A stretch of 64,000 nucleotides of DNA from Streptomyces sp. NA02950 (GTDB lineage: Bacteria > Actinomycetota > Actinomycetes > Streptomycetales > Streptomycetaceae): the NCBI RefSeq assembly GCF_013364155.1, contig NZ_CP054916.1, positions 1,425,001 to 1,489,000 of the forward strand, in the 5' to 3' direction. The translations under genes were made by a program, and so were the position numbers. This document shows, piece by piece, positions 1 through 64,000 of the stretch; position 1 is the first letter of the stretch, and every line of letters starts with the position of its first letter. The notes under the pieces are model-generated. The model did not search any database, was not told the origin of the DNA, and saw only the letters and a list, made by a program, of their open reading frames with translations.

Positions 1-2
1 GC

Positions 3-818
3 CTGTTCCGCACCGAGTTCCTCTTCCTCGACGACAGCACCAAAGCACCCTCGGAGGAGAAGCAGACCGAGGCATACCGCCAGGTCCTCGAGGCATTCCC
101 CGAAGGCCGGGTGGTCGTACGCGTCCTGGACGCCGGCGCCGACAAACCGCTGGACTTCCTCACCCCCGCCGATGAACCCAACCCCGCACTCGGCGTACGC
201 GGCCTGCGCACCCTGCTGGACCACCCCGACATCCTGCGCACCCAGCTCACCGCCCTGGCCAAGGCAGCCGAAGGCCTCCCCGTCTACCTCGAGGTGATGG
301 CCCCCATGGTGGCCGACCGACTCGACGCCAGGGCCTTCGCCGACGCCTGCCGGGAAGCCGGACTCCAGGCCAAGTTCGGCGCGATGGTCGAGATCCCCTC
401 CGCCGCACTGCGGGCACGCTCCCTCCTCCAGGAAGTCGAATTCCTCTCCCTGGGCACCAACGACCTCGCCCAGTACACCTTCGCCGCCGACCGCCAGGTC
501 GGCGCCGTCTCACGACTCCAGGACCCCTGGCAACCCGCACTGCTCGACCTCGTCGCCGCCTCCGCCGAAGCCGCCCAGGCCGAAGGCAAAAGCTGCGGCG
601 TCTGCGGCGAAGCCGCCTCCGACCCCCTCCTCGCCTGCGTACTCACCGGCCTCGGCGTCACCAGCCTCTCCATGGGCGCCCCAGCCATCCCCTACGTGCG
701 AGCCACGCTGGCCAAGCACACGCTCGCGCAGTGCGAGCGGGCCGCCGCCGCGGCGCGTGCTGCGGACACCGCCGAGGACGCCCGCCGGGCGGCCCAGGCG
801 GTGCTGTCCGGCGAGTGA
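3..818 (+). CDS. ptsI: PTS enzyme I (phosphoenolpyruvate-protein phosphotransferase), C-terminal part
   Basis: This is the 3' end of a gene that begins left of the window. The frame is open from base 3, about 271 residues. Enzyme I takes phosphate from PEP and passes it to HPr at the start of sugar phosphotransferase transport in the cytoplasm. The visible part is the PEP-binding TIM barrel: LFRTEFLFLD at the edge, the signature SLGTNDLAQYTFAADRQ, and the C-terminal SCGVCGEAASDP, which carries the family's catalytic cysteine. The N-terminal HPr-binding domain and the phospho-His domain are off the window. The gene converges on the hypothetical gene at 914-1897, with a possible hairpin between them. 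The family call is very secure. Confidence 0.95.
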   Translation: MFRTEFLFLDDSTKAPSEEKQTEAYRQVLEAFPEGRVVVRVLDAGADKPLDFLTPADEPNPALGVRGLRTLLDHPDILRTQLTALAKAAEGLPVYLEVMAPMVADRLDARAFADACREAGLQAKFGAMVEIPSAALRARSLLQEVEFLSLGTNDLAQYTFAADRQVGAVSRLQDPWQPALLDLVAASAEAAQAEGKSCGVCGEAASDPLLACVLTGLGVTSLSMGAPAIPYVRATLAKHTLAQCERAAAAARAADTAEDARRAAQAVLSGE

Positions 819-849
819 GCCGGAGGGCTGCGCGACTCGGGTGTCACCA

Positions 850-888
850 GGGTCCGTACCACCGCGGCGACCGCGGCGGAACGGGCCC
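850..888. terminator. Possible bidirectional terminator after ptsI
   Basis: GGGTCCGT at 850-857 can pair with ACGGGCCC at 881-888, allowing one G-U pair. An inner CCGCGG/CCGCGG stem sits in the loop. It lies between two convergent genes. There is no T-tract, as is usual in Streptomyces. The assignment rests on base pairing and position only. Confidence 0.4.
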
Positions 889-913
889 TGTGCCGTGCTC
901 ACCCCCCGTCGGG

Positions 914-1897
914 TCAGGAATCTCCGGGCGGGGAGTCCTCGGGCCGGGTGTCCTCGAGCCGGGAGTCCTCGGGCCGGGTGAGCGGGATGCCCGCGCGGTA
1001 CTCGACGCCGTGCTCCGGCGGGATCGGCTCGCCGGTCTCCGCGTCGGTGCAGTACGCGGTGAACACCTCCGCCTCGCTCAACGGCCGGAGCCAGCCGTCG
1101 TGCAGCGCCCAGCCGCGGACCCGGTCCCGCGCCCCGGGCAGTGAGGTGCGCAGCACGATGCCGCCCGGGCTGCGGGTGGCGATGCCGCAGGCCAGCACGG
1201 TGCGGAAGATCCGGGCACCGGGCTCGGCCGCACGCGCCGGGCGCTCCCCTCGTGCCTCGGCGTGGACGACCGCGACCAGTGAGGTGCCGCCCGCCGGGAC
1301 GCTGCACACCAGATGGTGCACACCGGGCCCCACCGCCCCGAGCACCGCGCGCAGCGCGGCGGCGGCGCGCTCGGTCGCTGTGCGGGCGGTGTCCTCGCGG
1401 GCGCCCGCCCGGGAGAGCAGGGCCGTGGCGTACTCCAGGGTGGCCCGCTCCTCGGCCGCGCCGATCAGACGTGGGACCAGACGGTCGATCGGCTGTCCGT
1501 CGTAGGTCACGGTGCCGCCCGCGGCCGCCGTCTCCGCCGTGTACCGCGTGCGGCTCGCGGGGGTGTCGGGGTCGAGCCGGGCGTCCGCGCAGAACTCCGC
1601 GTAGCCGTCCGGGTCGAAGAGGGCGACCGCCGTGTGCACGCCCTGTGCGGCGAGCGCCCGCAGCAGCCCCTCCATCTCCCGCAGATAGCGGGCGTGGTCG
1701 TCGAAGGTGAAGGACGCATAGCGCCGCATGGCCGTGAAGTCCCGCTCATCGGCCAGCAGCGCCACCGTGCTGGGCACTTCTCTGCGCAGGGCCCGCCGCG
1801 CGGTGAGCCGCCTCACCCTCCCCCGCCCGCCGCCGGGTCCGGTCCGGTGGGTGCCCCGTCCGCTCCGCTTCCTGCCGCCGTGCCTGGTGTGCGCCAT
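914..1897 (-). CDS. Conserved hypothetical protein, second gene of MFS operon
   Basis: A 327-residue protein I cannot assign to a named family. It begins with a basic Arg/Gly-rich stretch of about 40 residues. A soluble alpha/beta-looking body follows, with segments such as YASFTFDDHARYLREMEGLL and HTAVALFDPDGYAEFCADAR. There is no signal peptide or membrane helix. The C-terminus ends in a degenerate five-residue repeat (RPEDS, RLEDT, RPEDS, PPGDS) made by a 15-bp DNA repeat near 917-980. The ATG at 1897 follows a GAGGGGGAG ribosome site. It lies 23 bp downstream of the MFS gene, so the two are probably co-transcribed. No function is proposed. Confidence 0.7.
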   Translation of the reverse strand: MAHTRHGGRKRSGRGTHRTGPGGGRGRVRRLTARRALRREVPSTVALLADERDFTAMRRYASFTFDDHARYLREMEGLLRALAAQGVHTAVALFDPDGYAEFCADARLDPDTPASRTRYTAETAAAGGTVTYDGQPIDRLVPRLIGAAEERATLEYATALLSRAGAREDTARTATERAAAALRAVLGAVGPGVHHLVCSVPAGGTSLVAVVHAEARGERPARAAEPGARIFRTVLACGIATRSPGGIVLRTSLPGARDRVRGWALHDGWLRPLSEAEVFTAYCTDAETGEPIPPEHGVEYRAGIPLTRPEDSRLEDTRPEDSPPGDS

Positions 1898-1920
1898 GAC
1901 TCCCCCTCAGCGCCCGTTGG

Positions 1921-3282
1921 TCAATGCTCACTCACCGTAACCGGGGCCACTGACAACGCTCCGTCGCCGCGGTCCCGGACCAGGTGTCGCTGGGCGCCGC
2001 ACATCGCGGCCAGCCCGGCGCCGAAGCCCAGCCAGCCGAGGGGTCCGGCGGCGATCGCGGCGGTCACCGCGAGCGGTCCCACGCTGCGCTGCACGGCCTG
2101 GGCCAGACCGTGCACTCCCAGGTAGGCGCCCTGTGCGCTGGGCGGGGCGAGGGCGATGGACAGTTCCCAGGAGATCGTGGCGTGCAGCATCTCCGCGGCG
2201 GTGAAGGCGATCGCGGCCAGCACCAGCGCGCCGACCGCGAGCCAGGGCGCGCCGGCGGTCGAGGCGGCCAGGGCGGCGCCGCCGAGGAGGAAGGCGCCCG
2301 CCAGCGGCCGGAGCGTGGCGCGCGCGGTGTGCGGGGTGGCGCCGAACCGCGCCAGCGGGACCTGGAAGAGCACCACGAGCACGTTGTTGAGGACGAGCAG
2401 CAGGGGCGCCAGCTCATGCGGTGCGTTGGTGGCGGTGGCGGCCCACAGCGGCAGGCCGATCTTGAAGACGGAGTCGTCGAGGAAGAGGACGGCCTCGGTG
2501 GCGGTGAAGGTGAGATAGCCGCGGTCGCGCCAGGGGTTGGGGGGTGCCGCACCGGGGGCCGGACCGTGCGCGGTACCGCGCACGGCACCGGGCGCGGTCT
2601 TCCCCGGCCTGCCGTCCTGCTCCTCCTGGCCGCGCGGGTCGGACGAGGCCACGACACGCGTGGCCGAGGGCGGTTCGGCACAGCCGAGGGTGATCAGGGC
2701 GGAGGCGACGAAGGAGAACGCGTCGCCGATGAGGAGCCAGCGGTAGACGGCGACGGAGCCCCCGGTGAGCGCCGCGGCCGCGATCAGCCCGCCGATGGCC
2801 CAGCCGCTGTTGGCGGCAGTGCGGTTGATGGCCTGGTAGCGGGCGCGGTCGGGGCCCGCGACACGGCTCGCGTAGAGCTTGGTGAGGACGGCGGAGGCGC
2901 GGTCGCCGAGGCTGCCCAGGGAGGCGATGGCGAGCAGCAGCCGCAGGTCGGTGGTGCTGAGGAGGGCCAGCGAGGCGACGGCGCGCACCAGTTGGACGGC
3001 GATCAGGAGCGGGCGCAGCGGGACACGGTCGGCGAGTGCGCCGCCGAGGGGCGGGCCCGCGACGCCGATGGCTCCGGACGCGCCGAGCAGCAGGCCGATT
3101 TCGGCTGTGCTGAGCCCGGCGGCGAAGGTGAAGTAGAGGGCGGCGGTGGCTCCCCACAGTCCCGAGCCGACCCGGTCGACGAAGCTGACGACCAGCATCC
3201 GGCGGCCGTCCTGGCCGCCGGGGATACGCTTGCCGAGCGGGATGCGCTCGCCGGGCGCGGTGCGCCTCGATGGCCTGCTCAC
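1921..3282 (-). CDS. MFS-family transporter
   Basis: About 453 residues with the alternating hydrophobic segments of a 12-helix major facilitator, probably an exporter in the cytoplasmic membrane. The loop GGALADRVPLRPLL after helix 2-3 matches the MFS A-motif region. A hydrophilic Pro/Gly-rich central loop (around PGKTAPGAVRGTAHGPAPG) separates the two six-helix halves. I placed the start at GTG 3282 (VSRPSRRTAPG), which follows AAGGGGGAACCAG. The longer frame to 3366 would run into the divergent regulator's 5' end. It shares a 65-bp intergenic region with the MocR-type regulator at 3348, its likely controller. The substrate is unknown. Confidence 0.85.
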   Translation of the reverse strand: MSRPSRRTAPGERIPLGKRIPGGQDGRRMLVVSFVDRVGSGLWGATAALYFTFAAGLSTAEIGLLLGASGAIGVAGPPLGGALADRVPLRPLLIAVQLVRAVASLALLSTTDLRLLLAIASLGSLGDRASAVLTKLYASRVAGPDRARYQAINRTAANSGWAIGGLIAAAALTGGSVAVYRWLLIGDAFSFVASALITLGCAEPPSATRVVASSDPRGQEEQDGRPGKTAPGAVRGTAHGPAPGAAPPNPWRDRGYLTFTATEAVLFLDDSVFKIGLPLWAATATNAPHELAPLLLVLNNVLVVLFQVPLARFGATPHTARATLRPLAGAFLLGGAALAASTAGAPWLAVGALVLAAIAFTAAEMLHATISWELSIALAPPSAQGAYLGVHGLAQAVQRSVGPLAVTAAIAAGPLGWLGFGAGLAAMCGAQRHLVRDRGDGALSVAPVTVSEH

Positions 3283-3333
3283 CTGGTTCCCCCTTGACGC
3301 GAGTTGGCTGTTACGAGAGTTGACACGCGATTT

Positions 3334-3345
3334 TGTATTGATACA
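3334..3345. promoter_or_regulatory. Palindromic operator between MFS gene and MocR-type regulator
   Basis: TGTATTGATACA is a TGTAT/ATACA inverted repeat around TG, an AT-rich island in very GC-rich DNA. It lies between a -35-like TTGACA (3320-3325) and the ATG at 3348. It is therefore well placed for the regulator to repress its own gene and sense the divergent transporter promoter. Binding by the regulator is inferred from position and symmetry. Confidence 0.55.
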
Positions 3346-3347
3346 GA

Positions 3348-4676
3348 ATGTTTTCTGTGGCGACACAATATGAGATCACTGGCACCACGGCCAAGGGGAT
3401 CGCCTCATCGATCGAACAGGGAGTCGTGGACGGGGCGTTGATCCCCGGCACCGCCCTGCCCCCGGTGCGCCGTCTTGCCGAGCGGCTCGGCGTCAGCCCC
3501 GGCACGGTCGCGACGACCTACAAGGAGCTGCGCAGCCGCGGCATCGTGATGACGCACGGGCGGGGCGGCACGGTGGTCGCCGAGGCCCCCGCGGTCGCCT
3601 CACGCCGTCCGCCGCCGGTGCCCGACGGGGTGTGCGATCTGGCGGGCGGTCATCCCGATCCGGCCTTCCTGCCCGCCACGCTGCCCTCCATCCGGCTCTC
3701 CCCCGGCGCCCGGTCGCACCGCGCCCGGCCGCGGCTGGCCGGTCTTGAGGAGCTCGCCCGCGCCTGGTACGAGCGCGACGGCGTGCCGAGCGAGCACATC
3801 ACCTTCGCGCAGGGCGCGCTGGACTGCATCGCGCGGCTGCTGTCGGTCGAGCTCAAGCCCGGTGACGCGGTGGCCATGGAGGCCCCCGGCTACCACCATC
3901 TGCTCGATCTGGTCCCGGCGCTGGGGCTGCGCACCGTGCCGGTGGCGGTGGACGACGAGGGGATCCGCCCCGACGCGCTGCGGGCGGCACTGCGGGCGGG
4001 CGTGCGCGCCGTCGTATGCAGTCCGCGGTCGCAGAATCCGTACGGCGGCTGGTTCTCGAAGGAGCGGCGCGCGGCGCTGCTGGAGGTGCTGGACGGCGCG
4101 CCCGAGGTGCTGGTCATCGAGGACGACCACGCCGCGGACATCTCCGGGGTGCAGCTGCACAGCCTGACGACGGGGGGCCTGGCGCGGTGGGCCCAGGTGC
4201 GTACGGTCTCCAAGCACCTGGGGACCGACCTGCGGTGGGGCGCGCTCGCCTGCGACCGGACCACGCTGGCACGCCACGACGGGCGGCTGCTGCTGACGTC
4301 GGGCTGGGTCAGCCATGTCCTCCAGGAGACGGTGGCCCGGCTGATGACCGACCCCGGGACCCAGGCCCTGGTCGGCGAGGCGCGCACCGCCTACGCGCAG
4401 CGGCGCGAGGCGCTGCTCGGCGAGCTGTCGGCGCGGGGGATCGCCGCGCACGGGGCGAGCGGAATGAATGTGTGGGTGCCGGTCCGGGACGAGGCGGCCG
4501 TGGTCAACGGGCTGCGGACGCGCGGCTGGTGGGTGGCCGCCGGGGCCCGGTTCCGGCTGGCGTCCGCGCCGGGCGTGCGGATCACGTCGGCGGGGCTGGC
4601 GCCGGGCGACGCGGGGCCGCTGGCGGCGGATCTGGCGGCGGTGCTGGGCGAGTCGCAGGTGACGTACGGCGGATAG
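3348..4676 (+). CDS. MocR-type GntR regulator (wHTH fused to aminotransferase-like domain)
   Basis: 442 residues. The N-terminal ~75 residues are a GntR winged helix (IASSIEQGVVDGALIPGTAL, then VRRLAERLGVSPGTVATTYK). The rest is a type I aminotransferase fold: AQGALDCIARLL, EAPGYHHL, VIEDDHAADISG, and SKHLGTDLRWGALA, whose lysine is the expected PLP anchor. Such proteins sense PLP or amino-acid derivatives and bind DNA as head-to-tail dimers. ATG 3348 or GTG 3357 (VATQYEIT) could be the start. The TTGACA at 3320 would place transcription start close to these codons, so the mRNA could be leaderless. It is divergent from the MFS transporter and is its probable regulator. Confidence 0.9.
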   Translation: MFSVATQYEITGTTAKGIASSIEQGVVDGALIPGTALPPVRRLAERLGVSPGTVATTYKELRSRGIVMTHGRGGTVVAEAPAVASRRPPPVPDGVCDLAGGHPDPAFLPATLPSIRLSPGARSHRARPRLAGLEELARAWYERDGVPSEHITFAQGALDCIARLLSVELKPGDAVAMEAPGYHHLLDLVPALGLRTVPVAVDDEGIRPDALRAALRAGVRAVVCSPRSQNPYGGWFSKERRAALLEVLDGAPEVLVIEDDHAADISGVQLHSLTTGGLARWAQVRTVSKHLGTDLRWGALACDRTTLARHDGRLLLTSGWVSHVLQETVARLMTDPGTQALVGEARTAYAQRREALLGELSARGIAAHGASGMNVWVPVRDEAAVVNGLRTRGWWVAAGARFRLASAPGVRITSAGLAPGDAGPLAADLAAVLGESQVTYGG

Positions 4677-4692
4677 GCCCGCCGTACGTCAC
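4659..4692. terminator. Perfect hairpin at 3' end of MocR gene
   Basis: GTGACGTACGGCGG (4659-4672) and its exact complement (4679-4692) form a 14-bp stem with a 6-nt loop that contains the TAG stop codon of the regulator. A third partial copy (GCCGTACGTCAC) follows at 4701-4712. It lies between convergent genes, so it could serve both. Confidence 0.65.
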
Positions 4693-4738
4693 TAGCCCGC
4701 GCCGTACGTCACCCGCCCCCCCGCCGTACGCCTCAGAC

Positions 4739-6757
4739 TCAGTCGGTCGTCGCGTTCTTCGCCCGGGCCAGCCGCTCGTAGAAGTGCAGCAGCTCCACGT
4801 TGTCCACCGAGCCGGGGTTGACGGCCTTGTCCAGGGAGGTGCCCTGGAGGAGTCGCTTGACCGGGACCTCGATGCGCTTGCCGGTGAGGGTGTGCGGTAC
4901 GCCCGGCACCTCGATGATCTCGTCGGGCACATGGCGCGGGGAGAGGTTCTCGCGGATCGTTTGCTTGATGCGGTCGCGCAGCCCGTCGTCCAGGGCCGCC
5001 CCCGGCGCGAGATGGACGAACAGCGGCATCCAGTAGCCGCCGTCGGGCTGCTCGACGCCGATCACCAGGGACTCCCGGATCTCGGGCAGGCGCTCGACCG
5101 CCTCGTAGATATCGGCCGAGCCCATCCGTACGCCCTGCCGGTTGAGCGTGGAGTCCGAGCGGCCGTGGATGACGACGGTGCCGCGGTCGGTGAGTGTGAT
5201 CCAGTCGCCGTGGCGCCAGGCGCCGGGGAACATCTCGAAGTAGCTGTCGCGGTAGCGGCTGCCGTCGGGGTCGTTCCAGAAGCGCACCGGCATGGACGGC
5301 ATCGGCTGGGCGACGATCAGCTCGCCGACCTCGTCGACCACCGGCTTGCCCTGCGGGTCCCACGCCTGGAGGTCGGTGCCCAGGCCCGGGGCCTGGAGTT
5401 CCCCGATGTACACCGGGAGGGTGGGCACCGCCCCGGCGAAGCAGCTGCACACATCGGTGCCACCGCTGACCGAGGCGATCCACATGTCCTCGGCCACCTC
5501 GTCGTGGATCCAGCGGAAACCGTCGGGCGGCAGCGGGGATCCGGTGGTGGCGACGCACTGGACGCGGGAGAGATCGAAGTCCCGGCCCGGGTGGACCCCG
5601 GCCTTGCGGCAGGCCATCACATAGGCGGCGGAGGTGCCGTAGAGCGTGGTGCCGGTGCGCTCGGCCACGCGCCACTGGGCGGCGGTGTCCGGGTAGCCGG
5701 GGCTGCCGTCGTAGAGGACCACGGTGGTACCCGCCAGCAGGCCGGACACCAGGAAGTTCCACATCATCCAGCCGGTGGAGGTGTACCAGAAGAAGCGGTC
5801 GTCGGGCCCGAGGTCGCAGTGGAGACCGAGCTGCTTGAGGTGCTCCAGCAGGATGCCGCCCTGGGACTGCACGATCGCCTTGGGCAGTCCGGTGGTGCCG
5901 GAGGAGTAGAGCACCCACAGCGGATGGTCGAACGGCAGCGGTTCGAAGACCGGCTCGACCGGTTCGTTCACCACCGCGTCCCAGTCGAGCGCGCCTTCGG
6001 GGGCCGGGGTGCCCAGCAGCGGAATGTGCACGACGGCGCGCAGGGTGGGCAGCTCGCGGCGCAGCTCGGCGACGGTCTCGGCACGGTCGTGTGTCTTGCC
6101 GCCGTAGCGGTAGCCGTCGACCGTGAACAGGACCATCGGCTCGACCTGCTGGAAGCGGTCCAGGACGCTGCGGGCGCCGAAGTCGGGGGCACAGGAGGTC
6201 CATACGGCGCCGACCGCGGCGGTGGCGAGGAGGGCGATCGTGGCCTGGGGGATGTTGGGGACGTAGCCGCTGACCCGGTCACCGGGGCGTACGCCGAGGC
6301 GGCGCAGCTCGGCGGCGGCCGCGCCGACCTGGCCGCGCAGCTCGGCCCAGGTCGTGGGGGACACCTCCTGTGTCTCGTCGACGTGGAGGAGGGCGGGGGC
6401 GTCGGCGCGGGCCGGGTCCTCCCCCGCGCGCAGCGCGTGCTCGGCGTAGTTGAGGGTGGCGCCGGGGAACCAGCGCGCGCCGGGCATGGCGGGGTCCGCG
6501 AGCACCCTCTCGTACGGGGTGGTGAAGCGCACCTCGAACCACTCGGCGACGGCCGACCAGAAGGTCTCCAGCTCCGCCACCGACCAGCGGTGCAGCGCGG
6601 CGTAGCTCGCGGCCGGGTCGTCCGGGGTCGCCGCGGGCGCGCCGTGCCGCTCGGCGACCCAGGTGTGGAAGCGGGTCAGCTGGGACCGGGCGATCCGGTC
6701 CGCTCCGGGCTGCCACAGGGGCCGCGGCAGATGGTCGGAGTGCGCTGAGGTGTTCAT
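4739..6757 (-). CDS. Acetoacetyl-CoA synthetase
   Basis: A 672-residue ANL-superfamily acyl-CoA synthetase that activates acetoacetate with ATP and CoA. Visible motifs are the ~45-residue N-terminal acetyl-CoA-synthetase-like segment (WQPGADRIARSQLTRFHTWV), the P-loop LYSSGTTGLPKAIVQSQGG, VSGGTDVCSCFAGAVPTLPVY, the hinge region around HGRSDSTLNRQGVRMG, and the C-terminal lysine region TLTGKRIEVPVKRLL. The ISGGTD-like motif and the overall length fit acetoacetyl- rather than acetyl-CoA synthetase. ATG 6757 follows CGGGAGCC. The frame stays open much further upstream, but that extension is low-complexity and out of character. The gene is monocistronic and divergent from the GH31 gene. Confidence 0.9.
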   Translation of the reverse strand: MNTSAHSDHLPRPLWQPGADRIARSQLTRFHTWVAERHGAPAATPDDPAASYAALHRWSVAELETFWSAVAEWFEVRFTTPYERVLADPAMPGARWFPGATLNYAEHALRAGEDPARADAPALLHVDETQEVSPTTWAELRGQVGAAAAELRRLGVRPGDRVSGYVPNIPQATIALLATAAVGAVWTSCAPDFGARSVLDRFQQVEPMVLFTVDGYRYGGKTHDRAETVAELRRELPTLRAVVHIPLLGTPAPEGALDWDAVVNEPVEPVFEPLPFDHPLWVLYSSGTTGLPKAIVQSQGGILLEHLKQLGLHCDLGPDDRFFWYTSTGWMMWNFLVSGLLAGTTVVLYDGSPGYPDTAAQWRVAERTGTTLYGTSAAYVMACRKAGVHPGRDFDLSRVQCVATTGSPLPPDGFRWIHDEVAEDMWIASVSGGTDVCSCFAGAVPTLPVYIGELQAPGLGTDLQAWDPQGKPVVDEVGELIVAQPMPSMPVRFWNDPDGSRYRDSYFEMFPGAWRHGDWITLTDRGTVVIHGRSDSTLNRQGVRMGSADIYEAVERLPEIRESLVIGVEQPDGGYWMPLFVHLAPGAALDDGLRDRIKQTIRENLSPRHVPDEIIEVPGVPHTLTGKRIEVPVKRLLQGTSLDKAVNPGSVDNVELLHFYERLARAKNATTD

Positions 6758-6886
6758 GTGTGTCGGCTCCCGGGCTGTCGGCGTGGGCCACCTTGCCCAC
6801 GTCGTCCGCGTCAACTGCGTCGGTGTCGTCTCGTCTGGTCTGGGCTGGTTCGTCCGTGCGGTCCGGCTGGTGGGTGCGGTCTGTGT

Positions 6887-6920
6887 GCTCTGTCTGCTCT
6901 GTGCGCTCTGTGCGCTCTGC
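6887..6920. repeat. 9-bp tandem repeat in the leader between acetoacetyl-CoA synthetase and GH31 genes
   Basis: Four copies of a 9-bp unit of the form GCTCTGTSY start at 6887, 6896, 6905 and 6914. They lie in the 322-bp divergent intergenic region 6758-7079. The flank at about 6790-6840 is also rich in short CGTC/CGTC-like repeats. I see no convincing gene or strong promoter in this interval. The region may simply be slippage-prone. Confidence 0.6.
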
Positions 6921-7079
6921 GTCGGCTCGTCGGTGTCCGTGCAGGACGATGCCATGTGATCGATCCCCGCACCAGGGGCGCCACTCCACATCCGGCGGGG
7001 AAGGAGTGTGGCCGGACCACGGGTGAACGGCAGTTGAACTGTGGTCGCCATCGGCTCCGTCAATGGCAGGGTGAGCAGT

Positions 7080-9524
7080 ATGGATGCGCGTGACCTGGTG
7101 CGGTCGGGGAAGCTGATGCGATCGGTGAAGGCGGTAGGTACGGCGCGGGGGCTGCGGTCGCTGCGGGCGGCGTGGCAGCGGCGGCGTTCGGACGCGGTGG
7201 GGCTGCCGCGGCGGGGCCCGCAGCTGGCCCGGGTGCCGGGTGCGGTCACCGGGGCGGATCCGCAGCCGGGCGGCGGGGTGGTGCGGTTCGCGCGGTCGTC
7301 GCTCCGGGTGCGGGTGACGACGGGTGGCGCGGTGTTCTGCGGCTGGGACGGGGCGGAGCCGGAGCCGTCGTACGCACTGGCCCGGGGCTGCCCGGAGGTG
7401 GACGACCGGGCGGTGCTGGAGCCGGACACGGTCGGCGGCTGGCGGGTGGTCTCCGAGCGGGTCACGGTGGCGGTCTCGCGGACGGGCGCCGTGGAGGTGC
7501 GGACGCCGGGCGGGGTGGTGCTCCGCCGCGATCTGCCACCGCGCTGGTGGGATCCGGCCACCGCGGGAGCCGGACCGGTACCGGAGGGGAGGGGGCCGGA
7601 CGGGGAGCGGCCCGTCGGCGAGGGCGCCCGCTGGCAGCAGCGGTCCGAGGTGGCGGCGGACGCGCGCTTCTTCGGGCTCGGCGGGCGGTCGTCGGGGCCT
7701 CGGCTGCGGGACGGCCGGTACCGGCTGTGGAACACCGATCCGGGCGGCGCTTTCCGGCCGGGTGACGATCCGCTCTCCCTCACCGTGCCGGTGCAGCTGG
7801 TGGTGGCGGACGCGGGCACCCATCTGGTGTTCCACGACAACTCGTGGGACGGCTCGGTCACCCTGAAGGAGGGTGAGGAGGGCGAGGGTTCCGGCCATGA
7901 CCGTCCGGGCTGCTGCCGGCTGCGGATGGAGGGCGGCCCGCTGCGCTACTGGGTGATCGTGGGCACCCCGGCGCGGGTGATGCAGGGCTGGGCGGCGCTC
8001 ACCGGCGCCCCGGCGGTCCCGCCCGCCTGGGCGCTCGGCCATCACCACGCCCGCTGGGGCTTCGGCGACGCGGACGAGGTGCGGCGGGTGGTGGCGGGCT
8101 ACCGGGAGCGCGGGCTGCCGCTGTCCGCGCTGCATCTGGACATCGACCACTACGCCGGGAACCGGGTGTTCACGGTGGACTCCGAGCGCTTCCCCGATCT
8201 GCCCCATCTCGCCGCCGAGCTGCGCTCCGAGGGCGTCCGGCTGGTGTCGATCGTCGATCCGGCGGTGAAGGCCGAGCCGGGCGACCCGGTGTACGACAGC
8301 GGCTCGGCGGCCGATGTGTTCGTTCGCGACGCCCTGGGTCTGGAGGTGCGCGGTGAGGTGTGGCCGGGTGAGTCGGTGTTCCCGGACTTCACCGATCCGC
8401 GGGTGCGCAAGTGGTGGGGCGCGCTGTACGCGGAGCGGCTGGGGCAGGGCTTCTCGGGGGTGTGGCACGACATGAACGAGCCGGTGTCGTTCGGTGCCTT
8501 CGGCGGGACGACGCTGCCGCGCTCGGCCCGGCACGCTCTGGAGGGCCGCGGTGGCGACCACCGGGAGGCGCACAACGTCTACGGTCTGACGATGGCGCGG
8601 GCCGGTTACGAGGGCCTGCGCGAACTGCGTCCGGAGGAGCGGCCGTTCCTCTTCTCCCGCTCCGGCTGGGCGGGGTTGCAGCGCTACGGCGGCAGCTGGT
8701 CCGGGGACGTGACCACCGGCTGGCCGGGGCTGCGCGCCTCGCTGGCGCTGGTGCTGGGGCTCGGACTGTCGGGTGTGCCGTACTCGGGGCCGGACATCGG
8801 CGGGTTCTCCGGCTCCCCGTCGCCGGAGCTGTATCTGCGCTGGTTCCAGCTGGGCGCGTATCTGCCGCTGTTCCGCACCCATTCGGCCCTCTCGGCGGGG
8901 CGGCGGGAGCCCTGGGAGTTCGGGCCCCGGGTTCTGGAGTTCGCGGCGGCGGCACTGCGCGAACGGCAGCGGCTGCACCCGTACTTCGTGACCCTCGCCC
9001 AGCTGGCGGGGCGTACCGGCGCGCCCTATGTACGGCCGCTGTGGTGGCGCACGCCCAAGGACCGGGCGCTGCGCGACTGCGACGACGCCTTCTTGCTGGG
9101 GGACTCGCTGCTGGTGGCGCCGGTGCTGGAGGAGGGTGCCGAGCGGCGTACGGTGCGGCTGCCGCGCGGCCGCTGGTACGACACGGTGACCGGGGTGCCG
9201 TACGAGGGGCCTGGCCATGTGGTGCTGGACGCGCCGCTGTCGCGGATCCCGGTGCTGGCGCGGGCGGGGTCGGTGGTGCCGGTGGCGGCGGCCGGTGGCG
9301 GGGTGGAGCTGGAGGTGTGGACACCGTGTCCGGGTCGCAAGGGCGGTGGCGGGGTACTGGTCGAGGACCGGGGCGACGGCTGGGAGAAGACCGAGGTGGT
9401 GCGGTTCTCCACCCGGCTGCGCGAGGGTGGGGTGCGGGTGGAGCGGGAGGACGGGGACGAGGTGGGCTATGCGGTGCGGGTGCGCGGGCACGTACCGCGG
9501 AACGGGGGCCGGGGGCGCGGTTAG
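7080..9524 (+). CDS. Glycoside hydrolase family 31 (alpha-glucosidase/alpha-xylosidase-like)
   Basis: An 814-residue GH31 enzyme that hydrolyses alpha-linked sugars with retention of configuration. The catalytic barrel shows HLDIDHYAGNRVFTVD and WHDMNEPVSF, whose Asp464 is the expected nucleophile. RSGWAGLQRYGGSWSGDVTT follows, with Asp543 the expected acid/base, and then SGPDIGGFSG. An N-terminal galactose-mutarotase-like beta domain and C-terminal beta domains flank the barrel. No signal peptide is evident, so it is probably cytosolic. I chose ATG 7080, preceded by GGCAGGGTGAG, over the earlier in-frame codon at 7041. The TAG stop is formed at the very edge of the MITE-like element that follows. 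The exact substrate cannot be read from sequence. Confidence 0.92.
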   Translation: MDARDLVRSGKLMRSVKAVGTARGLRSLRAAWQRRRSDAVGLPRRGPQLARVPGAVTGADPQPGGGVVRFARSSLRVRVTTGGAVFCGWDGAEPEPSYALARGCPEVDDRAVLEPDTVGGWRVVSERVTVAVSRTGAVEVRTPGGVVLRRDLPPRWWDPATAGAGPVPEGRGPDGERPVGEGARWQQRSEVAADARFFGLGGRSSGPRLRDGRYRLWNTDPGGAFRPGDDPLSLTVPVQLVVADAGTHLVFHDNSWDGSVTLKEGEEGEGSGHDRPGCCRLRMEGGPLRYWVIVGTPARVMQGWAALTGAPAVPPAWALGHHHARWGFGDADEVRRVVAGYRERGLPLSALHLDIDHYAGNRVFTVDSERFPDLPHLAAELRSEGVRLVSIVDPAVKAEPGDPVYDSGSAADVFVRDALGLEVRGEVWPGESVFPDFTDPRVRKWWGALYAERLGQGFSGVWHDMNEPVSFGAFGGTTLPRSARHALEGRGGDHREAHNVYGLTMARAGYEGLRELRPEERPFLFSRSGWAGLQRYGGSWSGDVTTGWPGLRASLALVLGLGLSGVPYSGPDIGGFSGSPSPELYLRWFQLGAYLPLFRTHSALSAGRREPWEFGPRVLEFAAAALRERQRLHPYFVTLAQLAGRTGAPYVRPLWWRTPKDRALRDCDDAFLLGDSLLVAPVLEEGAERRTVRLPRGRWYDTVTGVPYEGPGHVVLDAPLSRIPVLARAGSVVPVAAAGGGVELEVWTPCPGRKGGGGVLVEDRGDGWEKTEVVRFSTRLREGGVRVEREDGDEVGYAVRVRGHVPRNGGRGRG

Positions 9525-9686
9525 GTCCTGTCCTGTCGATCTTCGTGGATCAGGCCGCGGCGTCTGGTGCCGTGGATCGCAAGGCGGAGGGTCGTCCTCG
9601 TACCGGGCGTACTCGGATGATCCCGACAACGCGGCGAGGTGCGGTGCCAGGCGTCGCGGCCCCGCGAAGATCGGCAGGACAGGGCC
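9524..9686. mobile_element. MITE-like inverted-repeat element, 163 bp
   Basis: The left end (9524-9545) begins GGTCCTGTCCTG and the right end (9665-9686) finishes CAGGACAGGGCC. The 22-bp arms match at 20 positions as an inverted repeat. Similarity continues inward imperfectly (GGCCGCG.CG.CTGG), so the whole element can fold on itself. It is flanked by TA on both sides, compatible with a TA target duplication. It has no transposase. It starts on the last base of the GH31 stop codon. This is best explained as a non-autonomous element mobilised by an IS5-like transposase. It could also act as a transcription terminator. Confidence 0.6.
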
Positions 9687-9822
9687 TAGGCGTCCGGGCC
9701 GGGGGGACGGCCCTCGGGCCGTACGCCTGACGGCATATCACGCTGGCCCGGCGGACAACGGGGCAACGGGGCGTGAGCCGACCGGGGTTGTCCGGGGCAC
9801 CGGGGGCTGGTAGAGGATGGCC

Positions 9823-10626
9823 ATGTCAAAATGTGCTGCCGCGCTGCGCGCCCTCGCCCTGCCCCTCGCCGCACTGCTGGCCGTGGCCTCCTCCGGCCCG
9901 GCACAGGCGAAGCCCGAGCCCAAGGCCCCGAAGGAGTTCGTGGCGCTGAGCGATGTGGACCCGACGATCCTCCAGGAGATCCGGTACCTGACTCCGCACA
10001 ACTTCACCGGTGATCCGGTCGACGGCTACCGGCGCCCGATGTGCATCCTGACCCGTCCGGCGGCCACGGCGCTGCACCGGGCGCAGCGGCGGCTGCTGCG
10101 GCACGGCTACACCCTGAAGGTGTACGACTGCTACCGGCCGCAGCGTGCGGTCGACACCTTCGTGGCATGGGCGAAGGACCTGGACGACCAGCGGATGAAG
10201 GGCGAGTTCTATCCGCATGTCGACAAGGCCCGGCTGTTCGAGGACGGTTACATCGCCGAGAGGTCCGGGCACAGCCGGGGCAGCACGATGGATCTGACGA
10301 TCGTGAAGCTGCCCGCGAAGCCCACCCGGCCGTATGAGCCCGGGGAGAAGCTGACGCCCTGTTACGCGCCGCAGAAGGAGCGCTTCCCGGACAACTCGGT
10401 GGACATGGGCACCGGATACGACTGCTTCGACACGCTCTCGCACACCCTGGATCCGCGGATCACGGGGGTGCAGCGGGCGAACCGGCTGCTGCTGAAGCAC
10501 ACCATGGAGGAGCTGGGCTTCGTTAATCTGGCCGAGGAGTGGTGGCACTACACCTACAAGCCGGAGCCGTTCCCGGACACCTACTTCGACTTCCCGGTGG
10601 CGCGCCGGTCGCTGACCGGCCGCTGA
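9823..10626 (+). CDS. Secreted VanX-like D-Ala-D-Ala dipeptidase (peptidase family M15)
   Basis: A 267-residue zinc dipeptidase expected to cleave D-alanyl-D-alanine outside the membrane during peptidoglycan recycling. An N-terminal signal peptide (ALRALALPLAALLAVASSG) ends with AQA before KPEPK. The VanX zinc motifs are present: SGHSRGSTMD (His150, Asp157) and EEWWHY (Glu239, His242). The context VYDCYRPQRAVDTFVAWAKD is also typical. I chose ATG 9823 because GAGG at 9813-9816 is well spaced from it and abuts the earlier ATG at 9817. There is no vanHA beside it, so a physiological rather than glycopeptide-resistance role is likely. The gene stands alone. Confidence 0.88.
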   Translation: MSKCAAALRALALPLAALLAVASSGPAQAKPEPKAPKEFVALSDVDPTILQEIRYLTPHNFTGDPVDGYRRPMCILTRPAATALHRAQRRLLRHGYTLKVYDCYRPQRAVDTFVAWAKDLDDQRMKGEFYPHVDKARLFEDGYIAERSGHSRGSTMDLTIVKLPAKPTRPYEPGEKLTPCYAPQKERFPDNSVDMGTGYDCFDTLSHTLDPRITGVQRANRLLLKHTMEELGFVNLAEEWWHYTYKPEPFPDTYFDFPVARRSLTGR

Positions 10627-10689
10627 CCGGCCACTGACGGCCCGGGCCCTCCCGGCCGGTGACGTGTCCGTCGTCCCCGTGGCAGACTC

Positions 10690-10704
10690 CTGACGTACCG
10701 TCAG
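10690..10704. promoter_or_regulatory. Perfect palindrome upstream of DUF35/thiolase pair
   Basis: CTGACG-TAC-CGTCAG is a perfect 6-bp inverted repeat with a 3-bp spacer, 57 bp before the GTG start of the DUF35 gene. Symmetry and place suggest an operator for a TetR-type regulator of acyl-CoA metabolism. No such regulator is encoded adjacently. This is inference. Confidence 0.45.
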
Positions 10705-10760
10705 TTCATGAAGGTCGGTTCAAGTTCATCGTCTGTCCGGACCGTCTGCCGGGAGGGGCC

Positions 10761-11213
10761 GTGTCCCATACCCGAACACCGGTGGTCGCTGGGTGGTTCA
10801 CCCCCGACGACACCATCGCATTCCGGCTGCTGGGCACCCGCTGCCGCCGGTGCCGCACCGTGCACTTCCCGCGTGAGGACGCCTACTGCCGCGCCCCCGC
10901 CTGCGCGGGCACCGAGCTGGACGAGGTGCCGCTGTCCCCGCGGGGCCGGATCTGGTCCTACACCGACGGGCGGTACCGGCCGCCCGCCCCGTATCCCTCG
11001 GACCCCGGCAGCCCCTGGCGGCCGTACACCCTGATCGCCGTGGAGCTGGCCGCCGAGGGGATGGTGGTGCTGGGTCAGGGCGCGCCCGGGGTGACCCTGG
11101 CCGATCTGGCCGTGGGCATGGAGGTCGAGGTGGTGCCCGGGGTGCTGGCCGAGGAGGACGGGCGGACCCTGACCACCTGGCACTGGCGGCCCGTCCGCGG
11201 GGAGGCGTCATGA
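10761..11213 (+). CDS. DUF35 / OB-fold zinc-ribbon protein, partner of thiolase-like protein
   Basis: 150 residues. A rubredoxin-like zinc ribbon (CRRCRTVHFPRE, then CRAPACAG) is followed by an OB-fold (LSPRGRIWSYTDGRYRPP ... YTLIAVELAAEGMVVLGQG). DUF35 proteins act as acyl-CoA-binding partners of thiolase-like proteins, forming retro-aldolase or thiolase complexes in steroid and lipid degradation. The start is GTG 10761, directly after GGGAGGGGCC. An upstream in-frame ATG at 10659 lacks a ribosome site. The stop overlaps the next gene's ATG by 4 bp, which supports a 1:1 complex. The substrate is unknown. Confidence 0.85.
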   Translation: MSHTRTPVVAGWFTPDDTIAFRLLGTRCRRCRTVHFPREDAYCRAPACAGTELDEVPLSPRGRIWSYTDGRYRPPAPYPSDPGSPWRPYTLIAVELAAEGMVVLGQGAPGVTLADLAVGMEVEVVPGVLAEEDGRTLTTWHWRPVRGEAS

Positions 11214-12400
11214 CCGGTGATGTGGCGGTGCTGGGTGCCGGTATGCACCCCTGGGGCAAATGGGGCCGTGAGTTCACCGAGTACGGGACGGCGGCCGCCC
11301 GCGCCGCGCTCGCGGACGCCGGTGTGGAGTGGTCCGCGATCCAGTCCGTGGTCGGGGCGAACACCGTGCGCTGCGGCTACCCCGGGCAGGTGGCGGGCGC
11401 CACCTTCGCCCGGGCGCTGGGCTGGCAGGGGGCCAAGGTCACCAGTGTGTACGCGGCATGTGCCTCCGGTGCGCGGGCGATCGACACCGCGCGTGCCCAG
11501 ATCCTGTCCGGGATGGCGGACACCGTGCTGGTGGTGGGCGCGGACGCGGCGCCCAAGGGGTTCTTCGCACCGGCGGGCGGTCAGCGCCCCGATGACCCGG
11601 ACTGGCTGCGCTTCCGGGTGCTGGGCGCCACCAACCCCGCCTATTTCGCGCTGTGGGCGCGCCGCCGGATGGCCTTGTACGGCGATACGCCCGAGGACTT
11701 CGCCCGGGTCAAGGTGAAGAACGCGGCCGCCGGGGCCGTCAATCCGTACGCCCGTTACCGCTCCCCGGTGACGGCCGAGGAGGTGGCCGCGTCCGCCGTG
11801 GTGGCCGATCCGCTGCGGCTGCTGGACATCTGTGCCACCTCCGACGGGGCGGCGGCGCTGGTGCTCGGCAGCATGGCGGCGGCGCGGCGGCGGGGGGTGC
11901 GCCGGCCGGTGCGGATCCGCGCGGTGTCGTCGGTCTCCCCGCGCCATCCGCGGACCGCACTCGATCTGCCGGACATCGCCACCGACTCCGCCCCGACGGC
12001 CGGTCCGGGGCCCGATCCGTTCCGTCCGTCCATCGCGCGGGCGGCCTACGAGGAGGCCGGGCTCGGACCGGAGGACCTGTCGCTGGCCGAGGTGTACGAC
12101 CTGTCCACGGCGCTGGAGCTGGAGTGGTACGAGGACCTGGGGCTGTGCGGCGCCGGGGAGGGGGCGAAGCTGCTGCGCGAGGGGGCCACGGCGCTGGGCG
12201 GGCGGATCCCGGTCAATCCCAGTGGCGGGCTGGCGTCCTTCGGGGAGGCGGTTCCCGCCCAGGCCATCGCCCAGGTGTGTGAGCTGACGTGGCAGTTGCG
12301 CGGCAGTGCGGGAGAGCGCCAGGTGACGGGGGCGCGCGCCGGAATCACCGCGAACCAGGGGCTGTTCGGGCATGGTTCGTCGGTGGTCGCGGTGTGCTGA
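11210..12400 (+). CDS. Thiolase-like lipid-transfer protein (SCP-x/Ltp family)
   Basis: A 396-residue thiolase-superfamily protein. Visible are AVLGAGMHPWGKWG at the N-terminus, SVYAACASGARAIDTARAQI at the position of the nucleophilic-cysteine loop, VKNAAAGAVNPYARYRSP, ICATSDGAAALVLGS, VNPSGGLASFGEAVPAQAIA and GITANQGLFGHGSS. The canonical C-terminal thiolase CxG motif is not obvious, as in non-condensing Ltp-type members that act with DUF35 proteins. The ATGA overlap with the preceding DUF35 gene supports translation of both as a complex. The likely role is side-chain cleavage or beta-oxidation of an acyl-CoA. The exact reaction is not deducible. Confidence 0.85.
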   Translation: MTGDVAVLGAGMHPWGKWGREFTEYGTAAARAALADAGVEWSAIQSVVGANTVRCGYPGQVAGATFARALGWQGAKVTSVYAACASGARAIDTARAQILSGMADTVLVVGADAAPKGFFAPAGGQRPDDPDWLRFRVLGATNPAYFALWARRRMALYGDTPEDFARVKVKNAAAGAVNPYARYRSPVTAEEVAASAVVADPLRLLDICATSDGAAALVLGSMAAARRRGVRRPVRIRAVSSVSPRHPRTALDLPDIATDSAPTAGPGPDPFRPSIARAAYEEAGLGPEDLSLAEVYDLSTALELEWYEDLGLCGAGEGAKLLREGATALGGRIPVNPSGGLASFGEAVPAQAIAQVCELTWQLRGSAGERQVTGARAGITANQGLFGHGSSVVAVC

Positions 12401-12463
12401 CGGGGCCGTCGTCCGCGGTCGTCCGGCGTCCGGCCGTGACGGACACCGTTGCCGTTCACCACC

Positions 12464-12491
12464 TTGACGCCACCTGACCTCGGAGTAACAC
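12464..12491 (+). promoter_or_regulatory. Candidate promoter of glpFK
   Basis: TTGACG at 12464-12469 and TAACAC at 12486-12491 are separated by 16 bp, in the 235-bp gap before glpF. They resemble a vegetative actinobacterial promoter. The assignment is from sequence resemblance only. Confidence 0.35.
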
Positions 12492-12635
12492 TTCTGCGGT
12501 GTCAGTCGGCGTCGCCGCGCGCAGGCTCCAACCACGCTCACCCCCCATGGGCGATTCCGATGCATCAGCACGCTCGAAACGACCCAGCACGGAGGACCGG
12601 GGCACCCCGTCCCGGGCGAGGTCCTAGGAGCCGCC

Positions 12636-13400
12636 ATGAGTAATGGGGACATCTTCACCGGTGAGGTCATCGGCACCGCGATACTGATTCTCTTCGGGGC
12701 GGGCGTCTGTGCCGCCGTCAGCCTGAACCACTCCAAGGCCAAGGCCTCCGGCTGGATCGTCATCGCCTTCGGCTGGGGCTTCGGCGTCATGGCCGGCGCG
12801 TACACCGCGGCGCCCCTGTCCGGCGGCCATCTCAACCCGGCCGTGACCGTGGGCGTCGCCGTCGACACCGGCGACTGGGACAAGGTGCCGCTCTACATCC
12901 TGGCGCAGATGGTCGGTGCCCTCGTCGGCGCGGTACTCGCCTGGCTGCTGTACTACGCCCAGTTCGCCGCCAACGCCGACGAGAAGACCGCCCAGCCCAC
13001 GCTCGGGGTCTTCTCCACCATTCCGGAGATCCGGAACCCGGTGGCCAACCTGGTCACCGAGATCATCGCCACCGCCGCCCTGGTGCTGCCGTTGCTCGCC
13101 TTCGGCAACGTCGACGGTATCGGCGTCGGCCGCGTCGGCGGCGACGGCGACACCGTGATCTACGGCTCGGGCATCTCCATCCTGCTCGTCTCCTTCCTGG
13201 TGGTCGGGATCGGCCTCTCCCTGGGCGGGCCGACCGGCTATGCCATCAACCCGGCGCGCGACCTCGGCCCACGCCTCGCACACGCCCTGCTGCCCATCCC
13301 CAACAAGGGGACCTCGGACTGGGGTTACGCCTGGATCCCGGTGGCGGGTCCGCTGATCGGGGCCGTGCTCGCGGGTCTCGTCTGCAACGCAGCCTTCTGA
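12636..13400 (+). CDS. glpF: Glycerol uptake facilitator (MIP/aquaglyceroporin)
   Basis: A 254-residue six-helix channel protein for passive glycerol entry. Both pore half-helices carry the NPA motif: [12 protein letters not shown] (Asn67) and [14 protein letters not shown]. The Asp after the second NPAR is characteristic of glycerol-conducting members rather than water-only aquaporins. The insertion [19 protein letters not shown] lies before helix 5. The ATG at 12636 follows CTAGGAGCCGCC. The glycerol kinase gene starts 14 bp downstream, so glycerol that enters is trapped as glycerol-3-phosphate. Confidence 0.95.
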
Positions 13401-13414
13401 CCGAAGGAGACGCC

Positions 13415-14977
13415 ATGCCGAACCACACGGACACCTACGTCGCCGCGATCGATCAGGGCACCACCTCCAGCCGCTGCATCATCTTCGACCAGGGCGGCCG
13501 GATCGTCGCCGTCGACCAGCGCGAACACCGCCAGATCTTCCCCAAGCCCGGCTGGGTGGAGCACGACGCCACCGAGATCTGGGCCAAGGTGCAGGCCGTG
13601 GTGGCGGGAGCGCTCGCCAAGGCCGGTCTGCGCGCCGAGCAGCTGACCGCGCTGGGCATCACCAACCAGCGTGAGACGACCGTGCTGTGGGACCGCGCCA
13701 CCGGCAAGCCGGTGCACAACGCGATCGTCTGGCAGGACACCCGCACCTCCGCCCTGTGCGGCGAACTCGGCGGCGAACACGGCCAGGACCGCTTCCGGGA
13801 CACCACCGGGCTACCGCTGGCCAGCTACTTCTCCGGGCCCAAGGCGGCCTGGCTGCTGGAGAACGTACCCGGGCTGCGCCGCCGCGCCGAACGGGGTGAG
13901 ATCGCCTTCGGCACCATCGACTCCTGGCTGATCTGGAACCTGACCGGCGGCACCGAGGGCGGGGTGCATGTCACCGATGTCACCAACGCCGGGCGCACCC
14001 TGCTGATGGACCTGGAAACCCTCCAGTGGGACAGCTCGATCCTGTCCGCCATGAACATCCCCGAGGCGATGCTCCCGGAGATCAGGTCCTCGGCGGAGGT
14101 GTACGGCACGGGGGTGGGCCAGCTCGCCGGGGTGCCGGTGGCCTCCGCCCTCGGTGACCAGCAGGCCGCGGTGTTCGGCCAGACCTGCTACGGCGTCGGC
14201 GAGGCCAAGAACACCTACGGCACCGGGAGTTTCCTGCTGCTGAACACCGGCGACCGCCCGGTGCCCTCCAAGAGCGGACTGCTGACGACGATGGGCTACC
14301 GGCTCGGCGGTGAGCGGCCCGTCTACTGTCTGGAGGGTTCGATCGCCATCACCGGGGCCCTGGTGCAGTGGTTCCGCGACCAGTTGGGCATCATCCGCTC
14401 GGCCGACGAGATCGAGCCGCTGGCCGCGAGCGTGTCCGACAACGGCGGGGCGTACATCGTCCCGGCGTTCTCCGGGCTGTTCGCCCCGTACTGGCGCTCG
14501 GACGCGCGCGGGGTGGTCACCGGCCTCACCCGGTACGTCACCAAGGCGCATCTGGCGCGCGCCGTGCTGGAGGCCACCAGCTGGCAGACGCGTGAGGTGG
14601 TGGACGCGATGTACCAGGACTCCGGGGTGCGGATCACCACGCTCAAGGTCGACGGCGGGATGACCGCCAACGGGCTGCTGATGCAGCATCAGGCCGATGT
14701 GCTCGGCGTCCCGGTGATCCGTCCGGTGGTCTCCGAGACCACCTGTCTGGGCGCGGCGTACGCGGCCGGGCTGGCCACCGGGGTGTGGCAGGACCTCGAT
14801 GAACTGCGGACGCACTGGCAGCGGGACACCGAATGGGCCCCGCGGATGGACGCGGCGGAGCGCGAGCGCGAGTACGGCAACTGGCGCATGGCGGTGGAGC
14901 GCAGCTTCGGGTGGCACAAAGAAGGCCAGGCGGCCCAGGCGGACCAGGCGGACCAGGCGGCCGGCAGCGAGGCTTAG
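13415..14977 (+). CDS. glpK: Glycerol kinase
   Basis: A 520-residue FGGY-family kinase converting glycerol and ATP to sn-glycerol-3-phosphate. Seen are [18 protein letters not shown] at the N-terminal phosphate-binding loop, [19 protein letters not shown], the glycerol-kinase block around [14 protein letters not shown], and [17 protein letters not shown] near the C-terminal ATP site. The length is normal for GlpK apart from a tail of short Ala-Asp-Gln repeats (ADQADQA). ATG 13415 follows GAAGGAGACGCC and lies 14 bp after glpF, so the two form an operon. No glycerol-3-phosphate dehydrogenase follows. The gene ends before a strong terminator. Confidence 0.96.
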
Positions 14978-15004
14978 CCCCTTCCCGACCGCGGCGAAAG
15001 CCCA

Positions 15005-15036
15005 CGGCCCGTACCCCGACGGTGGGGTACGGGCCG
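15005..15036. terminator. Strong bidirectional terminator between glpK and conservon
   Basis: CGGCCCGTACCCC (15005-15017) pairs perfectly with GGGGTACGGGCCG (15024-15036) around a GACGGT loop, giving a 13-bp GC-rich stem. It lies between the convergent ends of glpK and cvnD, so it probably terminates both. Confidence 0.85.
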
Positions 15037-15067
15037 GTTGCGCCCCGCGGCACTTCCCGCGGAGCGC

Positions 15068-15661
15068 TCAGCGCCGGGAGGCCGAGGCCAGCATCGCGTG
15101 CTCGACCACCGAGATCAGCACATGCTTGACGGACTCGCGCTCCCGGGCGTCGCACAGGATGACCGGGGTGCCGCGGTCGAGGTCGAGCGCGTCGCGCACC
15201 GCCTCCTCCGGGTAACGTTCGGCGCCCTCGAAGCAGTTGACGGCCACCGTGAAGGCGATACCGCGGCGCTCGAAGTAGTCGACGGCGGCGAAGCAGTCCT
15301 CCAGCCGCCGGGTGTCGGCCAGCACTACCGCGCCCAGCGCGCCGGTCGCCAGTTCGTCCCACAGGAACCAGAAGCGGTCCTGTCCGGGGGTGCCGAAGAG
15401 ATAGAGGACAAGGTCCTCGCGGAGCGTGATGCGCCCGAAGTCCATGGCGACGGTGGTGGTCTTCTTGCCCTCCACCCCCGCGATGTCGTCGACCGGACGG
15501 CCGGCCTCGGTGAGGAGCTCCTCGGTGCGCAGCGGTTTGATCTCGCTGACCGCGCCCACCAGGGTCGTCTTGCCCGCACCGAACCCGCCCGCCACAAGTA
15601 TCTTGAGCGTGACCGGTTCGACGATGGGAGAGCGGCCTAGGTCAGAGTGCCCGTAGACCAT
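15068..15661 (-). CDS. cvnD: Conservon ATP/GTP-binding protein CvnD
   Basis: A 197-residue Ras/MglA-like small GTPase, last gene of a cvnABCD conservon. The P-loop GGFGAGKTT is at residues 25-33. The switch region contains TTTVAMDFGRI, and LFGTPGQDRFWFLWDEL is the G3 motif with GTPG. The G4 position reads AVNCFEG instead of a classical NKxD, as is usual in this subfamily. In characterised conservons the four proteins form a membrane-associated, GPCR-like signalling complex. The start ATG 15661 overlaps the 3' end of cvnC by 20 bp, the typical arrangement. No P450 gene follows, unlike some conservons. Confidence 0.93.
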   Translation of the reverse strand: MVYGHSDLGRSPIVEPVTLKILVAGGFGAGKTTLVGAVSEIKPLRTEELLTEAGRPVDDIAGVEGKKTTTVAMDFGRITLREDLVLYLFGTPGQDRFWFLWDELATGALGAVVLADTRRLEDCFAAVDYFERRGIAFTVAVNCFEGAERYPEEAVRDALDLDRGTPVILCDARERESVKHVLISVVEHAMLASASRR

Positions 15662-16037
15662 TGATCACCTCGCGCAGAATCCTCTCGTCCGGCAGTTCCG
15701 CCGGAGGTACTGGCCGGGACACTCGGACGAGTGCCGCGTGGAGCAGGTCACCGATGAGTACACGGACCACCCCGACCGGAAGGTCGAGTTCGGCCGCCAG
15801 CTCGGCGACGGACTGTGGGGTGTCGCGACTCATTTCGACGATGTCGATGTGCTCCGGGGACAACGTCTGGTCAGCGACGGTCCGATGGCTCACAGCGTCG
15901 GCGACGACGACCGCGATCAGATCGAGTTTTCCCTCCGCGGCGCTGCGGGTCCGTCCCCGTGTCATCGCATAGGGCCGGACCACCGGCCCCGCCGCGTCGT
16001 CGAACCAGCGGCCGGTCTGTTCCCCGCCTCGGGTCAT
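15642..16037 (-). CDS. cvnC: Conservon DUF742 protein CvnC
   Basis: A 131-residue DUF742 protein. The core VRPYAMTRGRTRSA, then DTPQSVAELAAELDLPVGVV and RVLIGDLLHAALVRVSRP, looks like a winged-helix fold and matches the family signature. Its role in the conservon complex is structural or regulatory and not well defined. It is third in the operon, 15 bp after cvnB and overlapping cvnD. Confidence 0.92.
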   Translation of the reverse strand: MTRGGEQTGRWFDDAAGPVVRPYAMTRGRTRSAAEGKLDLIAVVVADAVSHRTVADQTLSPEHIDIVEMSRDTPQSVAELAAELDLPVGVVRVLIGDLLHAALVRVSRPVPPAELPDERILREVINGLRAL

Positions 16038-16052
16038 GTCCCCCGGCCTCCG

Positions 16053-16481
16053 TCACCCGCCGGATCGCGGAGCGGAGCCCAGATGTGCCCCCACCCGCTT
16101 CACCAGCAGCGTCATCTCGTAGGCCACCTGCCCGACATCGGAGTCGGCGTCGGCGAGCACCGCCAGGCAGCTGCCGTCGCCCGCGGCGGTGACGAACAGG
16201 AAGGCGTCGTCGAGCTCGACGATGGTCTGCCGCACCCGGCCGACGTCGAAGTGGCGGCCGACGCCCTTGGCGAGGCTGTGGAATCCGGAGGCCACGGCGG
16301 CCATGTGCTCGCCGTCCTCACGGGACAGATCGCGGGAGCCACCGGTGGGCAGACCGTCCCCGGAGAGGACCAGCGCCTTGCGGATACTGCCCACCCGTCC
16401 GACCAGTTCGTCAAGCAGCCAGTTGAGTTCGCCCGACGTCCGTGCCGAGGCGTTCCGTGCTGCGGCGTTCGATGCGGTCAT
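16053..16481 (-). CDS. cvnB: Conservon roadblock/LC7 protein CvnB
   Basis: A 142-residue roadblock/LC7-domain protein (ELNWLLDELVGRVGSIRKAL; SGDGLPTGGSRDLSREDGEH; FLFVTAAGDGSCLAVLAD). Roadblock proteins are the usual partners or GTPase-activating factors of MglA-like GTPases, here CvnD. Its ATG overlaps the cvnA stop by 4 bp, so translation is coupled to the sensor kinase. Confidence 0.93.
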   Translation of the reverse strand: MTASNAAARNASARTSGELNWLLDELVGRVGSIRKALVLSGDGLPTGGSRDLSREDGEHMAAVASGFHSLAKGVGRHFDVGRVRQTIVELDDAFLFVTAAGDGSCLAVLADADSDVGQVAYEMTLLVKRVGAHLGSAPRSGG

Positions 16482-19249
16482 CGACCGTCCCCCTCATATG
16501 TCGTTCCTGGTGCTCTGTCCGGCGCGCCGGGACCGGTGCCCGACTGCCGCCGACCGCGCTGCCAACCCCGCTGGAGGGAGGCCATGGTGGCCCGGGCCTG
16601 CTCGGCCTCCCGTTCGGGATCGGTGTCCGCAGGGTACCTTTCCGCCTCGTTGCGCGGCGTGGGGTCGTTCCTCAGCTGCGGAGCCAGGCTGGCCTGCCGG
16701 ACCCGCTTGGGCAGTCCGGATGCCGAACGCTGTGGTGGCGGCGGGCGTTCGGACGTCCGCTCGCCCGCCCAGGACGGGGCGCGGTCCTGGCCCTGCCCCG
16801 GTGTCCGGCCCGGTGTCCGCCCCGGCCCGGGTCCCTGGCCCGGCCCTTGACCCCGTACCACCGGGGCCGGTCCCGTGTCCGGCCCCGGCCCCGGCCGCTC
16901 GGCCCGGGAGGGCTGATCGACGCTGTGCGGGCGTGCGTGGCGGCCACCGGCGGCGCCCTCGACCGGGCGGCCGTTGTCGGATACCAGCACCGGCGGGACA
17001 CGGCGGGGCAGCGGGGCGGGGCCGGCGCCGCGGCTGGGCAGCGGTTCGGGAGCGGACTGGTGCCGCTCGGCTTCGGGGGCGGGGCGCTGGCCGGGCAGCC
17101 CGCGGGCCCGGAAGATCCCGCCCAGTTCCTCGTCCTCCTCGGTCTCCTCCGCCGGGAACCGCGAGACCGGCGCCTCGAGTTCGACGGGGCCGTCGATCGG
17201 CGGCGTGGTCCGTGCCGTGGGGAGCGGGAAGGCCGCGGAGGGGTCCTCGAACGGGGCGGTCCGCTCCTGGACCGCCTGGAGCCTGCTCTCGGGGCCGAGT
17301 CGGTCGTAGCTCTGGCTCCGGCCGCGGTCGTCGCCGTCGTCACCGGCGTCGTCTTCGCTGAGCAGGGTGCCGGGGATGAGGACGACGGCCGTGGTGCCGC
17401 CGTACGGCGAGGGCTGGAGCGAGACGCGGACGCCCTGCCGCTGGGCCAGCCGGCTGACCACGAACAGACCGAGCCGGTCGGTGTCGGACAGCTCGAACTC
17501 AGGGGTTTCGGCGAGCCGGAGGTTGGCCTCCATGAGCGCCTCGGGTGTCATGCCGAGCCCGCGGTCGTGGATCTCCAGGGTGAAGCCCTTGGCGACCCGC
17601 TCGCCGTGCACCTGGACGGCGGTGTGCGGCGGGGAGAACACGGTGGCGTTCTCCAGGAGTTCGGCGACGAGGTGGGTGAGGTCGCCGACGGCCGGGCCGT
17701 TGACCGCGAGCCGCGGCATCCGGCGGACCTCGACCCGCTCGTAGTCCTCGACCTCGGCGACGGCGGCGCGCACCACGTCCATCAGCTGGATCGGCTTGCG
17801 CCACTGCCGGGAGGGCGCGGCGCCGGAGAGGATGACCAGACCCTCGGCGTGCCGCCGCATACGAGTGGTCATGTGGTCCAGCCGGAACAGGTCGGCGAGT
17901 TCGTCGGTGTCCTCGGTGCGCCGCTCCATGGTGTCGAGCAGGGTGAGCTGGCGGTGCAGCAGCACCTGGCTGCGGCGGGCGAGGTTGACGAAGACCTCGG
18001 AGACGCCCTGCCGGAGCTCGGCCTGCTTGACGGCGGCTTCGACGGCGGCCCGCTGGAGGGTGTTGACAGCCTGGCCGACCTGGCCCATCTCGTCGGGGCC
18101 GTAGTCGAGCCGGGGCGCCTCGGCCTCGATGTCGACCTTCTCCCCCGCACCGAGGCGGCGCATCACGCTGGGCAGCCGGACGCTGGCGACCTCCTGGGCG
18201 TCCTTGCGGAGCCCGGACAGGTCGCGGACCAGGGCGCGGCCGATCCGGAAGGAGACGAACACCGAGACGACCAGGGCCAGCAGACCGAGGATGCCTGCCG
18301 CGCCCGCCTTGAGCAGCACGCTGTCGGCGACCGGGTCGATGCGGTCCTGGAGCCGGTCGGTGGCCTCGTTGCCGAGCCGGTCGTAGTCGTTGAGCACCGG
18401 CCCCGCGGCGGCCTCCCAGTGTTCCTGGTCCAGGGCCTTGATGGCCGTCTTCGGATCCATCGAGGACAGGATCTTGCCCTCGGCGATCCGCAGCGCGGCG
18501 GGCGCGGAGTTGGTGCGCCGGTAGTCGGCGAAGATCTTCTGCTCCGAGGCGGGCAGGATCGGGAGGTTGGTCTCGTAGAGCAGGGTGCGCTCGGCGATGA
18601 GGTCGGAGATGGCCTGGAGGTCGGCCAGGCTCATCTTGCGCGCCGTGAGGCCGGAGACGTACAGGGCGTCCTCCCGGGAGAGGGCCTCCCGGGCGCGGAT
18701 CATCGCGACCAGTGCCCGGCCCTGTTTGTCCAGGTCGGTGTCGGGCACGGCATGCAGCGAACTGCGGAAGGTGTAGCAGAGGTCGACGAGTTTGTTGTAG
18801 TACTCATATGCTGCGGTGCGGGTGATGCCGTTGTCCTCGACCTTCCGGCGCAGACTGTCGAGGCCGTCGGCCGCTTTGAGGATCGCGCCGAGCTGGTCAC
18901 GGGAGTCGTCGTTCATCAGGTCGCGTACGTCGCCGTCCGAAGCGGCTTCCCGCAGGGTGCCGATGACCTCGTCGGTCTTGCGCTGCTGGGTGTGGAGCAC
19001 GGGGAGCGCGTCCGACTGGCGGGGGTCCGCGAGCAGGACGAGGGTCTGCCGCCGTTCCTTCTGGACGGCGTGCACCGCGTCTTCCGCGGGCTGGCCCGCC
19101 TTGTCGATGATGTCGGACGCGTCCAGCAGCTGCATCGCCTCACGACCGGTGATCACTGTAGCGAAGGCCCAGATTGCCGTCAGTGAGACAAGCGGCACCA
19201 GCAACAGCGCCACGATCTTCCGGCGGATGGACTTCCCGCGAAAGCGCAT
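16478..19249 (-). CDS. cvnA: Conservon sensor histidine-kinase-like protein CvnA (NIT domain)
   Basis: A 923-residue membrane sensor and first gene of the conservon. TM1 is at about residues 10-32 (IVALLLVPLVSLTAIWAFAT). An extracytoplasmic nitrate/nitrite-sensing-type helical domain extends to about 310. TM2 lies at about 313-336, followed by HAMP and a coiled segment. The HATPase domain shows ELLENATVFSPP (N box, ~531), DRGLGM (~563) and GLFVVSRLAQRQG (~598). The last ~260 residues are Pro/Arg-rich and probably disordered. I chose ATG 19249 because GGGGAGGCC precedes it. The longer frame to 19303 lacks a ribosome site. No response regulator is encoded nearby, as expected for conservons. Confidence 0.92.
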   Translation of the reverse strand: MRFRGKSIRRKIVALLLVPLVSLTAIWAFATVITGREAMQLLDASDIIDKAGQPAEDAVHAVQKERRQTLVLLADPRQSDALPVLHTQQRKTDEVIGTLREAASDGDVRDLMNDDSRDQLGAILKAADGLDSLRRKVEDNGITRTAAYEYYNKLVDLCYTFRSSLHAVPDTDLDKQGRALVAMIRAREALSREDALYVSGLTARKMSLADLQAISDLIAERTLLYETNLPILPASEQKIFADYRRTNSAPAALRIAEGKILSSMDPKTAIKALDQEHWEAAAGPVLNDYDRLGNEATDRLQDRIDPVADSVLLKAGAAGILGLLALVVSVFVSFRIGRALVRDLSGLRKDAQEVASVRLPSVMRRLGAGEKVDIEAEAPRLDYGPDEMGQVGQAVNTLQRAAVEAAVKQAELRQGVSEVFVNLARRSQVLLHRQLTLLDTMERRTEDTDELADLFRLDHMTTRMRRHAEGLVILSGAAPSRQWRKPIQLMDVVRAAVAEVEDYERVEVRRMPRLAVNGPAVGDLTHLVAELLENATVFSPPHTAVQVHGERVAKGFTLEIHDRGLGMTPEALMEANLRLAETPEFELSDTDRLGLFVVSRLAQRQGVRVSLQPSPYGGTTAVVLIPGTLLSEDDAGDDGDDRGRSQSYDRLGPESRLQAVQERTAPFEDPSAAFPLPTARTTPPIDGPVELEAPVSRFPAEETEEDEELGGIFRARGLPGQRPAPEAERHQSAPEPLPSRGAGPAPLPRRVPPVLVSDNGRPVEGAAGGRHARPHSVDQPSRAERPGPGPDTGPAPVVRGQGPGQGPGPGRTPGRTPGQGQDRAPSWAGERTSERPPPPQRSASGLPKRVRQASLAPQLRNDPTPRNEAERYPADTDPEREAEQARATMASLQRGWQRGRRQSGTGPGAPDRAPGTTYEGDGR

Positions 19250-19625
19250 GGCCTCCCCAACGTCAACCCCCTTGCGCGGGGGCGGTGTTCGATGTTCCGA
19301 CAACGAGCGGGCGCGAGCCTACTACTGCGAGTTGGCCATCTCGAAGGGCTGTCCGGATGATGCAGTGGTGAACCCACCCCTCTTGATCAGGAGTTGTCGG
19401 GCCATTGTCCGACTTACCCCCCCGGGGCTTGGCACCGACCTGCCGATCATCACGGGGCTCCGGGCGGCAAGGCTTGGCCGGTTTTCCTCTCCCCAAGGCC
19501 TGCGCGGGGGAACTTCCGGTGTCCGTCATTCGTGACGTTACGGGAGACACCAGGGGGGCATACGTCCCAAGTACCGCTATCTGGACGGGCGGGCCGGGAC
19601 AGCCGCAGGAAGGGGTGGGAGCGTC
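19250..19625. other. Intergenic region upstream of conservon, no gene seen
   Basis: 376 bp between the divergent cvnA and a small membrane-protein gene. It must hold both promoters. A TTGACG occurs on the minus strand close to the cvnA start (within about 19255-19270), but it is too near the ATG to be a clear -35. I see no open frame with a ribosome site, no strong hairpin and no operator-like palindrome. Confidence 0.5.
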
Positions 19626-20057
19626 ATGGATGCCATGCACGACGCGATGGACAAGGATCGCGACATCCCGGTGCGGGCCGCCCGGCCGCTGTGGACCGAG
19701 GAACCGGCCCGCCGGAGGCGGCTGCCCGACCCCGTCCGTACGGCGGCGGTGCGCGCGCTGATCATCGTGGCGGTGGCGCTGGTGCAGGCGATGGTGGCGG
19801 TGCTGTGCACATTCGCGGGGTCGTGGTTCGCCTTCCCCGCCGTGCTCGCCACGGTGGCGAGCACGGTAGTGGCCACGTGGGGCGTGCTCGACGTGTGGGT
19901 GACCCGCCAGGTCTGGAACCAGCGCTACGGGGTGGTGTCCCGGCCCAGCAGCACGGCGCGGGAGCTGCGCCGTCAGCGCCGGGAGGCCCGCAGGGCGGAG
20001 CGGCTCACCTCCCGGCCGGCTGCGGAGCGCGGGCGAGCTCGCGGCGCAGCCGCATGA
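19626..20057 (+). CDS. Small two-helix membrane protein, unknown function
   Basis: 143 residues. A charged N-terminus of ~45 residues is followed by two hydrophobic helices, AALIIVAVALVQAM-like (about 45-65) and FPAVLATVASTVVATWGVL (about 70-90). The tail is strongly basic (ARELRRQRREARRAERL). The likely topology puts both termini in the cytoplasm. It is preceded by GGAAGGGGTGGGAGCGTC. Its last 53 bp overlap the 3' end of the convergent reductase gene. Streptomyces chromosomes carry many such proteins. No function is proposed. Confidence 0.7.
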   Translation: MDAMHDAMDKDRDIPVRAARPLWTEEPARRRRLPDPVRTAAVRALIIVAVALVQAMVAVLCTFAGSWFAFPAVLATVASTVVATWGVLDVWVTRQVWNQRYGVVSRPSSTARELRRQRREARRAERLTSRPAAERGRARGAAA

Positions 20058-21201
20058 AGGGCCGGGGCCGGTTGACCCCGAGTACGGCGGTGGGGCTGCC
20101 GTTCCGTTCGTAGACGGCCAGGAGTCCGGCGCCGGGGTCGGCGGGGTCTCCCTCGTCGATCCGGACGGTGTCCCCGGGCTCGCGCCGCCCGGCGTACTGG
20201 ATCCGTGCGCCGTACTGGTCGGACCAGAAGTAGGGCAGTGCGGTGAACGGCTCGACGGTGGATCCGGCGAGCAGATTGCGGGCGGCGACCGCGCCCTGTT
20301 CCATACCGCTGGTCCAGTGCTCGGCGCGGACGGTGCGTCCGGTGCCGGGCCGGGTGAGCCGGGCCACGTCCCCGACGGCCACCACATGGGGCAGTGCGGT
20401 GACACAGCCCTCGTCGCACAGCACCCCGTCGTCGACCTTCAGACCGGACCCCTCCAGCCAGCCGGTGGTGGGGCGTACTCCTATGCCCACGATCACCACA
20501 TCGGCGGGGAGCACCCGGCCGTCGGCGAGCTCGACTCCGGTGACCCGGTCGGAGCCGCGCAGGGTGGCGACCTGGGTGCCGCACAGCAGGGTCACCCCAC
20601 TGTTCCTGTGCAGTGCGGCGCAGGCCCCGGCCAGCTCCTCGCCGAGCTGGGGCACCAGCGGCAGCGGGGCGGCCTCGACCACGGTGACGTCCAGTCCGAG
20701 GGCGGCGCAGGAGGAGGCGACCTCGGCGCCGATGAACCCGGCGCCGATCACCACCGCGCGGGCGGCGCCCGCGCGCAGCTCGGCGCGGAGTCGGGCGGCG
20801 TCGTCGAGGGTGCGCAGGGTGTGCACGCCGGGGAGGGCGGTGGCGCGCAGGGTGCGGGGGGCGGCACCGGTGGCGATGACCACGCCGTCGGTGCGGACCG
20901 TACGGCCGTCCGCGAGGCGGACCTCGCCCGCGGCGGGGTCAAGGCCCTCGGCCCGGACGCCGAGCAGCCACTCGGCGTCCAGCTCGGCCTCGTCCTCGGG
21001 GTCGGTGAGGGCGAGCGGGCCGGGGTCGCCGTCCGGGTCTCCGGGGCGGGTGAGGAATTCCTTCGACAGGGGCGGCCGGTCGTAGGGGCGGTGGCGCTCC
21101 TCGCCGACGATGACCAGCCGCCCGTCGAAACCGTGGGAGCGCAGGCCCCGCGCCGCGTGCAGTCCGGCGAGCGAGGCCCCGACGACGGTGACCGTCCTCA
21201 T
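20005..21201 (-). CDS. FAD-dependent ferredoxin reductase (BphA4/rhodocoxin-reductase type)
   Basis: A 398-residue glutathione-reductase-fold flavoprotein that moves electrons from NAD(P)H to a ferredoxin. Visible are the FAD dinucleotide motif VTVVGASLAGLHAARGLRSH, the family motif YDRPPLSKEFL, the NAD-binding motif VVIGAGFIGAEVASSCAALG, and the second FAD block VVAVGDVARL followed by EHWTSGMEQGAVAARN. ATG 21201 overlaps the preceding Rieske gene's stop by 4 bp. The pair sits divergently next to the IclR gene and the betaine catabolic operon, suggesting it supplies electrons to the Rieske monooxygenase at 26456-27613. That pairing is inferred. It shares a 53-bp antisense overlap with the gene at 19626-20057. 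Confidence 0.88.
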   Translation of the reverse strand: MRTVTVVGASLAGLHAARGLRSHGFDGRLVIVGEERHRPYDRPPLSKEFLTRPGDPDGDPGPLALTDPEDEAELDAEWLLGVRAEGLDPAAGEVRLADGRTVRTDGVVIATGAAPRTLRATALPGVHTLRTLDDAARLRAELRAGAARAVVIGAGFIGAEVASSCAALGLDVTVVEAAPLPLVPQLGEELAGACAALHRNSGVTLLCGTQVATLRGSDRVTGVELADGRVLPADVVIVGIGVRPTTGWLEGSGLKVDDGVLCDEGCVTALPHVVAVGDVARLTRPGTGRTVRAEHWTSGMEQGAVAARNLLAGSTVEPFTALPYFWSDQYGARIQYAGRREPGDTVRIDEGDPADPGAGLLAVYERNGSPTAVLGVNRPRPFMRLRRELARAPQPAGR

Positions 21202-21560
21202 GCGACGGCTTCTTCCTGGACCGCGCGCACGGGCTCGCCGGGAACGGTGTGCACCGTGGGGTGGACATAGAGCATTCCGTCCACGACCGTGACAGCGTGG
21301 GTCCGTACGGGCTTGCGGGCGGGCAGGCAGGTGGGCATGCCGGAGCGCAGATCGAACAGCGCGGCGTGCAGCGGGCATTCGACGTAGCAGCCCTCCAGCC
21401 AGCCTTCCGAGAGGGAGGCGTCCTGGTGGCTGCACGTGTCGTCGATGGCGTAGAACGCGCCCTCGGAGTGGAACACGGCGATCGGCCCGCCGGTGTCGCC
21501 GGCCTCGACACGCACCGACTCGCCCTCCGGCAGGTCCTCGATACGGCAGACGGGAATCAT
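21198..21560 (-). CDS. Rieske [2Fe-2S] ferredoxin
   Basis: A 120-residue soluble Rieske ferredoxin. The cluster ligands are in DDTCSHQDASL (Cys-x-His) and ECPLHAALFDLRSG (Cys-x2-His), the usual spacing for bacterial oxygenase ferredoxins. It has no signal peptide. It is the first gene of a two-gene operon with the FAD reductase, and divergent from the IclR gene across a 149-bp region with a large palindrome. Three-component Rieske oxygenases use exactly this reductase-ferredoxin pair. Confidence 0.92.
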   Translation of the reverse strand: MIPVCRIEDLPEGESVRVEAGDTGGPIAVFHSEGAFYAIDDTCSHQDASLSEGWLEGCYVECPLHAALFDLRSGMPTCLPARKPVRTHAVTVVDGMLYVHPTVHTVPGEPVRAVQEEAVA

Positions 21561-21591
21561 TGGCCCCCCTCACGTTGATCGGTATCATGCG

Positions 21592-21630
21592 TTCTGAATG
21601 GCGCATCGCAAAGCGCGATGCGCAACAGAA
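21592..21630. promoter_or_regulatory. Large interrupted palindrome in the ferredoxin/IclR divergent promoter
   Basis: GCGCATCGC (21601-21609) and GCGATGCGC (21615-21623) form a perfect inverted repeat around AAAGC. An outer inverted pair, TTCTG (21592-21596) and CAGAA (21626-21630), frames them. It lies 31-69 bp from the Rieske ferredoxin start and about 80 bp before the IclR start. It is the obvious candidate operator for the IclR protein. An 8-mer from it (GCGCAACA, 21620-21627) recurs at 22693-22700 before the catabolic operon. Confidence 0.65.
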
Positions 21631-21709
21631 TCCAGATCGGGAAGGCAGCCGTCAAGAGTTCCCCGTCGAGGGACCCCACGCGAAGCCGCCGGATGGTGAG
21701 ATCAGACCC

Positions 21710-22507
21710 ATGACGAACACGACGGATGACCGGGCCGAGGAGAAGCGGGGGGCCGCCGGGGCAGTGCAATCGGTGGACAGGGCGGTGAGCGTCCTGGAGA
21801 TCCTCGCCAAGCTGGGCGAGGCCGGAGTGACCGAGATCGCCGACGAGCTGGGGGTGCACAAGTCGACCGCCTTCCGGCTGCTCGGTGTGCTCGAGAACCG
21901 CGGCCTGGTCGGCCAGGAACGAGAACGGGGGAAGTACTACCTGGGCGCGGGCGTGCTCAGACTCGCGGGCGCCGCCGCCATCCGCCTGGACATCTCACAG
22001 GAGGGCGCCCCGGTGTGCCGGGCGCTGGCCGACGAGACCGGCGAGACGGCCAATATCGCCGTGCTGGACGGGGACGCGGCGGTCAACATCATGCAGGCGC
22101 GCGGCGCCGCGGCGGTCACCGCCTTCAACTGGCTGGGCCGCCGGACCGCGCTGCACGCGACCGCGAGCGGCAAGGTGCTGCTCGCGCATCTGACCGGCGA
22201 GCGGCGGGAGCGGCTGGTGACGCGGAAGCTGCCGCGGTTCACCGAGCACACCCTCACCACCTCCGCCGAGCTGCGGCAGCAGCTGGAGACGGCCGCCGAG
22301 CGCGGCTTCGCCTACTCCTGTGAGGAGCTGGAGATCGGGCTGAACGCGGTGGCCGCCCCGGTGCGCGGCCACGACGGCGTGGTCATCGGGGCGATCGGCG
22401 TCTCGGGCCCGGCCTACCGGATGGCCCAGAGCCGGCTGCCGGACCTGGCCGAATACGCCGTGAAGACGGCCGAGGAGCTGTCCCGGCGGATGGGCTTCCC
22501 CGGCTGA
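21710..22507 (+). CDS. IclR-family transcriptional regulator of choline/betaine locus
   Basis: 265 residues. The N-terminal winged helix (SVDRAVSVLEILAKLGEAGV, then TEIADELGVHKSTAFRLLGV) is followed by an IclR effector domain (ALADETGETANIAVLDGDAA; RTALHATASGKVLLAHL; GFAYSCEELEIGLNAVAAPV; IGAIGVSGPAYRM). I chose ATG 21710, which follows GGTGAG. The open frame upstream to 21560 would cover the operator. It sits between the divergent ferredoxin/reductase pair and the catabolic genes it probably controls. The effector could be choline, betaine or dimethylglycine, but nothing in the sequence decides this. Confidence 0.92.
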   Translation: MTNTTDDRAEEKRGAAGAVQSVDRAVSVLEILAKLGEAGVTEIADELGVHKSTAFRLLGVLENRGLVGQERERGKYYLGAGVLRLAGAAAIRLDISQEGAPVCRALADETGETANIAVLDGDAAVNIMQARGAAAVTAFNWLGRRTALHATASGKVLLAHLTGERRERLVTRKLPRFTEHTLTTSAELRQQLETAAERGFAYSCEELEIGLNAVAAPVRGHDGVVIGAIGVSGPAYRMAQSRLPDLAEYAVKTAEELSRRMGFPG

Positions 22508-22532
22508 CCGCCGCGACCGCACCACCACCCGC

Positions 22533-22564
22533 ACGAGGGGGCCGGATCCGTCCGGCCCCCTCGT
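22533..22564 (+). terminator. Rho-independent-type hairpin after IclR gene
   Basis: ACGAGGGGGCCGGA (22533-22546) pairs perfectly with TCCGGCCCCCTCGT (22551-22564) around a TCCG tetraloop. This 14-bp stem lies 26 bp past the IclR stop. It separates the regulator from the catabolic operon. The rest of the 323-bp gap (22508-22830) has no gene and presumably holds the operon promoter. Confidence 0.85.
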
Positions 22565-22830
22565 CGTGTCTGCGGGGAAACCGCCGGAAGCGCTGTGCGC
22601 AGCCACGAAATACCGGGTCAACGCTTCGTTACAGGTGGTTTACGCGCACCTCTTGACCGCATGGGGGAGCGACTTTCAGGATGTCTCCCATCGCGCAACA
22701 CGCCGCGCTATACGCAACTCGAGGGTAACCCATGACCGTTGAACCGGTCGGATTCCCCGCATCTCGAGTCCGCCATGCCAGCTCCCCACGCACCGGTCCC
22801 TGCGAGCGCAGGAGAACAGAGGAGTGAGCC

Positions 22831-26372
<3,542 letters not shown>

Positions 26373-26455
26373 TCTCCCCGGCGTCCCCGTCTCCCCGTCC
26401 CTTCGAGTTCTTCGACCCCGCCGGCTGATCGCCGCGCCCGTCTGAGGAGAACCCC

Positions 26456-27613
26456 ATGACTGTGGCTCCCGCATCCACTGCCGCCACATCACCCAGTCTG
26501 ATCAGCACTCTCCCCGGCCACTGGTACACCTCTCCCGGGATCTTCCGCCAGGAGCAGGAGCACCTGTTCGAGGCCCTGTGGTACTGCGCCGTGCGCAGCG
26601 CCGACCTGGACCGCCCCGGAGCGTTCCGCACCGTGCAGGTCGGCCGGGAGAGTGTACTGATCACCCGGAACCGCCGCGGCGAACTGCGCGCGTTCCTCAA
26701 CATCTGCCGCCATCGCGGCGCCCGGCTGTGCACCGAGGAGTCCGGTACGGTCCGGCGCTCGCTCCAGTGCCCGTACCACGCCTGGACCTACGACCTGGAC
26801 GGCAGGCTCACCGCCGCCCCCAACCTCCAGAGGATGCCCGATATCGACCGGGTCGAGCGCGGGCTGATCCCGGTGACCCTGCGGGAGTGGCTCGGCTACG
26901 CCTGGGTGTGCCTGGCCGACCAGCCGCCGTCCTTCGAGGAGACGGTGATCGGCTCGGTCGCCGAACGGCTGGGCGACGCCGAGGCGGTGGAGCGCTACGA
27001 CGTGGCGGAGCTGGCCCTGGGCCGCCGGATCTCCTACGACATCCGGGCCAACTGGAAGCTCATCGTCGAGAACTTCATGGAGTGCTACCACTGCGCGACG
27101 ATCCACCCGGAGCTGACCGAGGTGCTCCCGGAGTTCGCGGACGGTCTGGCCGCGCAGTACTTCGTCGGCCACGGCGCGGAGTTCGCCGAGGAGGCCGAGG
27201 GCTTCACGGTGGACGGCAGCGCGGGATTCGACCGGATCACCGGGATCGCCGAGGAACAGGACCGCCGCTACTACGCGATCACGGTGCGGCCGCAGGTGTT
27301 CATCAACCTGGTGCCCGACCATGTGATCGTCCACCGGATGTTCCCGCTCGCCGCCGACCGCACCCTGGTGGAGTGCGACTGGCTGTACGCACCGGAAGTC
27401 GTGGCCTCCGACCGGGATCTGTCGAAGTCGGTCGAGCTGTTCCACCGCGTGAACACGCAGGACTTCGACGCCTGTGAGCGCACCCAGCCCGCCATGGACT
27501 CGCGGGCGTACCGGCGCGGTGGAGTGCTCGTCCCCAGCGAACACCACATCGGCGCCTTCCACCAATGGGTGACCGACCATGTCCCGACCCCGACAGCGGA
27601 GGAATGCCCGTGA
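26456..27613 (+). CDS. gbcA: Rieske non-heme iron monooxygenase, probable glycine betaine monooxygenase large subunit
   Basis: A 385-residue ring-hydroxylating-type oxygenase alpha subunit. The Rieske ligands are Cys84-x-His86 (NICRHRGARL) and Cys105-x2-His108 (QCPYHAWTYD). The mononuclear iron site is NFMECYHCATIHPEL with His212 and His217, plus an Asp near QDFDACERTQ. Members beside choline and dimethylglycine genes remove one methyl of glycine betaine as formaldehyde. Its TGA overlaps the aldehyde dehydrogenase GTG. The usual GbcB-type reductase is missing from the operon, and the divergent ferredoxin/reductase pair may replace it. The family is certain. The betaine substrate is inferred from neighbours. 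Confidence 0.85.
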   Translation: MTVAPASTAATSPSLISTLPGHWYTSPGIFRQEQEHLFEALWYCAVRSADLDRPGAFRTVQVGRESVLITRNRRGELRAFLNICRHRGARLCTEESGTVRRSLQCPYHAWTYDLDGRLTAAPNLQRMPDIDRVERGLIPVTLREWLGYAWVCLADQPPSFEETVIGSVAERLGDAEAVERYDVAELALGRRISYDIRANWKLIVENFMECYHCATIHPELTEVLPEFADGLAAQYFVGHGAEFAEEAEGFTVDGSAGFDRITGIAEEQDRRYYAITVRPQVFINLVPDHVIVHRMFPLAADRTLVECDWLYAPEVVASDRDLSKSVELFHRVNTQDFDACERTQPAMDSRAYRRGGVLVPSEHHIGAFHQWVTDHVPTPTAEECP

Positions 27614-29076
27614 CTGATCTCTTCATCGGTGGCCAGTGGACCGAAGCGATCGACCAGCGCACCCGGGAGATCCGCTGCCCGGCCGACGGCACGCTGGTGG
27701 CGGTCGTCGACGAGGGCGGCGCCAAGGACGCGGCCGAGGCCGTGGCCGCCGCCCGGCAGGCGTTCGACCAGGGGCCGTGGCCCCGTACCCCGGCGGCCAC
27801 CCGCGGCGATCTGCTGCTGCGCGTGGCGGATCTGCTGGAGCGGGACCGGGCCGAGCTCGCCCGTGCCGAGTCCCTGGACACCGGCAAACGGCTGGCGGAG
27901 AGCGAACTCGACATCGACGATGTCGCGGCGTGCTTCCGCTACTACGGCAGACTGGTGCGCACCGAGGTGGACCGGGAGGTGGACACCGGTCTTGAGCACG
28001 CCGTCAGCCGGGTGGTCCATGAACCGGTCGGGGTGTGTGCGCTGATCACCCCGTGGAACTATCCGCTGTTGCAGACCTCGTGGAAGGTGGCGCCCGCGCT
28101 CGCCGCGGGCAATACCTTCGTCCTCAAACCCAGTGAGCTGACGCCGAGTACGGCCATTGCCCTGATGCGGCTGCTGGCGGAGGCGGGGCTGCCGGGCGGG
28201 GTCGCCAATCTGGTGCTGGGCCCGGGGGCCGAGGCCGGGGCGCCGCTGACCGACAACCCCGATGTGGACATGGTGTCCTTCACCGGGGGGCTGCGGACCG
28301 GGCGGCGGATCATGGCCGCGGCCTCGGGCACGGTGAAGCGGACCTCGCTGGAGCTGGGCGGCAAGAACCCCAATGTCGTCTTCGCCGACGCGGACTTCGA
28401 GACGGCCGTGGACTACGCGCTCACCGCGGTCTTCCTGCACTCCGGACAGGTGTGCTCGGCCGGTGCCCGGCTGCTGGTGGAGGACTCGCTGCACGACGCG
28501 TTCGTCGACGAGGTGGTGCGCCGCGCCCGCGGGATCCGGCTGGGCGGGCCGTTCGACGAACGGGCCCGGACCGGTCCGCTGATCTCGGCCGCGCACCGGT
28601 CCAAGGTCGAGGCGTACGTGGCGGCGGGGATCGCGGAGGGGGCGCGGCTGCGCTGCGGCGGGACCCGGCCGGACGACCCGGCCCTCCGGGACGGCTTCTA
28701 CTACCTGCCGACCGTGCTGGACGAGTGCCACAGCGGGATGTCGGTGCTGGCCGACGAGTCCTTCGGGCCGGTGCTCACGGTGGAACGTTTCGCCTCCGAG
28801 GACGAGGCGGTCCGGCTGGCCAACGACACCATCTACGGACTCGCGGGGGCGGTGTGGTCCGGTGACGAGGGGCGGGCCCAGCGGGTCGCGTCCCGGCTGC
28901 GGCTGGGCACCGTATGGATCAACGACTACCACCCCTATCTGCCGCAGGCGGAGTGGGGCGGGTTCAAACAGTCCGGGACCGGGCGGGAGCTGGGGCCCAG
29001 CGGCCTCGCGGAGTACCGCGAGGCCAAGCACATCTGGCGCAACACCCGTCCGCGTCCCCAGGGCTGGTTCGCCTGA
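27610..29076 (+). CDS. betB: Betaine aldehyde dehydrogenase-like NAD(P)-dependent aldehyde dehydrogenase
   Basis: A 488-residue ALDH-superfamily enzyme. Seen are the cofactor-binding region ITPWNYPLLQTSWKVAPALA, the catalytic Glu248 in SLELGGKNPNVVF, the nucleophile Cys282 in HSGQVCSAGARLL, and ADESFGPVLTVERF. It probably oxidises betaine aldehyde to glycine betaine. I chose GTG 27610 because GGAGG at 27598-27602 is 7 nt away and abuts the ATG at 27604. The start overlaps the monooxygenase stop by 4 bp. Choline oxidase alone can do both oxidation steps, so this enzyme may serve as a clean-up step or act on a related amino-aldehyde. Confidence 0.87.
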   Translation: MTDLFIGGQWTEAIDQRTREIRCPADGTLVAVVDEGGAKDAAEAVAAARQAFDQGPWPRTPAATRGDLLLRVADLLERDRAELARAESLDTGKRLAESELDIDDVAACFRYYGRLVRTEVDREVDTGLEHAVSRVVHEPVGVCALITPWNYPLLQTSWKVAPALAAGNTFVLKPSELTPSTAIALMRLLAEAGLPGGVANLVLGPGAEAGAPLTDNPDVDMVSFTGGLRTGRRIMAAASGTVKRTSLELGGKNPNVVFADADFETAVDYALTAVFLHSGQVCSAGARLLVEDSLHDAFVDEVVRRARGIRLGGPFDERARTGPLISAAHRSKVEAYVAAGIAEGARLRCGGTRPDDPALRDGFYYLPTVLDECHSGMSVLADESFGPVLTVERFASEDEAVRLANDTIYGLAGAVWSGDEGRAQRVASRLRLGTVWINDYHPYLPQAEWGGFKQSGTGRELGPSGLAEYREAKHIWRNTRPRPQGWFA

Positions 29077-29091
29077 ATTTGGAGTCCGCGC

Positions 29092-30636
29092 ATGCCCCCT
29101 TCCCAGGACGACGCCGAACTCGCGGAGTTCGGCTACCGCCCCGAACTGAAAAGAACGCTGGGCAACTTCCACACCTTCGCCGCCGGAATCAGCTACATCT
29201 CCATCCTCACCGGCACCTTCCAGCTCTTCTACTTCGGCTACGGCCAGGGCGGGCCCGCCTACTGGTGGTCCTGGCCGATGGTCTTCGCAGGACAGCTCAT
29301 GGTGGCGCTGTGCTTCGCCGAGCTGGCCGCCCGCTATCCGGTCGCGGGCTCGGTCTACAACTGGTCCAAACGGCTGGGCAACGCCCATGTGGGCTGGCTG
29401 GCCGGATGGATGATGCTGGTCGCCTCGATCGTCTCGCTGGCCGCGGTGGCCCTGGCCTACCAGCTGACGCTGCCGCAGATTTCCTCGTCGTTCCAGTTCA
29501 TCGGGGACGGCACCGGGCAGTACGACACGGCGACCAACGCGGTGCTGCTGGCCGCGGTGCTCATCCTCTTCACCACCGTGGTCAACGCCTTCGGGGTCAA
29601 GCTGATGGCCCGGATCAACACCGCGGGTGTTTTCCTCGAACTCATCGCCACCGTGGTGCTGATCGCCCTCTTCGCCGTCCATGTGGTGCGCGGGCCGGAG
29701 GTGGTCACCGAGACCGCGCACACCGGCTCCGGCCAGAACCTCGGCTATCTGGGCGCCTTCCTCACCGCCTCGCTCGCCTCCGCGTATGTGATGTACGGCT
29801 TCGACACCGCGGCCTCGCTCGGTGAGGAGTCCCTGGACCCCTCGCGCAACGCGCCCCGCGCGATCCTGCGCGCGCTCATCGCCTCCTTCGTCCTGGGAGG
29901 GCTGATCCTGCTGCTGGCGCTGATGAGCGTGGGCAGTCTGACCGGCGAAGGGCTGTCCACCGACGGACTCCAGTACATCGTGCTCGACGTACTGGGCCCG
30001 ACGGTCGGCAAGGCGATGCTGTGGTGTGTGCTGATCGCGGTGACCGTGTGCGCGCTGGCGGTGCACACCGCCGCCGTCCGGCTCGCGTTCGCCATGGCGC
30101 GGGACAACAATCTGCCCGCCGCCTCGCTGATGGCCCGGGTCAGTCCGCGGTTCAAGACCCCGGTGCTGCCCGCGGTGATCGTGGGTGTGCTCGCGCTGGC
30201 CGTCCTGGCCGTCAACATCCGGCAGCCGCAGATCTTCTCCGTGGTGACCAGCATCGGCATCATCATGATCTATCTCGCCTATCTGCTGGTCACCCTGCCG
30301 ATGCTGGTGGCGCGGCTGCGCGGCCGGTGGACCCCGGCGGGCGAGGGGCGGTTCTCCCTCGGCCGGTTCGGACTGCCGGTCAATCTGATCGCGGTGCTGT
30401 GGGGCGCGGGCATGATGATCAACCTCGCCTGGCCGCGGGACGCGGTCTACAACCCGGCGCCCCCGCACCACTGGTATCTGCGCTGGGGCGCGTTCCTCTT
30501 CGTGGGGACCGTCGCGCTCGGCGGCTTCGCCTACTACTGGTTCGTCCAGCGCCAACGCACCGGTGTACTGGCCGAGCACGCGGCCGCCGGCGACCCCGAG
30601 CCGTCCGGCACCCCGGTCCCCGCCGTCAGCGACTAG
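29092..30636 (+). CDS. APC-superfamily permease, probable choline/amine uptake
   Basis: A 514-residue cytoplasmic membrane transporter with about 12 hydrophobic helices. The N-terminus (ELKRTLGNFHTFAAGISYIS) and the first helices with FAELAARYPVAGSVYNWSKR resemble the amino-acid/choline (ACT) branch of the APC superfamily. A conserved-type segment MYGFDTAASLGEESLDPSRN lies near helix 6-7. It lies 15 bp after the aldehyde dehydrogenase and 23 bp before choline oxidase. Import of choline, betaine or a related amine is therefore the natural reading, but the substrate is inferred from context only. Confidence 0.85.
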   Translation: MPPSQDDAELAEFGYRPELKRTLGNFHTFAAGISYISILTGTFQLFYFGYGQGGPAYWWSWPMVFAGQLMVALCFAELAARYPVAGSVYNWSKRLGNAHVGWLAGWMMLVASIVSLAAVALAYQLTLPQISSSFQFIGDGTGQYDTATNAVLLAAVLILFTTVVNAFGVKLMARINTAGVFLELIATVVLIALFAVHVVRGPEVVTETAHTGSGQNLGYLGAFLTASLASAYVMYGFDTAASLGEESLDPSRNAPRAILRALIASFVLGGLILLLALMSVGSLTGEGLSTDGLQYIVLDVLGPTVGKAMLWCVLIAVTVCALAVHTAAVRLAFAMARDNNLPAASLMARVSPRFKTPVLPAVIVGVLALAVLAVNIRQPQIFSVVTSIGIIMIYLAYLLVTLPMLVARLRGRWTPAGEGRFSLGRFGLPVNLIAVLWGAGMMINLAWPRDAVYNPAPPHHWYLRWGAFLFVGTVALGGFAYYWFVQRQRTGVLAEHAAAGDPEPSGTPVPAVSD

Positions 30637-30659
30637 CAGGAACTGAAGGAGGAGAAGAC

Positions 30660-32207
30660 ATGGACGAGTTCGACTATGTGGTGGTCGGCGGCGGTACGGC
30701 CGGCAATGTGGTCGCGGCGCGGCTGAGCGAGGACCCTTCGGTCACGGTGTGCGTCCTGGAGGCGGGCCCCTCCGACGTCGGCGACGACAACGTACTGCGG
30801 CTGGACCGCTGGATGGGGCTGCTGGAGTCCGGCTACGACTGGGACTACCCGGTGGAGCCGCAGGAGTCCGGCAACAGCTTTATGCGGCACGCCCGCGCCA
30901 AGGTGCTCGGCGGCTGTTCCTCGCACAACTCCTGCATCGCCTTCTGGGCCCCGGCGGAGGACCTGGACGAGTGGGCGGCGGGCGGCTGTACGGGCTGGCA
31001 GTCCGACGAAACCTTTCCGCTGTACCGCCGTCTGGAGACCAACGACGCGCCCGGCGACCACCACGGGCGCGGCGGCCCGGTCACCATCCGCACCGTGCCG
31101 CCGAAGGATCCGTGCGGGGCCGCGCTGCTGGAGGCGTGTGCGGAGGCGGGCATCCCCACCACCCCGTTCAACACCGGCACCACGGTGGTCCGCGGCGCCC
31201 ACTGGTTCCAGATCAACTCCGATGAGAACAACACCCGTCAGTCGTCCTCGGTCGCCTATCTCCATCCCCTGATGGGAAAGCGGCCCAATCTGGAGATACG
31301 CACCGGGGTGCAGGCGAAACGGCTGGTGCTGGAGGGCGACCGGCGCTGTCGCGGGGTCGACTACCTCTCCCCCGATCTGATCCACACCCTCCGGGTGCGG
31401 GCACGGCGGGAGGTGATCGTCTCCTGCGGTGCGATCGACTCCCCGAAGCTGCTGATGCTCTCCGGGATCGGCCCGGCGGACCATCTGCGCGAGACCGGCG
31501 TCGAGGTGGCCGTGGACGCGCCGGGCGTCGGTGAGAACCTCCAGGACCACCCGGAGGGCGTGATCATGTGGGAGGCGAAGCAGCCCATGGTCACCAGCTC
31601 CACGCAGTGGTGGGAGATCGGTATCTTCGCGGGCACCGAACCGGGCCTGGACCGCCCGGACCTGATGTTCCACTACGGCTCGGTGCCGTTCGACATGAAC
31701 ACCTACCGGCGCGGCTATCCGACCTCCGAGAACGCCTTCTGCCTCACCCCCAATGTGACGCGTGCCCGCTCCACCGGCACGGTCCGGCTGCGCACCCGCG
31801 ACTTCCGCGACAAACCCCGGGTGGATCCGCGCTACTTCACCCATGAGCACGACATCCGGGTGATGACGTACGGGCTGCGGCTGGCGCGGGAGATCGCGGC
31901 CCGGCCGGCACTGGCCGAGTGGGCGGGCGCCGAACTCGCCCCGGGCCCCGATGTGCACACCGACGAGGAGCTGTTCGGCTACATCCGTGACACCCACAAC
32001 ACCGTCTACCACCCGGCGTGCACGGTGAAGATGGGAGCGCGGGACGACCCGTCGGCGCCGCTCGATCCCCAGCTGCGGGTGAAGGGGGTGACCGGACTGC
32101 GGGTGTGCGACGGCTCGGTGATGCCTCATCTGGTCGCCGTCAACCCGTGCATCACCACGATGATGATCGGTGAGAAGTGTGCCGACATGATCAAGCAGGG
32201 AAGCTAG
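30660..32207 (+). CDS. codA: Choline oxidase (GMC oxidoreductase)
   Basis: A 515-residue GMC flavoenzyme. The N-terminus FDYVVVGGGTAGNVVAARLS binds FAD. KVLGGCSSHNSCIAFWAP contains His89, aligned with the histidine covalently joined to FAD in choline oxidase. GAIDSPKLLMLSGIGP is GMC signature 2. The catalytic pair is His451 (NTVYHPACTVKMG) and Asn495 (VNPCITTMMIGEK). Segments such as ESGYDWDYPVEPQESGNSFM and HYGSVPFDMNTYRRGYP match Arthrobacter globiformis choline oxidase much better than E. coli BetA. It makes glycine betaine via the aldehyde and releases hydrogen peroxide. ATG 30660 follows GGAGGAGAAGAC. It is the last gene of the operon. Confidence 0.92.
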   Translation: MDEFDYVVVGGGTAGNVVAARLSEDPSVTVCVLEAGPSDVGDDNVLRLDRWMGLLESGYDWDYPVEPQESGNSFMRHARAKVLGGCSSHNSCIAFWAPAEDLDEWAAGGCTGWQSDETFPLYRRLETNDAPGDHHGRGGPVTIRTVPPKDPCGAALLEACAEAGIPTTPFNTGTTVVRGAHWFQINSDENNTRQSSSVAYLHPLMGKRPNLEIRTGVQAKRLVLEGDRRCRGVDYLSPDLIHTLRVRARREVIVSCGAIDSPKLLMLSGIGPADHLRETGVEVAVDAPGVGENLQDHPEGVIMWEAKQPMVTSSTQWWEIGIFAGTEPGLDRPDLMFHYGSVPFDMNTYRRGYPTSENAFCLTPNVTRARSTGTVRLRTRDFRDKPRVDPRYFTHEHDIRVMTYGLRLAREIAARPALAEWAGAELAPGPDVHTDEELFGYIRDTHNTVYHPACTVKMGARDDPSAPLDPQLRVKGVTGLRVCDGSVMPHLVAVNPCITTMMIGEKCADMIKQGS

Positions 32208-32246
32208 GGCCCAGGCTTCAACGGGCCCTCGTGGGCGACTCCTTAC

Positions 32247-32273
32247 CCCCCTTCCGGACGGTCCGGAAGGGGG
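32247..32273 (+). terminator. Terminator of choline/betaine operon
   Basis: CCCCCTTCCGGAC (32247-32259) and GTCCGGAAGGGGG (32261-32273) are a perfect inverted repeat about a single G, giving an 11-bp stem with a 5-nt loop 40 bp past codA. The remaining 32274-32548 has no convincing gene and presumably holds the promoter of the giant gene. Confidence 0.85.
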
Positions 32274-32548
32274 CGCCCGTGATGTCCGACTCGTCCGTTC
32301 GGGTGACCCGCTGTCCGGAGCGTTGCCTTCCTTATCACCGGAATGGGTTACTGAATCCGTCCGATTCCGGTGGGCCGCCCATCCTTTCCGGAGGAGTGGA
32401 GGCGCCTGCCCGAATACGGAAGCATCCGTGCGATGCCTCCGCGCCCCGCGCTCCTCCGAAACAGGACGTGCAGGGACCGGCCAAGGCGGTGTGCGCGTGC
32501 GGGCGCCGCTTCGGCGCGGCGGGCCCCGCGAGCTGGTCTGGAGCCGTC

Positions 32549-35500
32549 ATGCTGACGCCGTATCGCCCGTGCGGGCTGGTCATCGTCACCGACCGTGGCG
32601 GGGATTGCCTCGCCGTCGTCGACCCCGATTCCCACAGGCTCGTCCGCACCCTCCGCACCCCGATCCCGCTCGTGGCGCGGTCGGCCGCCCCCGACCGGCT
32701 GGTGGTCTGCACCGCGGCCGATGTCACCGGGGTACCCGCGACACTGGACACCGCCGCCCTGTTCGGCTCCCTCCCCCGTCCCCGCCCGGGCGCCGGACCG
32801 CTGCTCGCCCCCGCGCGGTTCGGGGCGGCCGACGATCCGCCCGGCATCCTCCTCGAGGCGATGTCCGGTGTCTTCCCCGACCAGGGCCCGTACAGCGGCG
32901 GAACGCTGGTGACCATCATCGGACACCACTTCACCCTCGCCACCGACGTGTCCTTCGGCCCCCATCCCGCGGCCAGCTTCTCCGTCCTGGACGACCAGAC
33001 GATCGTGGCGGTGAGCCCCTGGGGCACCGGAGCGGTGCCGGTCACGGTGACCACCCCCGGTGGTACCGCCCCCATCGGCACCTTCTACTACATCCCCTGG
33101 CCCCGTCTGAAGACCGTGGTGCCCGATGCCGGACCGATCGGCGGCGGCAATGTCGTCGAGCTGACCGGCATCAATCTGAGCACCGCGCAGCTGGTGTACT
33201 TCGGTGACTCCTTCGCGTTCCCCACCGCAGTCTCCGATCAGCAGCTGCTGGTGACCGCTCCGCCCGCGACCGCGGCGGGCACCGTCCCGGTCTACGTCGC
33301 CACCGCCGGCGGGGTGAGCAACCGGCTGGCCTACACCTACGAGCCGGTCCCCAGCGTCACCGACGTCACCCCGTCCACCGGGCCGATCGCGGGCGGCAGC
33401 ATCATCGTGCTCACCGGCACCGGGCTCTCCCGCGTCACGGGCGTCAGCATCGGCGGTGTCCCCGCGGTGTCCTTCCGCGCCTCCTCCGACACCCTGGTCG
33501 TGGTGGTGACACCGCCGGGGACGCCGGGCTCCGCCGACATCACCGTGACCACTCCCGGCGGCACCGTGACCCTGCCCGGCGCATTCGGCTACCTGGCGCC
33601 GACGGAGACGGCTGTCAGCTCCGCGCCCGACCCCTCCGTCGTCGGCGAACCGGTGACGTTCACCGCGACGGTCACGGGTGTCCCGCCCACCACGGGCACC
33701 CCGACCGGCACCGTCACCTTGGCCTTCGGCGACGGCACGGATCCCGTCACGGTGGCGCTGACCGACGGCACGGCCACGGTCGGCCACGCCTACACCGCAC
33801 CGTCCCAGGCCCCCTACGCCATCACCGCCACCTACAACGGCGAGGTGCTGTTCTTCCCGTCCACCGGCACGGACACCCAGGTGGTGACGGCGGCCTCGAC
33901 CACCACCGCACTGACCGGTGCCCCCGACCCGTCCCAGACCGGACAGCCGGTCACCTTCGTCGCGCGGGTGGCTCCGGTGGCACCGGGCGCCGGAACCCCG
34001 ACCGGCACGGTGACCCTCGACTTCGGCGACGGCGCCCCGACCGCCACCCTGCCGCTGTCGGGCGGCGCCGCGACGGTGGACCACGCCTACGCCGACACCG
34101 GCGGCAGCCCGTACACGGTCACCGCCGACTACAGCGGCGACGCCAACTTCAACCCCTCGGCGGGCTCCGACACCCAGACCGTCGGGCAGGCGTCCACCAG
34201 TGTCGCGGTCGGCATCTCGCCCCTCCCTTCGGTGGCCGGACAGCCGGTGACCGTGACCGCCACCGTCACCGCCGTGGCACCCGGGGCGGGAACCCCGACC
34301 GGCAGCGTCACCTTCGACTTCGGCGACGGCTCACCGCCCGCCGTCGTCACCCTGACCGGCGGCACCGCCGAGACCACCCACACCTTCACCGGCACCGCTG
34401 GCAGCCCGTACACCATCACCGCCAGCTACAGCGGTGACCCCGACTTCTCCGCCGCCGCGGGGACGTCCGCCGCGACGGTGGGACCGTCCTCCACGACAAC
34501 AACCGTGAGCTCCGGCCCCGATCCGTCGGTGGCGGGCGAGCCGGTGACCATCACCGCGACGATCGCCGCCGTCCCGCCCGGGGCGGGTGTCCCCACCGGC
34601 ACCGTCACCTTCGACTTCGACGACGGGACGGCGCCCGTCACCGTACCGCTGTCGGGCGGCAGCGCGGAGACCACCCACACCTATTCCGGCACCAGTGGCA
34701 GTCCGTTCTCCCTCACGGCCACGTACAACGGCGACACCGACTTCACCGGGTCCCTCGGCAACGACTCCCACACCGTGCAGCTCTCCGGCACCGTCACCAC
34801 CCTGACCTCCACCCCCGACCCCTCCGCCGTGGGTGAACCGGTGGACTTCACCGCGACCGTCGCGGCCCTGCCGCCCGGGGCGGGCATCCCCACCGGCACC
34901 GTCACCTTCGACTTCGGCGACGGCACCCCGATCGTCACCGTTGTCGTGGGGGGTGTCGCCGAGGCCACGCACTCCTTCTCCGCCGCCGCCGGGACCCCCT
35001 ACACCGTCACGGCCACCTACAACGGAGACGCCGACTTCGCCACCTCCGCGGGCACCGACCTCCAGACGGTCCAGACCGCCGACACCACCACCGCCGTCAC
35101 CTCGACCCCCGATCCCTCCGCGGTGGGGGAGGCGACGACGTTCGTGGCAGAGATCACCCCCGTGGCCCCGGCGGCCGGTTCACCCACGGGAGAGGTGACC
35201 TTCGAGTTCAGCGACGGCGCCGCGCCGGTCACCGTGCCCGTCACCGGCGGCGTCGCCACGGTCACCCGCCCCAACCCGGACGTGACGGACAGCCCGTACA
35301 CGGCCGACGTCACCTACGGCGGCGACAACAACTTCAACCCCTCCGCGGGCTCGGACACCCATGTGGTGACCCAAGGGGTGTCGAAGACGGTGGTGACCAC
35401 CGCGCCCAACCCCTCGGTGACCGGCCAGGTGGTCACCCTCAGCGCGACCGTGGCAGCCGGCCCGCCCGCCTCGGGCACCCCGACCGGCACCGTCACCTTC

Positions 35501-38500
35501 GACTACGGCGACGGGACGGCGACCGTCACCGTGCCGCTGTCGGGCGGCGGCGCCGAGGTGAGCCACGCCTACGCCAACGCCTCGCAGACCCCGTACCAGG
35601 TCACCGTCACCTACGACGGTGACGTCAACTTCGTGCCGTCCACCGGCACCGCGCTCCACAGCGTCGATCCGGCCGCGACCACCACCACGGTCACCGCCGC
35701 CCCCGACCCCTCCGTGACCGGTGAGGCGGTCACCGTCACGGTGACCCCCGACGGGCCCGGGGCCGGGATCCCCACGGGCCAGGTCACCCTCGACTTCGGC
35801 GACGGCACCCCGATCCTCACGGCCGAGCTCGTGAACGGCACGGTGACGGTCCACCACGCCTACACCAGCGCGAGCGGCAGCCCGTACACCGTCACGGGTG
35901 CCTACGCCGGGGACGAAGACTTCGCCCCGTCCGAGGACACCATCTCCCATATCGTCGACCCGGCAGACACCACCACCACGGTGACCTCGTCGGCGGACCC
36001 CGCGGCGGTGGGCCAGACCGTGACGCTGATCGCGCGGGTGACTCCGGTGCCGCCGGGCGCCGGTGCGCCCACCGGGACGGTGGTCTTCGACTTCGGCGAC
36101 GGCTCGTCCCCCGTCACCGTGCCGGTCTCGGGCGGTATCGCCACGACGACGCACTCCTACGGCAGCACCGCCGGCAGCCCCTACACCGTCACCGCGTCCT
36201 ACAGCGGGGACGAGGACTTCGACACGTCCACCGGGACCGCCGCCCAGCGGGTGGAAGCGGACGTGTCCAGCACCTCGACAACGGTGACCTCCTCCCCGGA
36301 CCCGTCCGTCGTCGGCCAGACGGTCACCTTCACCGCGACCGTGGCGGTCCTGCCGCCCGCCTCGGGCACCGCGACCGGCACGGTGACCTTCGAGTTCGGC
36401 GACGGCACCGCACCGGTGACCAGCCCGGTCAGCGGCGCCGGCACCGCGACGGCCACCCATGTCTACACCGCGGCCGTGGGAAGCCCCTACACGGTCACCG
36501 CCGTGTACGGCGGTGACGCCGACTTCGCCGGGTCGGCCGGGGTCGACTCCCAGACGGTGAACCTGGCGGCCACCACCACAACGCTGACCTCCGCCCCGGA
36601 TCCGTCGGTGACCGGCGAACCGGTCACCTTCACCGCGGCCGTGGCACCGGTGACGGTGGGCGCCGGGACTCCGACCGGGACCGTCACCTTCGACTTCGGC
36701 GACGGTTCGGACCCCATCCTGGCGCCGGTGGCCGACGGGACCGCGACCGCCGTCCATCCGTACGCCGGTCCGTCCGGCAGCCCGTACACCATCACCGCCA
36801 CCTACAACGGCGACGCGAGCTTCAGCGCCTCCACGGACACCGAGACCCAGACGGTGAACCAGGCGGCCACCTCCACCGCCCTCTTCTCCTCGCCCGACCC
36901 GACCGTGGTCGGCGAGCCGGTGACGGTCACCGCGGCCGTCATGCCGGTGGCCCCGGGGGCGGGGACCCCGTCCGGCACGGTCACCTTCGACCTCGGCGAC
37001 GGGACGGCGACCGTCACCGTCAACACCGTGGGCGGTCTGGCGACGGTCACCCACCCGTACGCCACCGCCTCCGGCAGCCCGTACACCATCACCGCCACCT
37101 ACAACGGCGACACCGGCTTCGCAGCCTCCACCACCACCGACACCCACACCGTGCACCCGGCCTCGACCGCCACCACGGTGACCGTCGGTCAGGGCCCCAC
37201 GGTGGTGGGCGAGCCGGTGACCGTCACCGCGACGGTCGCCACCGTGCCGCCGGGCGCCGGGACCCCGACCGGCACGGTCACCATCAACTTCGGTGACGCC
37301 ACGGCACCCGTCACGGCTCCCCTGGTCGGCGGGGCCGTCACCCTCACCCACGCCTACACCACCGCCCTCGGCAGCCCGTACACCATCACCGCCACCTACA
37401 ACGGCACCGCCGACTTCGGCGCCTCGGTGGCAACGGCCACCCATACGGTGACCCAGGACGCCACCACCACCTCGGTGACCGCCGCGCCCCATCCCTCCGT
37501 GGTGGGCCAACCGGTCGGCTACACCGCGACGGTGGCCCCGGTGGGGCCGGGCGGCGGCTCGCCGACGGGGACGGTCACCTTCGACTTCGGCGACGGCACA
37601 ACGGCCGCCGTCCCCGTCGTCGCCGGGGTGGCCACCGCCGACCACATCTTCACCGCCACCTCCGGCAGCCCGTACACCGTGGCCGTCACCTACAGCGGCG
37701 ACATCGACTACACGGGCTCCAGCGACACCTTCACCCAGACCGTCGGCCAGGCCATGTCCACCACGGCGGTGGCCCTGTCTCCCGTGCCGTCGGTGGCCGG
37801 GCAACAAGTGACCGTGACCGCGGACGTGTCGGTGGCCGCGCCGGGGGCCGGAACACCGACCGGCACCGTCACCTTCGACTTCGGCGACGGCAGCGCACCC
37901 GTCACCGCACCGCTCACCGCCGGACTGGCGGCGGTCACCCACACCTGGACCAGTTCCTCCGGAAGTCCCTACGCCGTCACGGCCGACTACAGCGGGGACG
38001 CCGACGTCGCGCCCTCCACCGGCTCCGCCGTCCAGAGCGTGGCCCCGGCGACGACCACCACCGCCGTGGACACCTCGCCCGACCCCTCGGTGTCGGGTGA
38101 GCCGGTGGCCGTCACCGCGACGGTCGGGGTGGTGGCACCCGGGGCCGGGACCCCCACCGGCACCGTCACCTTCGACTTCGGCGACGGCACCCCGGAGGTC
38201 ACCGCGGTGGTGGCGGACGGCAGCGCCACCGTCAGCCACGCCTGGGTGGACACGGTCGGCAGCCCGTACACCGTCACCGCCACCTACAACGGCGACGCCG
38301 ACTTCACCACCTCCAGCGGCACCGACACCCAGACCGTCGCACCGGCCACGACCAGCACCTCCGTGATCACCCTGCCGAATCCTTCGGTGACGGGCCAGCC
38401 GGTGACGTTCATCGCGCGGGTGGCACCGGACGCCCCGGGCGAGGGAACCCCGACCGGGACGGTGACCTTCGACTTCGGCGACGGCAGCGCACCGGACGCC

Positions 38501-41500
38501 GTCCCCGCCACGGGCGGTGAGGCGACCACCGAGCACGTCTACACCAACCCGACGGGCAGCCCCTACACCGCCACCGTGACCTACGACGGCGACGCCCGCT
38601 TCACCGGCTCGGTGAGCACCCTCACGCACACCGTGTCCCAGGCGCTGTCCACGACGGTGGTCAGCTCCGCCCCCGATCCGTCGGCGGCGGGCGAGCCGGT
38701 GACCGTCACCGCCACGGTCTCGGCGGTGACGCCGGGGGCCGGAACCCCCACCGGCACCGTCACCTTCGACCTGGGCGACGGCAGCCCCGCGGTCATCACG
38801 GCGGTGACCGGGGGCACCGCCACCATCACCCATACCTGGACCACCACCTCCGGGAGTCCGTACGCCATCACGGCCGCCTACAGCGGTGACACCGGGTTCA
38901 CCGGCTCCACCGGCAGCGACACCCAGACCGTGACCCCGGCCGCGACCACCACCGCCGTGACCACCTCGCCCGACCCCTCGGTGGCGGGCCAGCCGGTGAC
39001 CGTCACCGCCACGGTCTCGGCGGTGGCGCCGGGGGCCGGAACCCCCACCGGTACCGTCACCTTCACCTTCGGCGACGGCACGCCTTCCGTTGCCGCGCCG
39101 CTCGCCGCGGGGCAGGCGACCGTCGCCCACACCTGGGCGGGCACCGCGGGGAGTCCGTACACCGTCACCGCCGACTACCACGGGGACGCCGACTTCAACG
39201 CCTCGACCGGCACCGACAGCCAGTCGGTCGACCAGGCCGCCACCGATATGACGCTGGTGTCCTCCCCCGACCCGTCCGTGGCCGGGCAGGAGGTCACCTT
39301 CACCGCCAGGGTGGCGGCCGCCGCCCCGGGCGCGGGCGCCCCCACCGGCACCGTCACCTTCGACTTCGGCGACGGCAGCACACCGGTCACGGCCACGGTC
39401 TCCGCCGGGGCGGCGACCATCAGCCACTCCTACGCGGACTCCGACGGGAGCCCCTACACGGTCACCGCGAACTACAGCGGGGACGCCGACTTCGCCCCGG
39501 CCACCACCACCGACCTCCACACGGTGTCGGCCGGAGCCGCCACCACCTCGACGACGGTGGTCTCCTCCCCCGACCCCTCGGTGACCGGGCAGCCGGTCAT
39601 CTTCACCGCCACCGTGGCCCCGACCCCGCCCGGCGGCGGAGTGCCCACCGGTACGGTCTCCTTCGACTTCGGCGACGGCACGGCGATCATCACGGCACCG
39701 GCCATCGGCGGGGTGGCGACGGTCGCCCACTCCTATACAGCGACGGGCAGCCTTTACACGGTCACCGCCAGCTACAGCGGCGACGGCGACTTCAGCTCCT
39801 CCGCGGGCTCGGACACCCACACGGTGGGCCCGGCGTCGACGACCACCACGGTCACCTCCGCACCGGATCCGTCGGTGACCGGCCAGCCGGTGACCCTCAC
39901 CGCGGCCGTGGCGCCGGTCGCGCCGGGTGCGGGTGTGCCCACCGGGATCGTCACCTTCGACTTCGGCGACGGCAGCCCCACCGCGATGGCGCCCGTCTCC
40001 GGTGGCGTGGCCCGGATCACCCATACGTACACCGCCGCGGGCGGCCCCTTCACGGTCACCGCCGACTACAACGGCGACGCCGGCTTCACCGCTTCCAGCG
40101 GCACCGACACCCAGACGGTCGGCCGGGCCTCCACGACCACCGCGGTGGTCTCCTCCCCCGACCCGACCGTGGCCGGACAAGCCACCACCATCACCGCCAC
40201 CGTCGCCTCCGCCGCGCCCGGCACCGGAACCCCCACCGGCACCGTCACCTTCACCTTCGGCGACGGCACGCCCACCGTCACCGCACCGGTGAGCAATGGC
40301 CTGGCGGTGGTCGCCCACACCTACGCGGGGACGTCCGGCAGTCCGTACACCCTCTCCGCCACCTACAACGGCGACACCAACTTCACCACCTCCAGCGGCA
40401 CCGACACCCAAACCGTCAACCGGGCCGCCACCACCACGACCGTGGTCTCCACCCCCGACCCCACCGTCACCGGACAAGCCACCACCATCACCGCCACCGT
40501 CGCCTCCGTCGCCCCCGGCACCGGAACCCCCACCGGCACCGTCACCTTCACCTTCGGCGACGGCACCGGCAACGCCACCGCCACGCTCTCCGGCGGCGTG
40601 GCGACCCTCACCCACACCTACGCGGGGACGTCCGGCAGTCCGTACACCCTCTCCGCCACCTACAACGGCGACACCAACTTCACCACCTCCAGCGGCACCG
40701 ACACCCAAACCGTCAACCGGGCCGCCACCACCACGACCGTGGTCTCCACCCCCGACCCCACCGTCACCGGACAAGCCACCACCATCACCGCCACCGTCGC
40801 CTCCGTCGCCCCCGGCACCGGAACCCCCACCGGCACCGTCACCTTCACCTTCGGCGACGGCACCGGCAACGCCACCGCCACGCTCTCCGGCGGCGTGGCG
40901 ACCGTCAGCCACACCTACGCCACCAGGACCGGAAGCCCCTTCTCCATCACGGCCACGTACAACGCGGACGCCGACTTCACGGCGTCCAGCGGCACCGACA
41001 CCCAGACCGTCAACAAGGCGAACACCACCACCACGGTGTTCTCCGCGCCGGATCCCTCGGTGGCGGGCCAGTCGGTGACGTTCACCGCGACGGTGGCGCC
41101 GCAGACGCCCGGGAACGGCACCCCGACCGGCACGGTCACCTTCACCTTCGGCGACGGTACGGGCAGCACCACGGCGACGCTCTCCGGCGGGGTCGCGACG
41201 GTCACCCATCCCTTCAGCGGAACCTTCGGCAGTCCGTACGCCGTCACGGCCACCTACAACGGCAGCGACAGCTACAACACCTCCAACGGCACCGACACCC
41301 AGACCGTCAACAGGGCATCGACCACCACGAGCGTGGTGTCCACACCGGATCCCTCGACGGCCGGGCAGTCGGTGACCCTCACCGCTACCGTGGCATCCGT
41401 CCCGCCCGGCGCCGGAACCCCCACCGGTGCCGTCACCTTCAGCTTCGGCGACGGCACCGGCAACGCCACGGCCACGCTCTCCGGCGGCCTCGCCACCGTC

Positions 41501-42190
41501 ACCCACACCTACGCCACCAGGACCGGAAGCCCGTTCCCCGTCACCGCCACCTACAACGGCGACACCAACTTCACCACCTCCAGCGGCACCGACACCCAGA
41601 CAGTCGGCAAAACCGCGACCACCACCACGGTGACCACGAACCCCGACCCGTCGGTGGTGGGTCAGTCGGTGACCGTCCGGGCGACGGTCGCCGCCGCGAC
41701 CGGCGCTCCCACCGGGACGGTCACCTTCTCCTTCGGCGACGGGAGCGCCGCCGTCACCGCTCCGCTCGTCGTCGGCATCGCCACCGTGACCCGCACCTAC
41801 ACGACGACGACCGGAAGTCCGTTCACCATCACCGCCACGTACAACGGCAGCGACAGCTACAACACCTCCAGTGGCACCGACACCCAGACGGTCAACCGGG
41901 CGACCACCACGACCGCCGTGGTCTCCTCGCCGAACCCCTCGACGACGGGTGACCCGGTGACCGTCACCGCGACCGTTTCCGCGGTCGCCCCGGCGACGGG
42001 CACCCCGACCGGAACCGTCACACTCGCCATTCCCGGGCGTACCCCGCAGACCGTGACCCTGGTCAACGGTGTGGCCTCCGGGACGTTCAACCCGCTCCAG
42101 AAGGGGACCCACACCGTGACCGCCAACTACAACGGCTCGGTCAACTTCGCACCCTCCGCGGGGAGCACCACGCAGCAGGTGACCAACTAG
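32549..42190 (+). CDS. Giant repeat protein: 3 IPT/TIG domains plus 29 Ig-like repeats carrying FGDG
   Basis: A 3213-residue protein. Residues 1-~104 resemble one blade of a YVTN beta-propeller (VIVTDRGGDCLAVVDPDSHR). Residues ~104-350 are three IPT/TIG domains (FPDQGPYSGGTLVTIIG; VPDAGPIGGGNVVELTG; TPSTGPIAGGSIIVLTG). Then come 29 repeats of about 99 residues with pattern TTTVTSSPDPSVVGQPVTFT, GTPTGTVTFDFGDG, and SPYTITATYNGDADF. This is a bacterial Ig-like type 3 frame with a PKD-like FGDG insert. The last repeat lacks FGDG. There is no signal peptide, LPXTG or terminal membrane helix. ATG 32549 (MLTPYRPCG) follows TGGAGCCGTC, although the frame is open from 32177. An adhesin or surface-filament role is possible, but the export route is unclear. 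Confidence 0.88.
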   Translation: MLTPYRPCGLVIVTDRGGDCLAVVDPDSHRLVRTLRTPIPLVARSAAPDRLVVCTAADVTGVPATLDTAALFGSLPRPRPGAGPLLAPARFGAADDPPGILLEAMSGVFPDQGPYSGGTLVTIIGHHFTLATDVSFGPHPAASFSVLDDQTIVAVSPWGTGAVPVTVTTPGGTAPIGTFYYIPWPRLKTVVPDAGPIGGGNVVELTGINLSTAQLVYFGDSFAFPTAVSDQQLLVTAPPATAAGTVPVYVATAGGVSNRLAYTYEPVPSVTDVTPSTGPIAGGSIIVLTGTGLSRVTGVSIGGVPAVSFRASSDTLVVVVTPPGTPGSADITVTTPGGTVTLPGAFGYLAPTETAVSSAPDPSVVGEPVTFTATVTGVPPTTGTPTGTVTLAFGDGTDPVTVALTDGTATVGHAYTAPSQAPYAITATYNGEVLFFPSTGTDTQVVTAASTTTALTGAPDPSQTGQPVTFVARVAPVAPGAGTPTGTVTLDFGDGAPTATLPLSGGAATVDHAYADTGGSPYTVTADYSGDANFNPSAGSDTQTVGQASTSVAVGISPLPSVAGQPVTVTATVTAVAPGAGTPTGSVTFDFGDGSPPAVVTLTGGTAETTHTFTGTAGSPYTITASYSGDPDFSAAAGTSAATVGPSSTTTTVSSGPDPSVAGEPVTITATIAAVPPGAGVPTGTVTFDFDDGTAPVTVPLSGGSAETTHTYSGTSGSPFSLTATYNGDTDFTGSLGNDSHTVQLSGTVTTLTSTPDPSAVGEPVDFTATVAALPPGAGIPTGTVTFDFGDGTPIVTVVVGGVAEATHSFSAAAGTPYTVTATYNGDADFATSAGTDLQTVQTADTTTAVTSTPDPSAVGEATTFVAEITPVAPAAGSPTGEVTFEFSDGAAPVTVPVTGGVATVTRPNPDVTDSPYTADVTYGGDNNFNPSAGSDTHVVTQGVSKTVVTTAPNPSVTGQVVTLSATVAAGPPASGTPTGTVTFDYGDGTATVTVPLSGGGAEVSHAYANASQTPYQVTVTYDGDVNFVPSTGTALHSVDPAATTTTVTAAPDPSVTGEAVTVTVTPDGPGAGIPTGQVTLDFGDGTPILTAELVNGTVTVHHAYTSASGSPYTVTGAYAGDEDFAPSEDTISHIVDPADTTTTVTSSADPAAVGQTVTLIARVTPVPPGAGAPTGTVVFDFGDGSSPVTVPVSGGIATTTHSYGSTAGSPYTVTASYSGDEDFDTSTGTAAQRVEADVSSTSTTVTSSPDPSVVGQTVTFTATVAVLPPASGTATGTVTFEFGDGTAPVTSPVSGAGTATATHVYTAAVGSPYTVTAVYGGDADFAGSAGVDSQTVNLAATTTTLTSAPDPSVTGEPVTFTAAVAPVTVGAGTPTGTVTFDFGDGSDPILAPVADGTATAVHPYAGPSGSPYTITATYNGDASFSASTDTETQTVNQAATSTALFSSPDPTVVGEPVTVTAAVMPVAPGAGTPSGTVTFDLGDGTATVTVNTVGGLATVTHPYATASGSPYTITATYNGDTGFAASTTTDTHTVHPASTATTVTVGQGPTVVGEPVTVTATVATVPPGAGTPTGTVTINFGDATAPVTAPLVGGAVTLTHAYTTALGSPYTITATYNGTADFGASVATATHTVTQDATTTSVTAAPHPSVVGQPVGYTATVAPVGPGGGSPTGTVTFDFGDGTTAAVPVVAGVATADHIFTATSGSPYTVAVTYSGDIDYTGSSDTFTQTVGQAMSTTAVALSPVPSVAGQQVTVTADVSVAAPGAGTPTGTVTFDFGDGSAPVTAPLTAGLAAVTHTWTSSSGSPYAVTADYSGDADVAPSTGSAVQSVAPATTTTAVDTSPDPSVSGEPVAVTATVGVVAPGAGTPTGTVTFDFGDGTPEVTAVVADGSATVSHAWVDTVGSPYTVTATYNGDADFTTSSGTDTQTVAPATTSTSVITLPNPSVTGQPVTFIARVAPDAPGEGTPTGTVTFDFGDGSAPDAVPATGGEATTEHVYTNPTGSPYTATVTYDGDARFTGSVSTLTHTVSQALSTTVVSSAPDPSAAGEPVTVTATVSAVTPGAGTPTGTVTFDLGDGSPAVITAVTGGTATITHTWTTTSGSPYAITAAYSGDTGFTGSTGSDTQTVTPAATTTAVTTSPDPSVAGQPVTVTATVSAVAPGAGTPTGTVTFTFGDGTPSVAAPLAAGQATVAHTWAGTAGSPYTVTADYHGDADFNASTGTDSQSVDQAATDMTLVSSPDPSVAGQEVTFTARVAAAAPGAGAPTGTVTFDFGDGSTPVTATVSAGAATISHSYADSDGSPYTVTANYSGDADFAPATTTDLHTVSAGAATTSTTVVSSPDPSVTGQPVIFTATVAPTPPGGGVPTGTVSFDFGDGTAIITAPAIGGVATVAHSYTATGSLYTVTASYSGDGDFSSSAGSDTHTVGPASTTTTVTSAPDPSVTGQPVTLTAAVAPVAPGAGVPTGIVTFDFGDGSPTAMAPVSGGVARITHTYTAAGGPFTVTADYNGDAGFTASSGTDTQTVGRASTTTAVVSSPDPTVAGQATTITATVASAAPGTGTPTGTVTFTFGDGTPTVTAPVSNGLAVVAHTYAGTSGSPYTLSATYNGDTNFTTSSGTDTQTVNRAATTTTVVSTPDPTVTGQATTITATVASVAPGTGTPTGTVTFTFGDGTGNATATLSGGVATLTHTYAGTSGSPYTLSATYNGDTNFTTSSGTDTQTVNRAATTTTVVSTPDPTVTGQATTITATVASVAPGTGTPTGTVTFTFGDGTGNATATLSGGVATVSHTYATRTGSPFSITATYNADADFTASSGTDTQTVNKANTTTTVFSAPDPSVAGQSVTFTATVAPQTPGNGTPTGTVTFTFGDGTGSTTATLSGGVATVTHPFSGTFGSPYAVTATYNGSDSYNTSNGTDTQTVNRASTTTSVVSTPDPSTAGQSVTLTATVASVPPGAGTPTGAVTFSFGDGTGNATATLSGGLATVTHTYATRTGSPFPVTATYNGDTNFTTSSGTDTQTVGKTATTTTVTTNPDPSVVGQSVTVRATVAAATGAPTGTVTFSFGDGSAAVTAPLVVGIATVTRTYTTTTGSPFTITATYNGSDSYNTSSGTDTQTVNRATTTTAVVSSPNPSTTGDPVTVTATVSAVAPATGTPTGTVTLAIPGRTPQTVTLVNGVASGTFNPLQKGTHTVTANYNGSVNFAPSAGSTTQQVTN
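40314..40903 (+). repeat. Exact tandem duplication of one Ig-like repeat (297-bp period)
   Basis: Bases 40314-40606 are identical to 40611-40903: 293 of 293 positions by direct reading, offset 297 bp or 99 codons. Other repeats in the gene have diverged at the DNA level, so this copy is recent. It covers Ig-like repeats 24 and 25. It is likely the product of unequal recombination, and homologous strains may differ in copy number. Confidence 0.9.
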
Positions 42191-42234
42191 GCCCTGTCCG
42201 GGGACCGGCCCGTGGCCCGGCCCGCCGCTTCGGC

Positions 42235-45200
42235 TCATTCCTCCGGATGGGCGGTGTCCGCGGGCTCGGCGGTCTCCGGCCGCTTGTACATCCGGGTGGC
42301 CGTGATCTGGCCGTGCACCTGCTCACCCTCCGGGTCACGCTCGGGCAGACCCGGCCGCAGATGCTCCTCGACGCTGATGTACTTCAGCCCCGCCCGCAGG
42401 TCCGCGTCATTGCGCAACCGGATCACCAGTGGGAACTCGGCCAGCGCCGTGGTGTCGAACAGCCCCGTGGTGTACAGCAGCTGCACGCCCAGGGCGTCGG
42501 CGACCGCCCGCTGGAGCTCCAGCAGATAGGTGGCGTTGGCCCGGCCGATGGGGTTGTCGAGGAAGAGCGTGCCCGCGTGCCGGTGCTTGTCACGGCCGCG
42601 GTCGTTGCTGCGCAGCGCGGCCATGGTGCAGTACAGGGCGATGGCTGCGGTCAGCAGCTGACCGCCGGAGAACACGTCGCCCATCTGCCCGACCGGCACC
42701 CGCTCGGCCCGCAGCACCGCGTCCGGCTTGAGGATCTCGACCGCCACGCCGCGCGGCTGGAGCGCGGCCTGAACTCCGCGCAGCAGCAGGGACATCCCGT
42801 CCCGGCGCAGATCGGAGTTCTTCTTCACGGCGGAGCGGGTGGCCTCGTCGATGACCTCGCCCAGTCGCTCCGTCAGCGTCGCCTGGTCCGGGTCGTCGAA
42901 GCGGATCCGCAGGAACTCCTGGCCCGACCACTCGCCGAGACCCTCCGGCAGCCGGGACAGCCGCTGGGCCGAACGCAGCGTGGCCAGGCAGGATTCGACA
43001 AGGCCGCGCAGCCGGTCGACGATGCTGTCGCGATTGCGCTCCAACTGCTCCAGTTCGTCGGTCAGTACGCGCAGCCGGGGTGCGAACGCCTCGGCCCAGG
43101 CCGCCGCGTGCTCGGGCAGGGCTGCCGCGGGCAGTTCGCGGATCTGCTGGCGGGCCGGGGTGCGCACCTGCTCGTAGCGGGTGGAATTGGCGTGCCGTAC
43201 CAGCACATCGCTCGCCTCCCGGACGGCCGACTCGGCCCCCGAGAGATCGGCGGCGCAGCCGCGCAGCGAACGGCGGGTCTCGGCCGCGGCCTGGCGGGCC
43301 TCGGCGAGGTCCCCGGTGTACGGCTCGGGGCGCTCACCCTCGTCGTCCGCGGCACCCGGTCCGTCGCGCAGCAGATCCCGCAGCAGCGCGGCGGTCTCGT
43401 CGAAGCCGCCCGCCGCGTCCTCGGCGGCGCGGTGCGAGCGCAGCAGCTCGGCGTGGACGGTGCGGGCGGTGTCCAGCGCGTCGGTGCGGGCGGCCAGTTC
43501 GGTGGTGGCGGTGCGCAGCAGCTCCTTGGCCCGCTCGGCGTCGGCCGGGACCAGCTCCTCGGGCAGCTCGGTGTGCGCGTCGCCGTCGCCGGCGGGGGCG
43601 AGCCGCTCGGCCTCGCCGCGCAGCCGTCCCAGCTGTTCGCTCGCCGCCGACGCCCGCGTCTCCAGCATCTGCACCAGCGATTCGGCGCGGGCCGCCGCTG
43701 CCTGGCGGGAGGGGCCGTCGGCGCCGTCGGTGCCCTCGAGGAGCTGGGCGGCGCGGGTGCGGACCTTGTTGGTGAGCCGGTCGAGGGCGGCGAGGGCCGC
43801 ACTCTCGTCGCTTTCGGCGCGGGCCTGTTCGGCACGGAGGTCGGCGCCCACGCCGACCTTCTCGTACACCTGGGAGGCGGCGCGGTACGCCTCGCGGAGC
43901 GCGGGCAGCGAGGCGGTGGGCGGCTCGGTCTCCTCACCCAGGTCGTCGGGCGCGCCCGCGATCTCGGCCCGCTCGGCGCGCAGGGCGCGGGCGGTACGGC
44001 GCGCGTCGTCGGCGGCGCGCTGGGCCGCGCGCCGGTCCTCGTCGGCCGCGCGCGCCCGGTCCACACAGGCGTCGGCCCGCTCCTCCGACTCCGCGGCCTC
44101 GTCGGCCAGTTCGCGCAGCCGGGCCTGCCAGGCGGTGCGCCGGCGCAGCCGGTACGCCAGACCGGCCAGCGCGTCCGCCACGCGGCGGGCGCGCTGCGCC
44201 GTCTCCTGCCGCTCGTCGCGGACCCGGGCCGCCTCGGTGGCGGCCTCATCGGCCTCGGCGCGGGCCGTCCGCACCTCCACCAGCTCCCGCTGTGCGGCGT
44301 CCGCCGTCTGACGGGCCTCCTCGGCCGCGGCCCTCAGCTCGGTGAGCCGCCCCTGCGGGCAGCCGGTGCGCCAGGACGCGAGCCGCGCGGCCAGCGCCCG
44401 GTCTGCCTCCAGCCGGGCGGCGAGCGCCCTGATCTCCTCATCGCGGGCGGTGGCGCGGGCGCGCAGCTCACGCCGCTCGTCGTCGGCGGCGCGCTCGTCG
44501 TGCATCGCCGGGTTCGGCGGCACCAGGAACACCCCGCTGTCCCGCTCCCCCGGCGCGGGCGTCGGCGCGAGCAGCGCGGCTGCGGTGCCGACGGCCACGG
44601 CGGACCGCGGCAGCAGCGACGCCTGCGCCAGCACCCCGCGGGCGCGGGCGTGGGTGTCGGGGTCGGTGATCACGACCCCGTCCACCAGCTCGGGGCGGGC
44701 CGCGAGCACGGCGGCGTGGTCGGCGGGGTCGACGGCCTGGGCGAGATAACGCCACCCGGGGAGCGCCGGAATGCCGTGCTCACCGAGGAACTCGACGGCG
44801 GCCAGCACATCCGGGCTGGGCGGCAGCAGCCCGCCGTCGCCGAGCGCGGCGAGGATCCGCGAGTCATCGGCGGCGGCGGTCCGCAGCTCGAAGAGCTGCC
44901 GCTCGGCGGAGGCGACGCTCTCGTCGAGCAGTTCGCGCAATGCCTCGGCGTTCCGGTCCAGCTCCTGGGCGGTCAACGGCCCTTCGGGCCGCAGGGGTGC
45001 GGGGGCGGGCCGGTCCCGCGGCGGACGCGGAGCCTGTGCGGTGTCCTCCCCCAGCTCGGGATCCCAGCAGCCGGGGTCGTCGATGGACTCGCCGGTCGCG
45101 CCGTCGTGCTGGGCGCCGGGCCGGGTACGGGCCGCGTCCGCGGGGGCGTTCCCCGTGTCCGCGTGGGGCGCGGAGCCGGACGCCTCCGGCGCGTCCGAGC

Positions 45201-48066
45201 CCTCGACATCGGCCGAAACGCGCCCGGCCGGCCGCGACTCGGCGGCCACCGCACGGCGACGGCGGCGCTCCTCGCCCACGTCCCCGTCCTCGACCCGGAC
45301 GGTCACCCGCCCCGGCGGAACGGCGTCCGCCGCCACGGTGCGGGCGGCACCGCCCGCGTCGACGGCCGGGGCCCCGCCCCCGCCGTCCGTCCCGGGCATG
45401 GACTGGGCGGCCGCCGGACGGCCGTCCACCGACCGTGTGCCGGCGGCACCATCCGCGTCGGCCGCGGAATCCGGCGCGCATGCCTCCCCTTCCACGCCGC
45501 CCTCCCGGACCACCGCACCGGCCCCCGGCGCAGGCGCCCCGGCCGCCTGGTGCGACCCGCCGTCGACGGCCGGGTTCCCGTCCCTGCCGTCCATGTCGGG
45601 CCCAGGCTCGGGGGCCCACGCACGGCCGCTCAACGGGACGTTGCCACGCTCACCCGACTCCGCTGTGCGGGCGGCACCGGCCGCGTCGGCCGCGGCAGGT
45701 GTCCTGGCCTGGTACGCATCGCCGTGGGCTTCGGGGCCGTCCTCGGCGTGGGTGGCCGTCCGGGCGCGGGGTTCCGCCGTCGGCAGGCTGCCGTCCGCCG
45801 CGGACCCGTGCTCCGCCGCGTCAGTGAACGTCCCGCGGGTGTCCCCGCCGTTCTGGGCCGCCCCGCGGGCGGTCGGCCCGGCCAGGACCGGCGCACCGTC
45901 ATCGGCCTCGTCCTCGTCGTCGTCCTCGGCGTCGTCCTCGGCGTACGGGCCGGGCTCGGGCGCGAATGGGCCGTCGCGGTTCTCCGCGCGGAAGGCGGCG
46001 GGGAGTTGGGCCAGGCCCAGCATGTCGTCCGCGTCATCGGTGTCGTCGACCGGGACCGTGATCCACCCGGCCCGGCCGGATTCGGCGGGCAGCGGTCGGC
46101 CGCCCCCCTTCGGCGGGGTGGCCCCGGCGGCCGGGATGCGCACGGTCACGGCCGCCGCCCCGCCCGACCGCGCCGCCGACGGGCGGTCGGTGCCGCGGGG
46201 GGCGGGGACGGGGGCCGACGGCTGGGGCAGGCCGAGCAGTTCGAGCAGGCGCTGTTCGGCGCCGAGCGCCTCCGCCGTACGCCGCTCCCCCTCGTACGCG
46301 GACTCCGCGGCCCGCGCCGCGTCCGCCGCGCGCGCGGCGGCCAGTTCGGTGCGGGCCTGTTCGGCGGCGGCCGTCTTCGCGTGGTCGGCGGTGCGGCGGG
46401 CCGTCTCGCGGGCGGCGTCCCAGGCCGCGGTCGCGGTCTTCTCCGCGTCGCTCGCGGCGAGCGCCGCACGGGCCGGGTCGGCGTCCGGGGCCGAGTCGTC
46501 GAGCCATCCGGCGCGTACGGCCTCGGCGGTCTCCTGCTCGACCTCGGTGAGCCGCTGCCGCAGATGCTCGGCGTCGCTGCGGGCGCGCTGGGCCGCGGTG
46601 GCGGCGGCGGTGGCGTCGCGGTGGGCGCACTCGCCGGTCTCCTGGAGGGCGGCGGAGCGCTCCTCCTCCTCGTTCGCGACCCGTTCGCCGTCCTCGGCCG
46701 CCGCGTGCAGGGCGCGTACGAGGTCGCCGGCGGCCTTGGCGCGGGCGGCGAGGGCGGGGGCGGCGTCCCGCTCGGCCTCGCGGATGGCGGCGGCGACGCG
46801 CGCGGAGCGGTCGGCGGCGGCGCGGTGGCGCAGCACGGTCTCGGCGGCCTGCCAGGCGGAGTGCAGGGTGCGGGCGTCGTTCAGCTCCCGGCGCTGCGCG
46901 GCGGCGCCCTTCTCGGCGGCGGCGAGCGCCAACGAGGCGTGGCGGTAGGCGAGTTCGGCGGCGACGAGGTCGCTGCGGCCGCGCGCCGTCTCCGCCTCGG
47001 TGACGGCGTGCGCGGCCGAGGCCACCTGCTGGGCCAGTTCGGCGGCGCGGCCGCGCTCCTCCGCGCCCCGCGCACCGAGGCGCCGGGCGAGCGTACGGGT
47101 GCGGCGCTCGGCGCCCGCGTGCACCCCGCGCGCCTGCTCGCGACGGTCGGCCGCCTCGGCGATCCGCGAGAGCAGATCCAGCGAACCGGCGGTGAAGTCC
47201 CGTTCGGCCGTCAGCTCGGCGCGGCGGCCCAGCTTGTGCGCGAAGCCGTGGACGAGGTCGGCGAGCCCGTCGGTGTCCCGGGTGTCCGTGACGGCGCGCA
47301 GCAGCAGATCGGTGAAGTCGGAGTCGTTCTTGACGGCGAAGAGCCCGGCCGCCTCGCCCTCGTCGGCGTTCATCTCCCGCTGGTAGCGGAAGAGTTCGGG
47401 GTCCAGGCCGAGGTCGCCGAGGTGTTCGTTCCAGCGCTCGTGGATCTCCACCCAGACGACGTCCAGATGCGGATACGCCTTGCCCGCCTCGGTGAGCGCG
47501 TCGCGGAACCCCTTCATGGTGCGGCGGCGGCCACGGGCGATGGACGCGCCCTCGGCGATCGGCCGCACCGCCACGGACTCGGCGACCGGCAGTGAGTCCA
47601 GGCTGAGCCCGGGGCCGGGGCGGAAGGAGTACCACGCCTCGGCGAACTTGCGCGGGTCATTGGAGATCTGACGGCCGCGCCACTCGCTGACCTTGCCGAC
47701 GACGACGGTCTCGCCGGTCACGGTGTGCTGCCACTCCAGGGCGACATGTCCGCAGTCGTCGGCCAGCAGGAACTTGCGCAGCACACCGGAGCTGGCGCCG
47801 CCGAGGGTGTTGCGGTGGCCCGGCAGCATCACGGAGAAGATCAGCTTGAGGAGGACGGACTTGCCGCCGCCGTTCTCCAGGAAGAGCACGCCCGCGGGGG
47901 CCGGGCGCCGGGGCGGGCCGACCGGCTCCGCCTCGAAGAACTCCGCCTGGGTGGGCGCGGGGCTGGGCACCGGCTCGCCGACTCCGCGCAGGTCCAGCAC
48001 GGTGTCGGCGTAGCGCGCACCGGCCGGCCCGATGGAGTAGAGGCGGACCCGGGACAGCTCGTACAT
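42235..48066 (-). CDS. Giant SMC/MukB-like ATPase with acidic disordered insertion
   Basis: 1943 residues. The N-terminal head has Walker A LFLENGGGKSVLLKL (Gly67-Ser70). Coiled coil runs from ~290 to 612. Residues ~613-1028 are Pro/Ala/Gly/Asp-rich and probably disordered. A compact hinge-like domain follows (~1072-1165, LPGWRYLAQAVDPADHAAVL), then a second Ala/Glu/Arg coiled coil (~1185-1700). The C-terminal head has an ABC signature DVFSGGQLLTAAIALYC (~1798) and Walker B GTLFLDNPIGRAN (~1833), where Asn replaces the usual catalytic Glu. The architecture and its place after kleisin- and MukE-like genes suggest a MukBEF/MksBEF/JetABC-type loop extruder. I cannot place it in a named subfamily. 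A housekeeping or anti-plasmid role is possible. Confidence 0.82.
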   Translation of the reverse strand: MYELSRVRLYSIGPAGARYADTVLDLRGVGEPVPSPAPTQAEFFEAEPVGPPRRPAPAGVLFLENGGGKSVLLKLIFSVMLPGHRNTLGGASSGVLRKFLLADDCGHVALEWQHTVTGETVVVGKVSEWRGRQISNDPRKFAEAWYSFRPGPGLSLDSLPVAESVAVRPIAEGASIARGRRRTMKGFRDALTEAGKAYPHLDVVWVEIHERWNEHLGDLGLDPELFRYQREMNADEGEAAGLFAVKNDSDFTDLLLRAVTDTRDTDGLADLVHGFAHKLGRRAELTAERDFTAGSLDLLSRIAEAADRREQARGVHAGAERRTRTLARRLGARGAEERGRAAELAQQVASAAHAVTEAETARGRSDLVAAELAYRHASLALAAAEKGAAAQRRELNDARTLHSAWQAAETVLRHRAAADRSARVAAAIREAERDAAPALAARAKAAGDLVRALHAAAEDGERVANEEEERSAALQETGECAHRDATAAATAAQRARSDAEHLRQRLTEVEQETAEAVRAGWLDDSAPDADPARAALAASDAEKTATAAWDAARETARRTADHAKTAAAEQARTELAAARAADAARAAESAYEGERRTAEALGAEQRLLELLGLPQPSAPVPAPRGTDRPSAARSGGAAAVTVRIPAAGATPPKGGGRPLPAESGRAGWITVPVDDTDDADDMLGLAQLPAAFRAENRDGPFAPEPGPYAEDDAEDDDEDEADDGAPVLAGPTARGAAQNGGDTRGTFTDAAEHGSAADGSLPTAEPRARTATHAEDGPEAHGDAYQARTPAAADAAGAARTAESGERGNVPLSGRAWAPEPGPDMDGRDGNPAVDGGSHQAAGAPAPGAGAVVREGGVEGEACAPDSAADADGAAGTRSVDGRPAAAQSMPGTDGGGGAPAVDAGGAARTVAADAVPPGRVTVRVEDGDVGEERRRRRAVAAESRPAGRVSADVEGSDAPEASGSAPHADTGNAPADAARTRPGAQHDGATGESIDDPGCWDPELGEDTAQAPRPPRDRPAPAPLRPEGPLTAQELDRNAEALRELLDESVASAERQLFELRTAAADDSRILAALGDGGLLPPSPDVLAAVEFLGEHGIPALPGWRYLAQAVDPADHAAVLAARPELVDGVVITDPDTHARARGVLAQASLLPRSAVAVGTAAALLAPTPAPGERDSGVFLVPPNPAMHDERAADDERRELRARATARDEEIRALAARLEADRALAARLASWRTGCPQGRLTELRAAAEEARQTADAAQRELVEVRTARAEADEAATEAARVRDERQETAQRARRVADALAGLAYRLRRRTAWQARLRELADEAAESEERADACVDRARAADEDRRAAQRAADDARRTARALRAERAEIAGAPDDLGEETEPPTASLPALREAYRAASQVYEKVGVGADLRAEQARAESDESAALAALDRLTNKVRTRAAQLLEGTDGADGPSRQAAAARAESLVQMLETRASAASEQLGRLRGEAERLAPAGDGDAHTELPEELVPADAERAKELLRTATTELAARTDALDTARTVHAELLRSHRAAEDAAGGFDETAALLRDLLRDGPGAADDEGERPEPYTGDLAEARQAAAETRRSLRGCAADLSGAESAVREASDVLVRHANSTRYEQVRTPARQQIRELPAAALPEHAAAWAEAFAPRLRVLTDELEQLERNRDSIVDRLRGLVESCLATLRSAQRLSRLPEGLGEWSGQEFLRIRFDDPDQATLTERLGEVIDEATRSAVKKNSDLRRDGMSLLLRGVQAALQPRGVAVEILKPDAVLRAERVPVGQMGDVFSGGQLLTAAIALYCTMAALRSNDRGRDKHRHAGTLFLDNPIGRANATYLLELQRAVADALGVQLLYTTGLFDTTALAEFPLVIRLRNDADLRAGLKYISVEEHLRPGLPERDPEGEQVHGQITATRMYKRPETAEPADTAHPEE

Positions 48067-48112
48067 GGCGGCAGAACTCTCGTTGTCGGCAGGGGGCGGA
48101 TGGATCCGGTCG

Positions 48113-49006
48113 TCAGGAGTGGAACGGCAGACCGGCGTCGGCGACGAGGTCGAGGTCGTCGGTTTCGTCGGGCGGCAGCAGGGTGGCGCTGCCGTCGCCG
48201 ACGGGCACGACGCCCAGCTCCAGCAGCTCGGTCATGGCGGCCCCGGCCGCCATGTCGCGCACCTGGAGCTGGTAGCGGGCGGTGGTGCGGTACGCGCCCC
48301 CGGCGTCGTCCCCGGTGCGCTGGAGGAAGCCGGAGTCGACGAGGAAGGCGACGGCCTTGCCGACGATGCCGGTGGTCGAACCGGCGAGCCTGCGCGCGTC
48401 CTTGGTGGCGCCGGTGGCGCTGCGCCGCGCGTACACCCGCCAGGCGGCCTCGAGCCCGGGGGCGTCGGTGGCCGGGTCGGTGTTGTCCCCCTGCTCCTCG
48501 GCCCGTTCCTCGAGACGGCGGCACGCCTGGCGGACGAAGGCGTCGATCCCGTTGACGGTGACCCGGCCGATATAGCCGTCGTCGGCGAGGTCCTCGGGGC
48601 GGGGGAAGGCAAGGGCGGCGACGGCGAGATGGGCGAGGCCGTGCAGAAAGCGGTCGGCGGAGTCGGTGTTGGCACGGCGGGCGTAGTCGCCCATGCGGAC
48701 GGCGAAGACGGAGTCCTCGGCGGCCGTGACGGCCATCCCGGCGCGGGTGGACACCTCCAGCACGATCAGGCCGAGCCCGGCGGCGACGGCGTCGGTGAGC
48801 CGGGCGAAGGCCGGTTCGTCGCGGTGGCGGCGGAGCAGCTCGGCGTACTCGACGTCACGCGCGGGCAGCAGCTTGGGCTGGAGTCCGAAGGCCACCAGCC
48901 GCGCGGCGTCGGCCGCGTCGGCCGGGGTGACCCCGCCCGGCGCAGCACCGGACGCCGCCGCGGGCTCCGGGTGGGCCGCCTCGTCGAGGGCGTCGTACTC
49001 GGTCAC
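48113..49006 (-). CDS. MukE/JetB-like small subunit of SMC complex (putative)
   Basis: A 297-residue soluble protein. The first ~45 residues are low-complexity. The rest is helical with winged-helix-like segments (VEYAELLRRHRDEPAFARLT; VGKAVAFLVDSGFLQRTGDD followed by YRTTARYQLQVRDMA). In MukBEF- and Wadjet-type operons the gene between kleisin and SMC encodes a small winged-helix dimer (MukE, MksE, JetB). Position, size and fold pattern fit, but primary sequence alone does not prove homology. GTG 49006 follows AAGGAG with good spacing and overlaps the stop of the 28-codon ORF by 4 bp. The SMC gene starts 46 bp after it. Confidence 0.68.
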   Translation of the reverse strand: MTEYDALDEAAHPEPAAASGAAPGGVTPADAADAARLVAFGLQPKLLPARDVEYAELLRRHRDEPAFARLTDAVAAGLGLIVLEVSTRAGMAVTAAEDSVFAVRMGDYARRANTDSADRFLHGLAHLAVAALAFPRPEDLADDGYIGRVTVNGIDAFVRQACRRLEERAEEQGDNTDPATDAPGLEAAWRVYARRSATGATKDARRLAGSTTGIVGKAVAFLVDSGFLQRTGDDAGGAYRTTARYQLQVRDMAAGAAMTELLELGVVPVGDGSATLLPPDETDDLDLVADAGLPFHS

Positions 49007-49089
49007 GGGTGAAGCTCCTTGGGAGGGGCGTACTGCGGGGCGTACTCACGGCTGACGAAGGGGACGGCGGTCCGCGGGGCGTGCGGCAT
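49003..49089 (-). CDS. 28-codon small ORF coupled between kleisin-like and MukE-like genes
   Basis: A 28-residue ORF beginning MPHAPRTAVPFVSREYAPQY and ending KELHP. Its ATG overlaps the upstream TGA (TGATG) and its TGA overlaps the GTG of the next gene (GTGA). A strong GGAGGTGG ribosome site precedes it by 7 nt. The exact double overlap suggests it is really translated, either as a microprotein or as a ribosome relay for the MukE-like gene. It is Pro/aromatic-rich with no membrane segment, unlike anything I recognise. Confidence 0.5.
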   Translation of the reverse strand: MPHAPRTAVPFVSREYAPQYAPPKELHP

Positions 49090-50630
49090 CACGCCACCTC
49101 CGCTCGGTCCGCGGCCATTCCGGCGGCGTCCAGCAGGGCCGTGCCGACGATGAGGTCGGCGCCGCCGAACTCCGGGTCGTCGAGTTCGGTGCCGTCGTCG
49201 ACGGCGAAGAGCAGGCGCTGTTCGCCCTGGCGGTAGGCGGTGCCGACCGGGGGGCTCGCGGCGTGCACGGCCAGGAGGGCGATGAGGTACGGGAGGTCGG
49301 CGTCGCGGCGGCGGGCGTCGGTCAGCAGGCCCGAGAGACGGCGGGGGGCGTCGGCCGGGAGGTCGAGCAGTTCCATGGCCATCGCGAGCTGCTCCTCGCT
49401 GAAGCGGCTGTCGTCGGGGGTGGCGATCAGATCGGGCTCGGGCATCTCCGCGCCGAGGTGCTCCCGCTCCACGGGCGGGGTGAGCAGCATCTCCACCAGA
49501 TCGCCCAGCCGGACCGAGGTCGGGGTGCGCGGCCCCGTACCGCGGGCGAAGAAGGCGTCGGTGACCCGGCCCGCGCGCTCGACGGGGAGCGGGAGCAGCG
49601 GGGCCAGCAGCTGTCCGTAGAGGTCGAGTCCGGCGCGGGCGGCGGGCGCGGCGAACGCCTGGCGGTCCTGCTCGGCACGGAACAGCGGCCCGGCCTCCAG
49701 CAGCCGGGACTGGAGCTGGGTGTGACGGCGGATGCAGTCCTTGACGATGTCGACCAGCTCGGCGGCGCGCCGCTTGTGCTCGGAGTCCCGTCCAGAAGCA
49801 GCCTCGTCGCGCGCCTTGCGGATGTTGGTGAGGATCGCGTTCTCGTGGCGGTAGCGGTCGGCGACGTGGTCGAGCGCCTCGTTGATCATCTCGGGGACGG
49901 TGGTCAGCCAGTCGACCGCGCGGACGTTCCGCCGGGTGGCGTCGAGGGTGCGGCGCAGGCTCTCCGAGTACTGGACGGTGCGGTAGCGGGCCTGCTCGGC
50001 GGCGAGTTGGGCGTCGGCGAGACGGCCGCGGCTGATCAGCACCTCGAGCTTGACCTCGGCGGCGATCTGGGCGCTGGTGACGTCCGTGTCGAGGGCGCCG
50101 ACCAGGACGTTGACCGCTTCGTCGGTGGTGCGCAGATAGACGGTGCCGCCGGGGCCGGGCACCTCCTCGATCAGCTTGAAGTCGTAGTCACGCCGGACAT
50201 ATGCGCCGTCGGCACCGAAAGTGCCGTAGACCGCGCGGAAGCCGCGGTCCACACTGCCGACGTTGACCAGGTTCTCCAGCACCCAGCGGGCGACGCGCTC
50301 GTGCTCGGCGGCGGGGCGCGCGGGGGCCTGGGCGGCGACCCGGGGCAGCAGTCTGGCCACTATCTGGTCGTGGTCGGCTCCGGTGTCGAAGTCCATGTGG
50401 AGCGTGACGAGATCGATGGCGGCGAGGGCGACCTCGGCCATCGCGTACACCCCGTACTCCCCCGCCAGGTTGGCCTTGCGCGCGTCGAGGTCGTGCAGCG
50501 GCGCGGTGCACGCGAGCGCGCGCAGCCGCCGGGCCAGGCCCTCGTCGGCGGCCGGGCCCGGTGCCGGGCGGGCGGGCCCGGCATGGCCGTTGAGCTGGGG
50601 CGCAGTGGCCCCGGGGGGTGGAGATGTCAC
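49089..50630 (-). CDS. Kleisin-like (MukF/MksF/JetA-type) subunit of SMC complex (putative)
   Basis: 513 residues, largely helical. A winged-helix-like N-terminal half (EHERVARWVLENLVNVGSVD; DYDFKLIEEVPGPGGTVYLR) leads to TDEAVNVLVGALDTDVTSAQ. Next is a long amphipathic helical stretch (EVLISRGRLADAQLAAEQAR, RYRTVQYSESLRRTLDATRR). The TDEA...RG-A-R pattern after a winged helix is what I know from kleisin-type JetA/MksF proteins. The C-terminal ~180 residues contain another small domain. GTG 50630 was chosen (VTSPPPGATAPQL). The frame upstream is Arg-rich and atypical. It is first in the order kleisin, small ORF, MukE-like, SMC. Confidence 0.68.
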   Translation of the reverse strand: MTSPPPGATAPQLNGHAGPARPAPGPAADEGLARRLRALACTAPLHDLDARKANLAGEYGVYAMAEVALAAIDLVTLHMDFDTGADHDQIVARLLPRVAAQAPARPAAEHERVARWVLENLVNVGSVDRGFRAVYGTFGADGAYVRRDYDFKLIEEVPGPGGTVYLRTTDEAVNVLVGALDTDVTSAQIAAEVKLEVLISRGRLADAQLAAEQARYRTVQYSESLRRTLDATRRNVRAVDWLTTVPEMINEALDHVADRYRHENAILTNIRKARDEAASGRDSEHKRRAAELVDIVKDCIRRHTQLQSRLLEAGPLFRAEQDRQAFAAPAARAGLDLYGQLLAPLLPLPVERAGRVTDAFFARGTGPRTPTSVRLGDLVEMLLTPPVEREHLGAEMPEPDLIATPDDSRFSEEQLAMAMELLDLPADAPRRLSGLLTDARRRDADLPYLIALLAVHAASPPVGTAYRQGEQRLLFAVDDGTELDDPEFGGADLIVGTALLDAAGMAADRAEVA

Positions 50631-50724
50631 GTCGCACAGAGTAGGCCGTCGCACCGACAACGGACGAAACGGCACGGAGATCCCGCTATGACGCCCCAGA
50701 TCCCCCGCAGGTGGGTCCGTGGAC

Positions 50725-50744
50725 ACGCGCGCTGGTGCGCGCGT
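50725..50744. terminator. Alternating CG hairpin between 5-oxoproline operon and SMC operon
   Basis: ACGCGCGC (50725-50732) and GCGCGCGT (50737-50744) form a perfect 8-bp stem with a TGGT loop. A second GCGCGCGT follows at 50747-50754. It lies downstream of the DUF2891 gene and upstream of the kleisin-like gene. It may act as a terminator, or the alternating purine-pyrimidine tract may favour Z-DNA. Confidence 0.45.
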
Positions 50745-50787
50745 CCGCGCGCGTACACCGGGCCGTCTCCCGTGACTCACCGGCGCG

Positions 50788-51897
50788 TCAGTCTACGGCT
50801 CCGTGGCCGGGTGGTCCGTCCAAGGCGAGCGCCGCGAAGGTGGCGAGCCAGTGGTCGCCGGTGAAGTCGCCGGAGGCGGTGTGCGGAAGTCCGGCGGCGA
50901 GGTGGTCACGGGCGGCGGCCGTCAGCACCGGCACCCGTGGGTCACCGGGCGGCAGGGCGGCGGACAGCCTGCGCAGCGCGGCGGCCCTGCTGAGGGAGAG
51001 CCCGATGAGATGACCGATCTGCGGGTCGGCGGGGTCGGAGACCACGGGTGGGGTGAGGAGGGCGGCGGACGCGCGGCGCCCGGGACCGGATTCGGTACCG
51101 GATGCGGGACCGGGGTCCGAAGGCTCGAGGCCGGGGAGGAAACCCGTCAGCCAGTGGCCGAACTCCGCCCGCGGAAGCACCCGGCAGACCGCCTCCGCCT
51201 CGCTGAGCGCCGGGGACAGGAAGTCCTGGCCGGAGGGTTCCCAGTGGACGGGGGCGTCGTGGTCGTCGGCGAACCAGCCGAGAACGGCCTTGGCGGCGGC
51301 TTCGGCCAGCGCGCCGCGGCCCGCGGCGGGCGCGCTGTCGAGGACGAGGCCGAGGGCGAAGGCGCTGTTGGCGTGGGTGCCGTGGCGTACCGGGTAGGTG
51401 GCCCGCGGCAGCCAGCCGCGCAGCAGCTGTTCGACCGCGTCGGCCGCCGGTTCCAGGGCGGCCGCCCAGCGTTCGCCCGCCACGCCGCCGAGGGCGCGGC
51501 ATTCGGCCGTCAGCGCGAGCAGCCAGGTCCAGCCGTAGGGGCGTTCGAAGGACGGGTTGGCGCGCAGATAGTCGGCCTCGGCGATGAGCGCGCCGGGTGT
51601 GAGATGGCGGTCCAGCACCTCGGTGATCGCGGCGGCGGGGACGCGGTCGGGGCAGCGGAGCAGCAGCCGGACCAGCAGCCAGTGCATATGGACGGCGGAG
51701 TGCCAGTCGTAGGAGCCGTAGAAGGCGGGGTGATGGGTGTGCGGCGGCACCAGGTCCTCGGGGCCGCGCAGAAGGTGTGCGGGTGCGTTGGGATAGGCCC
51801 GGGTGACGTTGGCCATCGCGACGGCGGCGAACCGGTCGGCGTATTGCCGGAATTCACCCGATATTGGATCCTCGCGGTGCGGGCGTTCCGTGCTCAA
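50788..51897 (-). CDS. DUF2891-family protein
   Basis: A 369-residue soluble protein of the DUF2891 family (FRQYADRFAAVAMANVTRAY; FYGSYDWHSAVHMHWLLVRL; ERPYGWTWLLALTAECRAL; HTNSAF-like THANSAFALGLVLDSA; PSGQDFLSPALSEAEAVCRV). It has an all-helical, possibly (alpha/alpha) toroid layout with conserved His/Trp/Glu residues that could form an active site. The biochemical function is unknown. TTG 51897 follows AAGGAGCCACCCA and overlaps the pcp stop (TTGA), so it is translationally coupled to pyroglutamyl peptidase. The longer frame upstream is an Arg-rich shadow of pcp. Context points to peptide or pyroglutamate metabolism. Confidence 0.82.
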   Translation of the reverse strand: MSTERPHREDPISGEFRQYADRFAAVAMANVTRAYPNAPAHLLRGPEDLVPPHTHHPAFYGSYDWHSAVHMHWLLVRLLLRCPDRVPAAAITEVLDRHLTPGALIAEADYLRANPSFERPYGWTWLLALTAECRALGGVAGERWAAALEPAADAVEQLLRGWLPRATYPVRHGTHANSAFALGLVLDSAPAAGRGALAEAAAKAVLGWFADDHDAPVHWEPSGQDFLSPALSEAEAVCRVLPRAEFGHWLTGFLPGLEPSDPGPASGTESGPGRRASAALLTPPVVSDPADPQIGHLIGLSLSRAAALRRLSAALPPGDPRVPVLTAAARDHLAAGLPHTASGDFTGDHWLATFAALALDGPPGHGAVD

Positions 51898-52538
51898 TGG
51901 GTGGCTCCTTCGGCAATGCGCAGATCCGTCCGGGTCCGCATCGCCGTGGCGAGGATGGCGCGCAGCGCCTCGGCGGCCATGGCGACGGGCAGCGACGGCT
52001 CGCCCCGGTCCACGACCTGTTCGGGCGCGTACGGGAGGTGGACGAAGCCGCCGCGCATCGTCGGCCGCCGGGTCGCGATCAGATGCGCGAGTCCGTAGAA
52101 GACGTGATTGCACACGAAGGTGCCCGCGGTCTGCGACACGGCGGCCGGGATCCCGGCCGCCCGGACGGCGGCGACACACGCCTTGACCGGCAGCGGCGCG
52201 AAGTAGGCGGCGGGGCCGCCCGCCACGACCGGTTCGTCGATCGGCTGCCGTCCGGCGTTGTCGGGTATGCGGGCGTCGTCGACGTTGACCGCGACCCGTT
52301 CGACGGTGATCTGCGGGCGGCCGCCCGCCTGTCCGACACACAGCACCAGATCGGGGTCGGCCGCCTCCACCGCGGCGGCCAACTCCTCCAGAGCGGTGCC
52401 GAAGACACAGCTCAGCCGGACGGAGGTGAGGTCGAGGCCGGGCGGCGGGGCGGCCGCCACGAGGGAGACGGCCGCCCAGGACGGATTGGTCTCCTCGCCC
52501 CCGAAGGGTTCAAAACCGGTCAGCAGCACCCGGGTCAT
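51894..52538 (-). CDS. pcp: Pyroglutamyl peptidase (pyrrolidone-carboxylate peptidase, C15)
   Basis: A 214-residue cysteine peptidase that removes N-terminal pyroglutamate from peptides in the cytoplasm. The catalytic triad is visible: Glu80 (ITVERVAVNVDDARIPDN), Cys143 (TAGTFVCNHVFYGL) and His167 (GGFVHLPYAPEQ). The N-terminal VLLTGFEPFGGEETNPSW and length are canonical. It is flanked by the DUF979/DUF969 membrane proteins upstream and DUF2891 downstream. pxpABC across the GntR gene would convert the released 5-oxoproline to glutamate. ATG 52538 follows AGGGAGGGAG. Confidence 0.95.
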   Translation of the reverse strand: MTRVLLTGFEPFGGEETNPSWAAVSLVAAAPPPGLDLTSVRLSCVFGTALEELAAAVEAADPDLVLCVGQAGGRPQITVERVAVNVDDARIPDNAGRQPIDEPVVAGGPAAYFAPLPVKACVAAVRAAGIPAAVSQTAGTFVCNHVFYGLAHLIATRRPTMRGGFVHLPYAPEQVVDRGEPSLPVAMAAEALRAILATAMRTRTDLRIAEGATH

Positions 52539-52553
52539 GAGAACTCCCTCCCT

Positions 52554-52617
52554 GACCAGAACCGACCAGAACCGACCAGAGCTGGTCAGAGCTGGTTAGA
52601 GCTGGTTAGAGCTGGTC
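52554..52617. repeat. 10-bp-phased ACCAG/CTGGT inverted repeat array before pcp
   Basis: ACCAG occurs at 52555, 52565 and 52575, then CTGGT at 52582, 52592, 52602 and 52612. Each series has an exact 10-bp period, and they meet in the palindrome GACCAG-AG-CTGGTC. It fills the gap between the DUF979 gene and pcp. As RNA it can form several alternative hairpins. As DNA it presents half-sites on one face of the helix. Confidence 0.75.
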
Positions 52618-52631
52618 AAAAGGTGAACGGA

Positions 52632-53600
52632 TCAGAAGGCGAAGAGGGAGATGATGGCGATGTTGCAGACCAGCAGCGCCCCCGCGGTGGGGATCTGCGC
52701 CTTGATGGGTCCGTATTGGTCCTTGAGTTCCAGCAGCGCGGCGGGCACCAGGTTGAAGTTGGCGGCCATGGGGGTCACCAGCGTTCCGCAGAACCCCGCG
52801 AGCATGCCGACGGCGAGCACCACGGGCGCGTCCCCGTGCATCTGCTGAATGAGCACGGGCCACCCGATGGCGGCTGTCATCACCGGGAAGGCGGCGAAGG
52901 CGTTGCCCATGATGATGGTGAACAGGGCCATACCGATGCAGTAGACGGCCACGGCGACGTACTTCTGGCCGTCCGGCAGCAGCTGTTCGGTGATCTTCCC
53001 GACCTGGGTGCCGACCCCGGCCACCTGGAAGATGGAGCCGAGTACGGCGAGCAGTTGGGGCAGCAGCAGCGCCCAGCCCATGGACTCCAGCAGCGACCGT
53101 CCGGCGTGCAGCGGCACCGTCGCACTGCGCTCGCGGACCACGACCATGGCGACCAGCAGTCCGGCGATCGCGCCGAAGCCGAGGCCGAGGATGGTCTCGC
53201 TGCCGGTCTCGAGCACCGGGGTGCCGCCGATGTGCCAGTGCTTGACGGCCGAGGCACAGAGGACGGCGACCAGCGGGATGGTGAGCGCGGGGATGAACAG
53301 CCGGTTGCCGAGCCGGGCGGCGAAGGCGACACGCTGCTCGGTCGTGGTGGTCCGCGGGACCCCGCGTCCGGTGAGGTCGAAGCCGCCCAGGCAGACCATG
53401 ACGAGGACGGCGACGCCCAGCGGCTCGGCGGGGGCCTTCTTCTCGACCACCCAGGAGCTGTAGAAGAAGCAGGCGCCCAGCAGTCCCCAGAAGGCGGCGG
53501 AGCCGTGGCGCCTGGGGTTGCTGCGGTCGAAGGCCATCTGGGCGGCCATCGCGAGGAAGACGGCGCCGACGAGCCAGAAGAACCACTCGGCCTTGATCAC
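52632..53600 (-). CDS. DUF979 membrane protein, putative pyroglutamate transporter subunit
   Basis: A 322-residue integral membrane protein with about nine hydrophobic helices (AEWFFWLVGAVFLAMAAQMA; NRLFIPALTIPLVAVLCASA; TILGLGFGAIAGLLVAMVVV; MGNAFAAFPVMTAAIGWPVL; FCGTLVTPMAANFNLVPAAL). It matches the DUF979 family, which normally occurs with DUF969 beside pcp. The two together look like halves of a small-solute permease, and uptake or export of 5-oxoproline is the natural guess. GTG 53600 overlaps the DUF969 stop by 4 bp. The frame to 53741 is an antisense-style extension without a ribosome site. Confidence 0.83.
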   Translation of the reverse strand: MIKAEWFFWLVGAVFLAMAAQMAFDRSNPRRHGSAAFWGLLGACFFYSSWVVEKKAPAEPLGVAVLVMVCLGGFDLTGRGVPRTTTTEQRVAFAARLGNRLFIPALTIPLVAVLCASAVKHWHIGGTPVLETGSETILGLGFGAIAGLLVAMVVVRERSATVPLHAGRSLLESMGWALLLPQLLAVLGSIFQVAGVGTQVGKITEQLLPDGQKYVAVAVYCIGMALFTIIMGNAFAAFPVMTAAIGWPVLIQQMHGDAPVVLAVGMLAGFCGTLVTPMAANFNLVPAALLELKDQYGPIKAQIPTAGALLVCNIAIISLFAF

Positions 53601-54319
53601 TTGGCTTCCTCCGCGGTGCGGCTGCCCACGGCAGCGGACGGTCCGCCCGAGGCGGCGATCTGGCTCTCCAGCGAGCGGTCCAGGCGCAGCAGCCGGAAGC
53701 CGTGGATGAGGAAGGCGCAGACGGCGGTGGGGATGGCCCACAGCGCGAGCTGCAACGGTTCCAGATGGGTGTGGTAGGTGGAGTTGACGAAGCCGGTGAT
53801 GAGCAGGATGGAGCCGATGGCCAGGAAGCAGTCCTCACCGAAGAACAGCCCGACGGTGTCGGAGCTGGCGGAGTAGGAGCGGATCCGTTCGCGCACTTTC
53901 TCCGGCAGCGGGCCGTGGCGCCGCTCGGCGGCCCCTTCGGCCATCGGCGCGACCATGGGGCGCACGCTCTGGGCCGGGCCGCCGATGCTGGTGAGGCCGA
54001 AGGCCGCGGTCAGCTGGCGCAGCGCCAGGTAGAGCGCGAGGAACCGGCCGGTGGTGAGCTTGCCGAGCTTGCCGATGAGGGTTCGGGCCTGCTCCTGGAG
54101 CCCGTGGCGCTCCAGGAGGCCGATGACCGGGAGGGTGATGACGAAGATCGTCACCGAGCGGCTGGAGGCGAAGCCGTTGCCGAAGGCCGCGAGGACCTCC
54201 TGGGGGGACAGCTTGCCCAGCAGCCCGGTGGCGATACCGGCGACCCCGACCACCAGCAGGGGATTGCGTCGTGTGGCGAATCCGAGGACCACCACAAGAA
54301 CGCCAAGGAGAACGATCAT
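53597..54319 (-). CDS. DUF969 membrane protein, putative pyroglutamate transporter subunit
   Basis: A 240-residue membrane protein (MIVLLGVLVVVLGFATRRNP; LLVVGVAGIATGLLGKLSP; RSVTIFVITLPVIGLLERHG; FFGEDCFLAIGSILLITGFV; LQLALWAIPTAVCAFLIHGF) with a conserved-looking loop LALRQLTAAFGLTSIGGPAQ, matching DUF969. It is first in the operon DUF969-DUF979-pcp-DUF2891. ATG 54319 follows GGAAGGCGGG. The in-frame codon at 54388 would include a charged N-tail and lacks a better site. A GntR-type operator lies 84-105 bp upstream. Confidence 0.83.
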   Translation of the reverse strand: MIVLLGVLVVVLGFATRRNPLLVVGVAGIATGLLGKLSPQEVLAAFGNGFASSRSVTIFVITLPVIGLLERHGLQEQARTLIGKLGKLTTGRFLALYLALRQLTAAFGLTSIGGPAQSVRPMVAPMAEGAAERRHGPLPEKVRERIRSYSASSDTVGLFFGEDCFLAIGSILLITGFVNSTYHTHLEPLQLALWAIPTAVCAFLIHGFRLLRLDRSLESQIAASGGPSAAVGSRTAEEAK

Positions 54320-54402
54320 GCGTCCCGCCTTCCGCGCGCAGGACCTCACGGCGCCGCGGGGGAGCACGACGGCATGAGGAGAACGCACCGGAGGCTAGAT
54401 GT

Positions 54403-54424
54403 TCGTTCAACGATCCGACAAGAG
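54403..54424. promoter_or_regulatory. GntR-type operator upstream of DUF969-DUF979-pcp operon
   Basis: The palindrome TCGTT-C-AACGA (54403-54413) is followed by TCCGACAAGAG (54414-54424). The same 22-bp element, with the flank on the other side of the palindrome, lies before pxpA at 55322-55343. Identity of both parts in two promoters flanking one GntR gene makes this a strong operator candidate. Confidence 0.75.
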
Positions 54425-54476
54425 CATGAAACCGACTTGTTCTCGTTCCGTCTGATCGTTTACTCCGGCGAAACCG

Positions 54477-55244
54477 CTATGCGCGGGCCACCTTCTGCGC
54501 GTACGCCTCGACCAACTGCCGCTGGGAGTCGTCCAGATAGGAGGCGAGCAGCCGCTCGGCCTCCGCCGCGTCCCCGGCCTGGAGCACCTCCAGGATCTGC
54601 CGGTTGCGGACCAGGTACGGGGCGTGGAAGCGGCGGGGGTCGGCCATCACGTGGAACACCAGCCGCAGCTCGGCCAGGACGGCGCGCATCAGCTCGTCGG
54701 TGCGCGGGCTCCCCGCGAGACCGACGATCGCCTGGTGGAAGCGGATGTTGGCGGTGGACAGGTCCTGCCAGGAGCGGTCGTGCACGGCACGCTCGCCGGC
54801 CGCCACCGCCGCCTCGACCGCCTCCAGCGGGTACGGCGGCTCCCCCAGGCCGCGCAGCGTGGCGCATTCGACCAGCCTGCGCAGGCGGTAGAGGTCGTTG
54901 AGGTCGTCCACGGTCACCACCCGCACGAACACCCCGCGGTTCAGCTCGTGGACCAGCAGCCGTTCATGGGTGAGCAGGCGGAACGCCTCGCGCAGGGTGT
55001 TGCGGGAGACACCCAGGGCGCCCTTGACGCTGTCCTCGGACAGCCGGGTGCCGGGCGGGAAGAAGCCCTCGGCGATACGGTCGCGGAGGATGTCCGCGAC
55101 CCGCTCCGCGGTGCTGGTGCGGCCCAGCAGCGCCCGGTCGGCCTCCAACCCCAGGACGTCGGAACCCTCCGAGACCTCCGACGCCTGCGCGAGCCGACGC
55201 TCCACGCTCTTTGTCCCGTTGGACCCGTTGTCCCCATTTGACAC
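54477..55244 (-). CDS. GntR-family (FCD) regulator of 5-oxoproline genes
   Basis: About 255 residues. After a ~45-residue polar leader comes the winged helix (TSTAERVADILRDRIAEGFF, SEDSVKGALGVSRNTLREAF). A FadR C-terminal-type helical domain follows (RLRRLVECATLRGLGEPPYP; STANIRFHQAIVGLAGSPRT; HAPYLVRNRQILEVLQAGDA), with histidines typical of metal-binding FCD proteins. GTG 55244 has GGGAG six bases upstream. The ATG at 55256 is the alternative start and lacks a ribosome site. It sits between the transport/pcp operon and pxpABC, and identical palindromes lie in both promoters, so it very likely represses both. The effector is probably 5-oxoproline or a relative. Confidence 0.9.
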   Translation of the reverse strand: MSNGDNGSNGTKSVERRLAQASEVSEGSDVLGLEADRALLGRTSTAERVADILRDRIAEGFFPPGTRLSEDSVKGALGVSRNTLREAFRLLTHERLLVHELNRGVFVRVVTVDDLNDLYRLRRLVECATLRGLGEPPYPLEAVEAAVAAGERAVHDRSWQDLSTANIRFHQAIVGLAGSPRTDELMRAVLAELRLVFHVMADPRRFHAPYLVRNRQILEVLQAGDAAEAERLLASYLDDSQRQLVEAYAQKVARA

Positions 55245-55321
55245 TTTCGCTCCCATTCACGGCGTCAGCGCATTCCGTATCGCGAGAAGTCAAGCCCAGA
55301 AATGAGAACGGGACAACAACA

Positions 55322-55345
55322 CTCTTGTCGGATCGTTCAACGATC
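55322..55345. promoter_or_regulatory. GntR-type operator in the GntR/pxpA divergent promoter
   Basis: CTCTTGTCGGA (55322-55332) precedes a perfect palindrome GATCGTT-C-AACGATC (55331-55345). The combined element is repeated in inverted orientation at 54403-54424. It lies between gntR and pxpA, about 70 bp from the pxpA start. Confidence 0.8.
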
Positions 55346-55412
55346 GCCTACCTTGGCGCTCAGTCACATCGCCCGCGTACGTCCCGTACCCCGCACGCCC
55401 GAACGGACGGTT

Positions 55413-56192
55413 ATGACCGCACCCTTGGCGAACCCGTCGATCGATCTCAACGCCGACCTCGGCGAGGGCTTCGGCCGCTGGCAGCTCACCGACGACGACG
55501 CCCTGCTGTCCATCGTCACCAGCGCCAATGTCGCCTGCGGCTTCCACGCGGGCGATCCGTCCACCATGCGCCGGGTGTGTGAGCTGGCCGCCGAGCGCGG
55601 TGTCCGCGTCGGCGCCCAGGTCTCCTACCGGGACCTGGCGGGCTTCGGACGGCGCGCCATGGACGTCCCGCCGCGCGAACTGGCGGATGAGATCGCCTAC
55701 CAGATCGGCGCGTTGGAGATCTTCGCCCGCGCCGCCGGATCGCGGGTGTCCTACGTCAAACCGCACGGCGCGCTGTACAACCGCTGCGTGCACGACGAGG
55801 CGCAGGCCGCCGCCGTCGTCGAGGGCGTACGGCTCGCGGCGGGCGGCCCGCTGCCCGTACTGGGCCTGCCCGGCTCACGGCTGCACGCGGCGGCCCGCGC
55901 GGCCGGAGTGCCGGTGGTCCCCGAGGCCTTCGCCGACCGCGCCTACACCGCGGCGGGCACCCTGGTGCCGCGGACCGAACCCGGCGCCGTGGTCTCCGAC
56001 CCCGACACGGTGGTCAAGCGCGCCCTGGGCTTCGCCCGCGACAACGCGGTCACCTCCCGCGACGGACAGCGGATCGAGGTGGAGGTGCGCTCCTTGTGCC
56101 TGCACGGCGACACCCCCGGCGCCGCCGACCTCGCCCGCCGGGTGCGGAGCGAGCTGACGGCCGCGGGCGTGCGCGTGGCGGCGTTCACGTGA
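55413..56192 (+). CDS. pxpA: 5-oxoprolinase subunit PxpA (LamB/YcsF family)
   Basis: A 259-residue LamB/YcsF-fold protein (SIDLNADLGEGFGRWQLTDD; NVACGFHAGDPSTMRRVCEL; SYVKPHGALYNRCVHDEAQA; EAFADRAYTAAGTLVPRTEP; LCLHGDTPGAADLARRVRSE). With PxpB and PxpC it forms the prokaryotic ATP-dependent 5-oxoprolinase that opens 5-oxoproline to glutamate in the cytosol. ATG 55413 follows GGACGG and starts at the family N-terminus. The upstream in-frame extension to 55302 would run through the operator. The stop overlaps the GTG of pxpB by 4 bp. Confidence 0.95.
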   Translation: MTAPLANPSIDLNADLGEGFGRWQLTDDDALLSIVTSANVACGFHAGDPSTMRRVCELAAERGVRVGAQVSYRDLAGFGRRAMDVPPRELADEIAYQIGALEIFARAAGSRVSYVKPHGALYNRCVHDEAQAAAVVEGVRLAAGGPLPVLGLPGSRLHAAARAAGVPVVPEAFADRAYTAAGTLVPRTEPGAVVSDPDTVVKRALGFARDNAVTSRDGQRIEVEVRSLCLHGDTPGAADLARRVRSELTAAGVRVAAFT

Positions 56193-56875
56193 CCCTCCGG
56201 AGCCTGCCCGTCGGCGACCACGGACTGCTCGTCGAACTCGGCAGCGGCGACGCGGCCGAGGCGCTCCACGCCGAGCTGCTGCGCCGGGTGGCCGACGGAC
56301 GGCTGCCCGCGGTGCGCGAGATCGTGCCCGCCGCCCGCACCGTGTTCCTCGACGGCCTGAAGAACCCCGGCCGACTGGCCGCCGAGCTGCCCGGCTGGGA
56401 CATACCGCCCCTCACCCGCGGCGACGGCGCCACCGTCGAACTCCCGGTGCGCTACGACGGACCCGACCTCGCCGAGGTGGCCGATCTCTGGGGCGTCACC
56501 CCGCAGGAGGCCGTGCGTGTCCACAGCGGCACCGAGTTCCGCGTCGCCTTCTGCGGATTCGCACCGGGCTTCGGCTATCTCACCGGGCTGCCCGAGCGGT
56601 TCGCGGTGCCGCGCCGCGCCAGCCCGCGGACCAAGGTCCCGGTGGGCTCGGTCGCGCTCGCGGGCCCGTACACCGGTGTCTATCCGCGCTCCTCCCCCGG
56701 CGGCTGGCAGCTCATCGGCACCACGGACACCGTGCTGTGGGACGCCGGACGTGAACCGGCGGCGCTGCTGACCCCCGGCACCCGCGTCCGCTTCGTTCCG
56801 GAAAATCCGGAAGTGCCGGAAACATCAGAGAAGCCGGTGGCGTCGGACGTGGCACCGGGAGGGGACGGCGCATGA
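56189..56875 (+). CDS. pxpB: 5-oxoprolinase subunit PxpB (KipI family)
   Basis: A 228-residue KipI-type cyclophilin-like protein (SLPVGDHGLLVELGSGDAAE; GLKNPGRLAAELPG; GTEFRVAFCGFAPGFGYLTG; PRRASPRTKVPVGSVALAGP; YPRSSPGGWQLIGTTDTVLW). It is the small carboxyltransferase-like subunit of PxpABC. The C-terminal ~25 residues are a polar tail. GTG 56189 overlaps pxpA and the stop overlaps pxpC, giving a tightly coupled three-gene unit. Confidence 0.94.
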   Translation: MTLRSLPVGDHGLLVELGSGDAAEALHAELLRRVADGRLPAVREIVPAARTVFLDGLKNPGRLAAELPGWDIPPLTRGDGATVELPVRYDGPDLAEVADLWGVTPQEAVRVHSGTEFRVAFCGFAPGFGYLTGLPERFAVPRRASPRTKVPVGSVALAGPYTGVYPRSSPGGWQLIGTTDTVLWDAGREPAALLTPGTRVRFVPENPEVPETSEKPVASDVAPGGDGA

Positions 56876-57765
56876 CCGACAGCGCCTTCGCGGTCGAGCG
56901 GGCGGGCGCCCTGACCACCGTCCAGGACCTGGGCCGGATCGGCCACGCCCATCTCGGTGTGCCCCGCTCCGGCGCCCTCGACCAGCCCGCCCACCGGCTC
57001 GCCAACCGCCTGGTGGGGAACGCCGACGAGGCCGCCACCCTGGAGACCACCCTGACCGGCTGTGCGGTGCGGCTGCGCCGCGCGGCGACCGTGGCCGTCA
57101 CCGGCGCGCCCTGCCCGGTCACGGTCGACAGCCGCCCCGCCGCATGGGGCGCGCCCGTGCGGGTACCGGCCGGTGCGCTGCTGGAGCTCGGGGCCGCCAC
57201 CTACGGCGTACGCAGCTATCTGGCCTTCGACGGCGGGGTCCGGGCCGAGCCGGTGCTCGGCAGCCGGGCCACCGATGTGCTCTCCGGGCTCGGCCCGGCT
57301 CCGCTGGCGGACGGTGCGGTGTTCGGACTCGGGCCCGCCGGAGCCGCGCCGCCCGGGGTGGACTCGGTGCCCCAACGGGGCGTGCCGCGGGAACTGGTGC
57401 TCCCGGTGGTGTTCGGTCCGCGCGACGACTGGTTCACCCGCGCGGGACTGCACACCCTGACCACCGGCGGCTTCCGGGTCTCGGGCGCCAGCAACCGGAT
57501 CGGGCTGCGGACCGAGGGCCCCGCCCTGGAGCGGGCGCGGGACGGTGAACTGCCCAGTGAGGGAATGGCGCTCGGCGCCCTCCAGGTGCCGCCCGACGGG
57601 CGTCCGGTGCTCTTCCTCGCCGACCATCCGACGACCGGCGGCTACCCGGTCGTGGGTGTCGTCCCGGAGCGGTGGCTCGCCGCCGCGGCCCAGGCCGTGC
57701 CGGGCACTCCGGTGCGGTTCACCCCGCTGGGGCGGGTCCCGTGGGGGCGGGCGGCCCCGGCGTAG
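56872..57765 (+). CDS. pxpC: 5-oxoprolinase subunit PxpC (KipA family)
   Basis: A 297-residue KipA/biotin-dependent-carboxyltransferase-like protein (VERAGALTTVQDLGRIGHAH; GVPRSGALDQPAHRLANRLV; RSYLAFDGGVRAEPVLGSRA; FRVSGASNRIGLRTEGPALE; DHPTTGGYPVVGVVPERWL). It is the third 5-oxoprolinase subunit. ATG 56872 overlaps the pxpB stop by 4 bp. The gene converges on a WhiB-like gene 15 bp away. Confidence 0.94.
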   Translation: MTDSAFAVERAGALTTVQDLGRIGHAHLGVPRSGALDQPAHRLANRLVGNADEAATLETTLTGCAVRLRRAATVAVTGAPCPVTVDSRPAAWGAPVRVPAGALLELGAATYGVRSYLAFDGGVRAEPVLGSRATDVLSGLGPAPLADGAVFGLGPAGAAPPGVDSVPQRGVPRELVLPVVFGPRDDWFTRAGLHTLTTGGFRVSGASNRIGLRTEGPALERARDGELPSEGMALGALQVPPDGRPVLFLADHPTTGGYPVVGVVPERWLAAAAQAVPGTPVRFTPLGRVPWGRAAPA

Positions 57766-57779
57766 CCCGCCGCGGCCGC

Positions 57780-58085
57780 TCAGCCGGCGGCGCGGTGGCC
57801 TCCGGCGTGGGCCGAGGCCCGCTCCCGGGCGCGGCCGGCGCTCCTGGCCCGGCGCTGCCCCCGGCGGCGCAGCGCCCGGCGCTCCTCCTCACCGGCACCG
57901 CCCCACACCCCGTGGGTCATCCCGGCCTCGAGCGCGTACTCCAGGCATTCCTGAGCCACCGGGCAGTGTCCGCAGACCTGCTTGGCCCGTGCCTCCTGCT
58001 GCTGTGCGGCGGGACCGGCGACCCCCACCGGGAAGAACAGCTCAGGGTCCTCGTCCTTGCATGCGGCGTTCTGCCACCACGCCAT
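57780..58085 (-). CDS. WhiB-family iron-sulfur regulator (Wbl)
   Basis: A 101-residue Wbl protein. The four cluster cysteines are Cys9 (WWQNAACKDEDPELFFP), Cys38, Cys41 and Cys47 (KQVCGHCPVAQECLEYAL). The turn motif HGVWGGAGEEERRAL is followed by a basic Arg-rich tail for DNA or sigma-factor contact. It binds a [4Fe-4S] cluster and acts with the principal sigma factor. ATG 58085 follows GGAGAGGGGC. It is not WhiB or WhiD themselves by N-terminal sequence, and I leave the Wbl letter open. Confidence 0.93.
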   Translation of the reverse strand: MAWWQNAACKDEDPELFFPVGVAGPAAQQQEARAKQVCGHCPVAQECLEYALEAGMTHGVWGGAGEEERRALRRRGQRRARSAGRARERASAHAGGHRAAG

Positions 58086-58343
58086 GGTTGCCCCTCTCCG
58101 TGCCTGCGGTCGTGTTCGGTGAATTGCGTTCCGGCTACCGCCCTCGGCCTCGCCGCACACTGTTCGCGGGGCGGGCTCCCGTGGTGACGCGGGGCGCATC
58201 CGGGCGGGTTCGGTACGTGTCGGGTTACCGATGGCCGCCACCGCAAACGGTCTTGAACGCGCCATACGTCACATCGGGGGAATCAACCTACTCACGGCAC
58301 CCGCTCCCGCAACCCCTCGGTCACGCGGATTTTCGGGCAATCC

Positions 58344-59282
58344 TCAGTCGCGCAGCTCCACCGGCAGCCGGACGGCCCGCCCGCCGGGGCCGGGCCACTT
58401 CGCCCCGCCGTCGACATCCACACCCGTGAGCGCGACCGCCATGGCCAGCGCCCGTGCCGTCCAGCCGGACGGATGCCCACCGTCCCCGAAGCGGTAGCGC
58501 CAGGTCTCCGGCGGATCGTCCTTCTCCGGGTCCCGCATGACCTCCTCGCACGGCCCGAGCACCCCGTCCCGGGACACCGAGGGGCAGATGAACGCGTCGG
58601 GGTGGTCGAAGACCGAGACCGCGACCGTGCCGCGGGAGAGCAGCCCGAGCACTTCCTCGCCGTGGATCTCTATCCCGTCGTACTGCTGGAGGACCGCCCC
58701 GCCGGGCAGGTCGTGCACCAGGAGGAGCCCCTCCTCCAGCGCCTCCTCGTCGTCCTCGACCGGCACCTCCTCGCCGCCGAGCGCGGCCACCAACTCCGCC
58801 GCGGTGCGGTCGGCCACGAACGCCACGCACCCCCAGTCCTGGTAGTCGTCGTCGGTGTCGAACGAGGCGATCAGCGCGTCCGCCGCCCGCTGGGCCGCCC
58901 GCTCCTCCTCGGTCGGCTCCACCGCGCCGGGCAGCCCCGCCACCTGGTCCGCGACCGGTGCCCACCAGGCCAGCTCCCCCGGGCACCGCCCGTCCGGCCG
59001 CCGCCGCCACGGATCGGCCCCGGCCGCGATCAGCGCCGCCACCTTCTCGCGGTCCCACTCCCGCACCGCGTACCACAGCGCGGTACGCCCCGCCCAGTCC
59101 GGCTGGTCCACCTCCCGTGCCACCGTGAGCAGTTCGGCCAGCACCTCGGCGCTGCCCCAGCAGGCCGCCGAATGCAGTGGCGGCACATACCCGGTGGGGT
59201 TGCGGTCGGGGTCGGCGCCCGCGGCGAGGGCGCGGCGCACGGCCGCGAGATCGGTCCAGTCGTGCAGTGTCCAGTGACTCAT
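58344..59282 (-). CDS. Ankyrin-repeat protein
   Basis: 312 residues. The N-terminal ~110 residues hold about three ankyrin repeats (DLAAVRRALAAGADPDRNPT; VPPLHSAACWGSAEVLAELL; RTALWYAVREWDREKVAALI, then AAGADPWRR). The remaining two thirds have no repeat I recognise: an acidic stretch EEVPVEDDEEALEEGLLL and several segments with conserved-looking Trp/Asp. No signal or membrane segment is seen. I chose ATG 59282 (MSHWTLHDW) at the start of the first repeat. It lies 65 bp downstream of the 5-oxoprolinase gene on the same strand. A protein-protein interaction role is likely; the partner is unknown. Confidence 0.85.
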   Translation of the reverse strand: MSHWTLHDWTDLAAVRRALAAGADPDRNPTGYVPPLHSAACWGSAEVLAELLTVAREVDQPDWAGRTALWYAVREWDREKVAALIAAGADPWRRRPDGRCPGELAWWAPVADQVAGLPGAVEPTEEERAAQRAADALIASFDTDDDYQDWGCVAFVADRTAAELVAALGGEEVPVEDDEEALEEGLLLVHDLPGGAVLQQYDGIEIHGEEVLGLLSRGTVAVSVFDHPDAFICPSVSRDGVLGPCEEVMRDPEKDDPPETWRYRFGDGGHPSGWTARALAMAVALTGVDVDGGAKWPGPGGRAVRLPVELRD

Positions 59283-59347
59283 GTGCCCAATCTGGCATCC
59301 GCTACCGACGGTCGGCCGCCGCGGCCATCGGTGCGCCGCCGCGGGCA

Positions 59348-62300
59348 TCAGTCCGCCGGGGGTCCGTATCCGCCGCCGCCCGGGGTGTGGACGACCAGGA
59401 CGTCGTCCGGGCCGACGTCCGCCGTGTCGCGGCCGTCGAGCCGCTCGGTGGTGCCGTCACTGCGCTCGATCAGATTCGCCCCGAGGCTGCCCGGTTCACC
59501 GCCCGCCATCCCGTACGGGGGCACCCGGCGGTGGCCGGTGAGCAGGGCGATGGTCATGGGCTCCAGGAAGCGGATGCGGCGGGTGACGCCGTCGCCGCCG
59601 CGCCACCGGCCGCGGCCGCCACTGCCGGCGCGGATCCCGAAGCCGTCCACCCGCACCGGATAGCGCCACTCCAGCACTTCGGGGTCGGTCAGCCGGGAGT
59701 TGGTCATATGGGTCTGCACCGCGTCCGCGCCGTCGAAGCCGTCGCCCGCGCCGGAGCCGCTGGCGACCGTCTCGTAGTACTGGACCCGGTCGTTGCCGAA
59801 GGTCACGTTGTTCATCGTGCCGGAGCCCTCCGCCTGCACGCCGAGGGCCGCGTAGAGGGCGCCGGTGACGGCCTGCGAGGTCTCCACGTTGCCCGCGACG
59901 GTGGCGGCCGGGTGGACCGGCGCCAGCATGCAGCCCTCCGGGACCCGCACGTCGAGGGGTTTCAGACAGCCGCTGTTGAGCGGGATGTCCTCGGCCACCA
60001 GGGTCCGGAACACATAGAGCACCGCGGCCATCACCACCGAACTGGGCGCGTTGTCGTTGCCCGGCCGCTGCGGTGAGGTGCCGGTGAAGTCCAGGACGGC
60101 GCCCCGGGCCGCGCGGTCCACGGTCACGGTGACCTGGATGACGGCGCCGCCGTCCGTCTCGTAGCGGTACGAACCGTCGCCGAGCGCGGAGACGACGCGG
60201 CGTACGGATTCCTCCGCGTTGTCCTGTACATGGCCCATATAGGCGTGCACCACGTCCAGGCCGAACTGGCCGATCATCCGGCGCAGTTCCTGGATACCCT
60301 TCTCGTTGGCGGCGATCTGGGCGCGCAGATCGGCGAGGTTGGCGTCCGGGGCACGGGACGGGCAGCGGCTTCCGGTCAGCAGCTCACGGGTCTCCCGCTC
60401 ACGCAGCGCCCCGTCCCGCACCAGCAGCCAGTTGTCGAAGAGGACACCTTCCTCCTCGATGGTGCGGCTGAAGGCGGGCATGGAGCCGGGGGTGATCCCG
60501 CCGATCTCGGCGTGGTGGCCGCGCGAGGCGACGAGGAAGAGCAGACCGGTGCCCGCGTCGTCGAAGACCGGGGTGACCACGGTGACGTCCGGCAGATGGG
60601 TACCGCCGTGGTACGGGTCGTTGATGGCGTACACATCGCCCGGCCGCATCGTGTCCCCGTTGCGGCGCAGCACCTCCTTGATGGACTCGCCCATGGAGCC
60701 CAGGTGCACCGGGATGTGGGGGGCGTTGGCGATCAGATTGCCCCCGGCGTCGAACAGGGCGCAGGAGAAGTCCAGCCGCTCCTTGATGTTGACCGAATGG
60801 GCGGTGTTCTCCAGGCGCAGGCCCATCTGTTCGGCGATGGCCATGAAGAGGCTGTTGAACACCTCCAGCATCACCGGATCCACCTCGGTGCCCACCGCCA
60901 CGGTGCGCGGACGCGGCCGGACCCGGGTGAGCAGCAGATGGCCGCGCTCGCCGACCGCGGCCTGCCAGCCGGGGTCGACGACAGTGGTGGCGTCGTCCTC
61001 GGCGATGACCGCGGGGCCGGGGACGCGGTCCGAGGGCCGCATCCGGGCGCGTTCGTACAGTGCCGTCTCCTGCCGACGCCCCTCGGTGAACATCCGCACG
61101 GTGGCGACGGGCGCCAACTCGCCTTCGCGGGGCGGGAGTTCCACGGCATGGCCGCCGGTGGGGCCCGCCGCGCCGATCGCCTCCACCGACACCGCCTCGG
61201 CCACCAGTGGCTTGTCCATGGTGAAGGCGTAGCGGGTGCGGTGGGCGCGGACGAACTCCTCGGCCATCGCGGGAACGGTGTCCAGCGGGACGGCGAGGGT
61301 GGAGTCGGTGCCCGCGTAGCGCAGATGCACCCGGGCCTCGGTCGTCACGGTCTCCTCCGGGACACCGTCGGCGAGCAGTTCACCGCGGGTCCGCTCGGCG
61401 AGTCCGGCGCACAGCTCGCGCACCCGGCCCAGCGACTCCTCGGACAGCTCGGCCTCGACGGCGTGTTCGCGCATGGCGGTGGCGTCGGCCACCCCGATGC
61501 CGTACGCCGAGAGCACACCGGCCAGCGGCGGCACGATCACCGTGCCGATGCCGAGCGCGTCGGCCACCGCGCAGGCGTGCTGGCCGCCCGCGCCGCCGAA
61601 GCTGGTGAGCGCGTAGCGGGTGACGTCGTGGCCGCGCTGTACGGAGATCTTCTTGACCGCGTTGGCCATGTTGAGGACCGCGATGTCCAGGAAGCCCGCC
61701 GCCACGTCCTCCGGGCCGCGCCGGTCGCCGGTGGCCTCGGTGATCTCCTCGGCGAGCCGGGTGAACCGCTCCCGGACGGTGTCCGCGTCCAGCGGCTGGT
61801 CGGCGTGCGGGCCGAACACCGCCGGGAAGTGGTCCGGCTGCACCCGGCCCAGCATCACATTGGCGTCGGTCACGGTCAGCGGGCCGCCGCGGCGGTAGCA
61901 GGCGGGGCCGGGGACGGCACCGGCCGAGTCCGGGCCCACCCGGTAGCGCCGTCCGTCGAAGTGCAGCACCGAGCCACCGCCGGCCGCCACGGTGTGGATG
62001 TTCATCATGGGCGCCCGCATCCGCACCCCGGCCACTTCGGTGCCGAAGACCCGCTCGAACTCGCCCGCGTAGTGGGACACATCGGTCGAGGTGCCGCCCA
62101 TGTCGAAGCCGATGACGCGGTCGTGTCCGGCCTCCTCGGACGACCGCGCCATCCCCACCACCCCGCCCGCGGGCCCGGAGAGCACGGCGTCCTTGCCGCG
62201 GAAGTGCGCGGCCTCCCGCAGCCCTCCGTTGGACTGCATGAACATCAGCCGGATACCGCGCAGTTCGGCGGCCACGTCCTCGACATAGCGGCGCAGGATC

Positions 62301-62950
62301 GGTGAGAGATACGCGTCGACCACGGTGGTGTCACCGCGGGACACCAGCTTCATCAGCGGGCTGACCTCGTGGGAGCAGCTGATCTGGGTGAAGCCCAGCT
62401 CCCGGGCGGCGGTGGCGAGGGCCTGCTCATGCGCGGCGTGGCGGTAGCCGTGCAGCAGTACGACGGCGGCGCTGCGGAACCCGTCGCGGTGGGCGGTGCG
62501 CAGCGCCTCGGTGGCGGCGCCGAGGTCGAGCGGCCGCACCACACCACCGTGGGCGTCCACCCGTTCGGGGATCTCGATCACCTGGTCGTACAGCGCCTCG
62601 GGCAGGACGATCCGGCGGTCGAACAGCCGGGGCCGGTTCTGGTACGCGATCCGCAGCGCGTCGCGGAACCCCTCGGTGACCACCAGGACGGTCGGCTCGC
62701 CGGTGCGCTCCAGCAGCGCGTTGGTGGCGACCGTGGTGCCCATCTTGACGACGGCGATCCGGTCGGCCGGGACCGGCTCCCCGGACGCCAGCCCGAGGGT
62801 CTGCCGGATTCCGGCGACGGCGGCGTCCTGGTAGCGCTCGGGGTGGTGGGACAGGAGTTTGCGGGTGACCAGACGGCCGTCGGGACGTTTGCCGACGACG
62901 TCCGTGAAGGTCCCGCCACGGTCGATCCAGAACTCCCAGCGACCCGTCAT
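59348..62950 (-). CDS. ATP-dependent 5-oxoprolinase, eukaryotic-type HyuA-HyuB fusion
   Basis: A 1200-residue single-chain enzyme. Residues 1-~690 are the HyuA actin-fold ATPase ([60 protein letters not shown]). Residues ~700-1200 are HyuB ([69 protein letters not shown]). Full-length fusions of this size are 5-oxoprolinases of the OPLAH/OXP1 type, whereas split HyuA/HyuB proteins are usually hydantoinases. It would open 5-oxoproline to glutamate, the same reaction as PxpABC nearby. ATG 62950 overlaps the upstream SGNH gene's stop by 4 bp. Confidence 0.88.
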
Positions 62951-63888
62951 CCTGCCATTGTCGCAGCGTGGGGCGGGGTGGGGCGGGGTGTGCCGGGCGG
63001 CGGGGCGGAGACGGGCGCGGTGCTTTCGGCGTTGTGGTGCGGAGCGCCGCCCAGGGCGGCGAGGGCGGCGTGGGCCTCCTGGTCGTCCCGGCTGTCGAGG
63101 AGGTGTTCGGTGCCCATCAGCCGGTGCCGCCACTCCAGCGCCGCGAGGGCCAGCAGTCCGGGCAGCAGATCGGTGCACCGGTGCGCGATCCAGCGGGTGC
63201 CTCGGGTCGCCATCCACCACGCGGCCGCGACGGGCGAGGGGGCGGGCCCGTCGAGGACGAGCGACGGCGGCTCGCCCGTGGCGATGCCACGGGCGGTGAG
63301 CGCGGTGTGGAACTCCCTGGCCAGCAGCCGGTGGCCGAGCTCGCTGGGATGCAGCCGGTCCACGCTCCACGCGCGCCGGTCCGCGATCCAGGAGTGCTCG
63401 CCCAGCTCCACATGGACCGTCTCGTACCGCGCGGACAGCGCGCGCACCACGGTGTTCACGGCCCGCATCCGGCGCCCCAGCGGACGGGCGAGCGCGGACG
63501 GCAGCCCGAGCATCCGCCCCGGGTCCGGCAGACAGGCGGTGAGCACCACGGCGCCGTCCGCGCGCAGCGCGGCGATGGTGCGGTCGAGGGCCTGGGCGAC
63601 GCGGTGGATGTCGAAGGAGTCGCGCAGGGTGTCATTGCCGCCCACCACGACGGAGGCCAGATGCGGACGGGCCCGGCGGGCGGCGGTGAGCTGCTCCTCG
63701 GCGACGTCGGCGGCCAGCGCGCCGCTGCGGGACACGTTGACCAGCTCCACATCGGCCCCGCCCCGCGGCCCGGCCGCCCCCGCCAGCAGTGCGGCCCACC
63801 CCCGCCATCCGCCCCCGGCCGCGGGATCGCCGAGCCCCTCGGTCAGCGAATCCCCGAGCGCGGCGAACCTGATCGCCCGCGGCTCCAC
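62947..63888 (-). CDS. SGNH/GDSL-family hydrolase
   Basis: About 313 residues. The SGNH blocks are visible: [17 protein letters not shown] (nucleophilic Ser), [13 protein letters not shown] (Asn) and [20 protein letters not shown] (Asp and His). This is a serine esterase or lipase-type enzyme with no signal peptide, so probably intracellular. The start is uncertain. GTG 63888 (VEPRAIRF) begins just before block I. The frame is open through an Ala-rich stretch to the window edge, so the gene could extend past it. The C-terminal ~100 residues are not part of the SGNH fold. It is coupled (ATGA) to the downstream 5-oxoprolinase. Confidence 0.85.
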
Positions 63889-64000
63889 GCCGTCGCCGTG
63901 CACCCACGGCCCGACCGCCCCGGCAGCGGCCACCGGCACACCGGCCGAAGCAGACGCGGACAACGTGGCCGGGGCAGGCGCGGCGCCCTCGGCGGGCAGG

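Follow-up and report, generated by a model that had tools for sequence, protein, structure and literature searches.

A JetABC operon of the Wadjet type III kind without the JetD nuclease, conserved across the genus Streptomyces

Wadjet type III systems consist of four proteins (JetABCD), and a review presents the JetABC of relatives of the operon described here as extruding DNA loops, with a model in which JetD cuts once extrusion is complete (PMC10586767, accessible part). In the same text, MksBEF of Pseudomonas aeruginosa is treated as a chromosome-organising complex that likely arose when JetD was lost. In a survey, Wadjet was found to be enriched in Actinobacteria and at the ends of Streptomyces chromosomes, and the accessible part of that survey does not mention any JetABC lacking JetD (PMC10482375). 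The hinges of Wadjet III are said to lack a channel for obstacle bypass (PMC12647877, accessible part).

The window analysed here (the whole 64,000-nucleotide stretch from Streptomyces sp. NA02950) carries on its minus strand three genes in the jetA-jetB-jetC order of Wadjet type III. The jetA-like gene (49089–50630) encodes a kleisin of 513 aa if a GTG start is assumed, in a reading frame that stays open to 50780 (563 aa). It is followed by the jetB-like gene (48113–49006, GTG start), encoding a KITE subunit of 297 aa, and by the jetC-like gene (42235–48066, ATG start), encoding an SMC ATPase of 1943 aa. The intergenic gaps are 82 bp (jetA-jetB) and 46 bp (jetB-jetC), and codon-position GC is of the coding type in all three genes alike. 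On the same strand, the Walker A motif of JetC (aa 62–73, 47848–47883) lies at the opposite end of the protein from the ABC signature (aa 1798–1809, 42640–42675) and Walker B (aa 1832–1852, 42511–42573). A preliminary description of this DNA had proposed just such a leftward operon, with this gene order and these sizes, the motifs at opposite ends of the SMC and no nuclease gene, and our analysis agrees with it on all these points: the gene beyond the 3' end of jetC is a convergent one on the plus strand (32177–42190, 3337 aa) that ends 44 bp from jetC. In this long gene we matched 29 Big_3_5 (Ig-like) and 3 TIG stretches, so that it may encode a very large protein that is secreted or displayed on the surface. 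A relative (55%, best local match) is located downstream of jetC in another locus (L034). A minus-strand frame of 2352 aa that overlaps the end of jetC by 4 bases was considered as a fourth subunit and rejected, codon-position GC revealing it as the mirror of the 3337-aa gene. A scan of positions 42000–51000 for promoters and terminators found none.

Two of the Wadjet III subunit models in PADLOC matched proteins of the window, JetA3 (PDLC00567) at E = 1.5e-186 and JetC3 (PDLC00588) at E = 0 with 1424 bits. The JetB3 model gave no direct match to the 297-aa protein, which is encoded between jetA and jetC and is a homologue of JetB proteins from JetD-linked loci; among ten such JetB homologues the same model recognised three at E<0.001 (7.1e-5 to 8.5e-4), four only at 0.027–0.058 and three not at all. 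We can thus state with high confidence that this is a jetABC operon of the Wadjet type III kind without jetD, the JetA3 and JetC3 matches supplying the named Wadjet type that the preliminary description could not find for it. Sequence searches against solved structures returned chance-level matches for JetC and JetA on their own, and none for the JetA and JetB profiles. AlphaFold models of JetA and JetB, derived from 39 sequences, were poor (mean pLDDT 53 and 55), and in Foldseek neither of them reached a match with E<0.001; above that threshold the low-confidence JetA model resembled MukF and JetA, and for the JetB model MukE appeared only at rank 50.

Compared with described Wadjet type III systems, the operon shares gene order and JetA3/JetC3 homology, but it differs in that JetD is found neither in the operon nor in the genome, in being a genus-wide core gene set rather than a sporadic one, and in a variable linker that precedes the SMC hinge. 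With MksBEF it has in common the SMC, kleisin and KITE type of operon without JetD/MksG, whereas the type III models match here; this comparison is with MksBEF as described in that review. The review reports that MksBEF acts on the chromosome (accessible part of PMC10586767), and for Streptomyces JetABC we infer such a role. Unlike MukBEF, the three proteins match no Pfam family at E up to 1, the MukB, MukE and MukF families included, and they coexist with SMC and ScpA. An ABC-ATPase SMC and a kleisin are also the basis of Smc-ScpAB, but the 9.8-Mb genome of this strain encodes a separate canonical SMC (909 bits with its two pieces) as well as ScpA elsewhere.

Since the Pfam model JetD_C scores several type III JetD proteins weakly (25–37 bits), we built a JetD3 profile from the JetD genes adjoining type III JetC; all five such proteins scanned were JetD3 in PADLOC. 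Neither JetD_C nor this custom profile had any match in the 9.8-Mb genome. JetD was likewise absent from all 52 core loci, i.e. those fetched from the 90 Streptomyces genomes with a JetC3 match, where JetABC is a three-subunit SMC operon without a nuclease. In 45 of these loci the gene that comes next after jetC is convergent, and the other seven have no JetD match within the locus. No match was found either in any of the 80 best of 532 named related stretches, of which 63 include JetC with 1.3 kb or more of DNA following it, 13 stop too soon and 4 are without JetC. On the other hand, among 15 JetABC loci fetched from outside the Streptomyces core and Frankia clades, JetD lies directly 3' in 13 and is absent in one (L120); in the remaining one (L124) a contig end truncates jetC, and the trees and tables do not include it. 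The JetD3 profile detected JetD in 9/91 Streptomyces genomes (in one of them weakly) and Pfam did so in 12/91; one or the other matched in 16/91, leaving 75/91 without a match to either model. We hold the absence of JetD with high confidence.

JetC3 was present in 90/91 Streptomyces genomes, that of NA02950 included, the one miss (G078) being only 78% complete, and JetA3 in 386/392 (378/380 of good quality); two of the six genomes missed by JetA3 (G050, G072) nevertheless have JetC3. These tallies count any JetA3 or JetC3 copy, core status having been checked in the 52 fetched loci, whose genes were called by codon-position GC and not by a gene finder. The other core proteins are 73–95% identical to those of the window (best local match), and TTA codons occur in none of 156 core genes, so that control of the operon through TTA codons is without support. 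The best 80 of the 532 related stretches divide into 72 from Streptomyces, Kitasatospora, Actinacidiphila or Streptomycetaceae and 8 from Frankia, Parafrankia or Pseudofrankia. Genus-wide conservation can be asserted with high confidence: the locus belongs to the core rather than being a sporadic defence island, and it is probably inherited vertically. Of the 137 genera in the sample of the whole class just 8 had a JetC3 match; given this and a patchy occurrence in the Frankia family (see below), the complex is no general actinobacterial condensin. The preliminary description had proposed a distinct actinobacterial SMC complex, either a condensin beside SMC-ScpAB or a plasmid-sensing system with its nuclease encoded elsewhere, and this interpretation is partly supported.

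Within four genes on each side, the core loci partly share a set of neighbours, namely a small convergent gene (34/52), a nitrate-sensing histidine kinase gene (29/52) and a gene for a 147-aa protein (20/52); sets of this type are known as conservons. The window itself does not have these shared neighbours and carries the Ig-repeat gene in their place. Upstream and on the same strand (50788–55256, minus) are genes for DUF2891 (the Pfam match covers aa 170–506 of the frame, and the gene may start lower), a pyroglutamyl peptidase, DUF979, DUF969 and a GntR/FCD regulator, i.e. metabolic rather than defence neighbours. In 20 of the 24 contigs that measure 5 Mb or more the locus lies 5–20% from the nearer contig end; its median position is at 15% of the contig from one end and not mid-chromosome.

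The size of the SMC, to which the preliminary description had drawn attention, is real but untypical, since 47 of the 52 core JetC proteins have 1526–1624 residues. The excess lies in a linker of low complexity that precedes the hinge (approximately aa 613–1035, 44962–46230, minus strand). It is enriched in Ala, Gly, Pro and Asp and appears as an alignment gap in the JetC3 match. The interval between coiled coil and hinge amounts to 468 residues in the window and to 54–563 (median 85.5) in the 52 core loci, against 51–135 in 13 of the 16 Frankia-family loci (L107, L110 and L112 were left out), 48–74 in 13 JetD-linked loci and 50 in L120. On this comparison, the length of 1943 residues is a lineage-specific, fast-evolving low-complexity decoration and not a defining feature. 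Simple NG86 estimates of dN/dS on ORF segments of four pairs were 0.12–0.21 for the JetC domains and 0.17–0.23 for JetA and JetB (whose segments include upstream extensions), and for the linker (28–403 codons) 0.24 in one pair and 0.49–0.60 in the other three. Walker A, the ABC signature and Walker B are the same in 52/52 core loci. With the ATPase intact and constrained and only the linker loosely so, jetC is not a decaying gene. Walker B reads LDN instead of LDE, both in copies without JetD and in each of the seven JetD-linked ones for which the motif was listed, so that type III JetC may have a different catalytic base.

A second JetD-less clade was found in Frankia and its relatives, where none of 16 loci has JetD (13 are testable and 3 end too soon). 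Here JetA3 occurs in 19 of 35 genomes; JetD3 matches in 7 of the 35, two of them weakly, and the two strongest adjoin other JetC copies (L121, L122). Two Frankia-family jetC genes (L107 in G211 and L112 in G333) are in interrupted frames, either sequencing errors or broken genes. A JetC tree with 18 of the 52 core loci, 13 of the 16 Frankia-family loci, 13 JetD-linked loci and L120 gave full SH-aLRT support to the Streptomyces clade and to the Frankia clade, and placed the JetD-bearing copies together with L120 as sister to the latter. In a second tree (11 core, 8 Frankia-family and 9 JetD-linked loci, without the JetD-linked L002, L003, L069 and L070), a single common JetD-less clade was rejected by the AU test (p-AU 0.006; 3e-5 with L120 included). 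It follows that JetD was probably lost at least twice, bearing in mind that these are quick LG+G4 trees with long branches and that JetD may have been regained. The locus L120 (genome G468) is a third JetD-less JetABC, nested among JetD-bearing copies in the tree, and sits directly upstream of genes that by eye read as gapA, pgk and tpiA.

What, then, might a Wadjet motor do without its nuclease? As in its relatives, JetC dimers, closed by the JetA kleisin together with JetB, would extrude DNA loops using ATP. Without JetD these loops would stay uncut, and for this reason we infer that the motor may act on the chromosome as a condensin beside SMC-ScpAB, along the route proposed for Pseudomonas MksBEF. 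Judged from distribution and constraint alone, a domesticated Wadjet III JetABC minus JetD with such a chromosome-organising role is on balance the probable identity of the operon. Against it speak the position of the locus toward one chromosome end, the patchiness in the Frankia family and the few genera of the class that have JetC3, as well as a Hi-C study of S. venezuelae that credits the alignment of the chromosome arms to ParB and SMC (PMC8410768, accessible part).

A motor of defensive descent could also have kept a defensive task, still directed against plasmids or phages: JetABC would load on foreign circular DNA and compact or silence it, or hinder its replication, without cutting by JetD. 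Descent from the Wadjet family speaks for this, as do its JetD-bearing relatives, which are carried by plasmids and, in other Streptomyces strains, also lie next to the core copy, and which show that such elements are around; the location toward a chromosome arm fits too, as does the enrichment of Wadjet at Streptomyces chromosome ends in the survey (PMC10482375, accessible part). We nonetheless consider it unlikely, since near-universal presence in good-quality genomes together with low dN/dS is unlike the patchy JetD-bearing copies, and since the neighbours in the window are metabolic. The system might instead be a complete Wadjet-like one with its nuclease encoded elsewhere, a nuclease that has diverged beyond the reach of both JetD models or that is unrelated to JetD. 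Diverged members can indeed be missed, as the weak Pfam scores of type III JetD demonstrate, but the JetD3 profile scores high beside 13 other JetABC loci and finds nothing in this genome, and most Streptomyces genomes have JetC with no match to either JetD model, all of which makes a hidden partner improbable. Least credible by far is a functionless Wadjet remnant decaying after the loss of JetD. The missing nuclease, the large low-complexity insert in the SMC and the two interrupted jetC frames in the Frankia family could be read that way, but retention throughout the genus, motifs that are invariant in the core loci and dN/dS of 0.12–0.23 outside the linker leave it hardly any room.

To return to a chromosome-organising JetABC, its distribution suggests a defence motor turned housekeeping chromosome organiser. 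Both Streptomyces and Frankia grow as mycelia and form spores; if domestication did occur repeatedly, it would help them to manage the many chromosomes of their hyphae and spores. The fuller proposition, that nuclease loss turned an anti-plasmid Wadjet III motor into a second universal condensin of Streptomyces, and that the same conversion took place independently in Frankia, is one that we advance only tentatively and would not yet bet on. Streptomyces JetABC would apparently be a case of domestication separate from MksBEF, with its origin in another Wadjet type, and models of chromosome folding in Streptomyces may lack a universal SMC complex. The word Wadjet is absent from the accessible text of the S. 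venezuelae Hi-C paper (PMC8410768). The genus that keeps this complex throughout is tractable in the laboratory and has already been the subject of Hi-C (PMC8410768, accessible part), which makes the idea of domestication directly testable. In the literature searched, whose scope did not extend to most subscription papers and bioRxiv preprints, we found no earlier report of a nuclease-free Streptomyces JetABC. As a practical caution, a JetA3 or JetC3 match in a Streptomyces genome should not be taken as evidence of Wadjet defence.

JetD-bearing type III systems do occur in this genus. Type III JetABCD operons were seen on plasmids of Rhodococcus, Streptomyces europaeiscabiei and Polaromonas (L001, L002 and L003), the JetD of the S. 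europaeiscabiei plasmid being annotated only as a hypothetical protein although it matches JetD3 at 1.3e-57. One genome (G089) has a JetC3 match about 11 kb from each of its chromosome ends (L069, G089:C1:3107-20633, and G089:C1:9222605-9228027); the two score equally and both are accompanied by a JetD match, as if this Wadjet were located in terminal repeats.
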